A stretch of DNA of 53,459 nucleotides, from the NCBI GenBank assembly GCA_903930455.1, contig CAIYYT010000103.1, positions 1 to 53,459 of the forward strand. The letters are read 5' to 3'. Shown here one piece after another: positions 1 through 53,459 of the stretch; the stretch's first letter is position 1; each line of letters starts with the position of its first letter. The notes under the pieces were generated by a model. That model was not told the DNA's origin and made no database searches. It worked only from the letters and a program-made list of their open reading frames with translations. The position numbers and the translations under genes were made by a program. The stretch comes from an uncultured bacterium. GTDB lineage: Bacteria > Zixibacteria > MSB-5A5 > CAIYYT01.

Positions 1-1
1 A

Positions 2-715
2 ATGGTGGTAGACTACTGCACCGCCAAGAAGATCGAATTGCCAAGACCGCAAGGCATTATAACGTCTGCCGAGGTGCTGACCGACGAAAATCGCGCTAAG
101 ATCGAGAGCTATTTCGGCGTCAAAGTTTTTGATCGCTATGGGTCGAGGGAAACCTCGGTGATTGCTTCCGAATGTGAAGCGCACGATGGCCTGCATATCA
201 ACGCAGAGAATCTGTATCTTGAGTTTGTTCAACATGGCAAGGATGTTAAACCGGGTGCGGTAGGGGAGATTATTGTGACTGATCTCGGCAATTGGGCTTT
301 CCCATTCATTCGTTACCAAATCGGTGACGTGGGTTCTCCCGCCGAAGGTGCGTGCCGTTGCGATAGAACACTGCCCCGGATGCAGATGATTGCGGGGCGC
401 ACTACCGATTTTCTTTGCGCTCCCGATGGACGGAAGGTCTCGGGAGCAGCTCTGACGATCTATCTCGCCGCGAAAGTTCCCGGTGTCCGCCAGGCACAGA
501 TCATCCAACGAGAGAGAATGGCCTTGATATTCAACCTCGTTGTGGATCAGAGTTTCGATCAGTCGTCGCGGGACCTGATCCGGAAGAAGGTGACGCACTT
601 CTTCGGGGAGTCGATGCAGATTGTGCCAAACTATGTTGAATCTATTCCCAAAGAACCTTCGGGCAAGTATCGGTTCTCAATTTGTGAACTTCCACCGGCG
701 GAGATAATGCGATGA
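2..715 (+). CDS. PaaK/CapK-like adenylate-forming ligase, 5'-truncated by window edge
   Basis: This is the C-terminal half of a phenylacetate-CoA ligase-like (PaaK/CapK, coenzyme F390 synthetase-like) adenylate-forming enzyme. The visible part has the FDRYGSRET substrate/AMP segment near residue 45, the IRYQIGD segment with the conserved aspartate, a short CRC cysteine motif, and the C-terminal PSGKYRF motif that carries the presumed catalytic lysine. The usual length is about 450 residues, so roughly half lies upstream; the first ATG seen is just an internal Met. The stop overlaps the start of the next, homologous gene (ATGA), so they are translationally coupled. The family activates carboxylic acids as acyl-AMP; in polysaccharide loci the acyl substrate and acceptor are generally unknown. 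Confidence 0.85.
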   Translation: MVVDYCTAKKIELPRPQGIITSAEVLTDENRAKIESYFGVKVFDRYGSRETSVIASECEAHDGLHINAENLYLEFVQHGKDVKPGAVGEIIVTDLGNWAFPFIRYQIGDVGSPAEGACRCDRTLPRMQMIAGRTTDFLCAPDGRKVSGAALTIYLAAKVPGVRQAQIIQRERMALIFNLVVDQSFDQSSRDLIRKKVTHFFGESMQIVPNYVESIPKEPSGKYRFSICELPPAEIMR

Positions 716-2088
716 CGCTGATGCAAACTTTCGTACGTCATGTGGGGTACCGATTATATCTCGCCTATCAGGGTGAATTGGGGATCCTGAGTGATTACAG
801 AGAGTCCTTGCCGCTCTGGACAGCCAGCCGCGAAGTGCTCGCGGCCCGGAAGCTGGCCGCTCTCAAAGCCATGCTCATCCATGCCGGCGCCACGTCTCCC
901 TACTACTGTGATGTGTTCCAGCGTGCGGACTTCGACCCGAATGTTGTCACCAGTCCGTCGGATTTGGCGGTATTGCCGTTCATCACCAAGAGTGATTTGA
1001 ACAGTGGGATGCCGCGTATTCTCTCCAGCCAGTTTAGACGGGACGAGTTAGTTGAGTCTTCAACGGGTGGTTCTTCGGGACTCACATTGACTTTTTATCG
1101 AGACAATCGCACGACGGAGATCAAGCGGGCACAGGACCTCCTGTTCAGCGGCAAGATCGGGGTGTATCCGGGAACCAAACGCGCCTGGGTTTGGGGAGCG
1201 CCGTTGGATGCGTGGCGGCAGCAGTCTTTCAAGTCGCGGATACGTAATTCCCTCAGCGAGCGGGCAATATTCTTTCACAGTTATGAAGGCAGCACCGCGA
1301 GTATCGAAGCGTTCTTGCATCGACTCAACAAGCACAAACCCGAGGTGATTCTCGCCTATCCGAATATGCTGGCAGTGCTGGCTGAGTATGCGCGCGATCA
1401 CAAGTTTCCGCTCCATCCGGTTCCCAAGGTAGTGGTGACGGCAGAGACCGTTCATGATTGGCAGCGTGAGTTGTTCAGTGAGGTCTTTGGCGCTGTGACA
1501 TACGAACGCTATGGCGCCCGGGAGATTGGCACGCTGGCTTCGGAAGTCAACTGCCACCGCGGGCTGCATATCTTTGAGCCAAGTTATGTAATCGAGGTCG
1601 TTGATGAGCGGGGGCAGGCTGTGGTTCCGGGAGAAATGGGGGAACTGGTTGTTACCGATCTCTGCAATCGTGCGATGCCGCTGATTCGCTATCGCACCGG
1701 AGACATGGTTGCGCTGGACGAGAGTTTGTGCGGTTGCGGCTGCACCTGGCATCGGATTAGCAGGGTAGGGGGACGGATACTTGACCTCGTGACGCGACCG
1801 GATGGGTCGAGGGTGGCCGGGCAGGTCATGCTCGATGTCCTGCGCGCCGTGGCAATGAACTATCGCGTGCAGATTTCGCAAACGGCCGTGAATACCTTTG
1901 TCATACGCCATCTCGAAACGGATACAATCGATGGTGATATTCGACGCAGACTGTTGGAGTCATTCAAAGCTTATCTGGGCGCGGAAGTCACTTTGGAGTA
2001 TGAGAAGGTCAAGGAACTGACTTATGATAAATCGGGCAAGTATCGTTGGTTTATCAATGAACTCAACAGGAGAACGTCAGTCAATTGA
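712..2088 (+). CDS. PaaK/CapK-like adenylate-forming ligase (second of three)
   Basis: A full-length 458-residue PaaK/CapK-family protein. The P-loop-like motif STGGSSG is at residues 117-123, YERYGAREIG at 264-273, RYRTGD at 326-331, a cysteine cluster CGCGC at 340-344, and a C-terminal KSGKYRW motif. The start overlaps the preceding stop by 4 bp. It is strikingly similar along its whole length to the next gene (shared blocks such as RAWVWGA, AYPNMLA, RYGAREIGT, PLIRYRTGDM), so the two arose by tandem duplication. Such proteins occur in capsule and exosortase-type EPS clusters, where they probably activate an acid for transfer to sugar or amino-sugar. The actual substrate cannot be read from sequence. 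Confidence 0.88.
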   Translation: MTLMQTFVRHVGYRLYLAYQGELGILSDYRESLPLWTASREVLAARKLAALKAMLIHAGATSPYYCDVFQRADFDPNVVTSPSDLAVLPFITKSDLNSGMPRILSSQFRRDELVESSTGGSSGLTLTFYRDNRTTEIKRAQDLLFSGKIGVYPGTKRAWVWGAPLDAWRQQSFKSRIRNSLSERAIFFHSYEGSTASIEAFLHRLNKHKPEVILAYPNMLAVLAEYARDHKFPLHPVPKVVVTAETVHDWQRELFSEVFGAVTYERYGAREIGTLASEVNCHRGLHIFEPSYVIEVVDERGQAVVPGEMGELVVTDLCNRAMPLIRYRTGDMVALDESLCGCGCTWHRISRVGGRILDLVTRPDGSRVAGQVMLDVLRAVAMNYRVQISQTAVNTFVIRHLETDTIDGDIRRRLLESFKAYLGAEVTLEYEKVKELTYDKSGKYRWFINELNRRTSVN

Positions 2089-2103
2089 TGAGGTGCATCG
2101 ACG

Positions 2104-3462
2104 TTGGGTCTTAGGGAATCACTGGTAAGGCATATCGGTTACCCTTTCTGGCTCGCCTACAAGGGTGAACTCGGAATAGTGACCTGGCACAAGAGATTCG
2201 AGTCGCTGTGGACGGCCGATCGTGAGAAGCTGCAGGAGTTTCGACAGCCCGCTCTGGTGGCGATGCTCGTGCATGCCGCTTCGACCACCAAGTACTACTC
2301 GGAGTTGTTCCGGACGCTTGGTTTTGATCCGCGTTCCTTGAAATCGGAAGACGACATCAAGCAGCTACCGTTTTTGACCAAAGAGCAACTAAATCAAGAC
2401 ATCGATAGTTTCTTGTCCAGTTCGTATCGCCGGAAGCAATTGATTTGTGCGAGCACCGGCGGTTCTTCGGGATTACCACTGACATTTTACCGCGACCGAC
2501 GGGTACAGGTGATCCGAAGGGCACAAGACTATCTGTTTAATATGCGGATTGGCGTCTTTCCCGGTCAGCGACGCGCCTGGGTCTGGGGCGCCCGCATCGA
2601 TGCCTTCAGTATGCGTTCTCCGAAGGCGCGCATCGCCAATGCGCTAAATGAACGCGCCATCTATTTCTATGCTTATGACGCTTCCGACAAGAAGATGGAT
2701 GACTTCCTGACAGCGCTTCGTCGGCACCAGCCGGAGACGATTTTTGCTTATCCCAACATGCTAGCAGCATTGGCTCAGAGAGCGCAGCAGGTGGGGATGG
2801 AAATGCCATTGATCAGAAACGTGATAGTAACGGCCGAACCACTGCAGAAATGGCAGAGACCACTATTTCGGGAAGTATTTGGAGCGGAGACATTTGGGCG
2901 CTATGGCGCCCGCGAGATCGGTACGGTCGCTTCGGAATGCAACCTGCATACGGGCATGCACCTGTTCGAACCGTCGTATCATCTGGAAGTCGTGGATGAT
3001 GCGGGAAGGGACGTCCCCTACGGGAAAATGGGTGAGTTGGTCGTGACCGACCTGTTTAATAGCGGTATGCCACTTATACGCTATCGCACTGGAGACATGG
3101 TGGTATTGGATGACGGTTACTGTTCCTGTGGGTGTACCTGGCGGAGGATTGTCGGAATCGGTGGGCGTATTGTGGACATGATCATTCGACCGGATGGTTC
3201 GCGGGTAGAGGGACTGGTGATTGTCAATGCGCTGCACACGTCGGGAGTTCGCCTGCGAGTGCAGGTAGCGCAGACGACGCCGACATCCCTAATCGTCAGG
3301 CATCTAATCTCGGACAGAATACCCGAGCCGGCGCGAAACGCATTCGCAAAACGCATTCGGGAAGCTCTCGGCGATGCGGTCACTGTTACCTATGAACCGG
3401 TCGAGCAGCTTCGCTACGATCCATCGGGGAAGTATCGCTATGTCACCAGCGAATGTCGCTGA
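2104..3462 (+). CDS. PaaK/CapK-like adenylate-forming ligase (third of three)
   Basis: A 452-residue paralogue of the preceding gene with the same motifs: STGGSSG near residue 119, FGRYGAREIG, PLIRYRTGDM, the CSCGCTW cysteine cluster and C-terminal DPSGKYRY. The start is TTG, 15 bp after the previous stop, with GAGGTG upstream; no ATG near the expected N-terminus fits. The close resemblance of the N-termini (VRHIGY...LAYKGELGI against VRHVGY...LAYQGELGI) supports this start and recent duplication. Expected to be a cytoplasmic acyl-adenylating enzyme acting on the polysaccharide or its precursor; specificity unknown. Confidence 0.87.
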   Translation: MGLRESLVRHIGYPFWLAYKGELGIVTWHKRFESLWTADREKLQEFRQPALVAMLVHAASTTKYYSELFRTLGFDPRSLKSEDDIKQLPFLTKEQLNQDIDSFLSSSYRRKQLICASTGGSSGLPLTFYRDRRVQVIRRAQDYLFNMRIGVFPGQRRAWVWGARIDAFSMRSPKARIANALNERAIYFYAYDASDKKMDDFLTALRRHQPETIFAYPNMLAALAQRAQQVGMEMPLIRNVIVTAEPLQKWQRPLFREVFGAETFGRYGAREIGTVASECNLHTGMHLFEPSYHLEVVDDAGRDVPYGKMGELVVTDLFNSGMPLIRYRTGDMVVLDDGYCSCGCTWRRIVGIGGRIVDMIIRPDGSRVEGLVIVNALHTSGVRLRVQVAQTTPTSLIVRHLISDRIPEPARNAFAKRIREALGDAVTVTYEPVEQLRYDPSGKYRYVTSECR

Positions 3463-4567
3463 AACACAGGATGCGTCCGTCGCCGAGATTCTTAGCGGTG
3501 TCAGAGTACTGCTGGTGGCGCCGTCGCTGGCAATCTTGGGGGGTCAGGCGGTCCAGGCCGATCTGTTGCTTCGCAACCTTCGCGCGGAGGGCGTGTCTGC
3601 CGACCTTCTTCCGATCAACCCGGTGCCGTGGTGGCCGCTCAAATATCTCACGCTCATCAAGTATGTTCGAACGTTGGTTGTTTCGATTTTCTATGTTGCC
3701 TCGTTGCTATTCAAGGTCTGGCGATATGATGTGATTCATGTTTTCTCTGCGTCATACTTCTCATTCATCCTTGCGCCAACGCCGGCGTTGTTGATCGCAA
3801 AGCTCTATCGCAAGAAAACAATCCTCAACTATCGGTCAGGCGAAGCGGAAGATCATTTCACGCGTTGGGGTAAGAGCATATTCTGGATTATTCGTTTGGC
3901 AGACAAAATCATCGTTCCATCCGGCTATCTAATCGACGTCTTTGGCAGGTTCGGTTTTCGCGCAGAGCCTATCTTCAATATCTCAGATTTCGGTGCCTTC
4001 CAGGATCGCAAGCGCCGGGTAGTGACTCCACATATTCTGGTCGCTCGCAATCTGGAACCTCTATACGATATCGAGACATCAATTCGCGCTTATGCAGTAA
4101 TCAAGTCTAAGTACAGCGCCGCCACTCTGACTATTACGGGCTATGGCTCAGATGAACGCCGCCTCAAATCTCTGGTGCGCGATCTCAACATCCAAGACGT
4201 CACTTTCACGGGGCGCGTTGAACGCACGCAGATGCCCGAACTATTTCATCAGGCTGACATCTTTCTCAATAGCTCAGTGATCGACAACATGCCGGTCGCC
4301 ATCATTGAGGCTTTTTATGCCGGACTGCCGGTTGTGACGACCGATGCCGGAGGCATTCCTTATATCGTTCGTGATCGCGAAAGCGGGCTGCTGGCGCCGA
4401 AACGCGATGCCATTGCTCTTGCTGCGGCCCTTTGCGAAGCAATCGACAACGCTGACCTGCGGCAGAAGATGATCGACGGCGGACGTGCTTTTGCGCAGGA
4501 GTGCAGTTGGCAAAGAGTCAAATGGCAGTGGGCCAAAGCGTACCGGGAGTTGGCTGATGCGCGCTGA
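3440..4567 (+). CDS. Glycosyltransferase family 4 (group 1)
   Basis: A 375-residue GT-B fold glycosyltransferase of family GT4. The N-terminal domain starts with VLLVAPSLAILGGQAVQAD, the glycine-rich acceptor-side loop. The C-terminal donor domain shows ILVARNLEPLYDIETSI, FTGRVERTQMPELFHQADIFLNSS and the EX7E-type segment around AIIEAFYAGLPVVTTDAGG. I chose the ATG at 3440, which overlaps the upstream gene by 23 bp; a longer in-frame start would sit deep inside it. A hydrophobic stretch at about residues 75-95 may be a membrane-association helix. It probably adds one sugar to the lipid-linked repeat unit; donor unknown. Confidence 0.85.
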   Translation: MSPANVAETQDASVAEILSGVRVLLVAPSLAILGGQAVQADLLLRNLRAEGVSADLLPINPVPWWPLKYLTLIKYVRTLVVSIFYVASLLFKVWRYDVIHVFSASYFSFILAPTPALLIAKLYRKKTILNYRSGEAEDHFTRWGKSIFWIIRLADKIIVPSGYLIDVFGRFGFRAEPIFNISDFGAFQDRKRRVVTPHILVARNLEPLYDIETSIRAYAVIKSKYSAATLTITGYGSDERRLKSLVRDLNIQDVTFTGRVERTQMPELFHQADIFLNSSVIDNMPVAIIEAFYAGLPVVTTDAGGIPYIVRDRESGLLAPKRDAIALAAALCEAIDNADLRQKMIDGGRAFAQECSWQRVKWQWAKAYRELADAR

Positions 4568-6914
4568 CAAGCTGGGGAAGTTTGTTAAGAAACTCGCCTC
4601 CGGTCAGTTTGGTGAACTTGCCGATCGTTTGCGCGAAGAATGGCGTCGTCGCGAAGAGCGTCGCGTCTATCAAGCTGGTCGGTCAACCTTCGATACGAGC
4701 CATCTTGACACTATCTTCACGACTGACTTTCTTCAGCGCTTTGTATCGCGCGAAAAGAAAATTGATTTCGTCGCCGCTTTACGGGAGCACACTGACACAG
4801 AATTTATGCCTGGATTTGCTCTGCGGAGCAAGTTCAGAGAATATGTCGAGACGGCCTTGCCCTCAGAGCGCCAACGTATTATTGCGGTGGCGGAACAGAT
4901 CGTTTCCAATCGGTTCCCAATCTTTAATCTTGGGTTTATCTCTTATGGCGATCCACCGCGTTGGAACCACGACCCGATTTACGAAGTCACCGCTCCCGAG
5001 TGTTTCTATTGCGACATCGACTATCTCGATCCGTCGGTCGTAGGCGATTCCAAGGTCGTTTGGGAAATTTCCCGCTTTCAGTTTATTTATGACCTTGGGC
5101 AGGCATATTTGCTTACCGGCGATGAAAAATATCCGTGCAAGTTCTTTGAGCTGGTGCAGGACTGGAGCCGGAAGAATCGTGATTATCACGGCGTCAACTT
5201 CTGCTCGGCGCTCGAATCGGCCTTTCGCATTCATGCTCTGGCCTGGGGTATCTGGTTTTTCAAAGACTCATCGTCGTTGACCAGCGAATATGCGGGAGAC
5301 CTCTACAGACTGATACATACCTGTGCAAACTTCGTTCGTCATCACCTGTCAAAGTATTTCTCTCCGAATACACATCTCTTGGGAGAAGCGTACGCTCTTA
5401 TGATTGCCGGTATTCTCTTTAGCGAGTTTAGCGATGCTTCCGTCTGGCAACAGCTTGGATATGATACTCTTTTGGCAGAGTTGGATCGTCAGTTTACGAA
5501 AGATGGCATGCACGCTGAGTTGTCGACAGCTTATCACGGTTACACCGTTGAGTTTCTGCTGTCACTAGTAGCCCTTTGCAGGCAGCGTAATATTCCGCTG
5601 GAAGCACGCTTTCACGAACGGCTTGCGCAGGGGACCGATGTGTTAACGGCACTGCAACGACCGGATGGCACTTGGCCGCATATCGGCGATGAGGACGGCG
5701 GGCGCCTATTCTTCCTGAGTCGAGTTCCGGCATCCGATTTCCGCCCGCTGGTGGATGCTTGCCGAGCGCTGCTTTCTCATGGGACGACGGGCTCATTTGT
5801 CGATAGCTTCTGGTTCTGCGGCGAGACATCCAGCAACTCACCGGTCCAACCTACGGTGACGGAGTCGACTCGTCTTGGTGATGCCGGGATCATCGTATCG
5901 CGTTCCAAAGAAGGGATGTTCTCACTATTACAATGCGGCAGTTTTGGATACGGCGATTCTCCTCATTCGCATGCCGATATGCTGCATCTTGATATTTCTG
6001 TGGGTGACGACAACTTCCTTGTCGATCCCGGAACCTGCGTGTACACGGCCGATCTCGACAAGCGCAATCGCTATCGTTCAGCGGCGGTGCACAACGGCCC
6101 GACCATAGCGCGCTTGTCGCTAGAAAACCCGCGCGATCCTTTTGGCTGGCTGCAGAAGCCCGACTGCCGAGTGAAGGCGTATCACAAGACGGAACGATCG
6201 GAGTTCTATGAAGCGACGTACAGAGTGAGCATGGATCGTCATGTAGTTACATTTTCGCGCTCCGTACTGTTTCTGCATGACATGTTCTGGATTGTTTGCG
6301 ATGCAATCGCTGCAACGGCTCCGGCGCAATTGCATACCAATTTTGCTACGCCTTTTCCGATCGAGCGGAGTGCACAAGGCGCTGTTCTGTTGGGTGAGTC
6401 GGGTCGGATGGCAATCGTACCATGCCTGTCCGGAAGTGACAAGATCGAAACGACGATTGAGCCTTTTGCGGTCTCGGATGATTATCTCTCAACTCGGCAA
6501 GGCTACAGGTTGACGATTTCCCGTCAGACGTCGTCACCATCAACAGCCGTATACGTACTATTGCCGTATCAACAGGACGAAGAGTTGCCCGAGAACATGG
6601 TCGTTGATCAGACAGCGAATGGCTTGACAATTCGTCTTACTCGTGGCGGTGCCATGACGCTAATTGCCTGTGGAAGGCCTCAGAATGCCGACATTGATAG
6701 TGATGCTGACTTCGTATTCATACAGCTTACGGATCAAACTGTTCAGCGCGCTGTGATCGTTGGTGGCAGTAGAGTGGGGTACAAGTCCAGCGAGCTTCTT
6801 CGCACAAGAGGAGTTGTCAAGTACGCCGACATTATCAGAGATGGGGGCGAATACCGTATCAATGCCACGGGTGTTGTGGAGTTGATTACACCGTTCCCGA
6901 TGAGAAAGACGTGA
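4557..6914 (+). CDS. Heparinase II/III family polysaccharide lyase-like protein
   Basis: A 785-residue heparinase II/III-like protein with an N-terminal alpha/alpha-toroid and a C-terminal beta-sandwich. Toroid motifs include WGIWFF, NTHLLGEAYALM and GMHAELSTAYHGY (catalytic-type His/Tyr region). The sandwich has the hallmark GDSPHSHADMLHLDI, VDPGTCVY and the AVHNGPT segment. The start at 4557 overlaps the glycosyltransferase by 11 bp. I see no signal peptide: the N-terminus is basic and non-hydrophobic, so it is cytoplasmic or exported by an unusual route. The family eliminates at uronic-acid linkages; in EPS operons such proteins are thought to edit or turn over the polymer. This fits the AlgD-like dehydrogenase downstream. 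Confidence 0.85.
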   Translation: MRADKLGKFVKKLASGQFGELADRLREEWRRREERRVYQAGRSTFDTSHLDTIFTTDFLQRFVSREKKIDFVAALREHTDTEFMPGFALRSKFREYVETALPSERQRIIAVAEQIVSNRFPIFNLGFISYGDPPRWNHDPIYEVTAPECFYCDIDYLDPSVVGDSKVVWEISRFQFIYDLGQAYLLTGDEKYPCKFFELVQDWSRKNRDYHGVNFCSALESAFRIHALAWGIWFFKDSSSLTSEYAGDLYRLIHTCANFVRHHLSKYFSPNTHLLGEAYALMIAGILFSEFSDASVWQQLGYDTLLAELDRQFTKDGMHAELSTAYHGYTVEFLLSLVALCRQRNIPLEARFHERLAQGTDVLTALQRPDGTWPHIGDEDGGRLFFLSRVPASDFRPLVDACRALLSHGTTGSFVDSFWFCGETSSNSPVQPTVTESTRLGDAGIIVSRSKEGMFSLLQCGSFGYGDSPHSHADMLHLDISVGDDNFLVDPGTCVYTADLDKRNRYRSAAVHNGPTIARLSLENPRDPFGWLQKPDCRVKAYHKTERSEFYEATYRVSMDRHVVTFSRSVLFLHDMFWIVCDAIAATAPAQLHTNFATPFPIERSAQGAVLLGESGRMAIVPCLSGSDKIETTIEPFAVSDDYLSTRQGYRLTISRQTSSPSTAVYVLLPYQQDEELPENMVVDQTANGLTIRLTRGGAMTLIACGRPQNADIDSDADFVFIQLTDQTVQRAVIVGGSRVGYKSSELLRTRGVVKYADIIRDGGEYRINATGVVELITPFPMRKT

Positions 6915-6929
6915 GGAGTTGAGTTCGAA

Positions 6930-8858
6930 ATGTGTGGAATTTGCGGAATAGTATATAAGGATAAGGATCGATCGGTAGACCGCGAACTGTTGGTCAAGAT
7001 GACCGATACACTCACGCATCGCGGTCCCGACGATTGTGGTTACTACGTCAAGGGGAACGTCGCGCTGGGGCATCGCCGTCTATCGATTGTCGATCTGAGT
7101 CTGGGGCACCAGCCGATAGCCAACGAGGATGGCACTCTCTGGATTTCGTACAACGGTGAAGTCTACAACCATCGCGATGTCCGGCGCGATCTGGAGTCAA
7201 AAGGGCACCGCTACAAGACTAATTCCGATACCGAATCAATTGTGCACTGTTTCGAAGAATATGGTTCTGCCGGCCTACATCGGTTGCGCGGCATGTTTGC
7301 CTTTGCGCTCTATGATGAGAAGGGTGAGAAGCTGTTTATTGCTCGCGACCGCCTTGGCATCAAGCCGCTGTATTACGTCGACACACCCCGGTTTTTCGCG
7401 TTCGCCTCCGAGATCAAGGCGCTACTGGTGTTGGATGACGTCAGGCGTGAAGTCGACTACGACGCTCTTCTCCAAATACTGGCGCTCAAATACACGAACG
7501 ACGATTCGACCATGTTTGCCGATATCAAGAAACTCGAGCCGGGGCATTATCTAGAGTTGCAGCGTGGCATCGTCAGTATTGCACGTTACTGGGATTGTAA
7601 CACGATTCAGACCGACATATCAATGTCGGAGCCGGACGCCGTCAATCGATTGCGCGAGTTGCTTGATGAATCAGTGCGATTGCGCCTGATGGCTGATGTG
7701 CCGCTGGGGATGTTTCTTTCGGGTGGAGTTGATTCCACAATTATTGCAGCTCGCATGGCCAAGATGGTCGATCGACCGATCGCAACTTTTTCGGTCGCCT
7801 TCCAAGAGCGGGAAGCTAACGAGCTGTATTATGCCCGTTTGGCCGCGAAACATGCGGGCGCCAACCAGCACGAAATCACGATGACGACGGAGGATTTCTT
7901 TGCCGCATTGCCGCGCATGATTTATCACGAGGATGAACCGGTAGCGCACCCGTCATCGGTAGCATTGAATTGCGTGTCACAACTCGCCAGCGAGCATGTA
8001 AAGGTCGTTCTCACGGGGGAAGGCTCGGATGAGCTGTTCGGGGGCTACGAGCGCTATTACCAGACGCTGTACAATCTCAAGGCTGATCGGATGTTATTCT
8101 CAGTGCTGCCGCGTTCCATAAGGCGCGGGCTCTTTCGGCCATTGATTGACATGTTGCCTTACAAATTTCCGTATCGTAACAAGGCTTTGCGAACAACTGT
8201 CTACCTCGACAGCGATATCGAGACCATCTTTCTTGACAACTACTCGACTTTCTCACGCGCTATGCTTTCGGAGTTGCTTACTGGTGCTTGTTGGAATGGT
8301 CATGATCCCCGCGCCGTCTATTCCGGCTTTATGGATCACTTCAACCGGTCACAGGCCGATACTCTGTTGGGCAAGTTGCTTTACGCCGACGTCAAGACCT
8401 ATCTGGTTGAACTGCTGATGAAACAGGATCAGATGTCGATGGCTGCTTCGATTGAGTCGCGCGTGCCGTTTCTGGATCACGAGCTGGTCGAGTTCGCGTT
8501 CTCGCTGCCTGATAAGCTCAAGATCAAGGGGTTCAATACTAAGAGAGCGCTGCGGATGGCCTTTGGTAATGATATTCCTGAAGAGATTCTCAACCGCCCC
8601 AAAGCCGGTTTTCCGGTGCCGATCAAAAGTTGGTTCGCTGGCGAATACCATCAGACGGCCAAAAATCTCGTGCTGGGCAAGGATTCTTTCTGCGGAGAAA
8701 TACTCGATCGCAAGTTGATCGAAGGTTATTTCAGTTTGCATCAGCAGGGCAAGTACAACCACTCTGATCGCATCTGGACGCTGCTGAATATAGAGCTTTG
8801 GCATCGTATCTTCATCCGTCGCGAACCACTTGATAACATCAGGTTGCTGCCGCAATGA
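6930..8858 (+). CDS. Glutamine-dependent asparagine synthase-type amidotransferase (AsnB-like, EPS-associated)
   Basis: A 642-residue class-II glutamine amidotransferase fused to an asparagine synthetase domain. The mature N-terminal nucleophile is Cys2 (MCGICGIVY), followed by GHRRLSIVDLS and SYNGEVYNH. The PP-loop SGGVDST lies at residues 264-270, then LTGEGSDELFGGY and SRVPFLDH. GAGGAG precedes the ATG. Exosortase-type EPS loci encode a dedicated amidotransferase of this size and order, so it more likely amidates a sugar carboxylate or attached acid than free aspartate. A separate AsnA at the right edge of the window could cover asparagine synthesis. It overlaps the next gene by ATGA. Confidence 0.88.
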   Translation: MCGICGIVYKDKDRSVDRELLVKMTDTLTHRGPDDCGYYVKGNVALGHRRLSIVDLSLGHQPIANEDGTLWISYNGEVYNHRDVRRDLESKGHRYKTNSDTESIVHCFEEYGSAGLHRLRGMFAFALYDEKGEKLFIARDRLGIKPLYYVDTPRFFAFASEIKALLVLDDVRREVDYDALLQILALKYTNDDSTMFADIKKLEPGHYLELQRGIVSIARYWDCNTIQTDISMSEPDAVNRLRELLDESVRLRLMADVPLGMFLSGGVDSTIIAARMAKMVDRPIATFSVAFQEREANELYYARLAAKHAGANQHEITMTTEDFFAALPRMIYHEDEPVAHPSSVALNCVSQLASEHVKVVLTGEGSDELFGGYERYYQTLYNLKADRMLFSVLPRSIRRGLFRPLIDMLPYKFPYRNKALRTTVYLDSDIETIFLDNYSTFSRAMLSELLTGACWNGHDPRAVYSGFMDHFNRSQADTLLGKLLYADVKTYLVELLMKQDQMSMAASIESRVPFLDHELVEFAFSLPDKLKIKGFNTKRALRMAFGNDIPEEILNRPKAGFPVPIKSWFAGEYHQTAKNLVLGKDSFCGEILDRKLIEGYFSLHQQGKYNHSDRIWTLLNIELWHRIFIRREPLDNIRLLPQ

Positions 8859-10081
8859 AAGTACTCTGGCTCAAGTCCGATTTTCCGCTGCCAGCCGATA
8901 CCGGCGGCAAGATCAGAACCATGAATCTGCTGTCAGCGTTGGCGAAACTGTGCGACGTGACGTTCCTATCGTATGTTCCACCGGAACTCGATAGCAAATG
9001 GGTCAACCAGATGCGCGGTTTCGGTGTCAGAGTCGAGTCGGTGGTGCGGCCGGAAGAGAACAAGGAAGGACTCGCCTTCAAACTGCGTGTGCTTTTCAAG
9101 CTGCTGTCATCGCGACCCTATATCGTGAACAAATACATCACTCCAGAGATGGCTCAACGAGTCGGGAAAGTCACTGCTGAAAAACAGATTGACGTTGTTG
9201 TCTGCGATTTTCTGGAAATGGCATGGTCTGCCAAGCATCTTGGCAGCATACCGAAGGTGCTTTTCGAGCACAACGTTGAGACACTAATCTGGCGACGATA
9301 TCACGAGGTCGAAAAGGCTATTCTAAGGAAGCTCTATTTCGCGTACGAAAAGAATCGCCTGGAGCGATTTGAGCGGGATAGTTGCGCTCGGTTTGATCAG
9401 GTATTAACCGTCTCCGACAACGACGGTGAACTGCTCCGCAAAGAATTCGGTCTGCGACGCTACGTTACGATTCCGACCGGTGTCGACACGGGTTTCTTCC
9501 ATCCGTTGGGGCGGGAGACCAAGCACCGGTTGGTTTTCTGCGGCTCAATGGATTGGATGCCGAACATCGACGGCTTCTGGTGGTTCTATCGCGAGATCCT
9601 ACCGAAAATCAAACAGGAGATCGCGGATGTCAGCATTGCAGTGGTCGGTCGTCGCCCGGCAGAGGATATTGTCAAAATGGGGCAGGACGACAAGTCGGTC
9701 ATTATCACCGGCACTGTCGCCGATGTCCGTCCGGAAGTGGCTACCGGACAGATTTACGTAGTGCCACTGCGCGTTGGCGGTGGAACTCGCATCAAGATTT
9801 ACGAGGCGCTGGCGATGCGCAAGTGCGTCGTCTCGACGACCATCGGCGCCGAGGGATTGCCTTTGACAGACGGTGTGAACATCGTGCTGGCCGACGGCGA
9901 AAACGAGTTCGCAAAAAAAGTCACGGAATTGTTGCGTGACGACAACAAACGAAATAGAATTGCCGAAGCCGGTTTTCGACTGGTGACGGAGAAATATAGT
10001 TGGAGCAAGGCGGCGGAGAAATTGCATGAAGCGCTGAAAGCCGTTGCCGGTGTTCGTATTGATTTGAAGGCAAGGAATTGA
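8855..10081 (+). CDS. Glycosyltransferase family 4, resembling the PEP-CTERM/EpsH1-associated sugar transferase type
   Basis: A 408-residue GT-B glycosyltransferase. The N-terminus reads LKSDFPLPADTGGKIRTMNLL, the glycine-rich loop typical of sugar transferases of exosortase-linked EPS loci (the TIGR03087 style; assigned from memory, not searched). The donor domain has FCGSMDWMPNIDGFWWF, VVGRRPAEDI and PLRVGGGTRIKIYEALAM with the acidic donor-binding residue. Translation is coupled to the amidotransferase by a 4-bp overlap. It probably transfers a hexose or uronic acid on the cytoplasmic face of the membrane. Confidence 0.85.
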   Translation: MKVLWLKSDFPLPADTGGKIRTMNLLSALAKLCDVTFLSYVPPELDSKWVNQMRGFGVRVESVVRPEENKEGLAFKLRVLFKLLSSRPYIVNKYITPEMAQRVGKVTAEKQIDVVVCDFLEMAWSAKHLGSIPKVLFEHNVETLIWRRYHEVEKAILRKLYFAYEKNRLERFERDSCARFDQVLTVSDNDGELLRKEFGLRRYVTIPTGVDTGFFHPLGRETKHRLVFCGSMDWMPNIDGFWWFYREILPKIKQEIADVSIAVVGRRPAEDIVKMGQDDKSVIITGTVADVRPEVATGQIYVVPLRVGGGTRIKIYEALAMRKCVVSTTIGAEGLPLTDGVNIVLADGENEFAKKVTELLRDDNKRNRIAEAGFRLVTEKYSWSKAAEKLHEALKAVAGVRIDLKARN

Positions 10082-10088
10082 GGCTGAG

Positions 10089-11402
10089 ATGAAGATTTCC
10101 ATATTTGGACTAGGGTATGTCGGTGCGGTCACCGCTGCCTGCTTGGCCAAGCAGGGGCATCAGGTTATCGGCGTTGACATCAATCGCGATAAGATCGAGC
10201 AGCTCTCGGCCGGGAAAAGCCCGATTGTCGAAGATAAGATTGCCGAGATCATTTCGGATACTGTCGGTAGCGGCAAGCTGAAGGCCACGATGGACGCCAA
10301 AGCCGCCCTTAACGAAACCGAGGTCTCAATGATTTGCGTCGGCACACCATCGAAGGAAAATGGTGACGTCGATTTGACCTATGTGCTGCGGGTCACCGAG
10401 AAGATCGGCCAACTGCTAAAGAACAAATCCGAGTTTCATACGCTTATCTATCGCTCGACGATTCCTCCGGGGACGACCGAGGAGAAGATTATCCCGGTGC
10501 TGGAAGAGGCTTCCGGCAAGAAGGTCTATATTGACTTCGACGTATGCTTCAATCCCGAATTCCTGCGTGAAGGCGCTTCGGTAGACGATTTCTTCAATCC
10601 GCCGTTCACCATTGTGGGAGTACAGTCGGAGGGGGCGGCCGAGGTCGTGCATCGCGTCTTTTCGTTCCTGCAGGCGCCGTTTGAGACGACGACCATCCGC
10701 ACCGCCGAGATGGTCAAGTATGTTTGCAATACTTGGCATGCTCTCAAGGTCTGTTTCGGCAACGAGATCGGGACTTTGGCGCGCCGTCTGGGAATCGACG
10801 GCTACGAAGTGATGCGACTGTTTCTCCTAGATGCCAAACAGAACGTCTCAGGGATGTATTTGAAGCCCGGTTTCGCGTATGGCGGTTCGTGTCTGCCCAA
10901 AGACGTGCGTGGCCTGCTCTATCAAGCGAAGAGCGTTGACTACAACGCGCCGCTCCTGTCCGCCATCCCTGGTTCCAACGAGCGTCAACTTGAAGAGGGT
11001 TACAAGATCGTAACGTCGTTCAAGAAGAAGAAAATCGGCTTTCTGGGTTTGGCGTTTAAGGGTGGCACCGACGATCTGCGCGAATCACCGTTGGTTTTGC
11101 TGGCCGAACGACTGGTAGGCAAGGGATATGAGCTGTTGATCTATGATCGCAATGTCAACATCGCTCGCATCTTCGGGTCCAATAAGGCCTATATCGAGAA
11201 AGAGATTCCGCACATAGAGAAGCTGTTCGCGTCGTCGGTCGAGGAAGTGATTTACAGCTCTGATGTGATCATTATTGGCAATCACGACTCCGAATACCTC
11301 GCCGCGCTCAAGAGTGTCAAGGATCGCGAGATCGTTGATTTCGTGCGCATCGGAGATCAGGTGGCGCAGCTCGGCGACAATTATCATGGCATCTGCTGGT
11401 AA
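10089..11402 (+). CDS. UDP-glucose/GDP-mannose dehydrogenase family protein (AlgD-like)
   Basis: A 437-residue NAD-dependent nucleotide-sugar dehydrogenase that oxidises a hexose C6 to the carboxylate in two steps. The Rossmann motif GLGYVG is at residues 7-12. The catalytic thiol is in GGSCLPKD at Cys268, and KYVCNTWHA gives Cys213. Both numbers coincide with the active-site Cys268 and with Cys213 of Pseudomonas GDP-mannose dehydrogenase AlgD, and CNTWHALKVCFGNEIG is AlgD-like rather than the usual UDP-glucose dehydrogenase version. This favours GDP-mannuronate as product, though UDP-sugars are not excluded. It sits 7 bp after the glycosyltransferase stop behind GAGG and overlaps the next gene. 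Confidence 0.88.
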   Translation: MKISIFGLGYVGAVTAACLAKQGHQVIGVDINRDKIEQLSAGKSPIVEDKIAEIISDTVGSGKLKATMDAKAALNETEVSMICVGTPSKENGDVDLTYVLRVTEKIGQLLKNKSEFHTLIYRSTIPPGTTEEKIIPVLEEASGKKVYIDFDVCFNPEFLREGASVDDFFNPPFTIVGVQSEGAAEVVHRVFSFLQAPFETTTIRTAEMVKYVCNTWHALKVCFGNEIGTLARRLGIDGYEVMRLFLLDAKQNVSGMYLKPGFAYGGSCLPKDVRGLLYQAKSVDYNAPLLSAIPGSNERQLEEGYKIVTSFKKKKIGFLGLAFKGGTDDLRESPLVLLAERLVGKGYELLIYDRNVNIARIFGSNKAYIEKEIPHIEKLFASSVEEVIYSSDVIIIGNHDSEYLAALKSVKDREIVDFVRIGDQVAQLGDNYHGICW

Positions 11403-12393
11403 CGCAAAACCGACCATCTCAGTTGTTCTTCCCGTACGCAACGAGGGCCGGTTCATCAGTTCCGTTTTGCAGGAATTGGCCGAACAGGATTTTCCGCGTG
11501 AGGATTATGAAATCATCGTCGTTGACGGGGAATCAACCGATGACACGGTCGCGGTTGCATCAAAGTATCGCGATCGATTTGACCGCTTTCAGATCATTGA
11601 GAATCCAAAGCATCTATCCGCAGCTGCGCGCAACCTCGGCTATCGCGCCGCGATCGGCGAGTTCATACTCTATGTCGACGGCCATTGCCGGATTCCGTCC
11701 AAGCGTCTGCTTGCGGACATGACTGCAATCTTTCGTCAGAACGATGTTGATGCGCTATGCCGTCCGCAACCGCAGACTGCCGGGCCGCAAACCTATTTTC
11801 AGCAGGCCGTATCGCTAGCGCGCACTTCGGCGCTGGGGCACGCGCTTGATTCGACGATTTACAACGATCAGGAACGGGTTGTGCCGGCGGCATCTTCAGG
11901 CGCCATGTATCGCCGGGACGTCTTTGAGAAAATAGGGGAATTCGATGAACAATTTGATGCATGTGAGGATGTCGAATTCAATACCCGCGTCGATAAGGCT
12001 GGTCTCAAGGCAATGATTTCTCCCAAATTGACGGTCGAATATGCGGCTCGCACAAGTCTGCGCAGATTGTTCCGTCAGCTATATCGATACGGCTACGGAC
12101 GGTGGCTGCTCTTCCGCAAGCACCCATCCACGCTGGGTATTGGCACCTTGATACCAGTACTCTTTGTCTTGGGTCTGTTTGCGCTGCCATTCACTTGGTT
12201 GGTTTCGCTCAAGGCGGGCTTGATAGTCTCCGTGCCCTATGTCTTCTATCTGATAGCCGCGTGTGCCGTCTCGCTCGGCATCGCCCGTAAGAATCGAAGG
12301 TCGCTGATCTTCATCCTGCCCTTTATCTTTTTTACGATTCACTTCGCCTTCGGTATAGGCTTTATTGTTGCCCTCACAAGATCGCAGCGGTAG
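11386..12393 (+). CDS. Glycosyltransferase family 2, ExoA-like, with C-terminal membrane segments
   Basis: A 335-residue GT-A enzyme of the succinoglycan ExoA type. ISVVLPVRNEGRFI opens the nucleotide-binding fold, DGESTDDT is the first acidic motif, LYVDGHCRIPSKRL carries the DxD-like metal site, and CEDVEFNTRV the catalytic-base region. Two or three hydrophobic spans at about residues 255-335 anchor it in the inner membrane. The ATG at 11386 overlaps the dehydrogenase by 17 bp; the frame is open further upstream but that stretch lies inside the dehydrogenase. Role: sugar transfer to an undecaprenyl-linked intermediate (inferred from the family). Confidence 0.86.
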   Translation: MASAGNAKPTISVVLPVRNEGRFISSVLQELAEQDFPREDYEIIVVDGESTDDTVAVASKYRDRFDRFQIIENPKHLSAAARNLGYRAAIGEFILYVDGHCRIPSKRLLADMTAIFRQNDVDALCRPQPQTAGPQTYFQQAVSLARTSALGHALDSTIYNDQERVVPAASSGAMYRRDVFEKIGEFDEQFDACEDVEFNTRVDKAGLKAMISPKLTVEYAARTSLRRLFRQLYRYGYGRWLLFRKHPSTLGIGTLIPVLFVLGLFALPFTWLVSLKAGLIVSVPYVFYLIAACAVSLGIARKNRRSLIFILPFIFFTIHFAFGIGFIVALTRSQR

Positions 12394-12402
12394 GGAAGAG
12401 GT

Positions 12403-13521
12403 ATGGTGTCCGACCGGATCAAAATCATGTATGTCATCGGCTCAATGGGGCATGGTCGTGCCGGTACCGAGCGCAACCTTCTGACGATTATTGAGCATCT
12501 GGATCGAACTCGTTTTGAACCCTTCCTGGTCAGCCTGCAGGACTGCGAGTACATACAACAGGGCAAATTCATCTGCGATACCGCATGCCTGCATCTTTAT
12601 CGCATGTTCACTCCCGCGATGTGGCGCAAACGCAAACAACTGGCGCAGCGCATGCGAGAACTCGGTATCGATGTCGTGCAAACCTTCTTTGTTGAAGGTC
12701 ACCTCGTTGGCGGGGCCGCCGCGCGGATGGCTGGCGTAAAGGCGATTATCTCCTCGCGCCGTAACCTCGGGTACAGTTATGGCCTTAAGGAAAGACTGCT
12801 GCTGAAGCTCGCCAACCGCTATCCGCGACGTTGGCTCGCAAATTCGCAAGCGGTCGCCGACACGATTTCGCGACTGGAGGCGATCGATCGCAGTCGCTTT
12901 GATGTGATATACAACGGCGTCGAAATCCCGGCGTCGGACACTGGCGGTACCGCTACGGCGGTCACCCCCAATCAGACAGTTGTAATGGTCGCCAATCTTC
13001 GTCCCGTGAAAGCGGTTGACACTCTGATTCGCGCCGCCGCAGTTGTCGTCAAGAGTGTTCCCAATGTTAGATTCGCGATCGTCGGTGACGGTCCGCAGCG
13101 CACATCACTTCTCAAACTCACCGCCGAACTATCACTAACCGATCAGGTGGATTTCGTAGGCAGCGCCAGCGACGTCCGCTCGACCCTGCGGGGCGCAACG
13201 GTCGGAGTTCTGACCTCGACCAGCGAAGGTTTCTCGAACGCAATTCTCGAGTACATGTGCGCCGGTCTACCGGTGGTTGCCACTGACGTTGGTGGCAACA
13301 GGGAAGCGGTTCTTGACGGTAAAACCGGATTATTGATTGCTCCAGCCGATCATGGAGCGCTCGCAAGCAAGCTGATTTACTTGCTCACACATTCCGACGA
13401 GTCACTCCGCCTCGGTCAAGCCGGTAGGGAGCGGGCCGAATCCGAATTTTCGCTTGCTGCGATGATCCGCAACTATCAGGAATACTATATCAGATTAGTG
13501 AAGCAATTCGGATCCGAGTAG
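12403..13521 (+). CDS. Glycosyltransferase family 4
   Basis: A 372-residue GT-B glycosyltransferase. IMYVIGSMGHGRAGTERNLL is the N-terminal glycine-rich loop. MVANLRPVKAVDTLIRAA, FVGSASDVRSTLRGATVGVLTS and SEGFSNAILEYMCAGLPVVA show the donor domain with the conserved ExxxxxxxE glutamates. It begins 9 bp after the ExoA-like gene and is the last member of the tightly packed operon. No terminator follows directly; the next gene starts about 100 bp later behind its own promoter-like element. Confidence 0.86.
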   Translation: MVSDRIKIMYVIGSMGHGRAGTERNLLTIIEHLDRTRFEPFLVSLQDCEYIQQGKFICDTACLHLYRMFTPAMWRKRKQLAQRMRELGIDVVQTFFVEGHLVGGAAARMAGVKAIISSRRNLGYSYGLKERLLLKLANRYPRRWLANSQAVADTISRLEAIDRSRFDVIYNGVEIPASDTGGTATAVTPNQTVVMVANLRPVKAVDTLIRAAAVVVKSVPNVRFAIVGDGPQRTSLLKLTAELSLTDQVDFVGSASDVRSTLRGATVGVLTSTSEGFSNAILEYMCAGLPVVATDVGGNREAVLDGKTGLLIAPADHGALASKLIYLLTHSDESLRLGQAGRERAESEFSLAAMIRNYQEYYIRLVKQFGSE

Positions 13522-13587
13522 GAAGGCGAGAGAGCAGGCGAGACGCTGACCTGTCTGAATTCAGCGGTCTTATATAATAGTTTGCTC

Positions 13588-13616
13588 TTGTGCATTACAC
13601 CGACCAAGTGCGTAAT
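13588..13616 (+). promoter_or_regulatory. Promoter-like element, copy A of a duplicated pair
   Basis: TTGTGC and CGTAAT are separated by 17 bp inside a 41-bp block about 71% identical, without gaps, to the better promoter upstream of the gene at 17391. A perfect TATAAT also lies just upstream at 13573-13578. Either element could drive the membrane-protein gene that follows. If this copy is used, the leader before the ATG at 13625 would be almost absent. Confidence 0.4.
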
Positions 13617-13624
13617 TGCTGCAG

Positions 13625-15580
13625 ATGGCATCTGGAAACAGACACAGGTTCGTAATCGTAGTTGTTATTCTGCTGGCAACGTTCGTTGCGATCTCTATCC
13701 CACTGTATTACTTCTTCGGTGAACAGCTCGTTCGCGACATCTATGCCGGCAAGTCGCTTGGCATACTCAATGGTCTGATCACACAACAAGCACAGTATCC
13801 GGTCGAGCACTATATCCAGAGCTTTGCCGAGTCGTTTTGGATGCGCATCGTCGGTTTTCCGCTGACTTTTCTGTTTGCGGCACTGGTCTATAATATTCTC
13901 AAGTACTTCTTTGTCAGATTGTCTTCCCCTGCAGTTGCGCCATCGACAGATCATGAAACACCATTCAAATATGACTGGCTGTTGGCGTTGGCTATCTACT
14001 GTCTGCTCACAATTGTCTATTTCTACCCATGCCTGTCAACCATGAACACTCACGTGATTGGTCCCGGAGAGGACAACATGTCAGGATTCTGGGATCTCTG
14101 GTGGGCAAACGACATGGTGTTGCATGGCGATCAGAGTCTCACCTTTGCCCACCATGTTTACTATCCACAAGGTACCTCGCTCTATTACATAGCGTGGTCG
14201 TTCTACTCCCTGGCCGTGCTGTATCCACTGAGACTCTTCCTCGGTCCGGTAAGCGCCTACAATATCATTGTTCTGCATACCTTTCCCCTGGCCGGACTTG
14301 GCGCTTTCTTTCTCGTACGCTATTTGACTCGCAATTCCTGGCTTGCATTGCTCGGCGGCTTTCTGTTCGCCTTTTCTCCCTTCCATTTTGTGCGTGCCCA
14401 GCATCACTACCACATCAACAACATACAGTTCGTGCCGTTTTTCGTACTGTACTATATCCGAGCCGTGAAGGAGAACACGCGCAAGTATCTGATTCTGGCC
14501 ACGCTCTTTTTCCTGCTCAACGCAGCCTCAGACTGGAACTACATGTTCTTCGGCCTCTATTTCGTGGTCTTCAGCTACATTTATCTGGCCATCCGCAACC
14601 TGCGGCTGATTATGCCTGACCTGATCAAGAAGTCCGCTACTATCACTCTGATACCGATTCTGATTCTGTCTGTTTGGCTGGTACCGATGATGAAAATCGG
14701 TCTCACCAACAAGGAAGTGAACCTGCCGGGGCATAGGAGTTTCGTTGCTGATCTTGTCGGATTGTATCTCCCCAACTTCTACCATTGGCTCGGTTCGTTG
14801 GGACCTCTGGCCAAGATCAACGCAATGTATCAGGGTAACGTTTGGGAGTGTGTTTCCTATCTTGGTCTGGCGACCATTGTGCTTGTCGCTGTCACTTTCA
14901 ATCGCTTGGTCCGTCCAGCGGCGCCATACTTCCTCGCGGCAATTGCCTTTCTCATCATGGCGCTTGGCGCCTATCCGCATCTCGCCGGTCAGGCAATTCC
15001 TATACGCTTGCCGGACCAGGTGCTGTCGCAGATGCCGTTTTTCTCGAACCTGCGCGCTCCCGTGCGTTTCATGACATACGTCTACCTTTTTTGGAGCATC
15101 ATTGTGGTGATGGCTTTCCAGAGGCTCCTTGGTTCCGTCTCGACTCCGCGGCCCAGACTGGTGCTAAGCGTCCTGGTACCGTTACTGTTGTTCCTCGACT
15201 ACTTCAATGTTTGCCATGACAAAACCGAGGTCGCGGCGCCACCCTGTTATCAGGCGATTGCCGCCGATACAAGCAGTTTCGGGATACTCAACTTACCGGA
15301 GGAGTATGTCACGTCCTGCCGGTACATGATGTATCAGGCCTCGCACCATATCCCCATTGTCAACGGCGCTACCACACGGAAGGTCGGCAAGTCGCTGATC
15401 GATTCTCTTGCCATGAATGACCTTGATGTGCAGCAGAGGCAACTGGTCGATGACAAAGTGAAGTACCTTGTAGTTCACAAAAACCTTCTCGCAGACAAGG
15501 TTTTCGACTTGGCCGCCTATCGAAATCACTACGGCCGTTTTTACGAAGACGACCGCAGTGTAGTGTTCAAGGTCTACTGA
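13625..15580 (+). CDS. Multi-spanning membrane protein, GT-C-like
   Basis: About 651 residues with a dozen or more predicted transmembrane helices; the first is at residues 8-30 (VIVVVILLATFVAISIPLYY). A large loop after the third helix carries acidic residues (GPGEDNMSGFWDLWW) where GT-C glycosyltransferases place their catalytic Asp or Glu. The C-terminal ~130 residues form a soluble, probably periplasmic domain. I place the start at this ATG because the in-frame TTG at 13616 sits inside the promoter-like repeat; no clear Shine-Dalgarno is seen for either. It may be a polyprenyl-phosphate-sugar-dependent transferase or an uncharacterised EPS membrane factor. Convergent with the flippase. 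Confidence 0.75.
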   Translation: MASGNRHRFVIVVVILLATFVAISIPLYYFFGEQLVRDIYAGKSLGILNGLITQQAQYPVEHYIQSFAESFWMRIVGFPLTFLFAALVYNILKYFFVRLSSPAVAPSTDHETPFKYDWLLALAIYCLLTIVYFYPCLSTMNTHVIGPGEDNMSGFWDLWWANDMVLHGDQSLTFAHHVYYPQGTSLYYIAWSFYSLAVLYPLRLFLGPVSAYNIIVLHTFPLAGLGAFFLVRYLTRNSWLALLGGFLFAFSPFHFVRAQHHYHINNIQFVPFFVLYYIRAVKENTRKYLILATLFFLLNAASDWNYMFFGLYFVVFSYIYLAIRNLRLIMPDLIKKSATITLIPILILSVWLVPMMKIGLTNKEVNLPGHRSFVADLVGLYLPNFYHWLGSLGPLAKINAMYQGNVWECVSYLGLATIVLVAVTFNRLVRPAAPYFLAAIAFLIMALGAYPHLAGQAIPIRLPDQVLSQMPFFSNLRAPVRFMTYVYLFWSIIVVMAFQRLLGSVSTPRPRLVLSVLVPLLLFLDYFNVCHDKTEVAAPPCYQAIAADTSSFGILNLPEEYVTSCRYMMYQASHHIPIVNGATTRKVGKSLIDSLAMNDLDVQQRQLVDDKVKYLVVHKNLLADKVFDLAAYRNHYGRFYEDDRSVVFKVY

Positions 15581-15623
15581 ATAGACGGCATGATAGAGAG
15601 GTTGGTCTCAACTCAATATCTTA

Positions 15624-17195
15624 CTAGTCAATTCCACTCGGCATTACTGGTGGCAAAGCACTGCTATTCGGTGTAAACCGGCTCCGCAATCCATCGACAA
15701 ACTCTAGTAATCGCGCCTTGTCCTCCGGTTCGAGCACGTGCAAACGATGCAACGCTGCCGCATAGAGCCAGATCAAAGGCGCCTTGATGATGATTACGAC
15801 TATCAGGTATAGCCACGGGTAAGCCAATTGCGCGGCCGTACGTACGGGCAGGAAGTGACTGTATTCGTAGCTTTCCAAAGCGTAGTTGATCAGATAGACT
15901 ACTACTGCTGCAAGCAGAATCTTGGCCATCTTTCCGAACTCATAAGGTGCCGGCAGCACGCGGTTGCTCAGATACCAGGTCAACGTTACGAAGAAGGCGT
16001 ATGCGGCCACTGTCGCCCAAGCCGCTCCCATCATGCCATAACGCGGTATCAGCAGAAAATAGAGCACAAGGCAGAAAGCGGTGCTGAAGCCATGCCACAT
16101 CTTGAGATAGGTCTTCTTGGTATAGTAGAAACCGCTGTCCATAAACATCTGTATTCCATCCGCCGCGTATGCGAGAATAACAATCGGAATTATGGTGTAG
16201 CAGGCAAAATAACGTCGATCCATCATCACCGAGACAATTTCGCGGCTGTAGACTGACACGATCAGGCCAAGCACCGAGTATAATAACAGAGCATAGGTTG
16301 TTAGCCGTGCCAGGAAGCGAACCCCTTCAGGTTGACGCAACACGTCCACCATTTTTGCCGTCCAAGCCCGAATCGTAGGGCTAAAGACAAATGTGCTAAG
16401 CACCTGCGCAATCTTGTAGCCGGCTGAATACACACCCACTTCCGCTGCACCAAAGTAGCGATTCAATATCAGGCGATCGCCGCTGTTCATGACAAAACTC
16501 ATAAAACCGAGAAACGTGAATGACCACGAGAATTTGACAATCTGCCAACTGATGCCCCAATTCAACTTCTTGGCCGAGCGCCAAAACACCGGCCCGCCGA
16601 CGGCCAGTACGAAAATCCCCGTACCCAGAATCCCCGCCCACAGCACTGCGGCAACCTTGTCCGCCATTGTGTATAACAGCACGATATTGAGCGCAAGCGT
16701 AGTCGTGAAGCTCGCTGACGAGATGATGATATACTTGGTTGGCTGCTCAGTTGCCTGAAAATACAGAAACGGAACGATAAACGCCATCTGCATCAAATAG
16801 CGCACGGCCCCGAGGATGATGTAGTTGGAATAGACCGGTGACTGAAAAAGGGCCTGTGAAACCGGCACGCTGGTCGCGCACATTACCGTTGTCATCAAAC
16901 CGGCAACCAGGAAGACCACATACATGCAGGTCGACGTCACCAACCGTCGATATTGCTCGTCGGTTCGATCCCGATAGAATCGGATATAGGCTATGCCGTA
17001 CTGCGTCAGAAACAGCAGTGCCACGATATCCATCGTGCGGTTGAGGACTTCTAATCGCCCATAATCAGCCTCCGGCATCAAGCGGCTGTAAACCGGCAGC
17101 AGGATAAAGCCGATCCCATAGTTGAGCGCCTGTCCCAACCCATAGATGATTATTTGGCTTAAGAATGATGCGCTCTTGGTCTGCTGTTTCGCCAT
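15624..17195 (-). CDS. Polysaccharide biosynthesis flippase (Wzx/MOP superfamily)
   Basis: A 523-residue oligosaccharide flippase with about 12-14 transmembrane helices. The N-terminus, FLSQIIIYGLGQALNYGIGF and LPVYSRLMPEADYGRLE, is diagnostic of the polysaccharide-synthesis MOP family. It is expected to move the lipid-linked repeat unit across the inner membrane. I chose the ATG at 17195, preceded by GGAAAG, over one 57 bp further upstream that has no ribosome site. It is transcribed divergently from the deacetylase-like gene at 17391, with 195 bp between them. Confidence 0.87.
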   Translation of the reverse strand: MAKQQTKSASFLSQIIIYGLGQALNYGIGFILLPVYSRLMPEADYGRLEVLNRTMDIVALLFLTQYGIAYIRFYRDRTDEQYRRLVTSTCMYVVFLVAGLMTTVMCATSVPVSQALFQSPVYSNYIILGAVRYLMQMAFIVPFLYFQATEQPTKYIIISSASFTTTLALNIVLLYTMADKVAAVLWAGILGTGIFVLAVGGPVFWRSAKKLNWGISWQIVKFSWSFTFLGFMSFVMNSGDRLILNRYFGAAEVGVYSAGYKIAQVLSTFVFSPTIRAWTAKMVDVLRQPEGVRFLARLTTYALLLYSVLGLIVSVYSREIVSVMMDRRYFACYTIIPIVILAYAADGIQMFMDSGFYYTKKTYLKMWHGFSTAFCLVLYFLLIPRYGMMGAAWATVAAYAFFVTLTWYLSNRVLPAPYEFGKMAKILLAAVVVYLINYALESYEYSHFLPVRTAAQLAYPWLYLIVVIIIKAPLIWLYAAALHRLHVLEPEDKARLLEFVDGLRSRFTPNSSALPPVMPSGID

Positions 17196-17322
17196 CTGCT
17201 TTCCGTGGTGACTTAAGTACCTGTTCGCAACTCCGGTAGCGTACGAGATCATCGAGCTCGAATCAACTTAAAACAGCGCACTTCCCCGTATGAGTCCGGT
17301 GGTTTATTGCGACAGTTCGCTC

Positions 17323-17351
17323 TTGTACAATACATCGGCGGGGCTTATAAT
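17323..17351 (+). promoter_or_regulatory. Sigma-70 promoter, copy B of a duplicated pair
   Basis: TTGTAC, a 17-bp spacer and a perfect TATAAT. Transcription should start near 17358, giving a leader of about 33 nt with GGAG at 17377-17380 before the TTG start at 17391. The surrounding 41-bp block is repeated upstream of the membrane-protein gene at 13625. Confidence 0.75.
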
Positions 17352-17390
17352 TGCTGAACGATATTCATAGCCATACGGAGAAGTGACTAG

Positions 17391-18563
17391 TTGCCCAATG
17401 CGGTTATCGCCATAATACTAATAATAGCAGCCCTGATCGCAGTGGTTCTGTCACGTCTACAGCGGATCTATAAGCGCGGGCACTATGGCCTCTGGATTCC
17501 GTCGTACATTAAGGGAGTCTTCGCCAAGCCGTCTGATCGGGACAAACGGGACGGGCCGCTGCATATCGTTTTCATCATTGCCGATCACTTCGAACCGGGA
17601 CATGCCAGCGAATCACTTGTAACATGGCTGGCACGCTATCGAGCCGTTGTCAGTAAGCACCATGACAGCTTCGGCAATCCACCCAGACGGTCTCTGCACT
17701 TTCCGATTGAGCAGTTCTATGACTACCAGATTGAACTGCTTCTGCCGCTGTGCAGGGATGGCTTTGCCGAGATTGAGATGCAGCTCCATCACTTCGACGA
17801 CAACTCGCAAACGGTGCTCGAAAAGTACCGAAAGGGTTTGTCTGATTTCGCTCGGTACGGTATTTCGCAGACGATTGACAACCCGCCGCAGACCCGTTTC
17901 GCCTTCGTCCATGGCAACTGGGCACTTGACAACTCGGCGGCACATCAGACGCCGAATCCCTGCGGGGTCAATGATGAAATCCGCATACTGGCGTCGCTCG
18001 GCTGCTTTGTAGACGTGACCTTTTCTTCAGTTTTGACAACATCACAGCCGAGACGAATCAACTCCATTTACTATGTTGCGGACGATCCGCACGCGCCCAA
18101 ATCCTATGATGATGGCGTTCCGGTTGAAGTCGGCAAGGCCCCGTCCGGGGACCTAATGCTGCTGCAGGGCCCGCTGCTCTTCAACTGGCGTGATTGGCGG
18201 TGTCGCACCCATCCAGCGGTGGAAAATGGCGATATCTGGGCCGGTTACCAGCTGTCGCCGCGACGCATTCCGCTCTGGCTGAAGGCCAACATCCATGTGC
18301 TCGGACAGCCCAACTGGGTTTTTGTCAAGCTGCATTCCCACGGGTGTCGGGGCACCGATCTTGACGCTCTCACGGGCGCCAGTTTTGACCAGACCCTGTC
18401 AGTTCTCGAAAGCGTCTACGACGATGGCAGGGAATACGTGCTTCACTACGCAAGCGTGCGTGAGGCCTACAATATCATCAAAGCTGCAGAGGCAGGCCGA
18501 ATCGGCAATCCCGAAGATTACCGCGATTTCGTCATCAAACCATATCGCGTCAATAAGGCATAG
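17391..18563 (+). CDS. Polysaccharide deacetylase-like membrane-anchored protein (divergent)
   Basis: A 390-residue protein with one N-terminal transmembrane helix (residues 3-22) and a large domain I read as a distant NodB/deacetylase fold. The visible motifs are IADHFEPGH (possible catalytic Asp), MQLHHFDDN (metal-type histidines), FAFVHGNWALDNS and VFVKLHSHGC (possible catalytic His). The order matches deacetylases, but the canonical TFDDG is missing, so the assignment is tentative. The start codon is TTG with GGAG 10 nt upstream; it has its own strong promoter. Role in EPS modification is inferred from location next to the flippase and a conventional deacetylase. Confidence 0.65.
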   Translation: MPNAVIAIILIIAALIAVVLSRLQRIYKRGHYGLWIPSYIKGVFAKPSDRDKRDGPLHIVFIIADHFEPGHASESLVTWLARYRAVVSKHHDSFGNPPRRSLHFPIEQFYDYQIELLLPLCRDGFAEIEMQLHHFDDNSQTVLEKYRKGLSDFARYGISQTIDNPPQTRFAFVHGNWALDNSAAHQTPNPCGVNDEIRILASLGCFVDVTFSSVLTTSQPRRINSIYYVADDPHAPKSYDDGVPVEVGKAPSGDLMLLQGPLLFNWRDWRCRTHPAVENGDIWAGYQLSPRRIPLWLKANIHVLGQPNWVFVKLHSHGCRGTDLDALTGASFDQTLSVLESVYDDGREYVLHYASVREAYNIIKAAEAGRIGNPEDYRDFVIKPYRVNKA

Positions 18564-18592
18564 TTCGTCAGCGAATTGGGGAGGGGGGAGTA

Positions 18593-19672
18593 CTAGTCTC
18601 GATTCCAGGCTTTGCCGAAAAATATCCTCTTCAGCATCATCTTTGCCAGATGGAAGTCTGCCTCATATTTGGAATCACCATACATGCTTACGCGGCGCAG
18701 GCGGAACCGTTCATCAACTGGTAACGCGAACGCCCCCAAGCCGGGCATGGTCGTAAAACCCGCTTGATAGCCTGCCTCCCGCGCAGCGGCTACAACCGTA
18801 TCGTTGAACGAACCAGCCGGATAGCAAATTGCCGTGACGGTATTTCCCAGCTTCTGTTCCAGCAGGCGTTTGGATTCGAACAACTCACTGCGGATGGTCT
18901 GCTCGTCGAGCCACGCTAGCTTGCGATGTGTGACTGTGTGAGATTCGATCGCTACACCTTGCTCGGCAATCTGTGCCAGTTGCACCCAACTCATGCAGGA
19001 AACACCCAACGTATACTTCGCTGCGACAATTTGTTCCAGCTTCGTCACAATTGAGTCAACCTCCTCAGCGTCCATCTGATCCAGAGCGTGGGCGAGCGCC
19101 CGGCACGTCTCACCTCTGCGATCTTCATCTGCGACCGACGACTGACGGATCACTTGGGCAATTTGCTCTTTGAATTGGCCGGCAAGACCCTGTAGCCTCG
19201 CCCAGCCGTCCGAATCGATGTTGCGAGTCAGATTGGTCACGCGAAGGTGCCAGAAACGCTTATCAGTGCCGATAAAATCGGTCGGTGCAAATACAACCGA
19301 CTCGCAGTGATGCTTGGCCAGCACCGGCAAAGCATATTTAATAAACTCGAAATCGGCGTCGTCGAACGTCAATAGCGCCGTACGTCTGTCCGGCTGTTTT
19401 CTGCCGCTGACGCAGTCGATATACTCGGATAATCCAGCAATCCGAAAGTGCCTCTTGATAGCGGCCACTTGAACGTCAAACGATCTGTAGTCAATGCCCA
19501 CGTCATATATCAGATATCCAACATCCCCGTTGCTCCGGTCGGTGACTCGATGGTAAACAAACGCAACGAGTGTCGCGTCACCGGTGACAAGCTCGGTGAT
19601 GAATAGCAGGAAGCGAGTAAGTCCCAGATAGTAGCAGACGAACCCAACCGCTGTTCGTATCAGTTTTCGCAC
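18593..19672 (-). CDS. Polysaccharide deacetylase (NodB/CE4 family)
   Basis: A 359-residue CE4-type deacetylase. YHRV precedes TFDDADF (Asp104 and Asp105, metal-binding and base), ESHTVTHRKL gives the HxxxH metal site (His245, His249), and ICYPAGSFNDTV is motif 3. The Gly that usually follows TFDD is replaced by Ala, a small deviation. The N-terminus has a hydrophobic patch (residues 8-30), so it is probably membrane-anchored. The start codon is GTG, with AGGAG 12 nt upstream. Convergent with the preceding gene and 36 bp from the acyltransferase upstream on the same strand. Predicted to remove N- or O-acetyl groups from the nascent polymer. Confidence 0.82.
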   Translation of the reverse strand: MRKLIRTAVGFVCYYLGLTRFLLFITELVTGDATLVAFVYHRVTDRSNGDVGYLIYDVGIDYRSFDVQVAAIKRHFRIAGLSEYIDCVSGRKQPDRRTALLTFDDADFEFIKYALPVLAKHHCESVVFAPTDFIGTDKRFWHLRVTNLTRNIDSDGWARLQGLAGQFKEQIAQVIRQSSVADEDRRGETCRALAHALDQMDAEEVDSIVTKLEQIVAAKYTLGVSCMSWVQLAQIAEQGVAIESHTVTHRKLAWLDEQTIRSELFESKRLLEQKLGNTVTAICYPAGSFNDTVVAAAREAGYQAGFTTMPGLGAFALPVDERFRLRRVSMYGDSKYEADFHLAKMMLKRIFFGKAWNRD

Positions 19673-19708
19673 TGTAGCCGTCTGCTCCTGAATTCCGTTG
19701 TTCCGTAC

Positions 19709-20761
19709 TCAGGCATCAACGTCGTTGTCAGCATAAAGAAAATGCCACCGTCCCGGATTTAACACATCCCCCCTGATCGGACTCTCGTTGTCGACATGGA
19801 TCACCATCGTCCGCGTCACTTTCCGTCTCACAAAGCCGAACTGCTCAAACATCCTGGTCAGGCGCTCTTCTCCGAAGTAGTAAAATGTCACAGCATCAAA
19901 CCCCTGTCTTCTCACAAAACACAGAAATTCAGACAGCAACAGCCGGAACATCCGGTCAGGTTCGACCGCGAAGAAGTCCTCAATATGTGTGCCGTCCGGG
20001 CTAGGCCGATAAACGACATAGCCAATCAGCTTCTTGTCGCTTTTACGAACCAGTGCGAATACTCGAAACTGCTTGTACGGGCAATCGGCGAAGCGCCAGT
20101 TGAGGAAACAGGCGTTGCGTTCGCCAGTGATTGTATACATCGGCTGCGCCTCCTGCCAGAGTGCGTCGAACCTCTCGTCGAAGCGGGTCAGATCCTCCCA
20201 AGCGTAAACATCTTCAGGCTGCAATATGAGCTTTCTGTACCGTCGTCTGAGCACCCAGTCAATCGGATAGGAGATCAGCCGAGCCAGCGGTGTCACTTTC
20301 AACCATTTCCTGACGTATCTCTCCGATCTCATCATCTTCACCATCCAGACGGTCTGGCCGATTGCCCGGAATCCATCCTTCTCCAGCACCTTTTTGGAGA
20401 TAGTATTAGCGGTACCGTATACAAAATCCAATCCCGATTGCCTCATGTACTCAAGCATAGCGCTACGTAGCGATTGCACCAACCCGGTGCCACGATGGTC
20501 TACTCTGATTGCTAGATCACCGGCCACCGCGGCATTAACCACTCTGCCGTTTATCGAAATCCGGCGTGGGAATAGGGCGATAGCCCCAACCAGGGCATTT
20601 TCGGTGTCTCTTGCCGCAAAACAGGCTGCTCGCCCGTCGGGATTGTTCTCGTAGAACATAGCATACTTTTCCGGGGGCCAAGCGGGGAAGTCGGCTCCCC
20701 AGAAATCAAGTATGTCCTGTTTGTCAGCCGCCAAATCGGCCTGATAAACCCTGTAACTCAT
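19709..20761 (-). CDS. GNAT-family N-acyltransferase
   Basis: A 350-residue protein with a GCN5-related N-acetyltransferase domain in the N-terminal half. AAVAGDLAIRVDHRGTGLVQSLRSAM contains the acetyl-CoA pyrophosphate loop (R-x-x-G-x-G/L variant), followed by VYGTANTISKKVLEKDGF. The C-terminal half (VYAWEDLTRFDERFDALW onward) looks like a second, degenerate GNAT copy, as in FemAB-like or double-GNAT proteins of EPS loci. AGGA precedes the ATG. It is first in a two-gene minus-strand unit with the deacetylase, so acylation and deacylation may be matched. Acceptor unknown. Confidence 0.75.
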   Translation of the reverse strand: MSYRVYQADLAADKQDILDFWGADFPAWPPEKYAMFYENNPDGRAACFAARDTENALVGAIALFPRRISINGRVVNAAVAGDLAIRVDHRGTGLVQSLRSAMLEYMRQSGLDFVYGTANTISKKVLEKDGFRAIGQTVWMVKMMRSERYVRKWLKVTPLARLISYPIDWVLRRRYRKLILQPEDVYAWEDLTRFDERFDALWQEAQPMYTITGERNACFLNWRFADCPYKQFRVFALVRKSDKKLIGYVVYRPSPDGTHIEDFFAVEPDRMFRLLLSEFLCFVRRQGFDAVTFYYFGEERLTRMFEQFGFVRRKVTRTMVIHVDNESPIRGDVLNPGRWHFLYADNDVDA

Positions 20762-21130
20762 TTCAATCCTTTCGTATCAGGATGTATGCGCAACTACCTG
20801 AAAAAGTCAATCTTAAAACAAAAGGCGGCCTTTGCCGATCTACCTATTGTCGTACCTTGCCGGTGATTGGAACCTGCATACAAGAGAGTACTTGTCAAGT
20901 CGAGAAAAACTTGTTAGAAATAGAGGGTTTATGAGTATTTGGGGCTGTATCCGCCGCCGCCTTGCGCCGCTGTGCCGTAGGTGCGAGAAGACATCAATCA
21001 CTTTCCAGCTAGATGAGATGCACCGCGCTCATGGACGGCTGGCGGTCACGGAAACAAAAGCAGTGTCTTAGGGGTTTCGGGCTTATCCGGCAGCCGATAT
21101 CGCCATGTGGTTGTGAACAAGGAGAAGTGT
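20762..21130. other. Intergenic region with promoter copy C
   Basis: A divergent spacer between the acyltransferase and the membrane-protein gene. Apart from the promoter at 20892-20920 it has only short unlikely reading frames. The promoter lies about 210 bp before the next start, leaving an unusually long untranslated leader in which I see no convincing riboswitch. Confidence 0.5.
20892..20920 (+). promoter_or_regulatory. Sigma-70-like promoter, copy C of a second duplicated pair
   Basis: TTGTCA, 17-bp spacer, TAGAAA. It lies in a 45-bp block (from 20883) that matches the block at 22631 at 39 of 45 positions without gaps, including an identical 3' part ACTTGTTAGAAATAG. Confidence 0.65.
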
Positions 21131-22570
21131 TTGAAAAGCGACTCAACTCTGCATCTAATTGGCCTGTTGTTTCTTCTGGCAACCGGCAGCTTTGTATGGT
21201 TCTATTCAGCACCTCTCTGCGGTGACATGCCTATGCACGTGGCAGTCGCCAAAGCACTCGTTGATCTTCTGGCTCACACGGGCGCAGCTAACTACCCCTA
21301 CGCATTAAACATAGTATTCTCTTCGTACGCGTTGCCAGAAATCATATTGGCTTTCTTAGTAAAACTCTTTGGCGTAATCTATGCTTCCAAGATCGCATTG
21401 ACCGCTTATGCAATCGGCTTTCCCCTCTCGATCTGGTTTCTCGTTAGCCAGATTGAGCCTGAGACTAGATGGGCCAAGCTGATTGGCTTTCCCCTAACTC
21501 TCAACTACTTCTTCCATTGGGGCTTCTGGTCCTATATGGTAGGCGAAATTGCCGTGATCTGTGCTATCGCAATGTCGATCAGGTATGAGTCTACTAATCG
21601 GTCTTGGTTGATCGGTGCTCCAATGCGGGTGGTGACGTTCTTGATGCATCCTGCGCCCGTGATAGCGTTGGGCATTTATGACACCATTACCGTTCTCGTC
21701 GACCTTGAACACAACCCGAAATGGCTCAACCCAATCTCATGGCAATGGAAGCGCATGTCCATGCTCTGGGTGCCCACGCTGCTGTGTATTGCAGCCATGT
21801 TTTTCTCGCTTGGCAACTCCACTGGTTCGTCCTTCGCCGTGTCGTGGGGCTCTGCGAAGGCTCAACTCATTCAGTTGGTGAGACCGTTTTACATTACCAG
21901 CCAATGGTGGGAATTCGCTATACCTATATTGATGGGCTTAGCTCTGATATCTGTTGTGTGTTATCAGATCGTGCGGTCGCGGAAGCGGGTCAGCATCTTG
22001 CTTGCAGCTTTGTTCATGGTTCTCGTCGGCTTATTCCTGCCTCGAGACCAGTTCTTTGGAAACTCCTGGGAAATAGGTGCCAGAATTGTCTTTATTGGAC
22101 TTATTCTCATCCTTTCACTTACGGCCTTGTTCAAGAGGGGACTCGCCAAAGCCGTATTGTACTGGGTGATTATATCATTGACGCTGAATCTTGGTGTAAG
22201 TCACGCCCTCTGGTATGTCCACAGCAGGTCATCTGAAAGAGCCCTCAAAGTACTACAGGAGAACTTTGCTGGAGCGAAGATAAGTACAGAAGTCCACCCA
22301 ACGAAGAACGGTCCCAGTTCCAATGTGGGACGCCATATTGCCGCATGGGCCTGGTGTTTGGGATATGTCGCCGATGTCCCTAACGGCGTTGGCATCGGAG
22401 ACTTTGGACCGGTGAAGTACATCGGTCTTGATACTGCAACGATTCGTAAAGTAGGAATTCCCCAAGGCCTTATTGTCTATCACCCATACATGCTCGATAG
22501 CCTTCCAAGACCAGGCTATCGCCAAGTCCTTTTGCGAGGGGATGATATCTACACGATCTATAAGCAGTGA
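21131..22570 (+). CDS. Multi-spanning membrane protein, GT-C-like
   Basis: A 479-residue membrane protein with about ten hydrophobic helices. The first loop after the N-terminal helix has CGDMPMH, an acidic motif placed as in GT-C (lipid-phosphosugar-dependent) transferases; the C-terminal ~110 residues are soluble. I take TTG at 21131 as the start because AAGGAG sits 6 nt upstream; a GTG 24 bp earlier is in frame but lacks a ribosome site. Promoter copy C precedes it. No recognised family name; probably completes or decorates the polysaccharide in the periplasm. Confidence 0.65.
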   Translation: MKSDSTLHLIGLLFLLATGSFVWFYSAPLCGDMPMHVAVAKALVDLLAHTGAANYPYALNIVFSSYALPEIILAFLVKLFGVIYASKIALTAYAIGFPLSIWFLVSQIEPETRWAKLIGFPLTLNYFFHWGFWSYMVGEIAVICAIAMSIRYESTNRSWLIGAPMRVVTFLMHPAPVIALGIYDTITVLVDLEHNPKWLNPISWQWKRMSMLWVPTLLCIAAMFFSLGNSTGSSFAVSWGSAKAQLIQLVRPFYITSQWWEFAIPILMGLALISVVCYQIVRSRKRVSILLAALFMVLVGLFLPRDQFFGNSWEIGARIVFIGLILILSLTALFKRGLAKAVLYWVIISLTLNLGVSHALWYVHSRSSERALKVLQENFAGAKISTEVHPTKNGPSSNVGRHIAAWAWCLGYVADVPNGVGIGDFGPVKYIGLDTATIRKVGIPQGLIVYHPYMLDSLPRPGYRQVLLRGDDIYTIYKQ

Positions 22571-22639
22571 ACAGTGTCTTGCTCATCCAGGTGTCTCAGT
22601 CCTGTAGTTGGCGACTGAATCCCAGCGGTAAGAGAATAC

Positions 22640-22668
22640 TTGCCAAGACGAAAAAAACTTGTTAGAAA
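22640..22668 (+). promoter_or_regulatory. Sigma-70-like promoter, copy D of the second duplicated pair
   Basis: TTGCCA, 17-bp spacer, TAGAAA, within the block shared with copy C. It would give a leader of about 270 nt before the large secreted protein at 22946. No terminator is seen between the upstream gene and this site. Confidence 0.65.
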
Positions 22669-22945
22669 TAGGGAGTAACTGTATGCTGTGTGATCATCTG
22701 TCCTAAGTCATTGCCGACATCTTTATTAGGAGAAGAGACCGTCTTCCTTGCTCAAACTTTGCACAGCCGGGTTCAGTACGGAGATCGGGGCGGGTATCGA
22801 AGCTCTTGAGTGTTAATGAATAACGAAATTGCGTATAAGACTTGGAGAAGGCACAGAGTTTGCACATAGCTTTAGCGGAGTATTATCATTCGTGCGCAAA
22901 CAACTTAAGTCGGAGGGATTGTCCCTGCACGTCCCGGAGGTTAGC

Positions 22946-25900
22946 ATGTCAGTGTTTTCGAAAATATGCTTTGTGGTAGCTACTGCAATAGTCTTTCTGA
23001 CAACGGCAATGAGCAGTGTACAGGCGGCGCCCACTCAATCACTTCGCTCGGGTGCATACTTCTGTGGTACCGATGGTACTTGCCTGTGGTACAAAGCTGG
23101 CGACCCCGACTGGGTATTTCAGCGCTTCACTTACATAATGGGTTACGGCGACTGCGCTGGAAGCATCGGCGAATGGCACACCAAGTCTCCCGGTTCCTAT
23201 ATTGTTCTCTATACGAGCGGTACGGACATATCCGCCTTCAAGAGCTACACTTCCAACAGCTATATGGGAGCGAGAAAATCAACCTACATACGCGACCGTA
23301 TGGTGCAACTTGGTGACATCGAAGAAAAGGCATATCTGCACTTCTATAACGACACCAAGTTAACGAACTGGAATGGCACTGCTTACGACACGTTGCTGAT
23401 TGTTGGCACCAATTCGATGACGATTACTGCCAAGGACTCTATCAGTCGCGTACCCAACTCTTATGTCAACTATCTGTTCTATTCAAAGAACACCTACTCC
23501 GGTGAGACACGCTTGGCCCCGAACTTTGCGAATGCGAAAATGCGTTTGGCATACAAAGAGTTTATCACGCAGGCGTTCAACAGCCAGCGCATTACCCATT
23601 GGCCGACAATTACCGGGTATTGGGACGGCATATACTTCGACAACTATAATCCGGGAGGCATGCAGGGAGGCCATCTCGTTTCCGGCGGTCTTGTTGTCGA
23701 AACCGGTACTAACCCCAGCAACTTGCTGACTTACGGCACCGATGCTTACGGCGCCTGGGGCTGGGATTGGATGAAGATCTTCGGTCGCGAAGTGCGCGAT
23801 ACGCTCGGGACTTCCGCCCAATGGTCGGCTGACGGGAAGAAGAAGGTGCTTGCGTACAATGTTGGCGTCGGATTCCGAACCGAATATATGTATCCCGATT
23901 CTTCGGGAGCTGATGCCTACAACTACGAGTTCGGCTTTGATCCCGTGATGTGCGCCAATAACAGTTACTATCGGCTGGAAAATCTGTACACGCGCGATTC
24001 TATCGCAACTCTTAACGGCGCGACCTTTTTCTGGTGCAGTCGTGTACGTACCGACCTGGTCACGAAGCGGGAATCAATCTACAATAATCTTTGCTTCTAT
24101 TATGCTGCCCGTACCGACTCAACCTGGATCTATATGCGCCCTGAGCCGGGCAATGCCTATGGCGTTTTCTACAATCCCGGTTTTGATACTTTGGCATGGA
24201 TACCGGCGATGGGCTATGATCTCGGCGTCCCGATTGCTCACTACCAACTAGCGACATCAGGGACTTCTCCTGACATGACTGGTGCACAATACAAGGTCTG
24301 GACGCGAGACTATCAAGGGGGTAGGGTTTACATTCGTCCCAAGGATGACATTGACGCACCCGTCTGGGGTTCAACCTCGACTCCGGTTACCGTCAGCCTT
24401 GGCGGGACTTACCAACAACTGAATACCGACGGAACCCTGGGTTCGGTGATCACATCGCTGTCGTTGCATGCTGCCGAAGGCGCGATAGTAATTCCAGTCA
24501 GCACCGGCGCCTGCGCGACGCCTCCATCTGTTCCGACATTAAGCAGTCCTGCCGACAGCGTGACGGTGGCGTCTCGCACACCGAGCATCTGTGTCAACAA
24601 CTCGACGCAATCCGGGTCGTGTACGCAATCGACTATCTATGATTTTCAGGTCTCTACCGCATCCGGTTTCGGTGCGGTAGCTTCTGAGAACAGCTCGGTA
24701 GCCCAAGGCACTTCGACAACTTGCTGGACGGTTGCGGTAACGCTCAATCCCGGACAGCTCTACTATTGGCGTGTTCGCGCCGGCAACGGAACCTCGTGGT
24801 CAAGCTGGTCATCTACTCGGAAGTTTGTCACGCCCAACAGCGCGCCCACGGTGCCGACACCATCCTCACCGGCGAACGGCGCTACCGTCACTTCGGTTCA
24901 GCCGACACTGACAGTGACAAACTCCACCGATGCGGATGGCACCACACCGACCTACCATTTTCAGGTTTCGGCTACGTCCAGCTTTACAACTATTGCCGTG
25001 GAGAATTTGTCGGTGGCACAGGGTTCAGGCAGCACCAGTTGGCTGGTTAGTTCGGCTTTGGGCAATTTGACCACCTATTATTGGCGCGTCCGCGCCTACG
25101 ACGGTGTCGCCTATTCAAGCTGGAGTAGTTCGCGCTCTTTTTATGTCAACCAGCCGGTCGCCAATAATCCACCCACGGTGCCCACACTTTCGGCGCCTGC
25201 CGACGGAGCTACGATGACTTCCCTACAACCGACTCTGGTGATCGTGAACTCCACTGATCCGGAAGGTACGACGCCGGTTTACCACTTTCAGCTATCAGCA
25301 TTGTCCGGCTTTTCGTCGATCACCGTGGAGAATCTCTCGGTCGCTCAGGGTCAATCAACAACTACCTGGCAGGTTACCCCGGCTCTCAACAATCTGACAA
25401 CTTACTACTGGCGAGTCCGCGCCTCCGACGGTCAGGCTTACTCTGCTTGGAGTGGTTCGCGATCATTTTACGTCAATCAGCCAAGTGGAAACAACCCTCC
25501 GACGGCTCCGACCTGCAGTTCGCCAACCAACGCCGCCAAGGTATCCAGCCTGACTCCGGATCTGATTATCAACAACGCAACTGATCCCAACGGCGATCCG
25601 TTGACCTATCAATTCGAGTTGTACAGTGCTTCCTTTTCAACTCTGATATCACAGTCATCCATGATCACACAGGGTAGTGGGAATACTACTACCTGGCGAG
25701 TGCCAGTCACTCTGTCACAAAAGACAATCTACACCTGGCGCGCGCGTGCCTACGATTCGCAGGCCTGGTCGAACTGGATGACACTTGCCAGCTTTCGTAC
25801 TAATCGTCCACCTTGGACACCGATACCTCGTACGCCGGTGAACGATACTGTTTTCGGATCGATACATGTGCTGGTAACAAATAACACGACCGATCCCGAT

Positions 25901-26668
25901 GAGGACACGCTGACGTATGATTTCCGGGTTTTTTCTGATTCCCTGTTGACCAAACAGGTCGAAGTCGGCCTGGCGATACCGCAGGGCACGAGCTACACTT
26001 CTTTCACGACCGGCGGCTCCTACACCAACAACAAACCCTATTGGTGGCGAGTGCGCGCTTTCGACGGCGGCGCCTGGTGCAATTGGAGCGACCCCACGGA
26101 ATTCTGGCATCTCGATATGGCGCTTGATGCGGCGGACGCGCCCACACTTGTCAGTCCCGCGGATGGCTCAACCGAGACGGACGTTAAGCCGCAATTCCAT
26201 GTCACTTGGTCTGGGAGTGGTTCATCGGTATGTCAGTTTGAATTGGCAACTGATGCCGGTTTTAGCACGATCATCGACGGCGGCTCGGTTGTCGGCGATA
26301 AAGGCGCGGCTTTGTGGACTGCAAATCGCCCGCTGGAAAACGGCAAGACGTACTACTGGCGCGTCAAACGGGAGCAAAGCGGTTATTCACAAGGCGCTGC
26401 TTTTTCCGTGAGCGCCAACATTTTCCTGTCACCGAATCCATTCTCATACTTGGATGGTGTAATCACTATCCACAATCTCCCCCCCGCTTCACGTTTTGAG
26501 GTCTACACGCCTTCCGGCGACAAGGTCGTGGAGTTGGACAACCTCAGCGGTGATTATAGCTGGAACGTCCTTAACTCAAGCGGTGAAAAACTCGGATCAG
26601 GCGTCTTTCTGTATTATATCCGATTTAACGACAAGACGGTGGCCGACAAATTCATCGTTGTCAGATAG
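22946..26668 (+). CDS. Secreted glycoside-hydrolase-like protein with Fn3-like repeats and C-terminal sorting domain
   Basis: 1240 residues. A Sec signal peptide (about 1-27, ending SSVQA) fixes the start at this ATG, with CCGGAGG just upstream. Residues ~30-510 look like a TIM-barrel hypothetical glycosidase: GYWDGIYFDNYNPG and VLAYNVG carry candidate acidic residues, and EGAIVIPV closes the domain. Residues ~525-1150 hold about six Fn3-like repeats of ~100 residues with recurring PTLSSPADG, FQVSA, YYWRVRA and WSSSRSF motifs. The last ~85 residues (FLSPNPFSYLDG to the end) are a FlgD/Por-type sorting domain. Family assignment of the barrel is by pattern only. Probably surface-attached and acting on polysaccharide, possibly the EPS encoded upstream. 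Confidence 0.7.
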   Translation: MSVFSKICFVVATAIVFLTTAMSSVQAAPTQSLRSGAYFCGTDGTCLWYKAGDPDWVFQRFTYIMGYGDCAGSIGEWHTKSPGSYIVLYTSGTDISAFKSYTSNSYMGARKSTYIRDRMVQLGDIEEKAYLHFYNDTKLTNWNGTAYDTLLIVGTNSMTITAKDSISRVPNSYVNYLFYSKNTYSGETRLAPNFANAKMRLAYKEFITQAFNSQRITHWPTITGYWDGIYFDNYNPGGMQGGHLVSGGLVVETGTNPSNLLTYGTDAYGAWGWDWMKIFGREVRDTLGTSAQWSADGKKKVLAYNVGVGFRTEYMYPDSSGADAYNYEFGFDPVMCANNSYYRLENLYTRDSIATLNGATFFWCSRVRTDLVTKRESIYNNLCFYYAARTDSTWIYMRPEPGNAYGVFYNPGFDTLAWIPAMGYDLGVPIAHYQLATSGTSPDMTGAQYKVWTRDYQGGRVYIRPKDDIDAPVWGSTSTPVTVSLGGTYQQLNTDGTLGSVITSLSLHAAEGAIVIPVSTGACATPPSVPTLSSPADSVTVASRTPSICVNNSTQSGSCTQSTIYDFQVSTASGFGAVASENSSVAQGTSTTCWTVAVTLNPGQLYYWRVRAGNGTSWSSWSSTRKFVTPNSAPTVPTPSSPANGATVTSVQPTLTVTNSTDADGTTPTYHFQVSATSSFTTIAVENLSVAQGSGSTSWLVSSALGNLTTYYWRVRAYDGVAYSSWSSSRSFYVNQPVANNPPTVPTLSAPADGATMTSLQPTLVIVNSTDPEGTTPVYHFQLSALSGFSSITVENLSVAQGQSTTTWQVTPALNNLTTYYWRVRASDGQAYSAWSGSRSFYVNQPSGNNPPTAPTCSSPTNAAKVSSLTPDLIINNATDPNGDPLTYQFELYSASFSTLISQSSMITQGSGNTTTWRVPVTLSQKTIYTWRARAYDSQAWSNWMTLASFRTNRPPWTPIPRTPVNDTVFGSIHVLVTNNTTDPDEDTLTYDFRVFSDSLLTKQVEVGLAIPQGTSYTSFTTGGSYTNNKPYWWRVRAFDGGAWCNWSDPTEFWHLDMALDAADAPTLVSPADGSTETDVKPQFHVTWSGSGSSVCQFELATDAGFSTIIDGGSVVGDKGAALWTANRPLENGKTYYWRVKREQSGYSQGAAFSVSANIFLSPNPFSYLDGVITIHNLPPASRFEVYTPSGDKVVELDNLSGDYSWNVLNSSGEKLGSGVFLYYIRFNDKTVADKFIVVR

Positions 26669-26704
26669 CTTCAACTTTCTAACTTCCATAATAAGATTAT
26701 TCCA

Positions 26705-26732
26705 ATCAAGTCCGGCAATCGCCGGACTTGAT
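26705..26732. terminator. Perfect 12-bp hairpin without T-run
   Basis: ATCAAGTCCGGC pairs with its exact complement around a 4-nt loop, 36 bp after the stop of the giant secreted protein. No U-tract follows, so it may be an attenuating or mRNA-stabilising hairpin rather than a true terminator. Confidence 0.4.
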
Positions 26733-26796
26733 CGACTATGCGCCCGTGATAGAGCGCCTAATCCGGCTGGGAGTGTCATAGGAAACGGAGGACAAT

Positions 26797-27399
26797 ATGC
26801 ATCGGATCAGCAAGATCAGTCTCTTTGTTGTGGTCGCCCTGTTGGCGATCTCAACCAGCGCTTATGCCCTTTCCGGTCTGGGGTTGGGAGTTAAGGCCGG
26901 TGTGCTGACAAGCTACAAAAACCCGAATCTCAAGCTCGACACGTACAAAATGAACGACCTGAAATTCTACGGCGCGTTTGTCAAGTTCGGAGGGCAGGGG
27001 ATGACTCTTGAAGCCGGTGTCGAGACCTTCTGGAACAAGAAGAATCTCGATCTGCTCGGCAGCAAGATTGAAGTCAAAGCGCGCGATATCCTATTGACAG
27101 TTACCGGCAAGTTCTACTTCAAATTCCCAATCATCAATCCCTTTGTCGGCGCGGGAATTGGCGCACACAAGTTCACGTACTCCCACACCGGGGATCTGGG
27201 CGGGTACTCCAATGTCACAATTAATATCCCGGATGATAAGTCCTACTTCGGCTACCACATCGTCGTCGGCGCCAAAACCGCGATCGCGGTGCTTCCGTTT
27301 GACCTTTTTGTAGAGGGCAAGATAGGCAGGGTAAACTCCACCGGCGACCCAACCGACTTTACGATACTCTCCGGAGGGGTGATTATTAATTTGCCGTGA
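26797..27399 (+). CDS. Small outer-membrane beta-barrel protein
   Basis: A 200-residue protein with a clear signal peptide (residues 1-24, LLAISTSAYA) and alternating hydrophobic/polar strands separated by glycine-rich turns (GLGLGVKAGV, GKFYFKFPIINPFVGAGIGA, YHIVVGAKTAI). This is the pattern of an 8-stranded OmpA/OprF-like or opacity-type barrel. It ends in a hydrophobic strand, though not in the classical terminal Phe. GGAGG lies 7 nt before the ATG. It stands between the secreted glycosidase-like gene and the restriction-modification island, followed by a strong hairpin. Function unknown. Confidence 0.7.
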   Translation: MHRISKISLFVVVALLAISTSAYALSGLGLGVKAGVLTSYKNPNLKLDTYKMNDLKFYGAFVKFGGQGMTLEAGVETFWNKKNLDLLGSKIEVKARDILLTVTGKFYFKFPIINPFVGAGIGAHKFTYSHTGDLGGYSNVTINIPDDKSYFGYHIVVGAKTAIAVLPFDLFVEGKIGRVNSTGDPTDFTILSGGVIINLP

Positions 27400-27407
27400 T
27401 TTTCTAT

Positions 27408-27434
27408 AGGTCAAAACCGTTTCGGTTTTGACCT
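27408..27434. terminator. Hairpin terminator-like element after the beta-barrel gene
   Basis: AGGTCAAAACCG and its exact complement flank a 3-nt loop, 9 bp after the stop codon. The stem contains A/T runs but only weak Ts follow. A likely transcript end, and the boundary of the accessory island. Confidence 0.5.
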
Positions 27435-27862
27435 TAACTCGTTATTAGTTGGCTCGTTACATCGTCTTTTCTTTCATCATCATAATCGAGAAGCGTAGCG
27501 CTACGGCAAGCGTGTCACCGGCATAAATGCCCGGACGGGCGGACATAACGGGCGCCCAAAAAAGTACGTCTCTGCGCAGAGTTGGCGTCCAGCCGAAGTC
27601 GCCAGTGCGAGTTTGTCCGCATCGTCCGACGTCGGTGACATCACCTTCTCTACTAACTGTGTTGGGGGAGATTTTTGGAGTGAGGCGCTACAAAAATGGG
27701 AAGGCGGGGTAAGTGGTTGGGGCGGGTTGAGGGAGGGGAGGGCGAAGGGGCAAGGATGGGTCGAAGAGGGCAGAATAGTGTTGAGACTTATTTTAAGAAT
27801 GTGATTGGGTGAGGGTGTCAACCTGCCGTAATTGTTTGTCAGGAGGTACTGAAGATAGGACC
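27435..27862. other. Intergenic region, no gene recognised
   Basis: It contains a 12-bp perfect palindrome (CGTAGCGCTACG, 27494-27505), a GCCCG/CGGGC mini-hairpin and a G-rich, purine-biased stretch around 27690-27790. The reading frames here have skewed composition and no recognisable domains. No controller (C) protein gene is visible upstream of the restriction-modification pair. Confidence 0.5.
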
Positions 27863-29500
27863 ATGGCGGCACGTAGAGCAAATTTAGATCGAGCTACTCT
27901 TGACCTATTGGACCAATTAGGGTATCCTCTCGTAGGCAGGGCTGAGATCAATACAACGACCATTAGCAGGAGGAGGCACAAGTTGCTGTCGGGAGTTGAG
28001 CGAATGCGATTACGTTTCTCTAGAAGTACAGAAGCAAAGAAGAAAGCAAAGCTCGGTCAGTTCCTTACACCAGAGAGAACCGCACGATTCATGGCGGGGC
28101 TTTTCAATTCGACCCCAGATAAATGGTGCCGTTTACTCGATCCGGGAGCAGGCATCGGTTCTCTGTCGTGTGCGTTTTTCGAACGTTGCTTGTCTGGTGA
28201 GTTGCATTTCGAAAAGATCGAAGCTGCCGCATTTGAGTTGGATAACACGCTTTGCGATGAATTGAATCGATCGCTTTCGCTCTACGCCGAGCCCCTAGGA
28301 CTCGAATTTGAGATTTCATGCTGCGATTTTATAGCGAGCGCCGTAAGCCTTATTCGGGCGGGGCGCAGCAATTACACGCACGCAATACTTAATCCGCCTT
28401 ACAAGAAGATAGGCAGTCTTTCGCCGGAGCGTTTGCTGCTCCGCGAAGTTGGTATTGAAACGGTCAACCTTTATTCTGGTTTCATGGCTCTTGTGATAGG
28501 GTTAATGGCGCCTGGGGGTCAGGTCGTGGCAATTATTCCGCGCAGCTTTTGCAACGGCCCGTACTATCGGTCTTTCCGCGAATTGTTGCTTAAGAAATCT
28601 GCGATTCACCGAATCCACCTATTTAAGTCGCGCAGTAGAGCTTTCAGGGATGACGCGGTGCTGCAGGAAAATGTTATTCTCTTCTTGGAGCGGGGCGGGC
28701 AGCAAGGTGATGTTGTCGTATCCACATCAGAGGACGACGAGTTTCGGGATATGGCCGTGCATACTTACCCATTTGATCGCATAGTGTTGGGGGGAGATCT
28801 CCAGAGATTCATTCACGTTCCAACTTCAACCGAGCGCAGCCCCATCGAATTGTATGCTACCATGGAGCACTCCTTAGAGAGTATTAATCTCAAGGTGTCG
28901 ACGGGGCCAGTAGTCGATTTTCGGCTAAAGGAGCACTTGCGGAACACGCCCACATCTGGTACGATTCCTCTCCTTTACCCTGCCCACTTCTGTGGACAGC
29001 GGATCGTATGGCCAAGACCTAACATCAAGAAACCAAATGCAATCGAACGGAACGTCGCGACGGAACGGTGGCTGTATCCTAATGGGTTTTATTGCGTGGT
29101 ACGTCGTTTCTCGTCAAAGGAAGAGAAGCGGAGGATTGTCGCCAGTGTGGTGCAGCCGGACACCTTCGGTGGTGTTGATGTGTTGGGCTTTGAGAATCAC
29201 CTAAACGTCTTCCACAACGACAGGCGCGGATTGTCGGAGCCACTTGCCCGCGGACTAGCCATGTTTTTGAATAGCACCGCCGTCGATTGTCGTTTCCGCC
29301 GGTTTAGCGGTCATACACAGGTTAATGCAACTGACCTGCGAACCATGACATATCCGAGCCGTGAGCAATTGATCGAGCTAGGCGAATGGATGATGACCCT
29401 CAGGGCAGATCCAACCCAAGCCATGATTGACGCACAATTGGAGAGAGTAACCGCATGCCAAAGAAGAAGAGTCGCCTCAACGAAGCGCTGCAAATCCTGA
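27863..29500 (+). CDS. BsuBI/PstI-type restriction-modification system DNA adenine-N6 methyltransferase
   Basis: A 545-residue N6-adenine DNA methyltransferase. GQFLTPERTARFM (about residue 64) and LDPGAGIGSLS (about 92) form the S-adenosylmethionine site, and NPPYKKIG (about 177) is the catalytic NPPY motif. The C-terminal ~250 residues would be the target-recognition domain. The length is close to M.BsuBI (about 500), and the partner nuclease overlaps its 3' end by 46 bp. It presumably methylates the cognate site, expected to be CTGCAG by family. I start at this ATG because the signal-less upstream extension has no alternative codon close to AGGAGGT; spacing to that site is longer than ideal. 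Confidence 0.85.
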   Translation: MAARRANLDRATLDLLDQLGYPLVGRAEINTTTISRRRHKLLSGVERMRLRFSRSTEAKKKAKLGQFLTPERTARFMAGLFNSTPDKWCRLLDPGAGIGSLSCAFFERCLSGELHFEKIEAAAFELDNTLCDELNRSLSLYAEPLGLEFEISCCDFIASAVSLIRAGRSNYTHAILNPPYKKIGSLSPERLLLREVGIETVNLYSGFMALVIGLMAPGGQVVAIIPRSFCNGPYYRSFRELLLKKSAIHRIHLFKSRSRAFRDDAVLQENVILFLERGGQQGDVVVSTSEDDEFRDMAVHTYPFDRIVLGGDLQRFIHVPTSTERSPIELYATMEHSLESINLKVSTGPVVDFRLKEHLRNTPTSGTIPLLYPAHFCGQRIVWPRPNIKKPNAIERNVATERWLYPNGFYCVVRRFSSKEEKRRIVASVVQPDTFGGVDVLGFENHLNVFHNDRRGLSEPLARGLAMFLNSTAVDCRFRRFSGHTQVNATDLRTMTYPSREQLIELGEWMMTLRADPTQAMIDAQLERVTACQRRRVASTKRCKS

Positions 29501-30408
29501 TCTCTCTGGGCTTGCCTCGCGCTCAACAGAATGATCGCTCTGCCGTGAGTCTACTCGCGCTACTTGACCTTTCACCGCGCAAGGCATGGCCCGATGCTGC
29601 GAACCCGCTAATGGGTATCACGCCGATCATGGACTGGGCGCGTGAGAACTACCGCATGGATTACACTCCGAATACTCGTGAGACATTTCGTCGCCAAACA
29701 ATGCACCAGTTTGTGGAAGCAGGTATCGCGCTCTACAACCCTGACAATCCGGATCGGGCAGTGAACAGCCCAAGAGCTGTCTATCAGATCGCACCATCGA
29801 CATTACTCCTCCTACGCACGTTCGGCACGTCCAAATGGAACGAGCGTGTCAAAACATATCTAGCGCAGAAAGGGACGCTAACCGCCATGTACGCTAAGGA
29901 GCGCAAGCAGAACCGTATTCCGGTGCAAGTGGCGCGAGATAAGAAGATTTTGCTCAGTCCTGGTGAGCACAGTGAGTTGATCCGAGCGATTATAGAGGAC
30001 TTCGCCTCCCGTTTTGCACCGGGCAGCGACTTGGTCTACGTTGGTGATACTGGAAATAAATGGAGCTATTTCGATGCTCCCTTGCTTGCCAAATTGGGTG
30101 TCGAAGTCGATACCCATGGAAAGATGCCGGACGTTGTGCTCTACTATGCCGAGAAGAAGTGGTTGCTACTCGTGGAATCCGTCACCAGCCATGGTCCCGT
30201 CGACGCCAAGCGGCACAATGAGCTGGCACAGCTGTTTGACAGTTCGAAGGCTGGGCTCGTCTATGTAACGGCCTTTCCTGATCGAACGGTAATGGGGCGC
30301 TATCTCGGCGAAATCGCGTGGGAAACCGAAGTGTGGGTCGCGGACACTCCTTCTCACCTCATCCACTTTAACGGGGTGCGCTTCTTGGGACCGCATCCGG
30401 CTCCCTAG
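29455..30408 (+). CDS. BsuBI/PstI family type II restriction endonuclease
   Basis: A 317-residue endonuclease, matching the known length of R.BsuBI (316). The N-terminal ~130 residues are a winged-helix-like domain (RQTMHQFVEAGIALYNPD, RAVYQIAP). The C-terminal catalytic domain has GDTGNKWSYFD, DTHGKMPDVVLYY and LLLVESVTSHGPVDAKRHNE, the PD...E core characteristic of this family at about residues 220-250. It reads out of phase with the methyltransferase and overlaps its end, so expression is coupled and the methylase is made first. Expected to cut CTGCAG, inferred from family. Confidence 0.9.
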   Translation: MPKKKSRLNEALQILISLGLPRAQQNDRSAVSLLALLDLSPRKAWPDAANPLMGITPIMDWARENYRMDYTPNTRETFRRQTMHQFVEAGIALYNPDNPDRAVNSPRAVYQIAPSTLLLLRTFGTSKWNERVKTYLAQKGTLTAMYAKERKQNRIPVQVARDKKILLSPGEHSELIRAIIEDFASRFAPGSDLVYVGDTGNKWSYFDAPLLAKLGVEVDTHGKMPDVVLYYAEKKWLLLVESVTSHGPVDAKRHNELAQLFDSSKAGLVYVTAFPDRTVMGRYLGEIAWETEVWVADTPSHLIHFNGVRFLGPHPAP

Positions 30409-30454
30409 TGTCGCGCCGCACGAAGTCGGTACGTATCCGTGCTCTCGTCATGTT

Positions 30455-30571
30455 ACGATACTCTCCTGAGGCAGCGTCCGGCTTGAGTCAATCGTTGCGG
30501 GTGAAATGAGAACCCACCCGCTGGGTGCCCTTCGACAGGCTCACCCTTCGACAGGCTCAGGGCGAACGGCG
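30455..30571. repeat. Dispersed repeat, copy 1, with CCCTTCGA units
   Basis: A ~100-bp block starting near CTGAGGCAGCG, sharing GCTTGAGTCAATCGTTGC, the palindrome core AACCCACCCGCTGGGTG (30511-30527) and then CCCTTCGACAGGCTCA units with the block at 31666. The two copies bracket the interrupted lipoprotein gene. The last unit ends in AGGGCGAACGG. Confidence 0.85.
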
Positions 30572-30668
30572 CGCGGCAGGCCACGCTCCCACTTCACCCG
30601 ACCCCGACCAGCTAAGACCTGCCGCAACTCCGGAGGTTACCGTTCTACAGCACGCTCCAAGCTATTGC

Positions 30669-30697
30669 TTGCATATGTCGCATCTTCGCTGCATATT
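30669..30697 (+). promoter_or_regulatory. Weak sigma-70-like promoter before the interrupted lipoprotein
   Basis: TTGCAT, 17 bp, CATATT. Matches to consensus are modest; listed because the spacing is ideal and the gene's GGAGG follows about 20 bp downstream. Confidence 0.3.
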
Positions 30698-30728
30698 GAT
30701 TCTACATAACTATTATTGGAGGCAGTCT

Positions 30729-31610
30729 ATGACGAAGAGGCAGATTGCGGCATTTTGTGCCGGGACATTAGTGCTGATCATCGTGATTCTTGGGGGATGC
30801 GGAGATAAATCGGAGAATCTGGTCATCGGCGATTTCGCATACCCGCTGCATGTGGGGCAGGTTTGAAGGTACGTCGGTATGGAGTATACCGCCTTTTTTC
30901 AGCCGGAAAGTCTCGCTGCTACGTACACGACCAGCTATGGACTCGTATCGGCGGTGGAAATAAAGGAACAGACGGTGGTCGGAGATACCATTCCGGTCTA
31001 TGCACTGAAGATGACAGAGACAGTTAATGGTCGTGAGACGTACTACTCCTGGGACTATTTCAACAATCGTCCCGGCGGTCTGTATAGTTTCGCATATTCG
31101 CATCCTAACGGAGGTGGTATGCAACCTCGCAAGCTCACGGGCGACGTACGCCAATACCGGTTCCAAAACCGCACGTTTGCAAGCATCAGCGAATTGTTCA
31201 GATTCATCGAGTCCCCCAGCCAAAACCAAGCACTGGGCAGCGATTCTATCACTCTCGAAACTCCGCCCTTCCTTTGTGTCAAGTATCCCTTGTCTTCTGG
31301 CAGCGAATGGCTGACAACTTCACCGCCGACAGTATGGCCGATTGGCAAGAAGGTGCTTGGCTGTGTGGATATCCAGGTCCCGGCGGGTACTTTCGCCTGC
31401 GCCCATATCCTCTGGCGCTATGATGTGGACACCAACGGTGTGTGGGATACGAATATCGAGATGCACGATTACATCTCTCAAATCGGACTGGTGAAGCGAG
31501 AGGCAATCATTCGCGGGATTGAGGTTACCGGCTACGAGAATCCAACGGGTATTGGCACCTACGACGTTAGTCGGGTCATGGAGCTACAATCGACACACAC
31601 ACCGGATTAG
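30729..31610 (+). pseudogene. Secreted lipoprotein gene interrupted by an in-frame TGA
   Basis: GGAGG 6 nt upstream leads into an ATG and a lipoprotein signal peptide (LVLIIVILGGC, lipidated Cys24), then DFAYPLHVGQV, followed by TGA at 30864-30866. The frame continues without shift for another ~248 codons (RYVGMEYTAFF onward, ending in TGA-free sequence to the stop at 31610). In related lipoproteins the segment YPLxVGxxWxY has Trp at this place, so a single TGG to TGA change fits best. The second half contains VDIQVPAGTFACAHILWRY, a pattern I associate with secreted domains of this kind. It is either a pseudogene, a sequencing error, or read through. Without readthrough only a 45-residue lipopeptide is made. 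Confidence 0.8.
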
Positions 31611-31665
31611 TCCCGTATCTCACCAAGCTGGTGGGTCTTTCGATCTTGGCTGCTATCTTAATCTT

Positions 31666-31857
31666 GCGACACTCGCTTGAGGCAGCGGTCTGCTTGAGTC
31701 AATCGTTGCAGGTGAAATGAAAAACCCACCCGCTGGGTGCCCTTCGACAAGCTCAGGGCGAACGGGCACGCACACGACCCTTCGATAGGCTCAGGGCGAA
31801 CGGGCGCGCACACGACCCTTCGATAGGCTCACCCTTCGACAGGCTCAGGGCGAACGG
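31666..31857. repeat. Dispersed repeat, copy 2, with tandem 38-bp units
   Basis: Homologous to the block at 30455 (shared CTTGAGTCAATCGTTGC and AACCCACCCGCTGGGTG at 31723-31739). It then continues as tandem units: two full 38-bp units (31740-31777, 31778-31815) beginning CCCTTCGA and ending GCACACGA, one truncated unit CCCTTCGATAGGCTCA, and a final partial unit. The same truncated-unit-then-full-unit order is seen in copy 1. Confidence 0.9.
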
Positions 31858-32025
31858 AAGGTAAAAAGATGCCGTCAGGAAGGGATTCCCGACGGCGCGG
31901 GGCGGCGTCCCCTACGAGCGCGCCACACATTCCCACTTTTCCGTTGTGTCGCTGCAACATTCTCCGTAGTTTGGGCGTGTAATAGGTCAGAAAACGCGAT
32001 TCACTTTTGCACGGGTTAGACATAC

Positions 32026-33699
32026 TTGGAGCTACATAAAACCTACCGCAATATTGGGCGCTATCGTCAGGTCATCGCCGTCCTGATTAAGTACGGATTC
32101 GGCGAAGTCCTCGACCGGATGAACATGTCGTCCTATCTGAGAATCGGTAGCCGGAAACTGTTCGCCCGACAGCAGGAAATCGCCGCGTTCAGTTGGGCGG
32201 AACGGATACGTCTGGCGCTGGATGATCTTGGCCCCACTTTTGTCAAGATGGGGCAGATCATGTCCACACGACCGTTCCTGCTACCGGTTGAACTGGTCAT
32301 CGAACTGGCCAAACTACAAGATCAAGTTGCGCCGTTTCCGTTCGATGAAGTTCGGCAGACGATTGAAAAGGAACTTGGCAAGCCGCTGGATCAGTTATTC
32401 AAGTCCTTTTCTCCCGATCCGGTAGCCTCGGCTTCACTCTCGCAGGTGCATCGGGCAACCACGCTCGCCGGTGATGATGTCGCGGTCAAGGTACAGCGCC
32501 CGAATGTGAAACAGATCATGGAAAAGGATCTGTCGATCTTGCGCGATCTGGCGGTGCTGCTTGATCGCTACATTCCCGAAGTGCGTCAGTTTAATCCGGT
32601 GGCAATCGTCGATGAGGTGGCAAAATCGGCCAAACAGGAAGTTGATTTCCTATATGAAGCGCGCAATTTGGAAATCTTCGCGCAGAACTTCGCCGATGAT
32701 GACCGGATCTTCTTACCAAAAGTCTTCTGGGATCATACTTCGCTTCGTGTGCTAACACTCAGTTTTATCGACGGCATCAAGATATCAGATATTGCCCGAT
32801 TGCGCGAAGCTGGTGTTGACTTGGAAGTCGTCACTCGCTACGGCGGGCAATTATTGGCGAAACAGATTTTTGAATTTGGCTTCTTCCATGCCGATCCGCA
32901 TCCGGGCAATCTGTTTGTGCTTCGCGACAACCGCATTGCACCGGTCGATTTTGGCATGATGGGCAAACTTTCGCGCGGCGCGCTGGAATTGGTCGCCGAC
33001 CTCTTGATTGCGGCCACCTCCGATGATACCCGTCGGATCGTGCGAGTGCTGCAAAATCATGAATTGCTTGATGATGATGTCCGCCCGGAGGCTTTGGAGG
33101 CTGATGTTGCCCTCTTCCTGCACCGCTATCGGGGAATCTCGTTGGCGAAGCTCAATATGCGCTCGCTTCTGAGTGACGCTTTCGAAATCATGAATGTGTA
33201 TCGAATCAAGTTCCCTCCGGAGTTGATGATGCTCGGTAAAGCGCTGGGAACTTACGAAGAAGTTGCGCGCACTCTAAATCCGCAATACGACTTTATCACT
33301 GAGCTGATGCCATCGATCAAGAAACTCTCGACACGCAAGTTTACTCCGGAGAGCATTTTCAGCGATATATCCACGTACATGCTTGATCTGCGCGAGCTGC
33401 TGGTCAATTTTCCGTTTGAGATCCGCCGCATCGCCCGCAACCTGCGCAAGGGGGATCTCTCGATTTCGTTTCATCATAAGGGTCTGGAGCGCCTGATCCT
33501 TGAATTGGAAAAGGCCTCAAATCGACTCGCCTTCGCGTTAATCATCGCTGCTCTGATCGTGGCATCGTCTCTTATCATGACCCGTCCCGTCGGCGTAACG
33601 ATCCTCGGCGTGCCGGCTCTCGGTCTCGTTGGCTATGTCACTGCGGGTGTTTTGGGCATCTGGCTGGTGATCGCGATCCTCAGATCGGGGAAGCTCTGA
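32026..33699 (+). CDS. ubiB: ABC1/UbiB-family atypical kinase-like ATPase
   Basis: A 557-residue UbiB/AarF-family protein. The family's KxGQ motif is in FVKMGQIMSTRPFLLP (about residue 75), the ATP lysine in VAVKVQRP (about 153), the catalytic loop in FFHADPHPGNLFV (about 290) and the metal-binding DFG in PVDFGMMGKL (about 307). Two C-terminal transmembrane helices (about 505-555) tether it to the membrane. UbiB proteins support isoprenoid-quinone biosynthesis as ATPases; whether quinone synthesis is the role here is not shown. The start is TTG without a clear ribosome site. The next gene starts 1 bp after its stop. Confidence 0.87.
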   Translation: MELHKTYRNIGRYRQVIAVLIKYGFGEVLDRMNMSSYLRIGSRKLFARQQEIAAFSWAERIRLALDDLGPTFVKMGQIMSTRPFLLPVELVIELAKLQDQVAPFPFDEVRQTIEKELGKPLDQLFKSFSPDPVASASLSQVHRATTLAGDDVAVKVQRPNVKQIMEKDLSILRDLAVLLDRYIPEVRQFNPVAIVDEVAKSAKQEVDFLYEARNLEIFAQNFADDDRIFLPKVFWDHTSLRVLTLSFIDGIKISDIARLREAGVDLEVVTRYGGQLLAKQIFEFGFFHADPHPGNLFVLRDNRIAPVDFGMMGKLSRGALELVADLLIAATSDDTRRIVRVLQNHELLDDDVRPEALEADVALFLHRYRGISLAKLNMRSLLSDAFEIMNVYRIKFPPELMMLGKALGTYEEVARTLNPQYDFITELMPSIKKLSTRKFTPESIFSDISTYMLDLRELLVNFPFEIRRIARNLRKGDLSISFHHKGLERLILELEKASNRLAFALIIAALIVASSLIMTRPVGVTILGVPALGLVGYVTAGVLGIWLVIAILRSGKL

Positions 33700-33700
33700 T

Positions 33701-34966
33701 ATGGCCAAGAACCGGATGACCTACTCCCACTCACGGCTGGAGACCTTCGAATCCTGTGCGCTCAAATTCAGATTCCAGTATGTCGACAAGGTCGATATTG
33801 CCCGGCGCACATCAGTCGAAGCCTTTCTGGGCTCACGTGTTCACGATGCTTTGGAGCAACTCTATCGCAACAAGCTTAACGCCAAGGTATGGACGCAGGA
33901 GGAACTGGTTCGGTTCTTTACGGACATCTGGGAGAAGCAAAAATCGGAGGATCTTTTTATCGTCAACAAACAGTTTTGTCTCGACGACTACTACCACCAG
34001 GGAGTCAAGGCGCTCGAGGATTATTGGAACCGTTACCACCCTTTCGACGGCGAAAAGACAATTGCTCTCGAACATCGAATCGAACTCTTTCTTGATGACG
34101 CCAAGCAGTACAAACTGCAGGGGTTTATTGACCGCATTTCGAAAACTGCTTCCGGTGTTTGGCAAATTCGCGACTACAAAACCAAAAGGGCGCTGCCTAC
34201 GTTACAGGAAGCACGTCTGGATCGGCAGTTGGCGCTCTATCAGATCGGCTTACAACACATGTGGGACGGCACCGAGAATGTCGAGTTGATCTGGCACTAC
34301 CTGCTATTTGACGAAGAAATCAAATCGACGCGAGAAAAAAGTGACCTCGAAAAACTCAAGATCGAAACCATTCACCTGATCCAGCAAGTCGAGAAGGCAA
34401 TTGACGAAAACGATTTTCCGTACAGGGAATCCAGACTCTGTGATTGGTGTGACTATTTCGATATCTGTCCGGCAAAGAAACACCTCGCGCAGGTACGTAA
34501 GTTGCCGCCGCGCGAATTCAAAGAGGATGAGGGAGTACAACTGGTCGACAGCTATTCGCATCTTCTGGTGGAAAAGAGCCGGCTCAATTTGGACCTAAAA
34601 GATCTTCAGGCTAAACTCGACGAACTCGAGGAAGAGATTTTTGAGTTCGCCCGCCAGTTTGGCGCTGAGCGACTTATCGGTTCCGACCGTCAGTTGCGCG
34701 TCACGGCGAAGGAGACCTTTCGGGCGCCATCGGCAACTGACAAAGCTGAAAAGGAACTTCGTGAGCAATTGGAAGCGTTACTCAAGCGCGCCAATTTCTG
34801 GGAACCGGTTTCTCAGCTAAACAGCCAGCGGCTGATCAAGCTTTACGAGGACGGGGAACTGCCGCAATTCATCCGTACGCAAGTCGAGCGTTTCTTGACC
34901 CCCGACACCAAACGCCGCGTATATCCTTCCAGACTCAAAGACTACGACGACAACTTCGAAGGCTGA
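33701..34966 (+). CDS. PD-(D/E)XK nuclease with predicted 4Fe-4S cluster (RecB/AddB-like)
   Basis: A 421-residue RecB-family nuclease. SRLETFESCALKF gives Cys19, and the later RLCDWCDYFDICPAKK gives Cys247, Cys250 and Cys256. This 1+3 cysteine arrangement is the Fe-S cage seen in AddB and Cas4 nucleases. The catalytic core is LQGFIDRI followed by QIRDYKTKR (D-x-K) and the QLALYQIGLQ motif. A coiled-coil (about residues 285-330) follows the cluster. No helicase domain is fused, and no CRISPR array is nearby, so it is a stand-alone DNA nuclease of unknown pathway. One base separates it from ubiB, so co-translation is likely. Confidence 0.85.
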   Translation: MAKNRMTYSHSRLETFESCALKFRFQYVDKVDIARRTSVEAFLGSRVHDALEQLYRNKLNAKVWTQEELVRFFTDIWEKQKSEDLFIVNKQFCLDDYYHQGVKALEDYWNRYHPFDGEKTIALEHRIELFLDDAKQYKLQGFIDRISKTASGVWQIRDYKTKRALPTLQEARLDRQLALYQIGLQHMWDGTENVELIWHYLLFDEEIKSTREKSDLEKLKIETIHLIQQVEKAIDENDFPYRESRLCDWCDYFDICPAKKHLAQVRKLPPREFKEDEGVQLVDSYSHLLVEKSRLNLDLKDLQAKLDELEEEIFEFARQFGAERLIGSDRQLRVTAKETFRAPSATDKAEKELREQLEALLKRANFWEPVSQLNSQRLIKLYEDGELPQFIRTQVERFLTPDTKRRVYPSRLKDYDDNFEG

Positions 34967-34972
34967 CATCCT

Positions 34973-35064
34973 CGGGCTTCGTGCAGTTGCCCTAGAAAAG
35001 GTGTTCGATCCGGCGCCCAATGTGCGAAACCGTTTGCACTTGCGGAGCCCGTTTTTTCTTTTTT
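34973..35064 (+). terminator. Possible terminator after the nuclease gene
   Basis: CGGGCT just after the stop can pair with AGCCCG at 35046-35051, followed directly by T6CT6. The intervening loop is long (about 65 nt) but can form a secondary stem, so the U-tract is convincing and the stem less so. Confidence 0.4.
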
Positions 35065-35195
35065 GTAGCTGCCAATGGGGTGACTTTCTCGAATCCGCCA
35101 ACCAACCGGACCTTTCGAGATGACCGAGAACCTATTGCCAGACACAACCTTAAGCCATGTATGGTTTTAGTACACTCAAAACGGGGCGAAAAACC

Positions 35196-35224
35196 TTGAC
35201 TTTTCCACACCTGGCTCATATATT
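35196..35224 (+). promoter_or_regulatory. Strong sigma-70 promoter for the giant surface protein
   Basis: TTGACT, 17-bp spacer, TATATT. Expected start about 35231, giving a leader of about 160 nt before the gene at 35394. The rest of the 34967-35393 spacer contains no other gene. Confidence 0.8.
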
Positions 35225-35393
35225 GCACACGTCTGCGTTAGAGTACTTCTCGCTGTGCTTTTGTGCTTGAAGACTTGTTGAACTGGAAGCAAATGAGGCG
35301 TTAGAGACCATTCGGTCAAGCTAAGAATATGCAAAGCCTTGTTACACAGCGCGACTTTGTATCAGAAGAACCCACGCTTTTCGGAGAGTGAAT

Positions 35394-38300
35394 GTGAAAA
35401 CATTAAGAATCCTCGCCAGTCTAGCTCTCTACTTGGCACTCATCACCCAGGCTGCTCATGCTGCCGGTGGAGCGCATCCTTGGAGCGATTCGCTAAAGGC
35501 GCAAGCGCTCTTTAGCGGGCCTTCTCTGCAGGAAGTGTTGAACGGTCTCGGTTACTCAATCAATGTAGCGAGCGACGAGGTACCTTTGCAAGTGTTTGCC
35601 CCACCATCAAATGGAACATCGGGTGAAGCGACGCTGAAGTACAAGAACTCGTCCTCCAATGCCAACTTCGGCTGGTATTCCAAAGGCACGCCAGCGAACA
35701 AGACGCAGTTGCTTGCTGCGAGTGATTCGGTTGGTTCGCATGCGAATATCACGATACCGGCTGGTGATTCTATTGGTTTTTACCTTGGACCAACGCTTTA
35801 TGACGACATTTGGTACACCCAGACCGTTTTGAACTGGGATGTCTACAGGCATATCAAAGTGTTCTCCACTGGTTCGCCTAACAAGTACGTTGTCGCATGG
35901 GAGGATCTCCCCGACGGTGGCGATCAGGACTTCCAGGACTGCATCCTTGAAGTCCATCTTCAGGATCCTAACGAGTTGTTTCTGACTTTCGAGGGTTCGA
36001 ACAACATCTCAGTCTGTAATCCCGACTCAATCTGTTTCCTAATTCATGCGGCCAATGGCATCGGCAATCTGACTCTTTCCAAGATGGTCAACAGTGTGCC
36101 ACAGGCGCTCGCTACGGGCCCGTCTCCACTGACCTATCGCTACTGCTTCCTGCCAACTTCCTACGCCATTACCGATTACCGCTTCATTTTCCGTTTGAAT
36201 GATCAGGCATCCAATCAGATACTCGACACATTCGATATTCATCTCGCGTTTCAGAATATGCCGGTACTCACGGTTGATCCCGACTTCATTGATACCCTGA
36301 TCTGCAGGCGCGACACGATCTGCTTCGATGTCGTTTCGGCAGTTGATCCGGATGGTGACCCAATTAAGTATAGCCTTCTATCGGGGCCTGGCGTCATTGA
36401 TTCACTTACCGGTAGGATTTGCTTCCTACCCAATGATGCGGACTCGGTCGATTATCAGTTTATCGTAATGGCTTCCGATCCTTGCTGTTATTCGTTGCCG
36501 CTTCCCAGGACGCAGTTGCCTTGCCCGCGAGACACAATTACCTACCGAGTGTTGCTGCATAAGCCACCCGTGATTGTCTCAATACCCGACACGACCATGA
36601 GGCTCTGCAAACTTGACCCAGTTTGTTTCCCGGTGTCCGCTGCCACCCCGAGCGGGGTGCAGGTACCGGTTATCAAGGACTGCGGTCCGGGCACTATCGC
36701 CAATGGTCAACTCTGTTTCACTCCGACTGCCGCTGGCTTGTATACCTTCTGCTTCTACGTTAATGACGATTGCGGCGGAGTTGTGCGTGACACTGCTAAG
36801 ATTACTATCACTCTGAATAATCCGCCGGTTGCCAATGCCGGCAGAGACTCGTCACTCTCCCAGTGCGCACCGGCACCGATCTGCTGGCCTGCAAGCTGCA
36901 GCGACCCGGACGGCAATTTGCAATCCTGCACTCTGCTTTCCGGTCCCGGCACCTACAACGGTTCGCAGATCTGTTTTACGCCGACCGGCACAGGTATCTA
37001 CACTTTCATTCTGAAAGCCACCGATTTGTGCGGCGAGACTGATGTCGATACGGCTATTATCACTGTTCACGTTGGTCATCCACCAGTGGCTTTAGTCCGC
37101 GATACAACGGCAACTCTTTGCACGGCGACCCAAATCTGTTTGCCGGCATCATGTAGCGATCCCGACAACGATTTGGCCTCATGTACGCTGTTATCCGGTC
37201 CCGGCGTTTATAGCGGCACAGCCATCTGTTTCACTCCGACTATCTCCGGCACGTACCAGTTTATCCTGAAAGCTACCGACGCTTGTGGGCTCATGGCGTA
37301 TGACACAGGCACTGCGATTGTCCACATCAACAGTCGTCCCGACGTCGTTGCCGGCGGTGGTAGCTTCACTCTCTGCCGTCCGGAATCGATCTGTGTAGCG
37401 ATTAGCGCCTCTGATCCTGATAATGACAACCTGACTTTCACCACCACGATGGGCAAGGTTGTGGGAAACAGCATCTGCCTCTGGTCCGGTGGTGAGGGAA
37501 GACGGCAGCTGGCGTACAATGTTATCGCTACTGATCCATGCGGCGCCAAGGATACAGCACTTTATCTGGTGAACGTCCTTGTCAACATGGTACCGATTAT
37601 TCAAGTACCGACACCGACTACACGGACCATGTGTGATCCTACGCAGCTCTGCTTCACTGTCACCGCTGTTGACTCTATTATGGGAAAACTAACTTACTCG
37701 ATACTTACCGGCCCCGGCACGATCAACGCTAACACCGGCCAGGTTTGTTTCACACCGACAAGTTCGGCCACCTACAATTGGCAGATTGTCGTCACCGACA
37801 GTTGCGGCAAGGCTGACACCGGCAGTGTTGACTGGCAGGTTGGTTTCATTCCTGAACCGAGTGCGGTCGTCGTACCGCTGGCAGGTGATACCGTCGTCTG
37901 TTTCGGCGATACCATTGGCTCTCTATGCAAGACCGTGACTTACACCGACCCCACGCAAAGCACTACGATCACCGTAGTCCCGAGCGATCCCGGCATCTCC
38001 TGGTCGTTCGGTTACAGCAACGGCAGCGGACAACTCTGTTTTACGCCGCGAGTGGATGTCACAAAGACATACGACTTTACGTTCAATCGCGTAAACGAGT
38101 GCAATGATACTTCTACGAGCATCTATAGCTATGGGGTCAAGTACGACCGGTGCGATTCCGCTTGCATGATCATTTCCCTTGAACAGACCACCTGCATCAA
38201 TATCGGATCGCTTACGCCGGTCAGAATTTCGCTCACCAACGGCAAGATTCCAATCGGCGGTTTTGATCTGCTGATTCAATATGACGTCTCAGCTTTCACC

Positions 38301-39647
38301 TTCGTGTCGGCATCTCTGGGAGCGGCAATCAACGGGTGGGAGTACTTCACCTACCGGCTTGGCCCATTTGGTAATTGTGGTTCCAGTTGTCCTTCAGGAT
38401 TGGTCAGGTTTGTAGCTCTGGCCGACGCCAACAATGGCGCCAGCCATCCTCCTGTCGGTCAATTTGATCCTGATGGCGTGATTGTGGCTATGACGTTTCG
38501 TGTAACGTCGAACGCCACCTATGAAGGAATGGTCTTTCCCTTGAGTTTCTACTGGTATGACTGCGGTGACAACGGCATCTCGTCGGTCAGTGGTGATACA
38601 CTGATAGTCGATAGGAGCGTCTATAACACTGAGGCGATTCTCTGGGATGAGTTTGATGAGGTTGGCTTCCCGGAATCTAATCGTATCGACGGTGTCGGCG
38701 CGCCTGATACATGCCTCGTCGGAAACAAGAAGACTCCGTTGCGTTGTGTCGAATTCCACAATGGCTCGATCTGCATTATCAATGCCGACTCGATTGACGC
38801 GCGCGGTGATCTGAATCTTAACGGCGCTGCCAACGAAATTGCGGACGCAGTGCTTTACACCAATTACTTCCTCAGGGGAATCTCGGTCTTCACGATCTCC
38901 GTCGCCGGGCAAAAGGCAGCCTCAGATGTCAATAACGACGGCCGCACGTTGACAGTTGGCGATCTCGTCTACTTGCTTCGCATTCTCACTGGCGACGCCG
39001 AGCCGATCCCGAAGCTGTCTCCGTATGCTGATCAGATTGACTTCACGATGAAGGAAGCCGACGGCGCGACCACCCTGCAGGTCGAAAGCCCGACGCAGAT
39101 CGGTGGCCTCTATTTGCAGTTCAAGACTACGGGCAATTCGGCGGCCGAAATCACTAGAGATCCTGCTCTTGCCGATATGGAAATCCAGACAGCGAGTGAA
39201 GGCGATCAAACGAACGTCATCATCTACTCGAATCGGAAGGGGGCGGTGATTCCTGCGGGTGTCAACACTCTGCTGACCATTCCCGGCTCCTGCGAGATTG
39301 TGCGCTTGGAAGCGAGCGATTACTATGGCAATATGCTGGTATCTCGGATTACTACGACATCCAGTGTACCGTCACACTTCGTGATTGGTCAGAACTATCC
39401 GAACCCGTTCAACCCGACGACGACTATCAACTTCTCGCTGCCAACGCCGACCGCTTGGACTCTCAGCGTAATCAACGTCAGTGGTCAGGTTGTCAAGCGC
39501 TATACTGGCGCGGCGGGAATCGGCTCCGTAACCGTCACCTGGGATGCCACCGATCAGGATGGACAAGCGGTTGCTACCGGTGTCTACTTCTATCGCCTTG
39601 ATGCCGGAGACTTCAGCGAAACCAGGAAAATGGTGTTGATGAAATGA
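35394..39647 (+). CDS. Giant secreted protein: DUF4114-like, Ig-like repeats, cohesin-like, dockerin-like and C-terminal sorting domain
   Basis: 1417 residues starting at GTG with GGAG 7 nt upstream. Signal peptide (residues 1-24, ALITQAAHA). The DUF4114-like module (about 85-185) ends in the acidic DLPDGGDQDFQDC. About eight Ig-like repeats follow (about 200-920), with recurring SGPGTYNG, ICFTPT and SCSDPDG motifs and conserved cysteines. A cohesin-like module spans ~922-1085, then dockerin-like calcium loops (GDLNLNGAANEIADAV and SDVNNDGRTLTVGDLV, ~1132-1200). The end (from QNYPNPFNPTTTINFS) is a FlgD/Por-type sorting domain. Function is probably surface adhesion or scaffold. A cohesin and a dockerin in one chain is unusual and raises the possibility of self-assembly. 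Confidence 0.8.
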   Translation: MKTLRILASLALYLALITQAAHAAGGAHPWSDSLKAQALFSGPSLQEVLNGLGYSINVASDEVPLQVFAPPSNGTSGEATLKYKNSSSNANFGWYSKGTPANKTQLLAASDSVGSHANITIPAGDSIGFYLGPTLYDDIWYTQTVLNWDVYRHIKVFSTGSPNKYVVAWEDLPDGGDQDFQDCILEVHLQDPNELFLTFEGSNNISVCNPDSICFLIHAANGIGNLTLSKMVNSVPQALATGPSPLTYRYCFLPTSYAITDYRFIFRLNDQASNQILDTFDIHLAFQNMPVLTVDPDFIDTLICRRDTICFDVVSAVDPDGDPIKYSLLSGPGVIDSLTGRICFLPNDADSVDYQFIVMASDPCCYSLPLPRTQLPCPRDTITYRVLLHKPPVIVSIPDTTMRLCKLDPVCFPVSAATPSGVQVPVIKDCGPGTIANGQLCFTPTAAGLYTFCFYVNDDCGGVVRDTAKITITLNNPPVANAGRDSSLSQCAPAPICWPASCSDPDGNLQSCTLLSGPGTYNGSQICFTPTGTGIYTFILKATDLCGETDVDTAIITVHVGHPPVALVRDTTATLCTATQICLPASCSDPDNDLASCTLLSGPGVYSGTAICFTPTISGTYQFILKATDACGLMAYDTGTAIVHINSRPDVVAGGGSFTLCRPESICVAISASDPDNDNLTFTTTMGKVVGNSICLWSGGEGRRQLAYNVIATDPCGAKDTALYLVNVLVNMVPIIQVPTPTTRTMCDPTQLCFTVTAVDSIMGKLTYSILTGPGTINANTGQVCFTPTSSATYNWQIVVTDSCGKADTGSVDWQVGFIPEPSAVVVPLAGDTVVCFGDTIGSLCKTVTYTDPTQSTTITVVPSDPGISWSFGYSNGSGQLCFTPRVDVTKTYDFTFNRVNECNDTSTSIYSYGVKYDRCDSACMIISLEQTTCINIGSLTPVRISLTNGKIPIGGFDLLIQYDVSAFTFVSASLGAAINGWEYFTYRLGPFGNCGSSCPSGLVRFVALADANNGASHPPVGQFDPDGVIVAMTFRVTSNATYEGMVFPLSFYWYDCGDNGISSVSGDTLIVDRSVYNTEAILWDEFDEVGFPESNRIDGVGAPDTCLVGNKKTPLRCVEFHNGSICIINADSIDARGDLNLNGAANEIADAVLYTNYFLRGISVFTISVAGQKAASDVNNDGRTLTVGDLVYLLRILTGDAEPIPKLSPYADQIDFTMKEADGATTLQVESPTQIGGLYLQFKTTGNSAAEITRDPALADMEIQTASEGDQTNVIIYSNRKGAVIPAGVNTLLTIPGSCEIVRLEASDYYGNMLVSRITTTSSVPSHFVIGQNYPNPFNPTTTINFSLPTPTAWTLSVINVSGQVVKRYTGAAGIGSVTVTWDATDQDGQAVATGVYFYRLDAGDFSETRKMVLMK

Positions 39648-39681
39648 TGTTCAGGGTGTAACTTACAGCACGATAATCATT

Positions 39682-39715
39682 ACGGCGCCGATCCACTTCG
39701 GCGCCGTTTCTTTTT
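39682..39715 (+). terminator. Rho-independent terminator
   Basis: ACGGCGCCGA and its complement with a 6-nt loop, followed by TTCTTTTT. It lies 34 bp after the giant protein's stop. Confidence 0.9.
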
Positions 39716-40110
39716 GCATCAGTCGTCCGGGCGGTATCCCTATAGGTGCTCCAAAATTCTCAATCTCTCTACGCCCGACTTCGTTCATCACGTATTCCCG
39801 ATAGTTGGAGAGAGGACTTTCTCTACCGGAACTGTCAATCTTTCTATAGTCACTGTCGATAGATCATTAGAGGATAATGGGGTAGAAGCAATCCTCAATA
39901 AGGGGCTTTCAATGCAGAACAGATCTAGAAGAAGAGAACGAGCGTCTCCCCCGCGAGACCATCTGATGCCGCGAACGACCGATTACTTCATAGAGATAGT
40001 CCTGCCTGTGCGCCATATCGGTTCCGGCAAGTTAAGAGACGCTTCGCAAGGCGTCATCAAGATGGGGGCAACAGTTTCTTTCACAGCATACATGGCTGGA
40101 GGAGTTGGCT
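39716..40110. other. Intergenic region, no gene recognised
   Basis: One 141-codon open frame crosses the region but has no domain signature, no ribosome site and runs into the response-regulator gene, so I do not call it. No promoter stands out. Confidence 0.5.
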
Positions 40111-40563
40111 ATGCTAAACAAGACAATACTCTTAGTTGAGGACAACCCGGACGATGTGACGCTGACACTGCGTGCATTCAAACAACATAACGTCCAAAAT
40201 GAAGTGGTGGTGGCGCGTGACGGCATGGAGGCCCTTGATTTCCTATTTGGCATGGGTGCCTACGCGAACCGTGATGGTGAGAGCATGCCGCAGTTGATTT
40301 TGCTGGATCTGAAGCTGCCCAAAATCGACGGCATGGAAGTACTGCGGCGCGTCCGCGCTGACAAGCGCACATGTCTGTTGCCGGTCGTGATCCTGACTAC
40401 CTCGCGTGAAGAGCAGGACCTGACAGATAGCTACACTCTGGGCGCCAACAGTTACATCTGCAAGCCGGTCGATTTCGAACAATTTATCGAAGCTGTGCGG
40501 CAACTCAATCTCTATTGGTTGGTCTTGAATGAGACTCCTACACACAATGGGATATTGGTATGA
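40111..40563 (+). CDS. Single-domain response regulator, Rcp1-like
   Basis: A 150-residue receiver protein of the cyanobacterial-phytochrome Rcp1 type, with the acidic pair in LLVEDNPDD, phospho-acceptor Asp66 in LILLDLKLPKIDGMEVL and Lys118 in YICKPVDF. The C-terminal tail after the receiver (about residue 130) has no DNA-binding domain, so signalling is by protein contact. GGAGGAG lies 6 nt before the chosen ATG. The stop overlaps the next start (ATGA), coupling it to the REC-histidine kinase. In such pairs the response regulator often feeds the neighbouring kinase (inferred). Confidence 0.87.
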   Translation: MLNKTILLVEDNPDDVTLTLRAFKQHNVQNEVVVARDGMEALDFLFGMGAYANRDGESMPQLILLDLKLPKIDGMEVLRRVRADKRTCLLPVVILTTSREEQDLTDSYTLGANSYICKPVDFEQFIEAVRQLNLYWLVLNETPTHNGILV

Positions 40564-41708
40564 GCCAGAAACTCTCCGTGTTAATCGTAGAGGATTCGGA
40601 AAGCGACGCTGCTCTGTTGGTCAGACAGCTCGAGCGCGCCGGTGGATATGAAGTGTATCACGAGCGCGTCGAGACTGCCGACTGCATGCGAAAGGTGCTC
40701 CAGCAAGGATCGTGGGATGTAATTCTCTCAGACTACAAAATGCCTCAATTCAGCGCGCCGTTAGCTCTCGACGTGCTGAAAGAGTCTGAACTCGATCTGC
40801 CCTTTATCGTTGTCTCCGGCAGTATTGGTGAAGAAATCGCCGTGGCCACCATGAAAGCGGGTTCGCATGACTACGTAATGAAAGACCATATGGCTCGCCT
40901 GGTTCCAGCCATAGAGAGGGAACTGCGCGAGGCACGGATGCGCGCTTCACACCGTGAGGCCGAGAAACGCCTGCGGGTAACTGAGCGTCTTCGCGCTGTC
41001 GGAGAAATGGCAGCGTCGATTATTCATGATCTCAAGACGCCGATGCAGGCGGTCTTGACCGCTACGGAAGTGCTCTCGCAACATGACTTGCCCGGCGAAA
41101 TGCGTGCCAACCACTGTCGCGATATCAACGAACAGGTGCGGAGGATGGTTTCTTTAACGCAGCAAGTACTCGAATTTGTCAAGGGCGAGATCAGAATCAG
41201 CGCGAGCATGATTGATCTGATTCGCTTTTGCGATGACACCGTCAATTCGTTCAGAGCTACTCTTTCGGGCACCAGTGTCACCGTGAACTTCTCGTACATG
41301 CTGAACGGGGGCGTGTCGCCGTCGGTGATTCTTGACTCGGAGAAAATCTGGCGCGTGCTCATCAATCTGATGAATAACGCCCGAGATGCCTTGCAGTACG
41401 GGGGTGAGATTAACGTCCGACTGATGATGAACCGCGAGATCATTCGCTTGGAGGTGGCAGACAACGGGCAAGGTATACCGGAGATGATACGCAACCGGAT
41501 CTTCGAACCCTTCGTCAGCGAGGGTGGGATTAAGGGTACCGGTTTAGGGCTGGCAATCGTGCAGCAAATAGTGAAGGCACATGGGGGTACGGTGACCTTT
41601 GAAACGGCAGAAGGCAAGGGAACGACATTTATCGTTACGTTGCCGCGTGTGGCGTTGAAGTCGGCGAATCACACGCCGATTGATGTCGTGCATGCATTGC
41701 AGGGTTGA
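40560..41708 (+). CDS. Receiver-histidine kinase protein
   Basis: A 382-residue protein with an N-terminal receiver domain (phospho-Asp58 in VILSDYKMP, plus MKDH), then a histidine kinase. The phosphorylated His156 is in IIHDLKTPMQAV. The ATP domain has NLMNNARDAL (N box), DNGQGIPE (G1), FEPFVS (F box) and GTGLGLAIV (G2). The order REC-HK without an obvious PAS or transmembrane sensor suggests input arrives by phosphotransfer, possibly from the preceding response regulator. The downstream neighbour at 42193, on the other strand, is a PEP-CTERM protein, but a link is not shown. Confidence 0.87.
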   Translation: MSQKLSVLIVEDSESDAALLVRQLERAGGYEVYHERVETADCMRKVLQQGSWDVILSDYKMPQFSAPLALDVLKESELDLPFIVVSGSIGEEIAVATMKAGSHDYVMKDHMARLVPAIERELREARMRASHREAEKRLRVTERLRAVGEMAASIIHDLKTPMQAVLTATEVLSQHDLPGEMRANHCRDINEQVRRMVSLTQQVLEFVKGEIRISASMIDLIRFCDDTVNSFRATLSGTSVTVNFSYMLNGGVSPSVILDSEKIWRVLINLMNNARDALQYGGEINVRLMMNREIIRLEVADNGQGIPEMIRNRIFEPFVSEGGIKGTGLGLAIVQQIVKAHGGTVTFETAEGKGTTFIVTLPRVALKSANHTPIDVVHALQG

Positions 41709-41830
41709 GCGGGGGCACCACACCTGACGGCTTGCCGTACCCTTTTCTTTTCTCAATAGTCTTTCCCTTTCCAATTTGGTCGGTCGAAGTGGTAACTCTG
41801 GGTTAGCGACGCCCATCGCTTCGTTCCGTT

Positions 41831-42111
41831 ATGGAACTGTTGAAAAACTTCTGTGTGTGTCATTCTGGAGAGCGCGAAGCGCGGCGAAGAGTCTCCGATT
41901 TGTTGCATTATGGGAGTGTTGAAAAACCTCGGAATTGGCATTGCGAGGAGTCAGGGTGGGTGAGAGAGAGAAGGGGCAATGACGACGAAGCAATCTGCGC
42001 GCCTGCAGCGGAAGAGCGCAAATCAAGATTGCTTCGTCGTGTTCCACATCCCGCATCACCTCTCCGAACTCCTCACAATGACACGGTCTGGGTTTCTTCA
42101 ACAGTCCCCAT
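41831..42111. repeat. Composite inverted repeat of the CHCEERSDEAI type
   Basis: ACGACGAAGCAATCT (41982-41996) is matched by its exact complement at 42026-42040. Outside this, GCATTGCGAGGAGT pairs imperfectly with ACTCCTCACAATG, and the outer ends are three copies of an ATGGGGACTGTTGAA-like motif (41831, 41910 and inverted at 42097-42111). It closely resembles the interspersed element behind the spurious CHCEERSDEAI proteins in many draft genomes. I treat the open frames over it as non-coding. Confidence 0.8.
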
Positions 42112-42129
42112 AAGACCCAAAATAAATAG

Positions 42130-42157
42130 ACCGCATCCGTTTGTACGGATGCGGTCC
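42130..42157 (-). terminator. Terminator of the PEP-CTERM gene
   Basis: An 11-bp stem (GACCGCATCCG) with 6-nt loop, 36 bp past the minus-strand stop. On the minus strand it is followed by TATTTATTTT. Could act in both directions. Confidence 0.65.
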
Positions 42158-42192
42158 ATTTCTTGTTCTCTAGGTCGTTCTACGGAACGTTC

Positions 42193-42969
42193 TTATTTGC
42201 GACGACGCAGCGACGCGCCGAGACCCAGCAGACCCATGCCCAGAAGAATCATCGAGCCCGGTTCAGGAACCACGCCGTAAGTCTTCTCAAGCAAATCGTT
42301 GCCACATTCCATCGTGGTGTGGAAGGTGATCGATGACTGGGACGTCAGGTCAGTGCCCAGCAGCGAACGGGAAATCTTGTATTCCTTGATGTAGGTGTCA
42401 CCATCGCCCGGGGTCAGATAACCAGACTCAAGGCCGGCGTACAGTGTGGAGGTCTCGGCAATATTGCCCAAGAGGCTGGAACCGGCGTTGATGTCGAAAG
42501 CGCCGACCTCGTTTGTGATGATCGGATCTAAACTGCCGTAACCACCTGGGACTGATGGGATGAAGTTCCAGTTGCTTGAATCCCCAACAGCGTAAAGCTT
42601 TGAATTTGAAACGTCAACAGCATAGTCGTACTTATTGGCACCGAAACCGAAGAACAGATCGCCTTCCGCATAGGTATTAATCGATGCGCCGAACGACGCC
42701 GTTACGGAAACGTAAAGATAGTCGTTGTCGTACGCAAAGTTCAGTCCTTCAAGGTCGTACTTCTCGCCACCTTCATTGCTATGACCCGGGGATGGCAAAT
42801 AGCCGATACCATACGGATACATTATCGGAGAGGTGTTGTTGTTACCGTCGAAGACCGAACTGCCGAAATCGTAGTAGCCAGGTGACCATGTCACAGTCAC
42901 ACCGTATGCGGGATTGACTAGGAGCGCTACGGCCACTGTCAGCAGAAGCGTGAATAAGAGTTTCTTCAT
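42193..42969 (-). CDS. PEP-CTERM sorting domain-containing secreted protein
   Basis: A 258-residue exported protein with a signal peptide (KKLLFTLLLTVAVALLVNPAYG). The C-terminus VVPEPGSMILLGMGLLGLG ends in a basic cluster RRRK (last 26 residues), the exosortase-recognised PEP-CTERM signal. The body (about 25-230) is an asymmetric beta-rich domain with YLYVSVTASF and a Cys in TMECGNDL. GGAGG precedes the ATG, and a perfect sigma-54 promoter lies just upstream. Longer in-frame starts reach into that promoter, so the short start is right. Predicted fate: cleaved or anchored by an exosortase, probably encoded outside this window, and associated with the EPS. Confidence 0.9.
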   Translation of the reverse strand: MKKLLFTLLLTVAVALLVNPAYGVTVTWSPGYYDFGSSVFDGNNNTSPIMYPYGIGYLPSPGHSNEGGEKYDLEGLNFAYDNDYLYVSVTASFGASINTYAEGDLFFGFGANKYDYAVDVSNSKLYAVGDSSNWNFIPSVPGGYGSLDPIITNEVGAFDINAGSSLLGNIAETSTLYAGLESGYLTPGDGDTYIKEYKISRSLLGTDLTSQSSITFHTTMECGNDLLEKTYGVVPEPGSMILLGMGLLGLGASLRRRK

Positions 42970-43012
42970 TCTTTCCTCCAAAAGGTTAAATCTATTCATC
43001 ACCTCTTGCTTA

Positions 43013-43028
43013 AGCAAACGCCGTGCCA
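43013..43028 (-). promoter_or_regulatory. Sigma-54 (RpoN) promoter of the PEP-CTERM gene
   Basis: On the minus strand the sequence reads TGGCACG, four bases, then TTGCT, a perfect match to the -24/-12 consensus (GG at -24 and GC at -12 separated by 10 nt). Transcription should start around 43002, giving a leader of ~33 nt with a Shine-Dalgarno before the ATG at 42969. PEP-CTERM genes in other bacteria are known to be under RpoN control with the PrsK/PrsR pair. Confidence 0.88.
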
Positions 43029-43232
43029 TATTGAGGCGGCTTTTCCGAAAGATAAGTGGTTGTCAATCAATAGACTGTCGAAGTCATTTGCTTCTACTGT
43101 TCTCGGCCGGCCACGACCGCGTTCTGGTTGTACAGCTTTTCGACATACTTGTTGACTCTCTTTAAGTCACATTATGTAAGCGATTGATATACAACGAACT
43201 AACTATTTACGGCGATGTCGAAATCGCTAACA

Positions 43233-43262
43233 AAAAAGGTCTCTGGAAACAGAGACCTTTTT
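43233..43262. terminator. Bidirectional rho-independent terminator
   Basis: A 13-bp stem AAAAAGGTCTCTG with a GAAA loop; A-run on one side, T-run on the other. It ends the minus-strand gene at 43287. The 42970-43286 spacer holds only this and the sigma-54 promoter. Confidence 0.85.
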
Positions 43263-43286
43263 CTTGCATTAGCTATTATCAGACAA

Positions 43287-43862
43287 CTACTTACATAATA
43301 TGGGTTGTCCGGCTGCTGACATTCTCACAACGCTGTACGCCGGGTGGATACCGCCCGTGCCATCAGGAATGACTCCATAGAGCGTGTTATTGGAGGCCCC
43401 GATAGTTGTCGTATCAACCATGATCTCGCAGACATCAATAGCCCTCTTAGTCCCAGAATCGACCGTGAAATAGAGCTTTGCAAGAGCGCCTTTCCCTTCG
43501 CCCAAAGGAGGGGTGCTGCCGGTGATATCTGCCAGAAGGCCGACCAAAACCTGCTGCAACGAGTCAATTGGAAGCACCGACTTGACAGCGAAGCCTTCAG
43601 CGCGACCTTTCCAACTCACTGAATCATAATGCATCTTGAAGTTCTTCCCTTTGACAATCAACGGGAAAGTCAGTGCAGCCAGTTTCTCGTCATTATCCCA
43701 ACCCAACTCAAAGACAAAATGATTGGGTTTCACTTGGCGCACAATAACTTCCGCCTTGTCCGCCTTTCCGTATGGGTCCTTCGGCTTATTTTGAGCCAGT
43801 AGCGTAACCGTAAACAGGACAATGAGAACCGAAGCGAAGACGATAAAGTGTTGCTTTTTCAT
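43287..43862 (-). CDS. Small secreted cohesin-like protein
   Basis: A 191-residue exported protein (signal peptide about 1-23, VLFTVTLLAQ). The mature part looks like a beta-sandwich of the cohesin type: FVFELGWDNDEKLAALTFPLIVKG, then GALAKLYFTVDSG and TIGASNNTLYGVIPDG. It is about 165 residues, one cohesin-like unit, with no sorting domain. GGGAGG precedes the ATG. It could partner with the dockerin-like module of the giant protein, but this is inference only. An alternative reading is an unrelated FCB-group surface domain. Confidence 0.6.
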   Translation of the reverse strand: MKKQHFIVFASVLIVLFTVTLLAQNKPKDPYGKADKAEVIVRQVKPNHFVFELGWDNDEKLAALTFPLIVKGKNFKMHYDSVSWKGRAEGFAVKSVLPIDSLQQVLVGLLADITGSTPPLGEGKGALAKLYFTVDSGTKRAIDVCEIMVDTTTIGASNNTLYGVIPDGTGGIHPAYSVVRMSAAGQPILCK

Positions 43863-43884
43863 TCATTTCCTCCCTGTAGCTAAG

Positions 43885-45417
43885 TTATCCTTGCTCTAGT
43901 TTCTTTATCTCTTGTTCAATCGTTTTTCTTACAACTGAGGCGGGGTATTGTTTCACGAATTCTTTGTACGTCTCAAGCGCCCGCACCTTATCTTTCTTGG
44001 AGAACTGGTAAATCATTCCAACCCTTAGGAGTGCGTCGGCCGCTTGCGCCGATTTCGGAAACTGCTCCCGCAACTCGACATACTGCCCGATCGCCTGGTC
44101 ATACATTTTGTTATGCGAATAGAATGACGCCAAATAGGAAAAGGCCATCAAGGCCACGCGCTTGTCCCCGCTGTTCTTGGCCAAGTCCTTCAGTTTTTCC
44201 TCCGTCTTGCTCACCCACTGTTCCGCCAAAATTGGCTGCCCGATTTTCTTGAAAAAATCGGGAAGGTACATCATGGATTCAAGGGACTGCTGCGTATTGG
44301 GATAGCCATTGATTAGGTTGAGATACTCTTGTTTGGCGCGATCATACTCCCCCTGATCTTCGAAGCTCTGTGCCAGCATCTGCTGTGCTCCGATTTGCAG
44401 GAGTGTTGATCGTGGGAAGGCACCGGTCAGCTTGTGCAGGTACTCTCGTCCAGAATCGTAGCGCTTGTTCTTAAACTCGATCGTAGCCAGCTTCATCAGC
44501 GAGGATGCAATCACACTCGAATCGCCGGTTTTGCCGACTAGATCCTGATACATCTGCACGGCCTCATTTTTGCGGTCGAGCCGAGTAAAATACAGGTCGG
44601 CAATCATTCCTTTGGCGGCATCAACGATGTTGCCGGTGGAATCCTTGACTGTTTCCAAGAGACTGACCGATTTCTGGAAGTCCCCCTTGAAGTTGTAGGC
44701 TTCCGCCAGCAGCCGGGTTGCTGCCATTGTCAGTGGATTGTGTGGATAGCTGCCTACAATTTTCTGGTAATAGCTGATTGCCCAGTCGGCCTTCTGCAAA
44801 GCTGTTGCTGTGTCCCCGATAGACTGGTAGTGTTCGACGATGGTTTTTGGAAGCGTCATCACATCCATCGCCGGAAAGATCTTGTCAACCACCGGTGGGT
44901 AGAATAGATCAAGCAGCTTGGCATAAGCCGCCTCGGCATCAATCCAGTTGCCCTGTTGTTCAGCAGTATGGCCCAGCAGTAGCAGCGCCTCGCTCTGATG
45001 CTGTGGCGAGAAGTATTTGGTTTCGATGATCTGATTAAGTATCGCCACAGCCGAGTCCGGCTGGCCGCCGGTCACCATCAGATTTGCAGCCACGACCAAG
45101 GCCTTACCGGCCAGGAATGCCGCTTCCTGTTCTGTGGTCGACAATGATGCTTTGCTTTCCAGATTGGGGAAGAGGGTTTCAAACAACGAATAGACCTTCC
45201 GGTAGCCGCTCACCAGATTCAGGTAATCCTGTGTCGAGCGTAACTCCGGCTTGACACCATAATTGGTCACTGCCTTCTCGGCGTCGAGAAACGCCTTCTC
45301 CACTTGATAGCGTTTTGCCTCCGGTTGGTAGCCCGAACACGAGACAAGCAGAATCGCACACGCAAGCAGCAGTGTTAGGAACAAGGTGGTTGTCTTCATA
45401 ACTCCCTTTAGCGCCAT
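43885..45417 (-). CDS. Tetratricopeptide-repeat lipoprotein
   Basis: A ~510-residue protein with a lipobox (LLACAILLVSC) and then TPR-type helical repeats across the whole mature chain (ALLLGHTAEQQGNWIDAEAAYAKLL, SVSLLETVKDS, YDRAKQEYLNLI, YDQAIGQYVELREQFPKSAQA). It resembles the BamD/YbgF-type periplasmic scaffolds. The ATG used overlaps the stop of a 47-codon upstream gene as TAATG. Another ATG 18 bp downstream (45399) with AGGGAG very close is possible and gives the same lipoprotein. Likely outer-membrane lipoprotein for envelope assembly or secretion; partner unknown. Confidence 0.8.
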   Translation of the reverse strand: MALKGVMKTTTLFLTLLLACAILLVSCSGYQPEAKRYQVEKAFLDAEKAVTNYGVKPELRSTQDYLNLVSGYRKVYSLFETLFPNLESKASLSTTEQEAAFLAGKALVVAANLMVTGGQPDSAVAILNQIIETKYFSPQHQSEALLLLGHTAEQQGNWIDAEAAYAKLLDLFYPPVVDKIFPAMDVMTLPKTIVEHYQSIGDTATALQKADWAISYYQKIVGSYPHNPLTMAATRLLAEAYNFKGDFQKSVSLLETVKDSTGNIVDAAKGMIADLYFTRLDRKNEAVQMYQDLVGKTGDSSVIASSLMKLATIEFKNKRYDSGREYLHKLTGAFPRSTLLQIGAQQMLAQSFEDQGEYDRAKQEYLNLINGYPNTQQSLESMMYLPDFFKKIGQPILAEQWVSKTEEKLKDLAKNSGDKRVALMAFSYLASFYSHNKMYDQAIGQYVELREQFPKSAQAADALLRVGMIYQFSKKDKVRALETYKEFVKQYPASVVRKTIEQEIKKLEQG

Positions 45418-45560
45418 TAGTTTAGTTTATCGACCTTCCGGTACAAATCTTCAGGCCGTGAATAGCCGCATTGAGAACACCAATGGAGAATCTGTCCGAG
45501 CAGGTTGGCCTGTGTTTCATTACGGTAAGTTGTCCCGAGCTTTCGCCTCTGCGGACTCAT
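45417..45560 (-). CDS. Putative 47-residue protein coupled to the TPR lipoprotein
   Basis: A short gene whose TAA overlaps the lipoprotein start in TAATG. It has CSQCG, a CxxC knuckle, in the middle of a basic/acidic chain ending YRKVDKLN. A near-consensus promoter (TTGACA, 17 bp, TACCAT) ends about 20 bp before the ATG, and AGGA lies 8 nt upstream. Its frame continues upstream antisense to mutS2, where it is not believable, so only the last 47 codons are called. It could be a leader peptide or a small metal-binding protein. I do not recognise it. Confidence 0.5.
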   Translation of the reverse strand: MSPQRRKLGTTYRNETQANLLGQILHWCSQCGYSRPEDLYRKVDKLN

Positions 45561-45578
45561 TCCCTGAATCCTACAAAA

Positions 45579-45607
45579 ATGGTAACGTCCGCCCAAACCA
45601 TTGTCAA
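45579..45607 (-). promoter_or_regulatory. Sigma-70 promoter on the minus strand
   Basis: TTGACA (45607-45602), 17-bp spacer, TACCAT (45584-45579). It would transcribe the 47-codon gene and the TPR lipoprotein, back to back with mutS2. Confidence 0.65.
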
Positions 45608-45680
45608 GCTCAATTGCTCTTTGAACGCAACCCCGGACATTTCGTTTGCGACCTCGGACGGAATCGCTATTATATTCGGG

Positions 45681-48050
45681 ATGCATCAATTCGCCCGCCA
45701 TACCCTCGATTCGCTCGAGTTCACCCGCATCAAGGAGGAAGTCGCCAAACTTTGCTTCTGCGATGGTGGCAAAAGACATGTCGAGCGGATGCTCCCTTCC
45801 AGCGACCCGCTCATGATCGAAACCGCATTGCAGGAGACGCTGGAGATGCGGGAGATCATTGAGTTCGAAGAAGCGATTCCGCTTGAGCAGGTCGAGAAGG
45901 TCGAAGCGCTGGTCGGCAAGATCAAAGTGGTAGGATCGATCCTCGATCCCGAACAGCTCAAACGAGTGGCGGATTTTCAGAAAATAGTCGTGGCGCTCCA
46001 TCAGTACCGCCGGAACAAGGAAACGAAGTACCCGCGCGTCGTCAACTATCTCGGGCAGTTGGAACCGTTGCACGATCTGATCCTGCGCATAGATCAGGCA
46101 ATCGACCGTACCGGCGAGATCAAAGATTCCGCCTCGCCTCGGTTGCGAAAGATTCGCAATGACAAAGTGCATGCGCGTGGCGTCATACTTGATCGGTTGC
46201 AACGCATCATCGGTGGCAAAGCCCATCGCGCCGATCGGCTGGATGACGTCATCACGATGCGCGACGGTCGGTATGTCATTCCCATTCCCGACAGCGAATA
46301 CAATCCGAGAGAATCGGTCGTGCATGATCGCTCCAAATCGGGCGCAACCTTGTACGTCGAACCGACAGAAGCGATAGAGCTGAACAACAAGCTAAAGCAA
46401 CTCCACATGGAGGAAGTGCAGGAGATCGAACGGATACTGCTTGAACTTAGTGACCTTGCCAGAACCCATTCAGCAGAGATCGAGCGCAACTGGGAACTCT
46501 ACGGACGACTTGATTTTTTGCACGCCAAGGGGGCGTTTGCCGTGCGCACCGACGGTGTCATGCCCATACTCAGGCGGGAACCGGTTGTGAGTCTGCAGGC
46601 AGCGTACCACCCTTTGCTGTTGCTGTCAGCAAAACGGAAGCAGGATGTTGTTCCGCTGTCGCTTGAACTGGGGATTGACCGCAACATCATCATCGTAACC
46701 GGTCCCAACACCGGCGGCAAGACAGTGGCGCTGAAGACGGTTGGCCTGCTGGTACTGATGGCTCAGGCAGGAATGCTGATCAGCGCCGACGCCAAATCAG
46801 AGTTGGGAGTGTTTGAACAGGTCTTCGCCGACATCGGTGATGAGCAGTCTATCGAGCTGTCGCTTTCCACATTTTCATCGCATATCTCGCGGATTACTTC
46901 GGCTATCGCCGCGTGTGATGAACGCAGCCTGGTGCTCTTTGACGAAATCGGCGTCGGCACTGATCCCAAAGAAGGCGCCGCGCTGGCGGAAGCGGTCATT
47001 GAGTACGTGTCACGGACGAACGCCAGGTGCATTGTTACCACGCACTATTCCGCTCTGAAAGCGATCGCCGAGACTAACAAGAAGGTCGAAAACGCCTCGA
47101 TGGAGTTCAACCGCCAAACACTCCAGCCAACCTACCGATTGAGAACCGGTCTGCCGGGATCAAGCTATGCGCTCGAGATGGCGGCGCGGCTCGGAATGCC
47201 CAAGGAAGTGCTGACGCGCGCCGGAGAGTTAGTCGGTACGCAGGAACGGTCGCTGTCCGACTTGATCGCGCGCTTGGAAAGCGAACTGATGTCTACCGAG
47301 TCCGAACGACAGGAGCTCAAAGAGAAACTCGCGCACGCAACTGAACTGGAACGGCAGCACAAAGAGCATGCTGATAAAGTGTTGGCGCGCGAAAAGCAGC
47401 TCCTGAAAGAGGGATCGGCAGAAGCCACGAAACTGGTCGAAGAAACCCGTCAGAAGCTTGAAGCTCTGGTTCTCGAACTGCAAAGTGACAAGACATCGAA
47501 GGAAACAATCAAGCAGAGCCGCAAGTCGCTTGACAAACTGCGTAAGGAATTATCGGTACGCACGGCAGCGCTCACACCGCCACCCGAACCGGGGGAGATA
47601 CCGGAAGTCGGTGACAAAGTCTGGATTGATCGCATGCAAACCGACGGCGAATACATGGAAAGATTCGCGGACGGCAAGCGCGCCCGCGTGCGTATAGGTA
47701 AAGTTCTCTACACCATGAACATTGCCGATCTGCGCAAAGCAACCGGCGAAAAGAAGAAATCGTTCCTGCCCGAAGGAGTTAGTTACCAGCCTTACAAAGA
47801 CGATACCCCAGTCGAAATCTCGCTGCGGGGAATGACGATTGAAGAAGCACGCGACGCGCTTGACAAGTACTTCGATGAGGTTTCGCTCTCGAACGTCCCC
47901 AGTATCCGCATTGTCCACGGTAAAGGGACCGGCGCGTTACGGCGGATGGTACGCGAATATCTCTCCAAGAACAAGATGGTCGCATCCTTCCAACTCGGCG
48001 AATGGAACGAAGGAAGTTGGGGAGTGACGATTGTGAAGTTGAAGCAGTAG
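45681..48050 (+). CDS. mutS2: MutS2 family endonuclease/ATPase
   Basis: 789 residues. The N-terminal helical region (TLDSLEFTRIKEEV) is followed by the MutS-type ATPase: Walker A GPNTGGKTVALKT at 341, then DEQSIELSLSTFSSH and LFDEIGVGTDPKEGAAL (Walker B). A long coiled coil (about 520-640) leads to a C-terminal Smr domain with VEISLRGMTIEEA and HGKGTGALR. MutS2 suppresses homologous recombination and can rescue collided ribosomes in some bacteria. Here TATTAT (45668-45673) sits only a few bases before the ATG, so the message may be almost leaderless. The first in-frame ATGs upstream lie in a region antisense to the coupled small gene and lack MutS2 character. Confidence 0.92.
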   Translation: MHQFARHTLDSLEFTRIKEEVAKLCFCDGGKRHVERMLPSSDPLMIETALQETLEMREIIEFEEAIPLEQVEKVEALVGKIKVVGSILDPEQLKRVADFQKIVVALHQYRRNKETKYPRVVNYLGQLEPLHDLILRIDQAIDRTGEIKDSASPRLRKIRNDKVHARGVILDRLQRIIGGKAHRADRLDDVITMRDGRYVIPIPDSEYNPRESVVHDRSKSGATLYVEPTEAIELNNKLKQLHMEEVQEIERILLELSDLARTHSAEIERNWELYGRLDFLHAKGAFAVRTDGVMPILRREPVVSLQAAYHPLLLLSAKRKQDVVPLSLELGIDRNIIIVTGPNTGGKTVALKTVGLLVLMAQAGMLISADAKSELGVFEQVFADIGDEQSIELSLSTFSSHISRITSAIAACDERSLVLFDEIGVGTDPKEGAALAEAVIEYVSRTNARCIVTTHYSALKAIAETNKKVENASMEFNRQTLQPTYRLRTGLPGSSYALEMAARLGMPKEVLTRAGELVGTQERSLSDLIARLESELMSTESERQELKEKLAHATELERQHKEHADKVLAREKQLLKEGSAEATKLVEETRQKLEALVLELQSDKTSKETIKQSRKSLDKLRKELSVRTAALTPPPEPGEIPEVGDKVWIDRMQTDGEYMERFADGKRARVRIGKVLYTMNIADLRKATGEKKKSFLPEGVSYQPYKDDTPVEISLRGMTIEEARDALDKYFDEVSLSNVPSIRIVHGKGTGALRRMVREYLSKNKMVASFQLGEWNEGSWGVTIVKLKQ

Positions 48051-48096
48051 GGCGGTTCTTCGAAACGTCAAACCCCGAATAGATCGGAGGAAATGT

Positions 48097-48972
48097 ATGA
48101 ACGTGATCAAGTCAAAAAAGATTCGACGAGACACCAAAAGGGTATTCTTAAAGATGGGTACTTGCTCCCGTACATTCTTCTATATCATAAACCGCGAATT
48201 TGGTTTTCCACTAGAAAATGAGGAGCATGCAGCGGATCCATTAGCGGGCGGAATATTGCAGCAGGGATATCAATGTGGAATGCTCTGGGGGGCTTCATTG
48301 GCTGTGGGAGCGGAGTCTTTTCGCAGGTGCGGTGACCGGGGTCGGGGCACCACTATGACCATAAAGGCAACTCAGCACATTATAAGATCATTCATAAACA
48401 GGACAAAGAGCGCCGACTGCTCGGAAGTAACCAGTTGCGATTGGTCAAGCAAATTCAGTATCGCGAAATACTTTGTCACCGGAAAATTCCTATCCTGTTT
48501 TTGGCTTGCAGAAAAATGGGCGCCGGAAGCGATCCAGTCAGCAACCGAAGGGTTATCCCTCGATCAAACAGGTCTATCTGAACAACCGATGAGTTGTGCT
48601 TCAGAAGTGGTTAGAAGAATGGGGGGCAGTGATGAAGAAATGGTGATGGTTTCCGGATTTGCCGGAGGCCTTGGTTTGAGTGGCAACGCATGTGGGGCGT
48701 TGGGTGCTGCAATGTGGATGAACACTCTCGGCAGGATCAGAGCAAAGAGCTATAAATCCTCACTTTCCGACCCAGATTCCGGGAAAATACTTAAGGCATT
48801 CCATGAGGCAACCGGTTATGAAATGGAATGTTCCAAAATATGCGGACAGCGTTTTAAGACAATAGATGAGCATACGGAATTCATAAAGAACGGTGGCTGT
48901 AATAAGCTGATTCAAGTACTCGCGGATACGAGTTCTCTATGCGAATGCCGACAGGGCGAACGTTCTGCTTGA
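48097..48972 (+). CDS. C_GCAxxG_C_C-type cysteine protein with internal duplication
   Basis: A 291-residue protein with 13 cysteines. It matches the C_GCAxxG_C_C family twice. First half: Cys23, 60, 108, 114, 134 with GYQCGMLWGASLAVG. Second half: Cys167, 199, 245, 249, 268 with GNACGALGAAMW. The two cysteine ladders have parallel spacing, so the gene is a fusion or internal duplication of a single ~150-residue unit. The family is thought to bind a metal or act in redox, but function is not established. No signal peptide; cytoplasmic. GGAGG lies 7 nt before the ATG. A repeat follows it. Confidence 0.75.
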   Translation: MNVIKSKKIRRDTKRVFLKMGTCSRTFFYIINREFGFPLENEEHAADPLAGGILQQGYQCGMLWGASLAVGAESFRRCGDRGRGTTMTIKATQHIIRSFINRTKSADCSEVTSCDWSSKFSIAKYFVTGKFLSCFWLAEKWAPEAIQSATEGLSLDQTGLSEQPMSCASEVVRRMGGSDEEMVMVSGFAGGLGLSGNACGALGAAMWMNTLGRIRAKSYKSSLSDPDSGKILKAFHEATGYEMECSKICGQRFKTIDEHTEFIKNGGCNKLIQVLADTSSLCECRQGERSA

Positions 48973-48996
48973 GATAGACTTCACATAAGAAATCAG

Positions 48997-49080
48997 AACC
49001 CACCCGTTGGGTGAGATACTAGCATGGCGGGTTCCGCGTTGCACTGGAAACCCGACCCACGGGACTCCGGGTTGGGAACT
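48997..49080. repeat. Dispersed palindromic repeat AACCCACCCG, further copy
   Basis: AACCCACCCGTTGGGTG (48997-49013) followed by GGGTTCC...GGAAACCC and a second inverted CCCGACCCACGGG...CCGGGTTGGG structure. Same core as in the repeats at 30511, 31723 and 50365. Confidence 0.75.
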
Positions 49081-49125
49081 TCGGCCGAGTTGGCGGGTAA
49101 GATGGGATAGATAGGGAGACAGTCT

Positions 49126-49713
49126 ATGCACCGCGTTTCGGCCATCATAACGATACTGCTATTCCTGCAAGCCACCGTAAATAGCTTCGGCTGGTACTGC
49201 GTTCCGATGTCGGCAGAATGCTGCCCAGTTGTCGCCGCAAACTGCGATGCTGGTGCGGCAGAATCCAGTGCGATATGCTCGTTTACCTGCCCTCTCGAGC
49301 GCATCGCAGAAGCTAGCGAAGCGAAAGCACCGTGCGCCTCTTCCTGTGGAAACGGCTGCGGTGCTTCTGAAGAAGCCAAATCCGCCTCGCGGGAGGAGAT
49401 GTCAAAAAGCGCGCCATGCCAAGCGGCAAGATCTGAAAAGTTTCCCACGTTGTTTCGAGCTTGTGCGATGCCGGACAACACGGAGTGTGTTGAGAGAGTA
49501 TGCGTGCCACCGAGCTGCAAACCTGTGCGATGCATAATACTGCATCCGCTGCTTGCGGACTCGCCACCTAAAGCACCTTCTCCCGTCATATCAAAAGCAA
49601 TTGAATCGCCCAACCAGCCGCTACTGGCGTTGTCCATGCCGCGGGCCGGGCCGACACTGACGCAAGTCTGGGGTATTAATCCGATCATTCAGACGACCGT
49701 TCTGCGCATTTAA
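49126..49713 (+). CDS. Exported cysteine-rich protein, unknown function
   Basis: A 195-residue protein with a signal peptide (residues 1-22, IITILLFLQATVNSFG) and about 15 cysteines in the mature N-terminal 110 residues (ECCPVV, CSFTCP, CASSCGNGCG, CVPPSCKPVRC). The C-terminal third is proline-rich, ending VLRI. The cysteine pattern resembles small secreted proteins encoded next to metal-efflux systems, but no such system is in view. GGGAGA precedes the ATG. Followed 78 bp later by another cysteine-rich exported protein. I do not recognise a family. Confidence 0.65.
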   Translation: MHRVSAIITILLFLQATVNSFGWYCVPMSAECCPVVAANCDAGAAESSAICSFTCPLERIAEASEAKAPCASSCGNGCGASEEAKSASREEMSKSAPCQAARSEKFPTLFRACAMPDNTECVERVCVPPSCKPVRCIILHPLLADSPPKAPSPVISKAIESPNQPLLALSMPRAGPTLTQVWGINPIIQTTVLRI

Positions 49714-49791
49714 GTCCGGGCAACGGCCATGAACGCGCGTGGCCACTACCGGAAGACATTAAATCGTAGAACCTAATTTACGGAGTGTATT

Positions 49792-50193
49792 ATGAAGAGA
49801 TTTTCTTCTTCAATAGCACTGTCACTAGCCCTGGTGTTGTTACTGGGTGTTGGCAGTGCCCTGATGGCCTGCGGAAACGCCTGTCCCGCGGGCAAATGTG
49901 CTGGCGCCGCGTCTTGTCCCGCAACGACATCAACCTCAACGGTTGTCACGCAGGCGGGAAGCACCGCGTCGAATCCGGCCGCTTGTTGCCCGGGACAAGC
50001 GAGCAGCTGCCCAAGCACGAATTGTCCTGACAAGAGCAAGTGCGGTGGAGACAAGTGCAAGGCCAGTTTGAATATCGGCAGCAAGACCTCATTGTCGACA
50101 GCGACGACGAAGTCCGGCGCGGGGGATGTTAAGGTCACAAAAGCCGTGGAGGTAAAGCCTCTAACGGCTGCTCCGGTTAAGGGCAATGGCTAA
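49792..50193 (+). CDS. Cysteine-rich putative lipoprotein, unknown function
   Basis: A 133-residue exported protein with a hydrophobic signal (ALSLALVLLLGVGSALMAC) where Cys27 can serve as lipobox cysteine. Ten cysteines in CxxxC and CC patterns (CGNACPAGKC, ACCPG, CPSTNCPDKSKC) are followed by a low-complexity Ser/Thr/Lys-rich tail. A strong terminator follows. Possible roles: metal sequestration or redox buffering at the outer membrane. I do not recognise a family. Confidence 0.65.
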   Translation: MKRFSSSIALSLALVLLLGVGSALMACGNACPAGKCAGAASCPATTSTSTVVTQAGSTASNPAACCPGQASSCPSTNCPDKSKCGGDKCKASLNIGSKTSLSTATTKSGAGDVKVTKAVEVKPLTAAPVKGNG

Positions 50194-50219
50194 TTAACCT
50201 GAGATCTCTGATATGAGAG

Positions 50220-50249
50220 AGGCTGCCCCACGCGGGGGCAGCCTTTTTT
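50220..50249 (+). terminator. Rho-independent terminator
   Basis: AGGCTGCCCC with its complement, a 5-nt loop and then TTTTT; 27 bp after the cysteine-rich lipoprotein stop. Confidence 0.95.
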
Positions 50250-50364
50250 CTGAGAATACACCGAAGTCTCAAGCTGCTGGGATTCTTAACAGTGTCTCAC
50301 AGCACCATCATGTGAATGCCGACGGGGCGACCGCTCTACTACAGATAGTCCTGGCAGAAACCTA

Positions 50365-50413
50365 AACCCACCCGCTGGGTGGGTTACAAAGTCGGGAGCA
50401 CGGGGCTCCCGAC
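50365..50413. repeat. Two adjacent palindromes of the AACCCACCC repeat family
   Basis: AACCCACCC-gct-GGGTGGGTT (50365-50385, 9-bp stem) and GTCGGGAGC-acggg-GCTCCCGAC (50391-50413, 9-bp stem). They lie just past the dnaG stop and could serve as its terminator. Confidence 0.7.
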
Positions 50414-50426
50414 CAACTTGACTATC

Positions 50427-52163
50427 TCACTTCTGGTGCAGTGGTTTTTCTTGGTCCAGCATCTTGATTTGTGCGGCGTAATAATTCTCCATCTTCGTGT
50501 CGCCGCTCTCCAGCGCTTCTGAACGGAGTCGCTTATACTGATCCCTGCGGCGATCACGCGCGCGTTTGTCTAAAGCATTGACCAAGTCCGTGTACATCGC
50601 CTGCAGGTCGGCGTCGCCAAAGTCGCGCGTCGCCAAAGCCGCGATCCGTTCACGGCTGGCGGGGTTTTCAACCTTGTCGATTAACGATGATGCCGAGACC
50701 GCAACCTGTTCTTCGCGCAGCAGAGTCATCAAGCCGTAGATATCCGCGAGTTGATTATCCTCGAAGTCGGTCGGCGCGATGCGGTCACTTGCGGATTCAA
50801 GCAACTCCGGGCGAGCCAGCAGCACCGCGACGAATTCTTCTTCCAGATGCGAAACCTTGGTTGGTTTCTGTTGCTGCGGCATTTTTGCGGCAGCGGGTTG
50901 ATGACCTTGTTTGAGCAGCTTCAGATCAATATCACAACCGCGCGAAACCTCCTGCAGAAATAGCTCGCGTCGTACCGGATCATCGATCTTGAATGACAGC
51001 GCGGTCAGACGCTTGATCGTCTTATCCTTGACGCCGAGCGACAGCTTCTCCCAGCGGTCAGGTAACAGTGAGAGGGAGAAGTCAACGTACGATCTTGCCT
51101 TGGTGATCTGGTCGGTAATGGCTTGGTGACCGCCTTTGCGAACGAGGGAATCGGGGTCATCCCCTTTGGGGAGCGAAACAACCTTGACTTCAAGACCGGC
51201 CTCAAACAGAAAATCGATTGATCGCAGCGCCGCCGCCTGACCGGCTGAATCAGAATCAAACATCAGGATGACACTCGGTGTGCAGCGCGCCAGGAGTTGC
51301 GCCTGCTCGGGAGTAAACGCTGTGCCGGAACTGGCGACGACATTTTGCACGCCTGCTTGATAAAGAGACAGGTAGTCGAAATATCCTTCAACGACGATCG
51401 CTTCTTCCTTGCGCCGGATTTCACCGCGTGAATGCGATAGGCCATAGAGCACACTGGCTTTGTGATAAAGAGGAGTGTCGGGGGAGTTGATGTATTTGGC
51501 CTGGTCGTCCGCCTTGAAGGTGCGGGCGCCGAATGCGATCGGTTTGAGAGCGATATTGAAGACTGCAAAGGTCAGTCGGTCGCGGAATCTATCGTAGTAA
51601 CCGCCCTTATCGCTCTTGATAATCAGACCAGCTTTCTCCAAGTCCTCTTCCGACAGGGATTTCTTTTTGGCGTGATTGAGGAAAGCATCCCAGCTGTCGA
51701 AAGCGTAGCCGAGCTTGAACTTTTCGATAATTTCATCCGTCAGCTTGCGAGTCTTGAGATACTCAAGGGTCTTTCGCGAGTCCCGCAGGTTTTCGGCGAA
51801 AAAAGTGGCAGCGACTTCGTGGGCATAATAGAGCTGATCCATTTCCTTGGAGTCGCGGTGATAAGAGCGCTCCGGCAGCGTGATATTGGCTTTCGCGGCC
51901 AAGAGCTTAAGCGCGTCAGGGAACGCCACTTTCTCGAATTCCATAATGAACGAGAAGACGTTACCCCCCTTGTGGCAGCCGAAACAGTGGTAGATTTGCT
52001 TGTCAGGGGAGACGGAAAACGACGGGGTCTTCTCGTTATGAAATGGGCATTTGCCCCAGTAGTTGCGCCCTTTGCGCTTGAGAGGGAGGTAAGTCGCAAC
52101 CACTTCGACAATGTCAGATGCTTCTCGCACCTGTTCGATGATGTCATCACCATAGAATGCCAT
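50427..52163 (-). CDS. dnaG: DNA primase
   Basis: A 578-residue bacterial primase that makes RNA primers at the fork with the replicative helicase. The N-terminal zinc ribbon has Cys39, His42, Cys60 and Cys63 (CPFHNEKTPSFSVSPDK then YHCFGCHKGG). The catalytic core has EEDLEKAG, YDRFRDRLTFAV and FGART, and the TOPRIM motif VVEGYFDYLSLYQAG with DSDSAGQAAA. The C-terminal ~140 residues are the helicase-binding domain. Start chosen at MAFYGDDII, the standard DnaG N-terminus; an upstream extension of 68 codons has none of the family's features. Divergent from asnA. Confidence 0.95.
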   Translation of the reverse strand: MAFYGDDIIEQVREASDIVEVVATYLPLKRKGRNYWGKCPFHNEKTPSFSVSPDKQIYHCFGCHKGGNVFSFIMEFEKVAFPDALKLLAAKANITLPERSYHRDSKEMDQLYYAHEVAATFFAENLRDSRKTLEYLKTRKLTDEIIEKFKLGYAFDSWDAFLNHAKKKSLSEEDLEKAGLIIKSDKGGYYDRFRDRLTFAVFNIALKPIAFGARTFKADDQAKYINSPDTPLYHKASVLYGLSHSRGEIRRKEEAIVVEGYFDYLSLYQAGVQNVVASSGTAFTPEQAQLLARCTPSVILMFDSDSAGQAAALRSIDFLFEAGLEVKVVSLPKGDDPDSLVRKGGHQAITDQITKARSYVDFSLSLLPDRWEKLSLGVKDKTIKRLTALSFKIDDPVRRELFLQEVSRGCDIDLKLLKQGHQPAAAKMPQQQKPTKVSHLEEEFVAVLLARPELLESASDRIAPTDFEDNQLADIYGLMTLLREEQVAVSASSLIDKVENPASRERIAALATRDFGDADLQAMYTDLVNALDKRARDRRRDQYKRLRSEALESGDTKMENYYAAQIKMLDQEKPLHQK

Positions 52164-52506
52164 GGAAAACAATAAACGGTCAGTCGAGCGGTGAAGCAAG
52201 GCCGATGTTGGCCTACATGAGTCCGCGCTTACGGGACAGCGCTCCATACTTCTCAGAAACGGGGAACTACCTTGCCTTGAATCTGAGGTAATTTTCTCCT
52301 TGAGTCGCGGAGAGCCGCACCATATATTGACAGATTCTCTGCCGGTCGGAACGACTCTGGAAAACACAGATTCGCCGAGTGCGCGGAGACCGAAGAGGCA
52401 TTGACTGTTTCTTCGGCGAAGAAGAGATTGGCCACCGTGCAGGTCTCTTCGCAGAAGCTGAAAGAATGTAGGTTTAAGAGAAACAAAACTAATGGGAGAA
52501 ACTTAG
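52164..52506. other. Divergent spacer between dnaG and asnA
   Basis: No gene recognised. A TTGACA at 52327-52332 and a TTGACT near 52406 lack good -10 partners at 17 bp. Inverted segments around 52430-52455 (AGAGATTGG...GTCTCTTC) may form a hairpin in the asnA leader. Confidence 0.4.
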
Positions 52507-53459
52507 ATGGCAGACAAAAAAGCGGATCTGGCAGGACCTGGTATTGGCAATTATGAAGACTTGGAGAAAGTGCTGCCAGGCGATTATCGCCCGCTGCTCA
52601 ACCGCAAAGACACACAGAAGGCGCTCTATCTAGTTAAGCACTATATCGAGGAGAACCTCTGTAAGGAGCTCAACCTGATGATGGTTCAGGTGCCGTTGAT
52701 CGTTGATGTCAACAGTGGCGTCAATGATTATCTGGATCGCGACGGATCGCGTACTCCGATTCAGTTCCATATCAACAACGATTACAACAAGAATCCCATC
52801 GATGCGCAAGTAGTGCAGGCGGCGACTAAGTGGAAACGCGTTGCCCTAAAGCAGTTCGACTGCAAAGTGGGTGAGGGCATTTGCACCGATATGCGTGCCG
52901 TCCGTAAAGATTACTTCCTTGACCATGACCATAGCTGCTATGTCGACCAGTGGGACTGGGAGAGAGTGATTACCGCCGATCAGCGCAATCTCAACTTCAT
53001 GAAGGACATTATCCGCAAAATCTGGAAGGTCCTGGTAGGCGCCGGCAAAGCGGCTCAAGAGCAGTTTCCCGCTCTGAAAGACAGCAAGTATCCGCAGTTC
53101 CCCGAGGAACTCAAGTTCCTCCATGCCGAAGAAATTCTGGAGATGTACCCCGATTTGCCGCGCAAACAGCGCGAGACGACCATCTTGCAGAAATATCCGG
53201 CGGTCTTTATCATCGGTATCGGCTGGACGCTTAAGGACGGATATCCGCACGAAATGCGCGCCGCCGACTATGATGACTGGGTAACTGAGACGAAGTCGGA
53301 AAAGGGTGAGCCGATGCACGGTTTGAACGGCGACATCCTGGTATGGAATCCGGTGACCAAGCGTCGTCATGAGTTGACATCCATGGGTATCCGCGTGACC
53401 AAGGACACGCTCAAGACGCAGTTGGAGATGACCGGTCAGCTTGACTTCCTGAAACTGCC
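52507..53459 (+). CDS. asnA: Aspartate-ammonia ligase (AsnA), 3' end outside the window
   Basis: At least 317 codons of ammonia-dependent asparagine synthetase, which makes asparagine from aspartate, ammonia and ATP. Matching segments include KYLVKHYIEENL-like helix YLVKHYIEENL, AATKWKRVALKQFD, YVDQWDWERV, AVFIIGIGWTLKDGYPHE, APDYDDW-like AADYDDW and GLNGDILVWNPV. It has an N-terminal extension of about 30 residues relative to the E. coli enzyme. GGGAGA precedes the ATG. The remaining ~25-30 residues lie beyond the edge. Confidence 0.93.
   Translation, partial: MADKKADLAGPGIGNYEDLEKVLPGDYRPLLNRKDTQKALYLVKHYIEENLCKELNLMMVQVPLIVDVNSGVNDYLDRDGSRTPIQFHINNDYNKNPIDAQVVQAATKWKRVALKQFDCKVGEGICTDMRAVRKDYFLDHDHSCYVDQWDWERVITADQRNLNFMKDIIRKIWKVLVGAGKAAQEQFPALKDSKYPQFPEELKFLHAEEILEMYPDLPRKQRETTILQKYPAVFIIGIGWTLKDGYPHEMRAADYDDWVTETKSEKGEPMHGLNGDILVWNPVTKRRHELTSMGIRVTKDTLKTQLEMTGQLDFLKL

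Follow-up and report, generated by a model that had tools for sequence, protein, structure and literature searches.

The question raised by this locus is whether a gene for a PEP-CTERM protein, lying behind a sigma-54 promoter outside the Proteobacteria, belongs to an exosortase-associated regulon of the proteobacterial kind, and which activator and which polymer would go with it. The DNA analysed (the window, the whole stretch of 53,459 nucleotides) comes from a genome of 3.77 Mb in 266 contigs (G000; 100% complete) of the phylum GN15/Zixibacteria. GN15 is an order of the Zixibacteria class MSB-5A5 (PMC11080526) and NCBI taxonomy places Zixiibacteriota within the FCB group, so that the preliminary description of this DNA was right in calling it "FCB-like". 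Our reading, to which we give a probability of roughly 0.85, is that the window gene is a member of a sigma-54 regulon of exosortase-sorted surface proteins that would be driven by PrsK, PrsR and RpoN.

The PEP-CTERM gene and its upstream sites

The coding sequence (42193–42969, minus strand) specifies 258 amino acids comprising an N-terminal signal peptide, a phylum-conserved domain of unknown function and a PEP-CTERM tail that ends in VPEPGSMILLGMGLLGLGASLRRRK. With its PEP motif, hydrophobic stretch and basic C-terminus the product is by sequence a PEP-CTERM protein, scoring 28.7 bits against PF07589 (cut-off 20.7) and 24.1 against TIGR02595 (cut-off 16), which confirms the earlier assignment for 42193–43028, an interval made up of the coding sequence and its promoter. 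The family carries the signature CGND[LV] shortly before VPEP, and relatives were found in ten other genomes read and as two paralogs in the source genome (41–70% identity). No sequence relatives of the domain were found in Pfam or PDB and no plasmid relatives of the protein were found. The AlphaFold model was weak (mean pLDDT 65), and the top PDB matches, to the beta-sandwich carbohydrate-binding Sas6/CBM74, were too weak for use (E=0.002, TM 0.33).

A mechanically called reading frame opens at 43029, inside the promoter, and was rejected as the start since the relatives begin at an ATG equivalent to 42969, approximately 40–50 nt after the sigma-54 site. The likely start codon is thus the ATG at 42969, with a Shine-Dalgarno sequence GGAGG (42975–42979, minus strand) 5 nt before it and in the same place in relatives. 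The stop codon is followed by a hairpin resembling an intrinsic terminator (42124–42161, minus strand; 17 pairs with a T-rich tail), and the transcript therefore probably covers a single gene.

The sigma-54 site, TGGCACG-GCGT-TTGCT (TGGCACGGCGTTTGCT; 43013–43028, minus strand), agrees with the consensus at 12 of 12 positions, including GG at −24, GC at −12 and the 10-nt spacing, and the genome encodes RpoN; by these sequence features it is a sigma-54 promoter. Its last base lies 43 nt from the A of the ATG, exactly as had been claimed, and the same-genus relative G001 has an identical −24/−12 site. This was the sole match with no or one mismatch in the window, where the ten other matches all had two mismatches, about the number that shuffled sequences gave in all. 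Further upstream lies the palindrome TGTCGAAAAGCTGTACA (TGTC-N9-KACA, 17 nt; 43129–43145, minus strand), 100 nt from the −24 element and ending in GTACA, which is predicted to be a PrsR enhancer box from dyad counts, scoring, a composite search and an ortholog footprint.

Sorting genes, regulators and polymer in the source genome

The source genome encodes nine PEP-CTERM proteins scoring over the cut-off and one weak candidate, and a −24/−12 site (10–12 of 12 positions) stands just before eight of these ten genes, so that the check proposed in the preliminary description, for the same motif at other PEP-CTERM genes, came out in its favour. Among control ORFs of the contigs read, only 3 of 171 had a site of at least 10/12, indicating that the window site exceeds chance. 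The two PEP-CTERM-type genes that were without a site, C2:5795 and C2:14020, form a pair of paralogs and are of another kind.

Genes that the same description had proposed to look for were recovered as well, and its refuting condition of a genome with no exosortase or RpoN gene does not hold. There is one RpoN (C58:9656; 192 bits) and a full-length exosortase on contig C250 (241 bits for PF09721; 213 for TIGR02602 against a cut-off of 105.6) that falls just under the cut-off for the XrtA subtype (197 against 208) and is directly followed by EpsI (138.5 against 42.8); a second exosortase-family protein is short. Two nucleotide-sugar epimerase/dehydratase-type genes and a UbiA-type prenyltransferase also neighbour the C250 exosortase, and no glycosyltransferase was present among the ten ORFs scanned there. 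PrsR (TIGR02915) scored 574 bits against an equivalog cut-off of 502.6. PrsK (TIGR02916) is encoded directly upstream of PrsR but reached only 296 of the 300 bits required and lacks the first ~54 model positions because the contig begins inside the gene; the same-genus genome G001 has a full PrsK above the cut-off, 94% identical to this copy. The histidine kinase gene that adjoins the PEP-CTERM gene (40560–41708, plus strand), the second-best match to the PrsK model (110 bits), was rejected as PrsK, as the model matched in the kinase part only.

Other observations in this genome concern neighbouring subjects. A second NtrC-type response regulator gene lies right after prsR (G000:C222:3338–4786, L065). 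A perfect sigma-54 site at G000:C86:14947–14962 (minus strand) precedes a lipoprotein gene that has no box and is not of the PEP-CTERM type, and the same site sequence recurs in the same genus at G001:C603. A large protein of the window (35388–39647, plus strand) bears a T9SS sorting tail (TIGR04183; 44 bits against 23) and has a 10/12 sigma-54-like site, TGGCTCATATATTGCA, before its gene at 35212–35227; three further T9SS-tail proteins are encoded on contig C2. Judged by these tails, PEP-CTERM and T9SS sorting both seem to operate in this genome.

The window contains an EPS-type operon (2–13521, plus strand) with acyl-CoA ligase-like, glycosyltransferase, amidotransferase (6930–8858) and UDP-glucose dehydrogenase-like genes, which had been credited with the gene content of an exosortase locus. 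Relatives of XrtA-system families are indeed present, but all score under the cut-off (TIGR03108 570/817 bits, TIGR03087 241/317, TIGR03088 164/409), and the operon has no exosortase, the genome's own being on another contig. It is an even question whether the sorted protein is in fact unrelated to the polymer of this operon and has its partner polymer elsewhere, or none. Some 29 kb of DNA with unrelated genes separates the operon from the PEP-CTERM gene, and the operon's best XrtA-type matches are those sub-threshold ones. Contig C2 carries four PEP-CTERM-type genes, two of them paralogs of the window gene, and also has genes for polysaccharide, among them a relative of TIGR03098 (362/592) and a sugar transferase of PF02397. 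Against this, the matches of the window operon to TIGR03108 and TIGR03087 span the whole length of both families. The alternative bears on the polymer alone and can hold together with control by PrsK, PrsR and RpoN. The polysaccharide-priming sugar transferase gene on C2 has an 11/12 sigma-54 site upstream (G000:C2:7845–7860, minus strand; L054) with only 24 nt between it and a TGTC-N9-KACA box, and polysaccharide may be under direct control of the same regulon. The proposal that protein and polymer form one system is plausible.

Promoters and palindromes across the phylum

The phylum set around the source genome comprised 133 genomes of one class, in which PrsK (E≤1e-60) was found in 29 and an exosortase in 107; "PrsK-negative" here stands for draft genomes that gave no PrsK match at this threshold. 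PrsR scored over its cut-off in 27 of 29 PrsK-positive genomes in comparison to 1 of 32 PrsK-negative ones. PEP-CTERM genes were taken from the PF07589 matches listed across 61 genomes, ranked by E-value, and a site was required to lie no more than 200 nt upstream, to contain GG and GC and to agree at 9 or more of 12 positions. Expected counts came from first-order Markov shuffles, with the reverse strand as a second control. Among the matches listed, sites were present at 63 of 82 genes in PrsK-positive genomes (2.0 expected; 4 on the reverse strand) and at 27 of 40 in PrsK-negative genomes (1.0 expected; 0 on the reverse strand), the latter count excluding four genes that had been picked for matching. 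The idea that these sites depend on PrsK was rejected on this comparison (p=0.28), and the sigma-54 site is therefore general for PEP-CTERM genes of the phylum and independent of PrsK. Since PrsK-negative genomes keep their sites, the phylum must use at least one activator besides PrsR. G018, G019, G045, G058 and G059 are examples of genomes with sigma-54 sites at PEP-CTERM genes and no detectable PrsK, PrsR or palindrome.

The palindrome behaved differently from the promoter, as most genomes without detectable PrsK/PrsR kept their −24/−12 sites while the palindrome was largely absent. When dyads ahead of the −24 element were counted without bias in PrsK-positive genomes, the matches listed yielded 16 occurrences of TGTC-N9-GACA (0.12 expected) and 10 of TGTC-N9-TACA (0.15 expected), neither of which was prominent among the matches listed for PrsK-negative genomes. 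Of 62 PrsK-positive promoters, 26 had a perfect TGTC-N9-KACA no more than 150 nt away (0.28 expected), as did 3 of 30 PrsK-negative ones, again among the matches listed; two of these three belong to G002, which has a PrsK-bearing sister species, G003. The box sits 50–125 nt further upstream than the sigma-54 site, mostly 60–117.

The box was defined and counted on one gene set, and its association with PrsK was then tested on all 133 genomes by a composite search for box and promoter with a single gap of 86–116, which misses boxes outside that range. The composite was present in 18 of 29 PrsK-positive and 12 of 104 PrsK-negative genomes (p=1e-7), and the reversed pattern gave four matches in all. 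A PEP-CTERM gene was read at the composite locus in 15 of the 18 PrsK-positive genomes and 3 of the 12 PrsK-negative ones, the three being G002, G050, which has PrsR, and G098, from the same family as the PrsK-positive G095–G097. Across ten members of the window protein family the spacer has diverged and both box and promoter are kept. In the source genome no box was found within 300 nt at three of the eight PEP-CTERM-type genes with sigma-54 sites (C25, C2b, C172).

In three genomes (G100:C260, G101:C28 and G103:C63) box and promoter lie directly 3' of prsR and before the next gene, which in G101 is a PEP-CTERM gene; this arrangement suggests that PrsR controls a target beside itself. The PrsK-negative genome G120 has a divergent pair of composite sites (C30:14578–14821, L359; palindromes TGTCCAGAATCTGGACA), and the stretch read there showed no PEP-CTERM gene; the pair may belong to the regulon of another activator.

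A published proteobacterial motif offers a comparison. Motif 1 of Haft et al. 2006 is 17 nt long and ends in TTTACA (PMC1569441). Records of Nitrospirae and Verrucomicrobia encode PrsK-like proteins too, and in one Nitrospirae record TGTCGGAATAGTTTACA stands 85 nt ahead of TGGCATGTATATTGCT at a PEP-CTERM gene close to PrsK; this copy is likewise 17 nt long with the TTTACA ending. TGTC-N9-KACA is therefore regarded as most likely the same activator site as motif 1 at a longer spacing, as compared by its text description.

These results bear on whether the window promoter, though a real sigma-54 promoter, is served by another NtrC-type activator, such as the one encoded right after PrsR, with PrsR taking no part. 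The genome encodes many NtrC-type proteins, among them the one after PrsR at C222:3338, and the 27 of 40 genes with sites among the matches listed for PrsK-negative genomes mean that another activator must exist in the phylum; but the palindrome before the window promoter tracks the presence of PrsK/PrsR, and the copy from the Nitrospirae PrsK locus shows the published ending, so that we consider this alternative unlikely for the window gene. A chance −24/−12 match at a gene served by a housekeeping promoter is highly improbable: about half of the 57 genome-wide sites with at most one mismatch are expected by chance (28 for the reversed pattern), but sites precede 8 of 10 PEP-CTERM-type genes against 3 of 171 control ORFs and, among the matches listed, 63 of 82 and 27 of 40 genes across the phylum where chance predicts 2 and 1, and the one sigma-70-type match near the gene (43322–43295) is not in the right place and is at chance level.

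The named genes, the promoter and the box are present, are conserved and co-occur. The preferred reading is control of the window gene by PrsK, PrsR and RpoN. The membrane sensor kinase PrsK would phosphorylate the NtrC-type activator PrsR, which may bind the palindrome ~100 nt upstream, reach RpoN-RNA polymerase at the −24/−12 site by DNA looping and drive open-complex formation through ATP hydrolysis. A one-gene transcript would start near 43002 and end at the hairpin (42161–42124). Sec would export the product, and its C-terminal helix would anchor it in the inner membrane; the exosortase would presumably cleave it close to PEP, after which it would go to the cell surface or to the polysaccharide. 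Across the phylum, we somewhat favour the view that the sigma-54 layer is ancestral and separable from PrsK/PrsR, a second, undescribed activator probably serving genomes without them.

Comparison with known systems

Haft et al. 2006 found shared motifs in Proteobacteria only (PMC1569441). The present genes and sites support the presence of the PrsK-PrsR-RpoN PEP-CTERM regulon outside that group, and the suggestion that RpoN control of PEP-CTERM genes extends beyond Proteobacteria stands for many genomes of this phylum and not one. This kind of system is already known; its occurrence here exceeds the original proteobacterial restriction, and the new element is a sigma-54 layer separated from PrsK/PrsR in many genomes. 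No discussion of such control in Zixibacteria was found in the literature open to search (subscription papers lie outside it). A control system of glue-like surface proteins once called proteobacterial is thus shared with an uncultured FCB phylum and much more widely spread. The 17-nt candidate activator site together with the sigma-54 site makes the regulon predictable gene by gene, the separation of the two layers makes a search for the second activator possible, and the joint action of surface proteins and polysaccharides in biofilms or flocs becomes testable outside Proteobacteria.

The source genome shares with the proteobacterial regulon the exosortase, EpsI, the PrsK-PrsR tandem, PEP-CTERM units of a single gene, a sigma-54 "motif 2" near the start codon and, further upstream, a motif of 17 nt. 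It differs in its host, Zixibacteria, in the persistence of sigma-54 sites in related genomes without detectable PrsK/PrsR, and, descriptively, in a box spacing (100 nt in the window, mostly 60–117 in the phylum) outside the 32–92 nt between motifs 1 and 2 in Proteobacteria (PMC1569441). In Aquincola tertiaricarbonis RN12, pepA is RpoN-dependent with a mapped start and a TGGCAC-type −24/−12 promoter (PMC9850573). Zoogloea resiniphila pepA has a promoter of the same type and requires PrsK/PrsR, which there control polymer retention and not synthesis (PMC9012009). The window gene shares this promoter type, but unlike in those species its product is not PepA, as NF033554 scored 34 bits against a cut-off of 80 through the PEP-CTERM tail alone and gave no match once the tail was removed. 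By analogy, the system may also be likened to LPXTG/sortase sorting in Gram-positive bacteria, with which it would share a C-terminal motif, transmembrane helix, basic tail and proposed membrane transpeptidase, and from which it differs in an unrelated enzyme family and envelope (PMC1569441).
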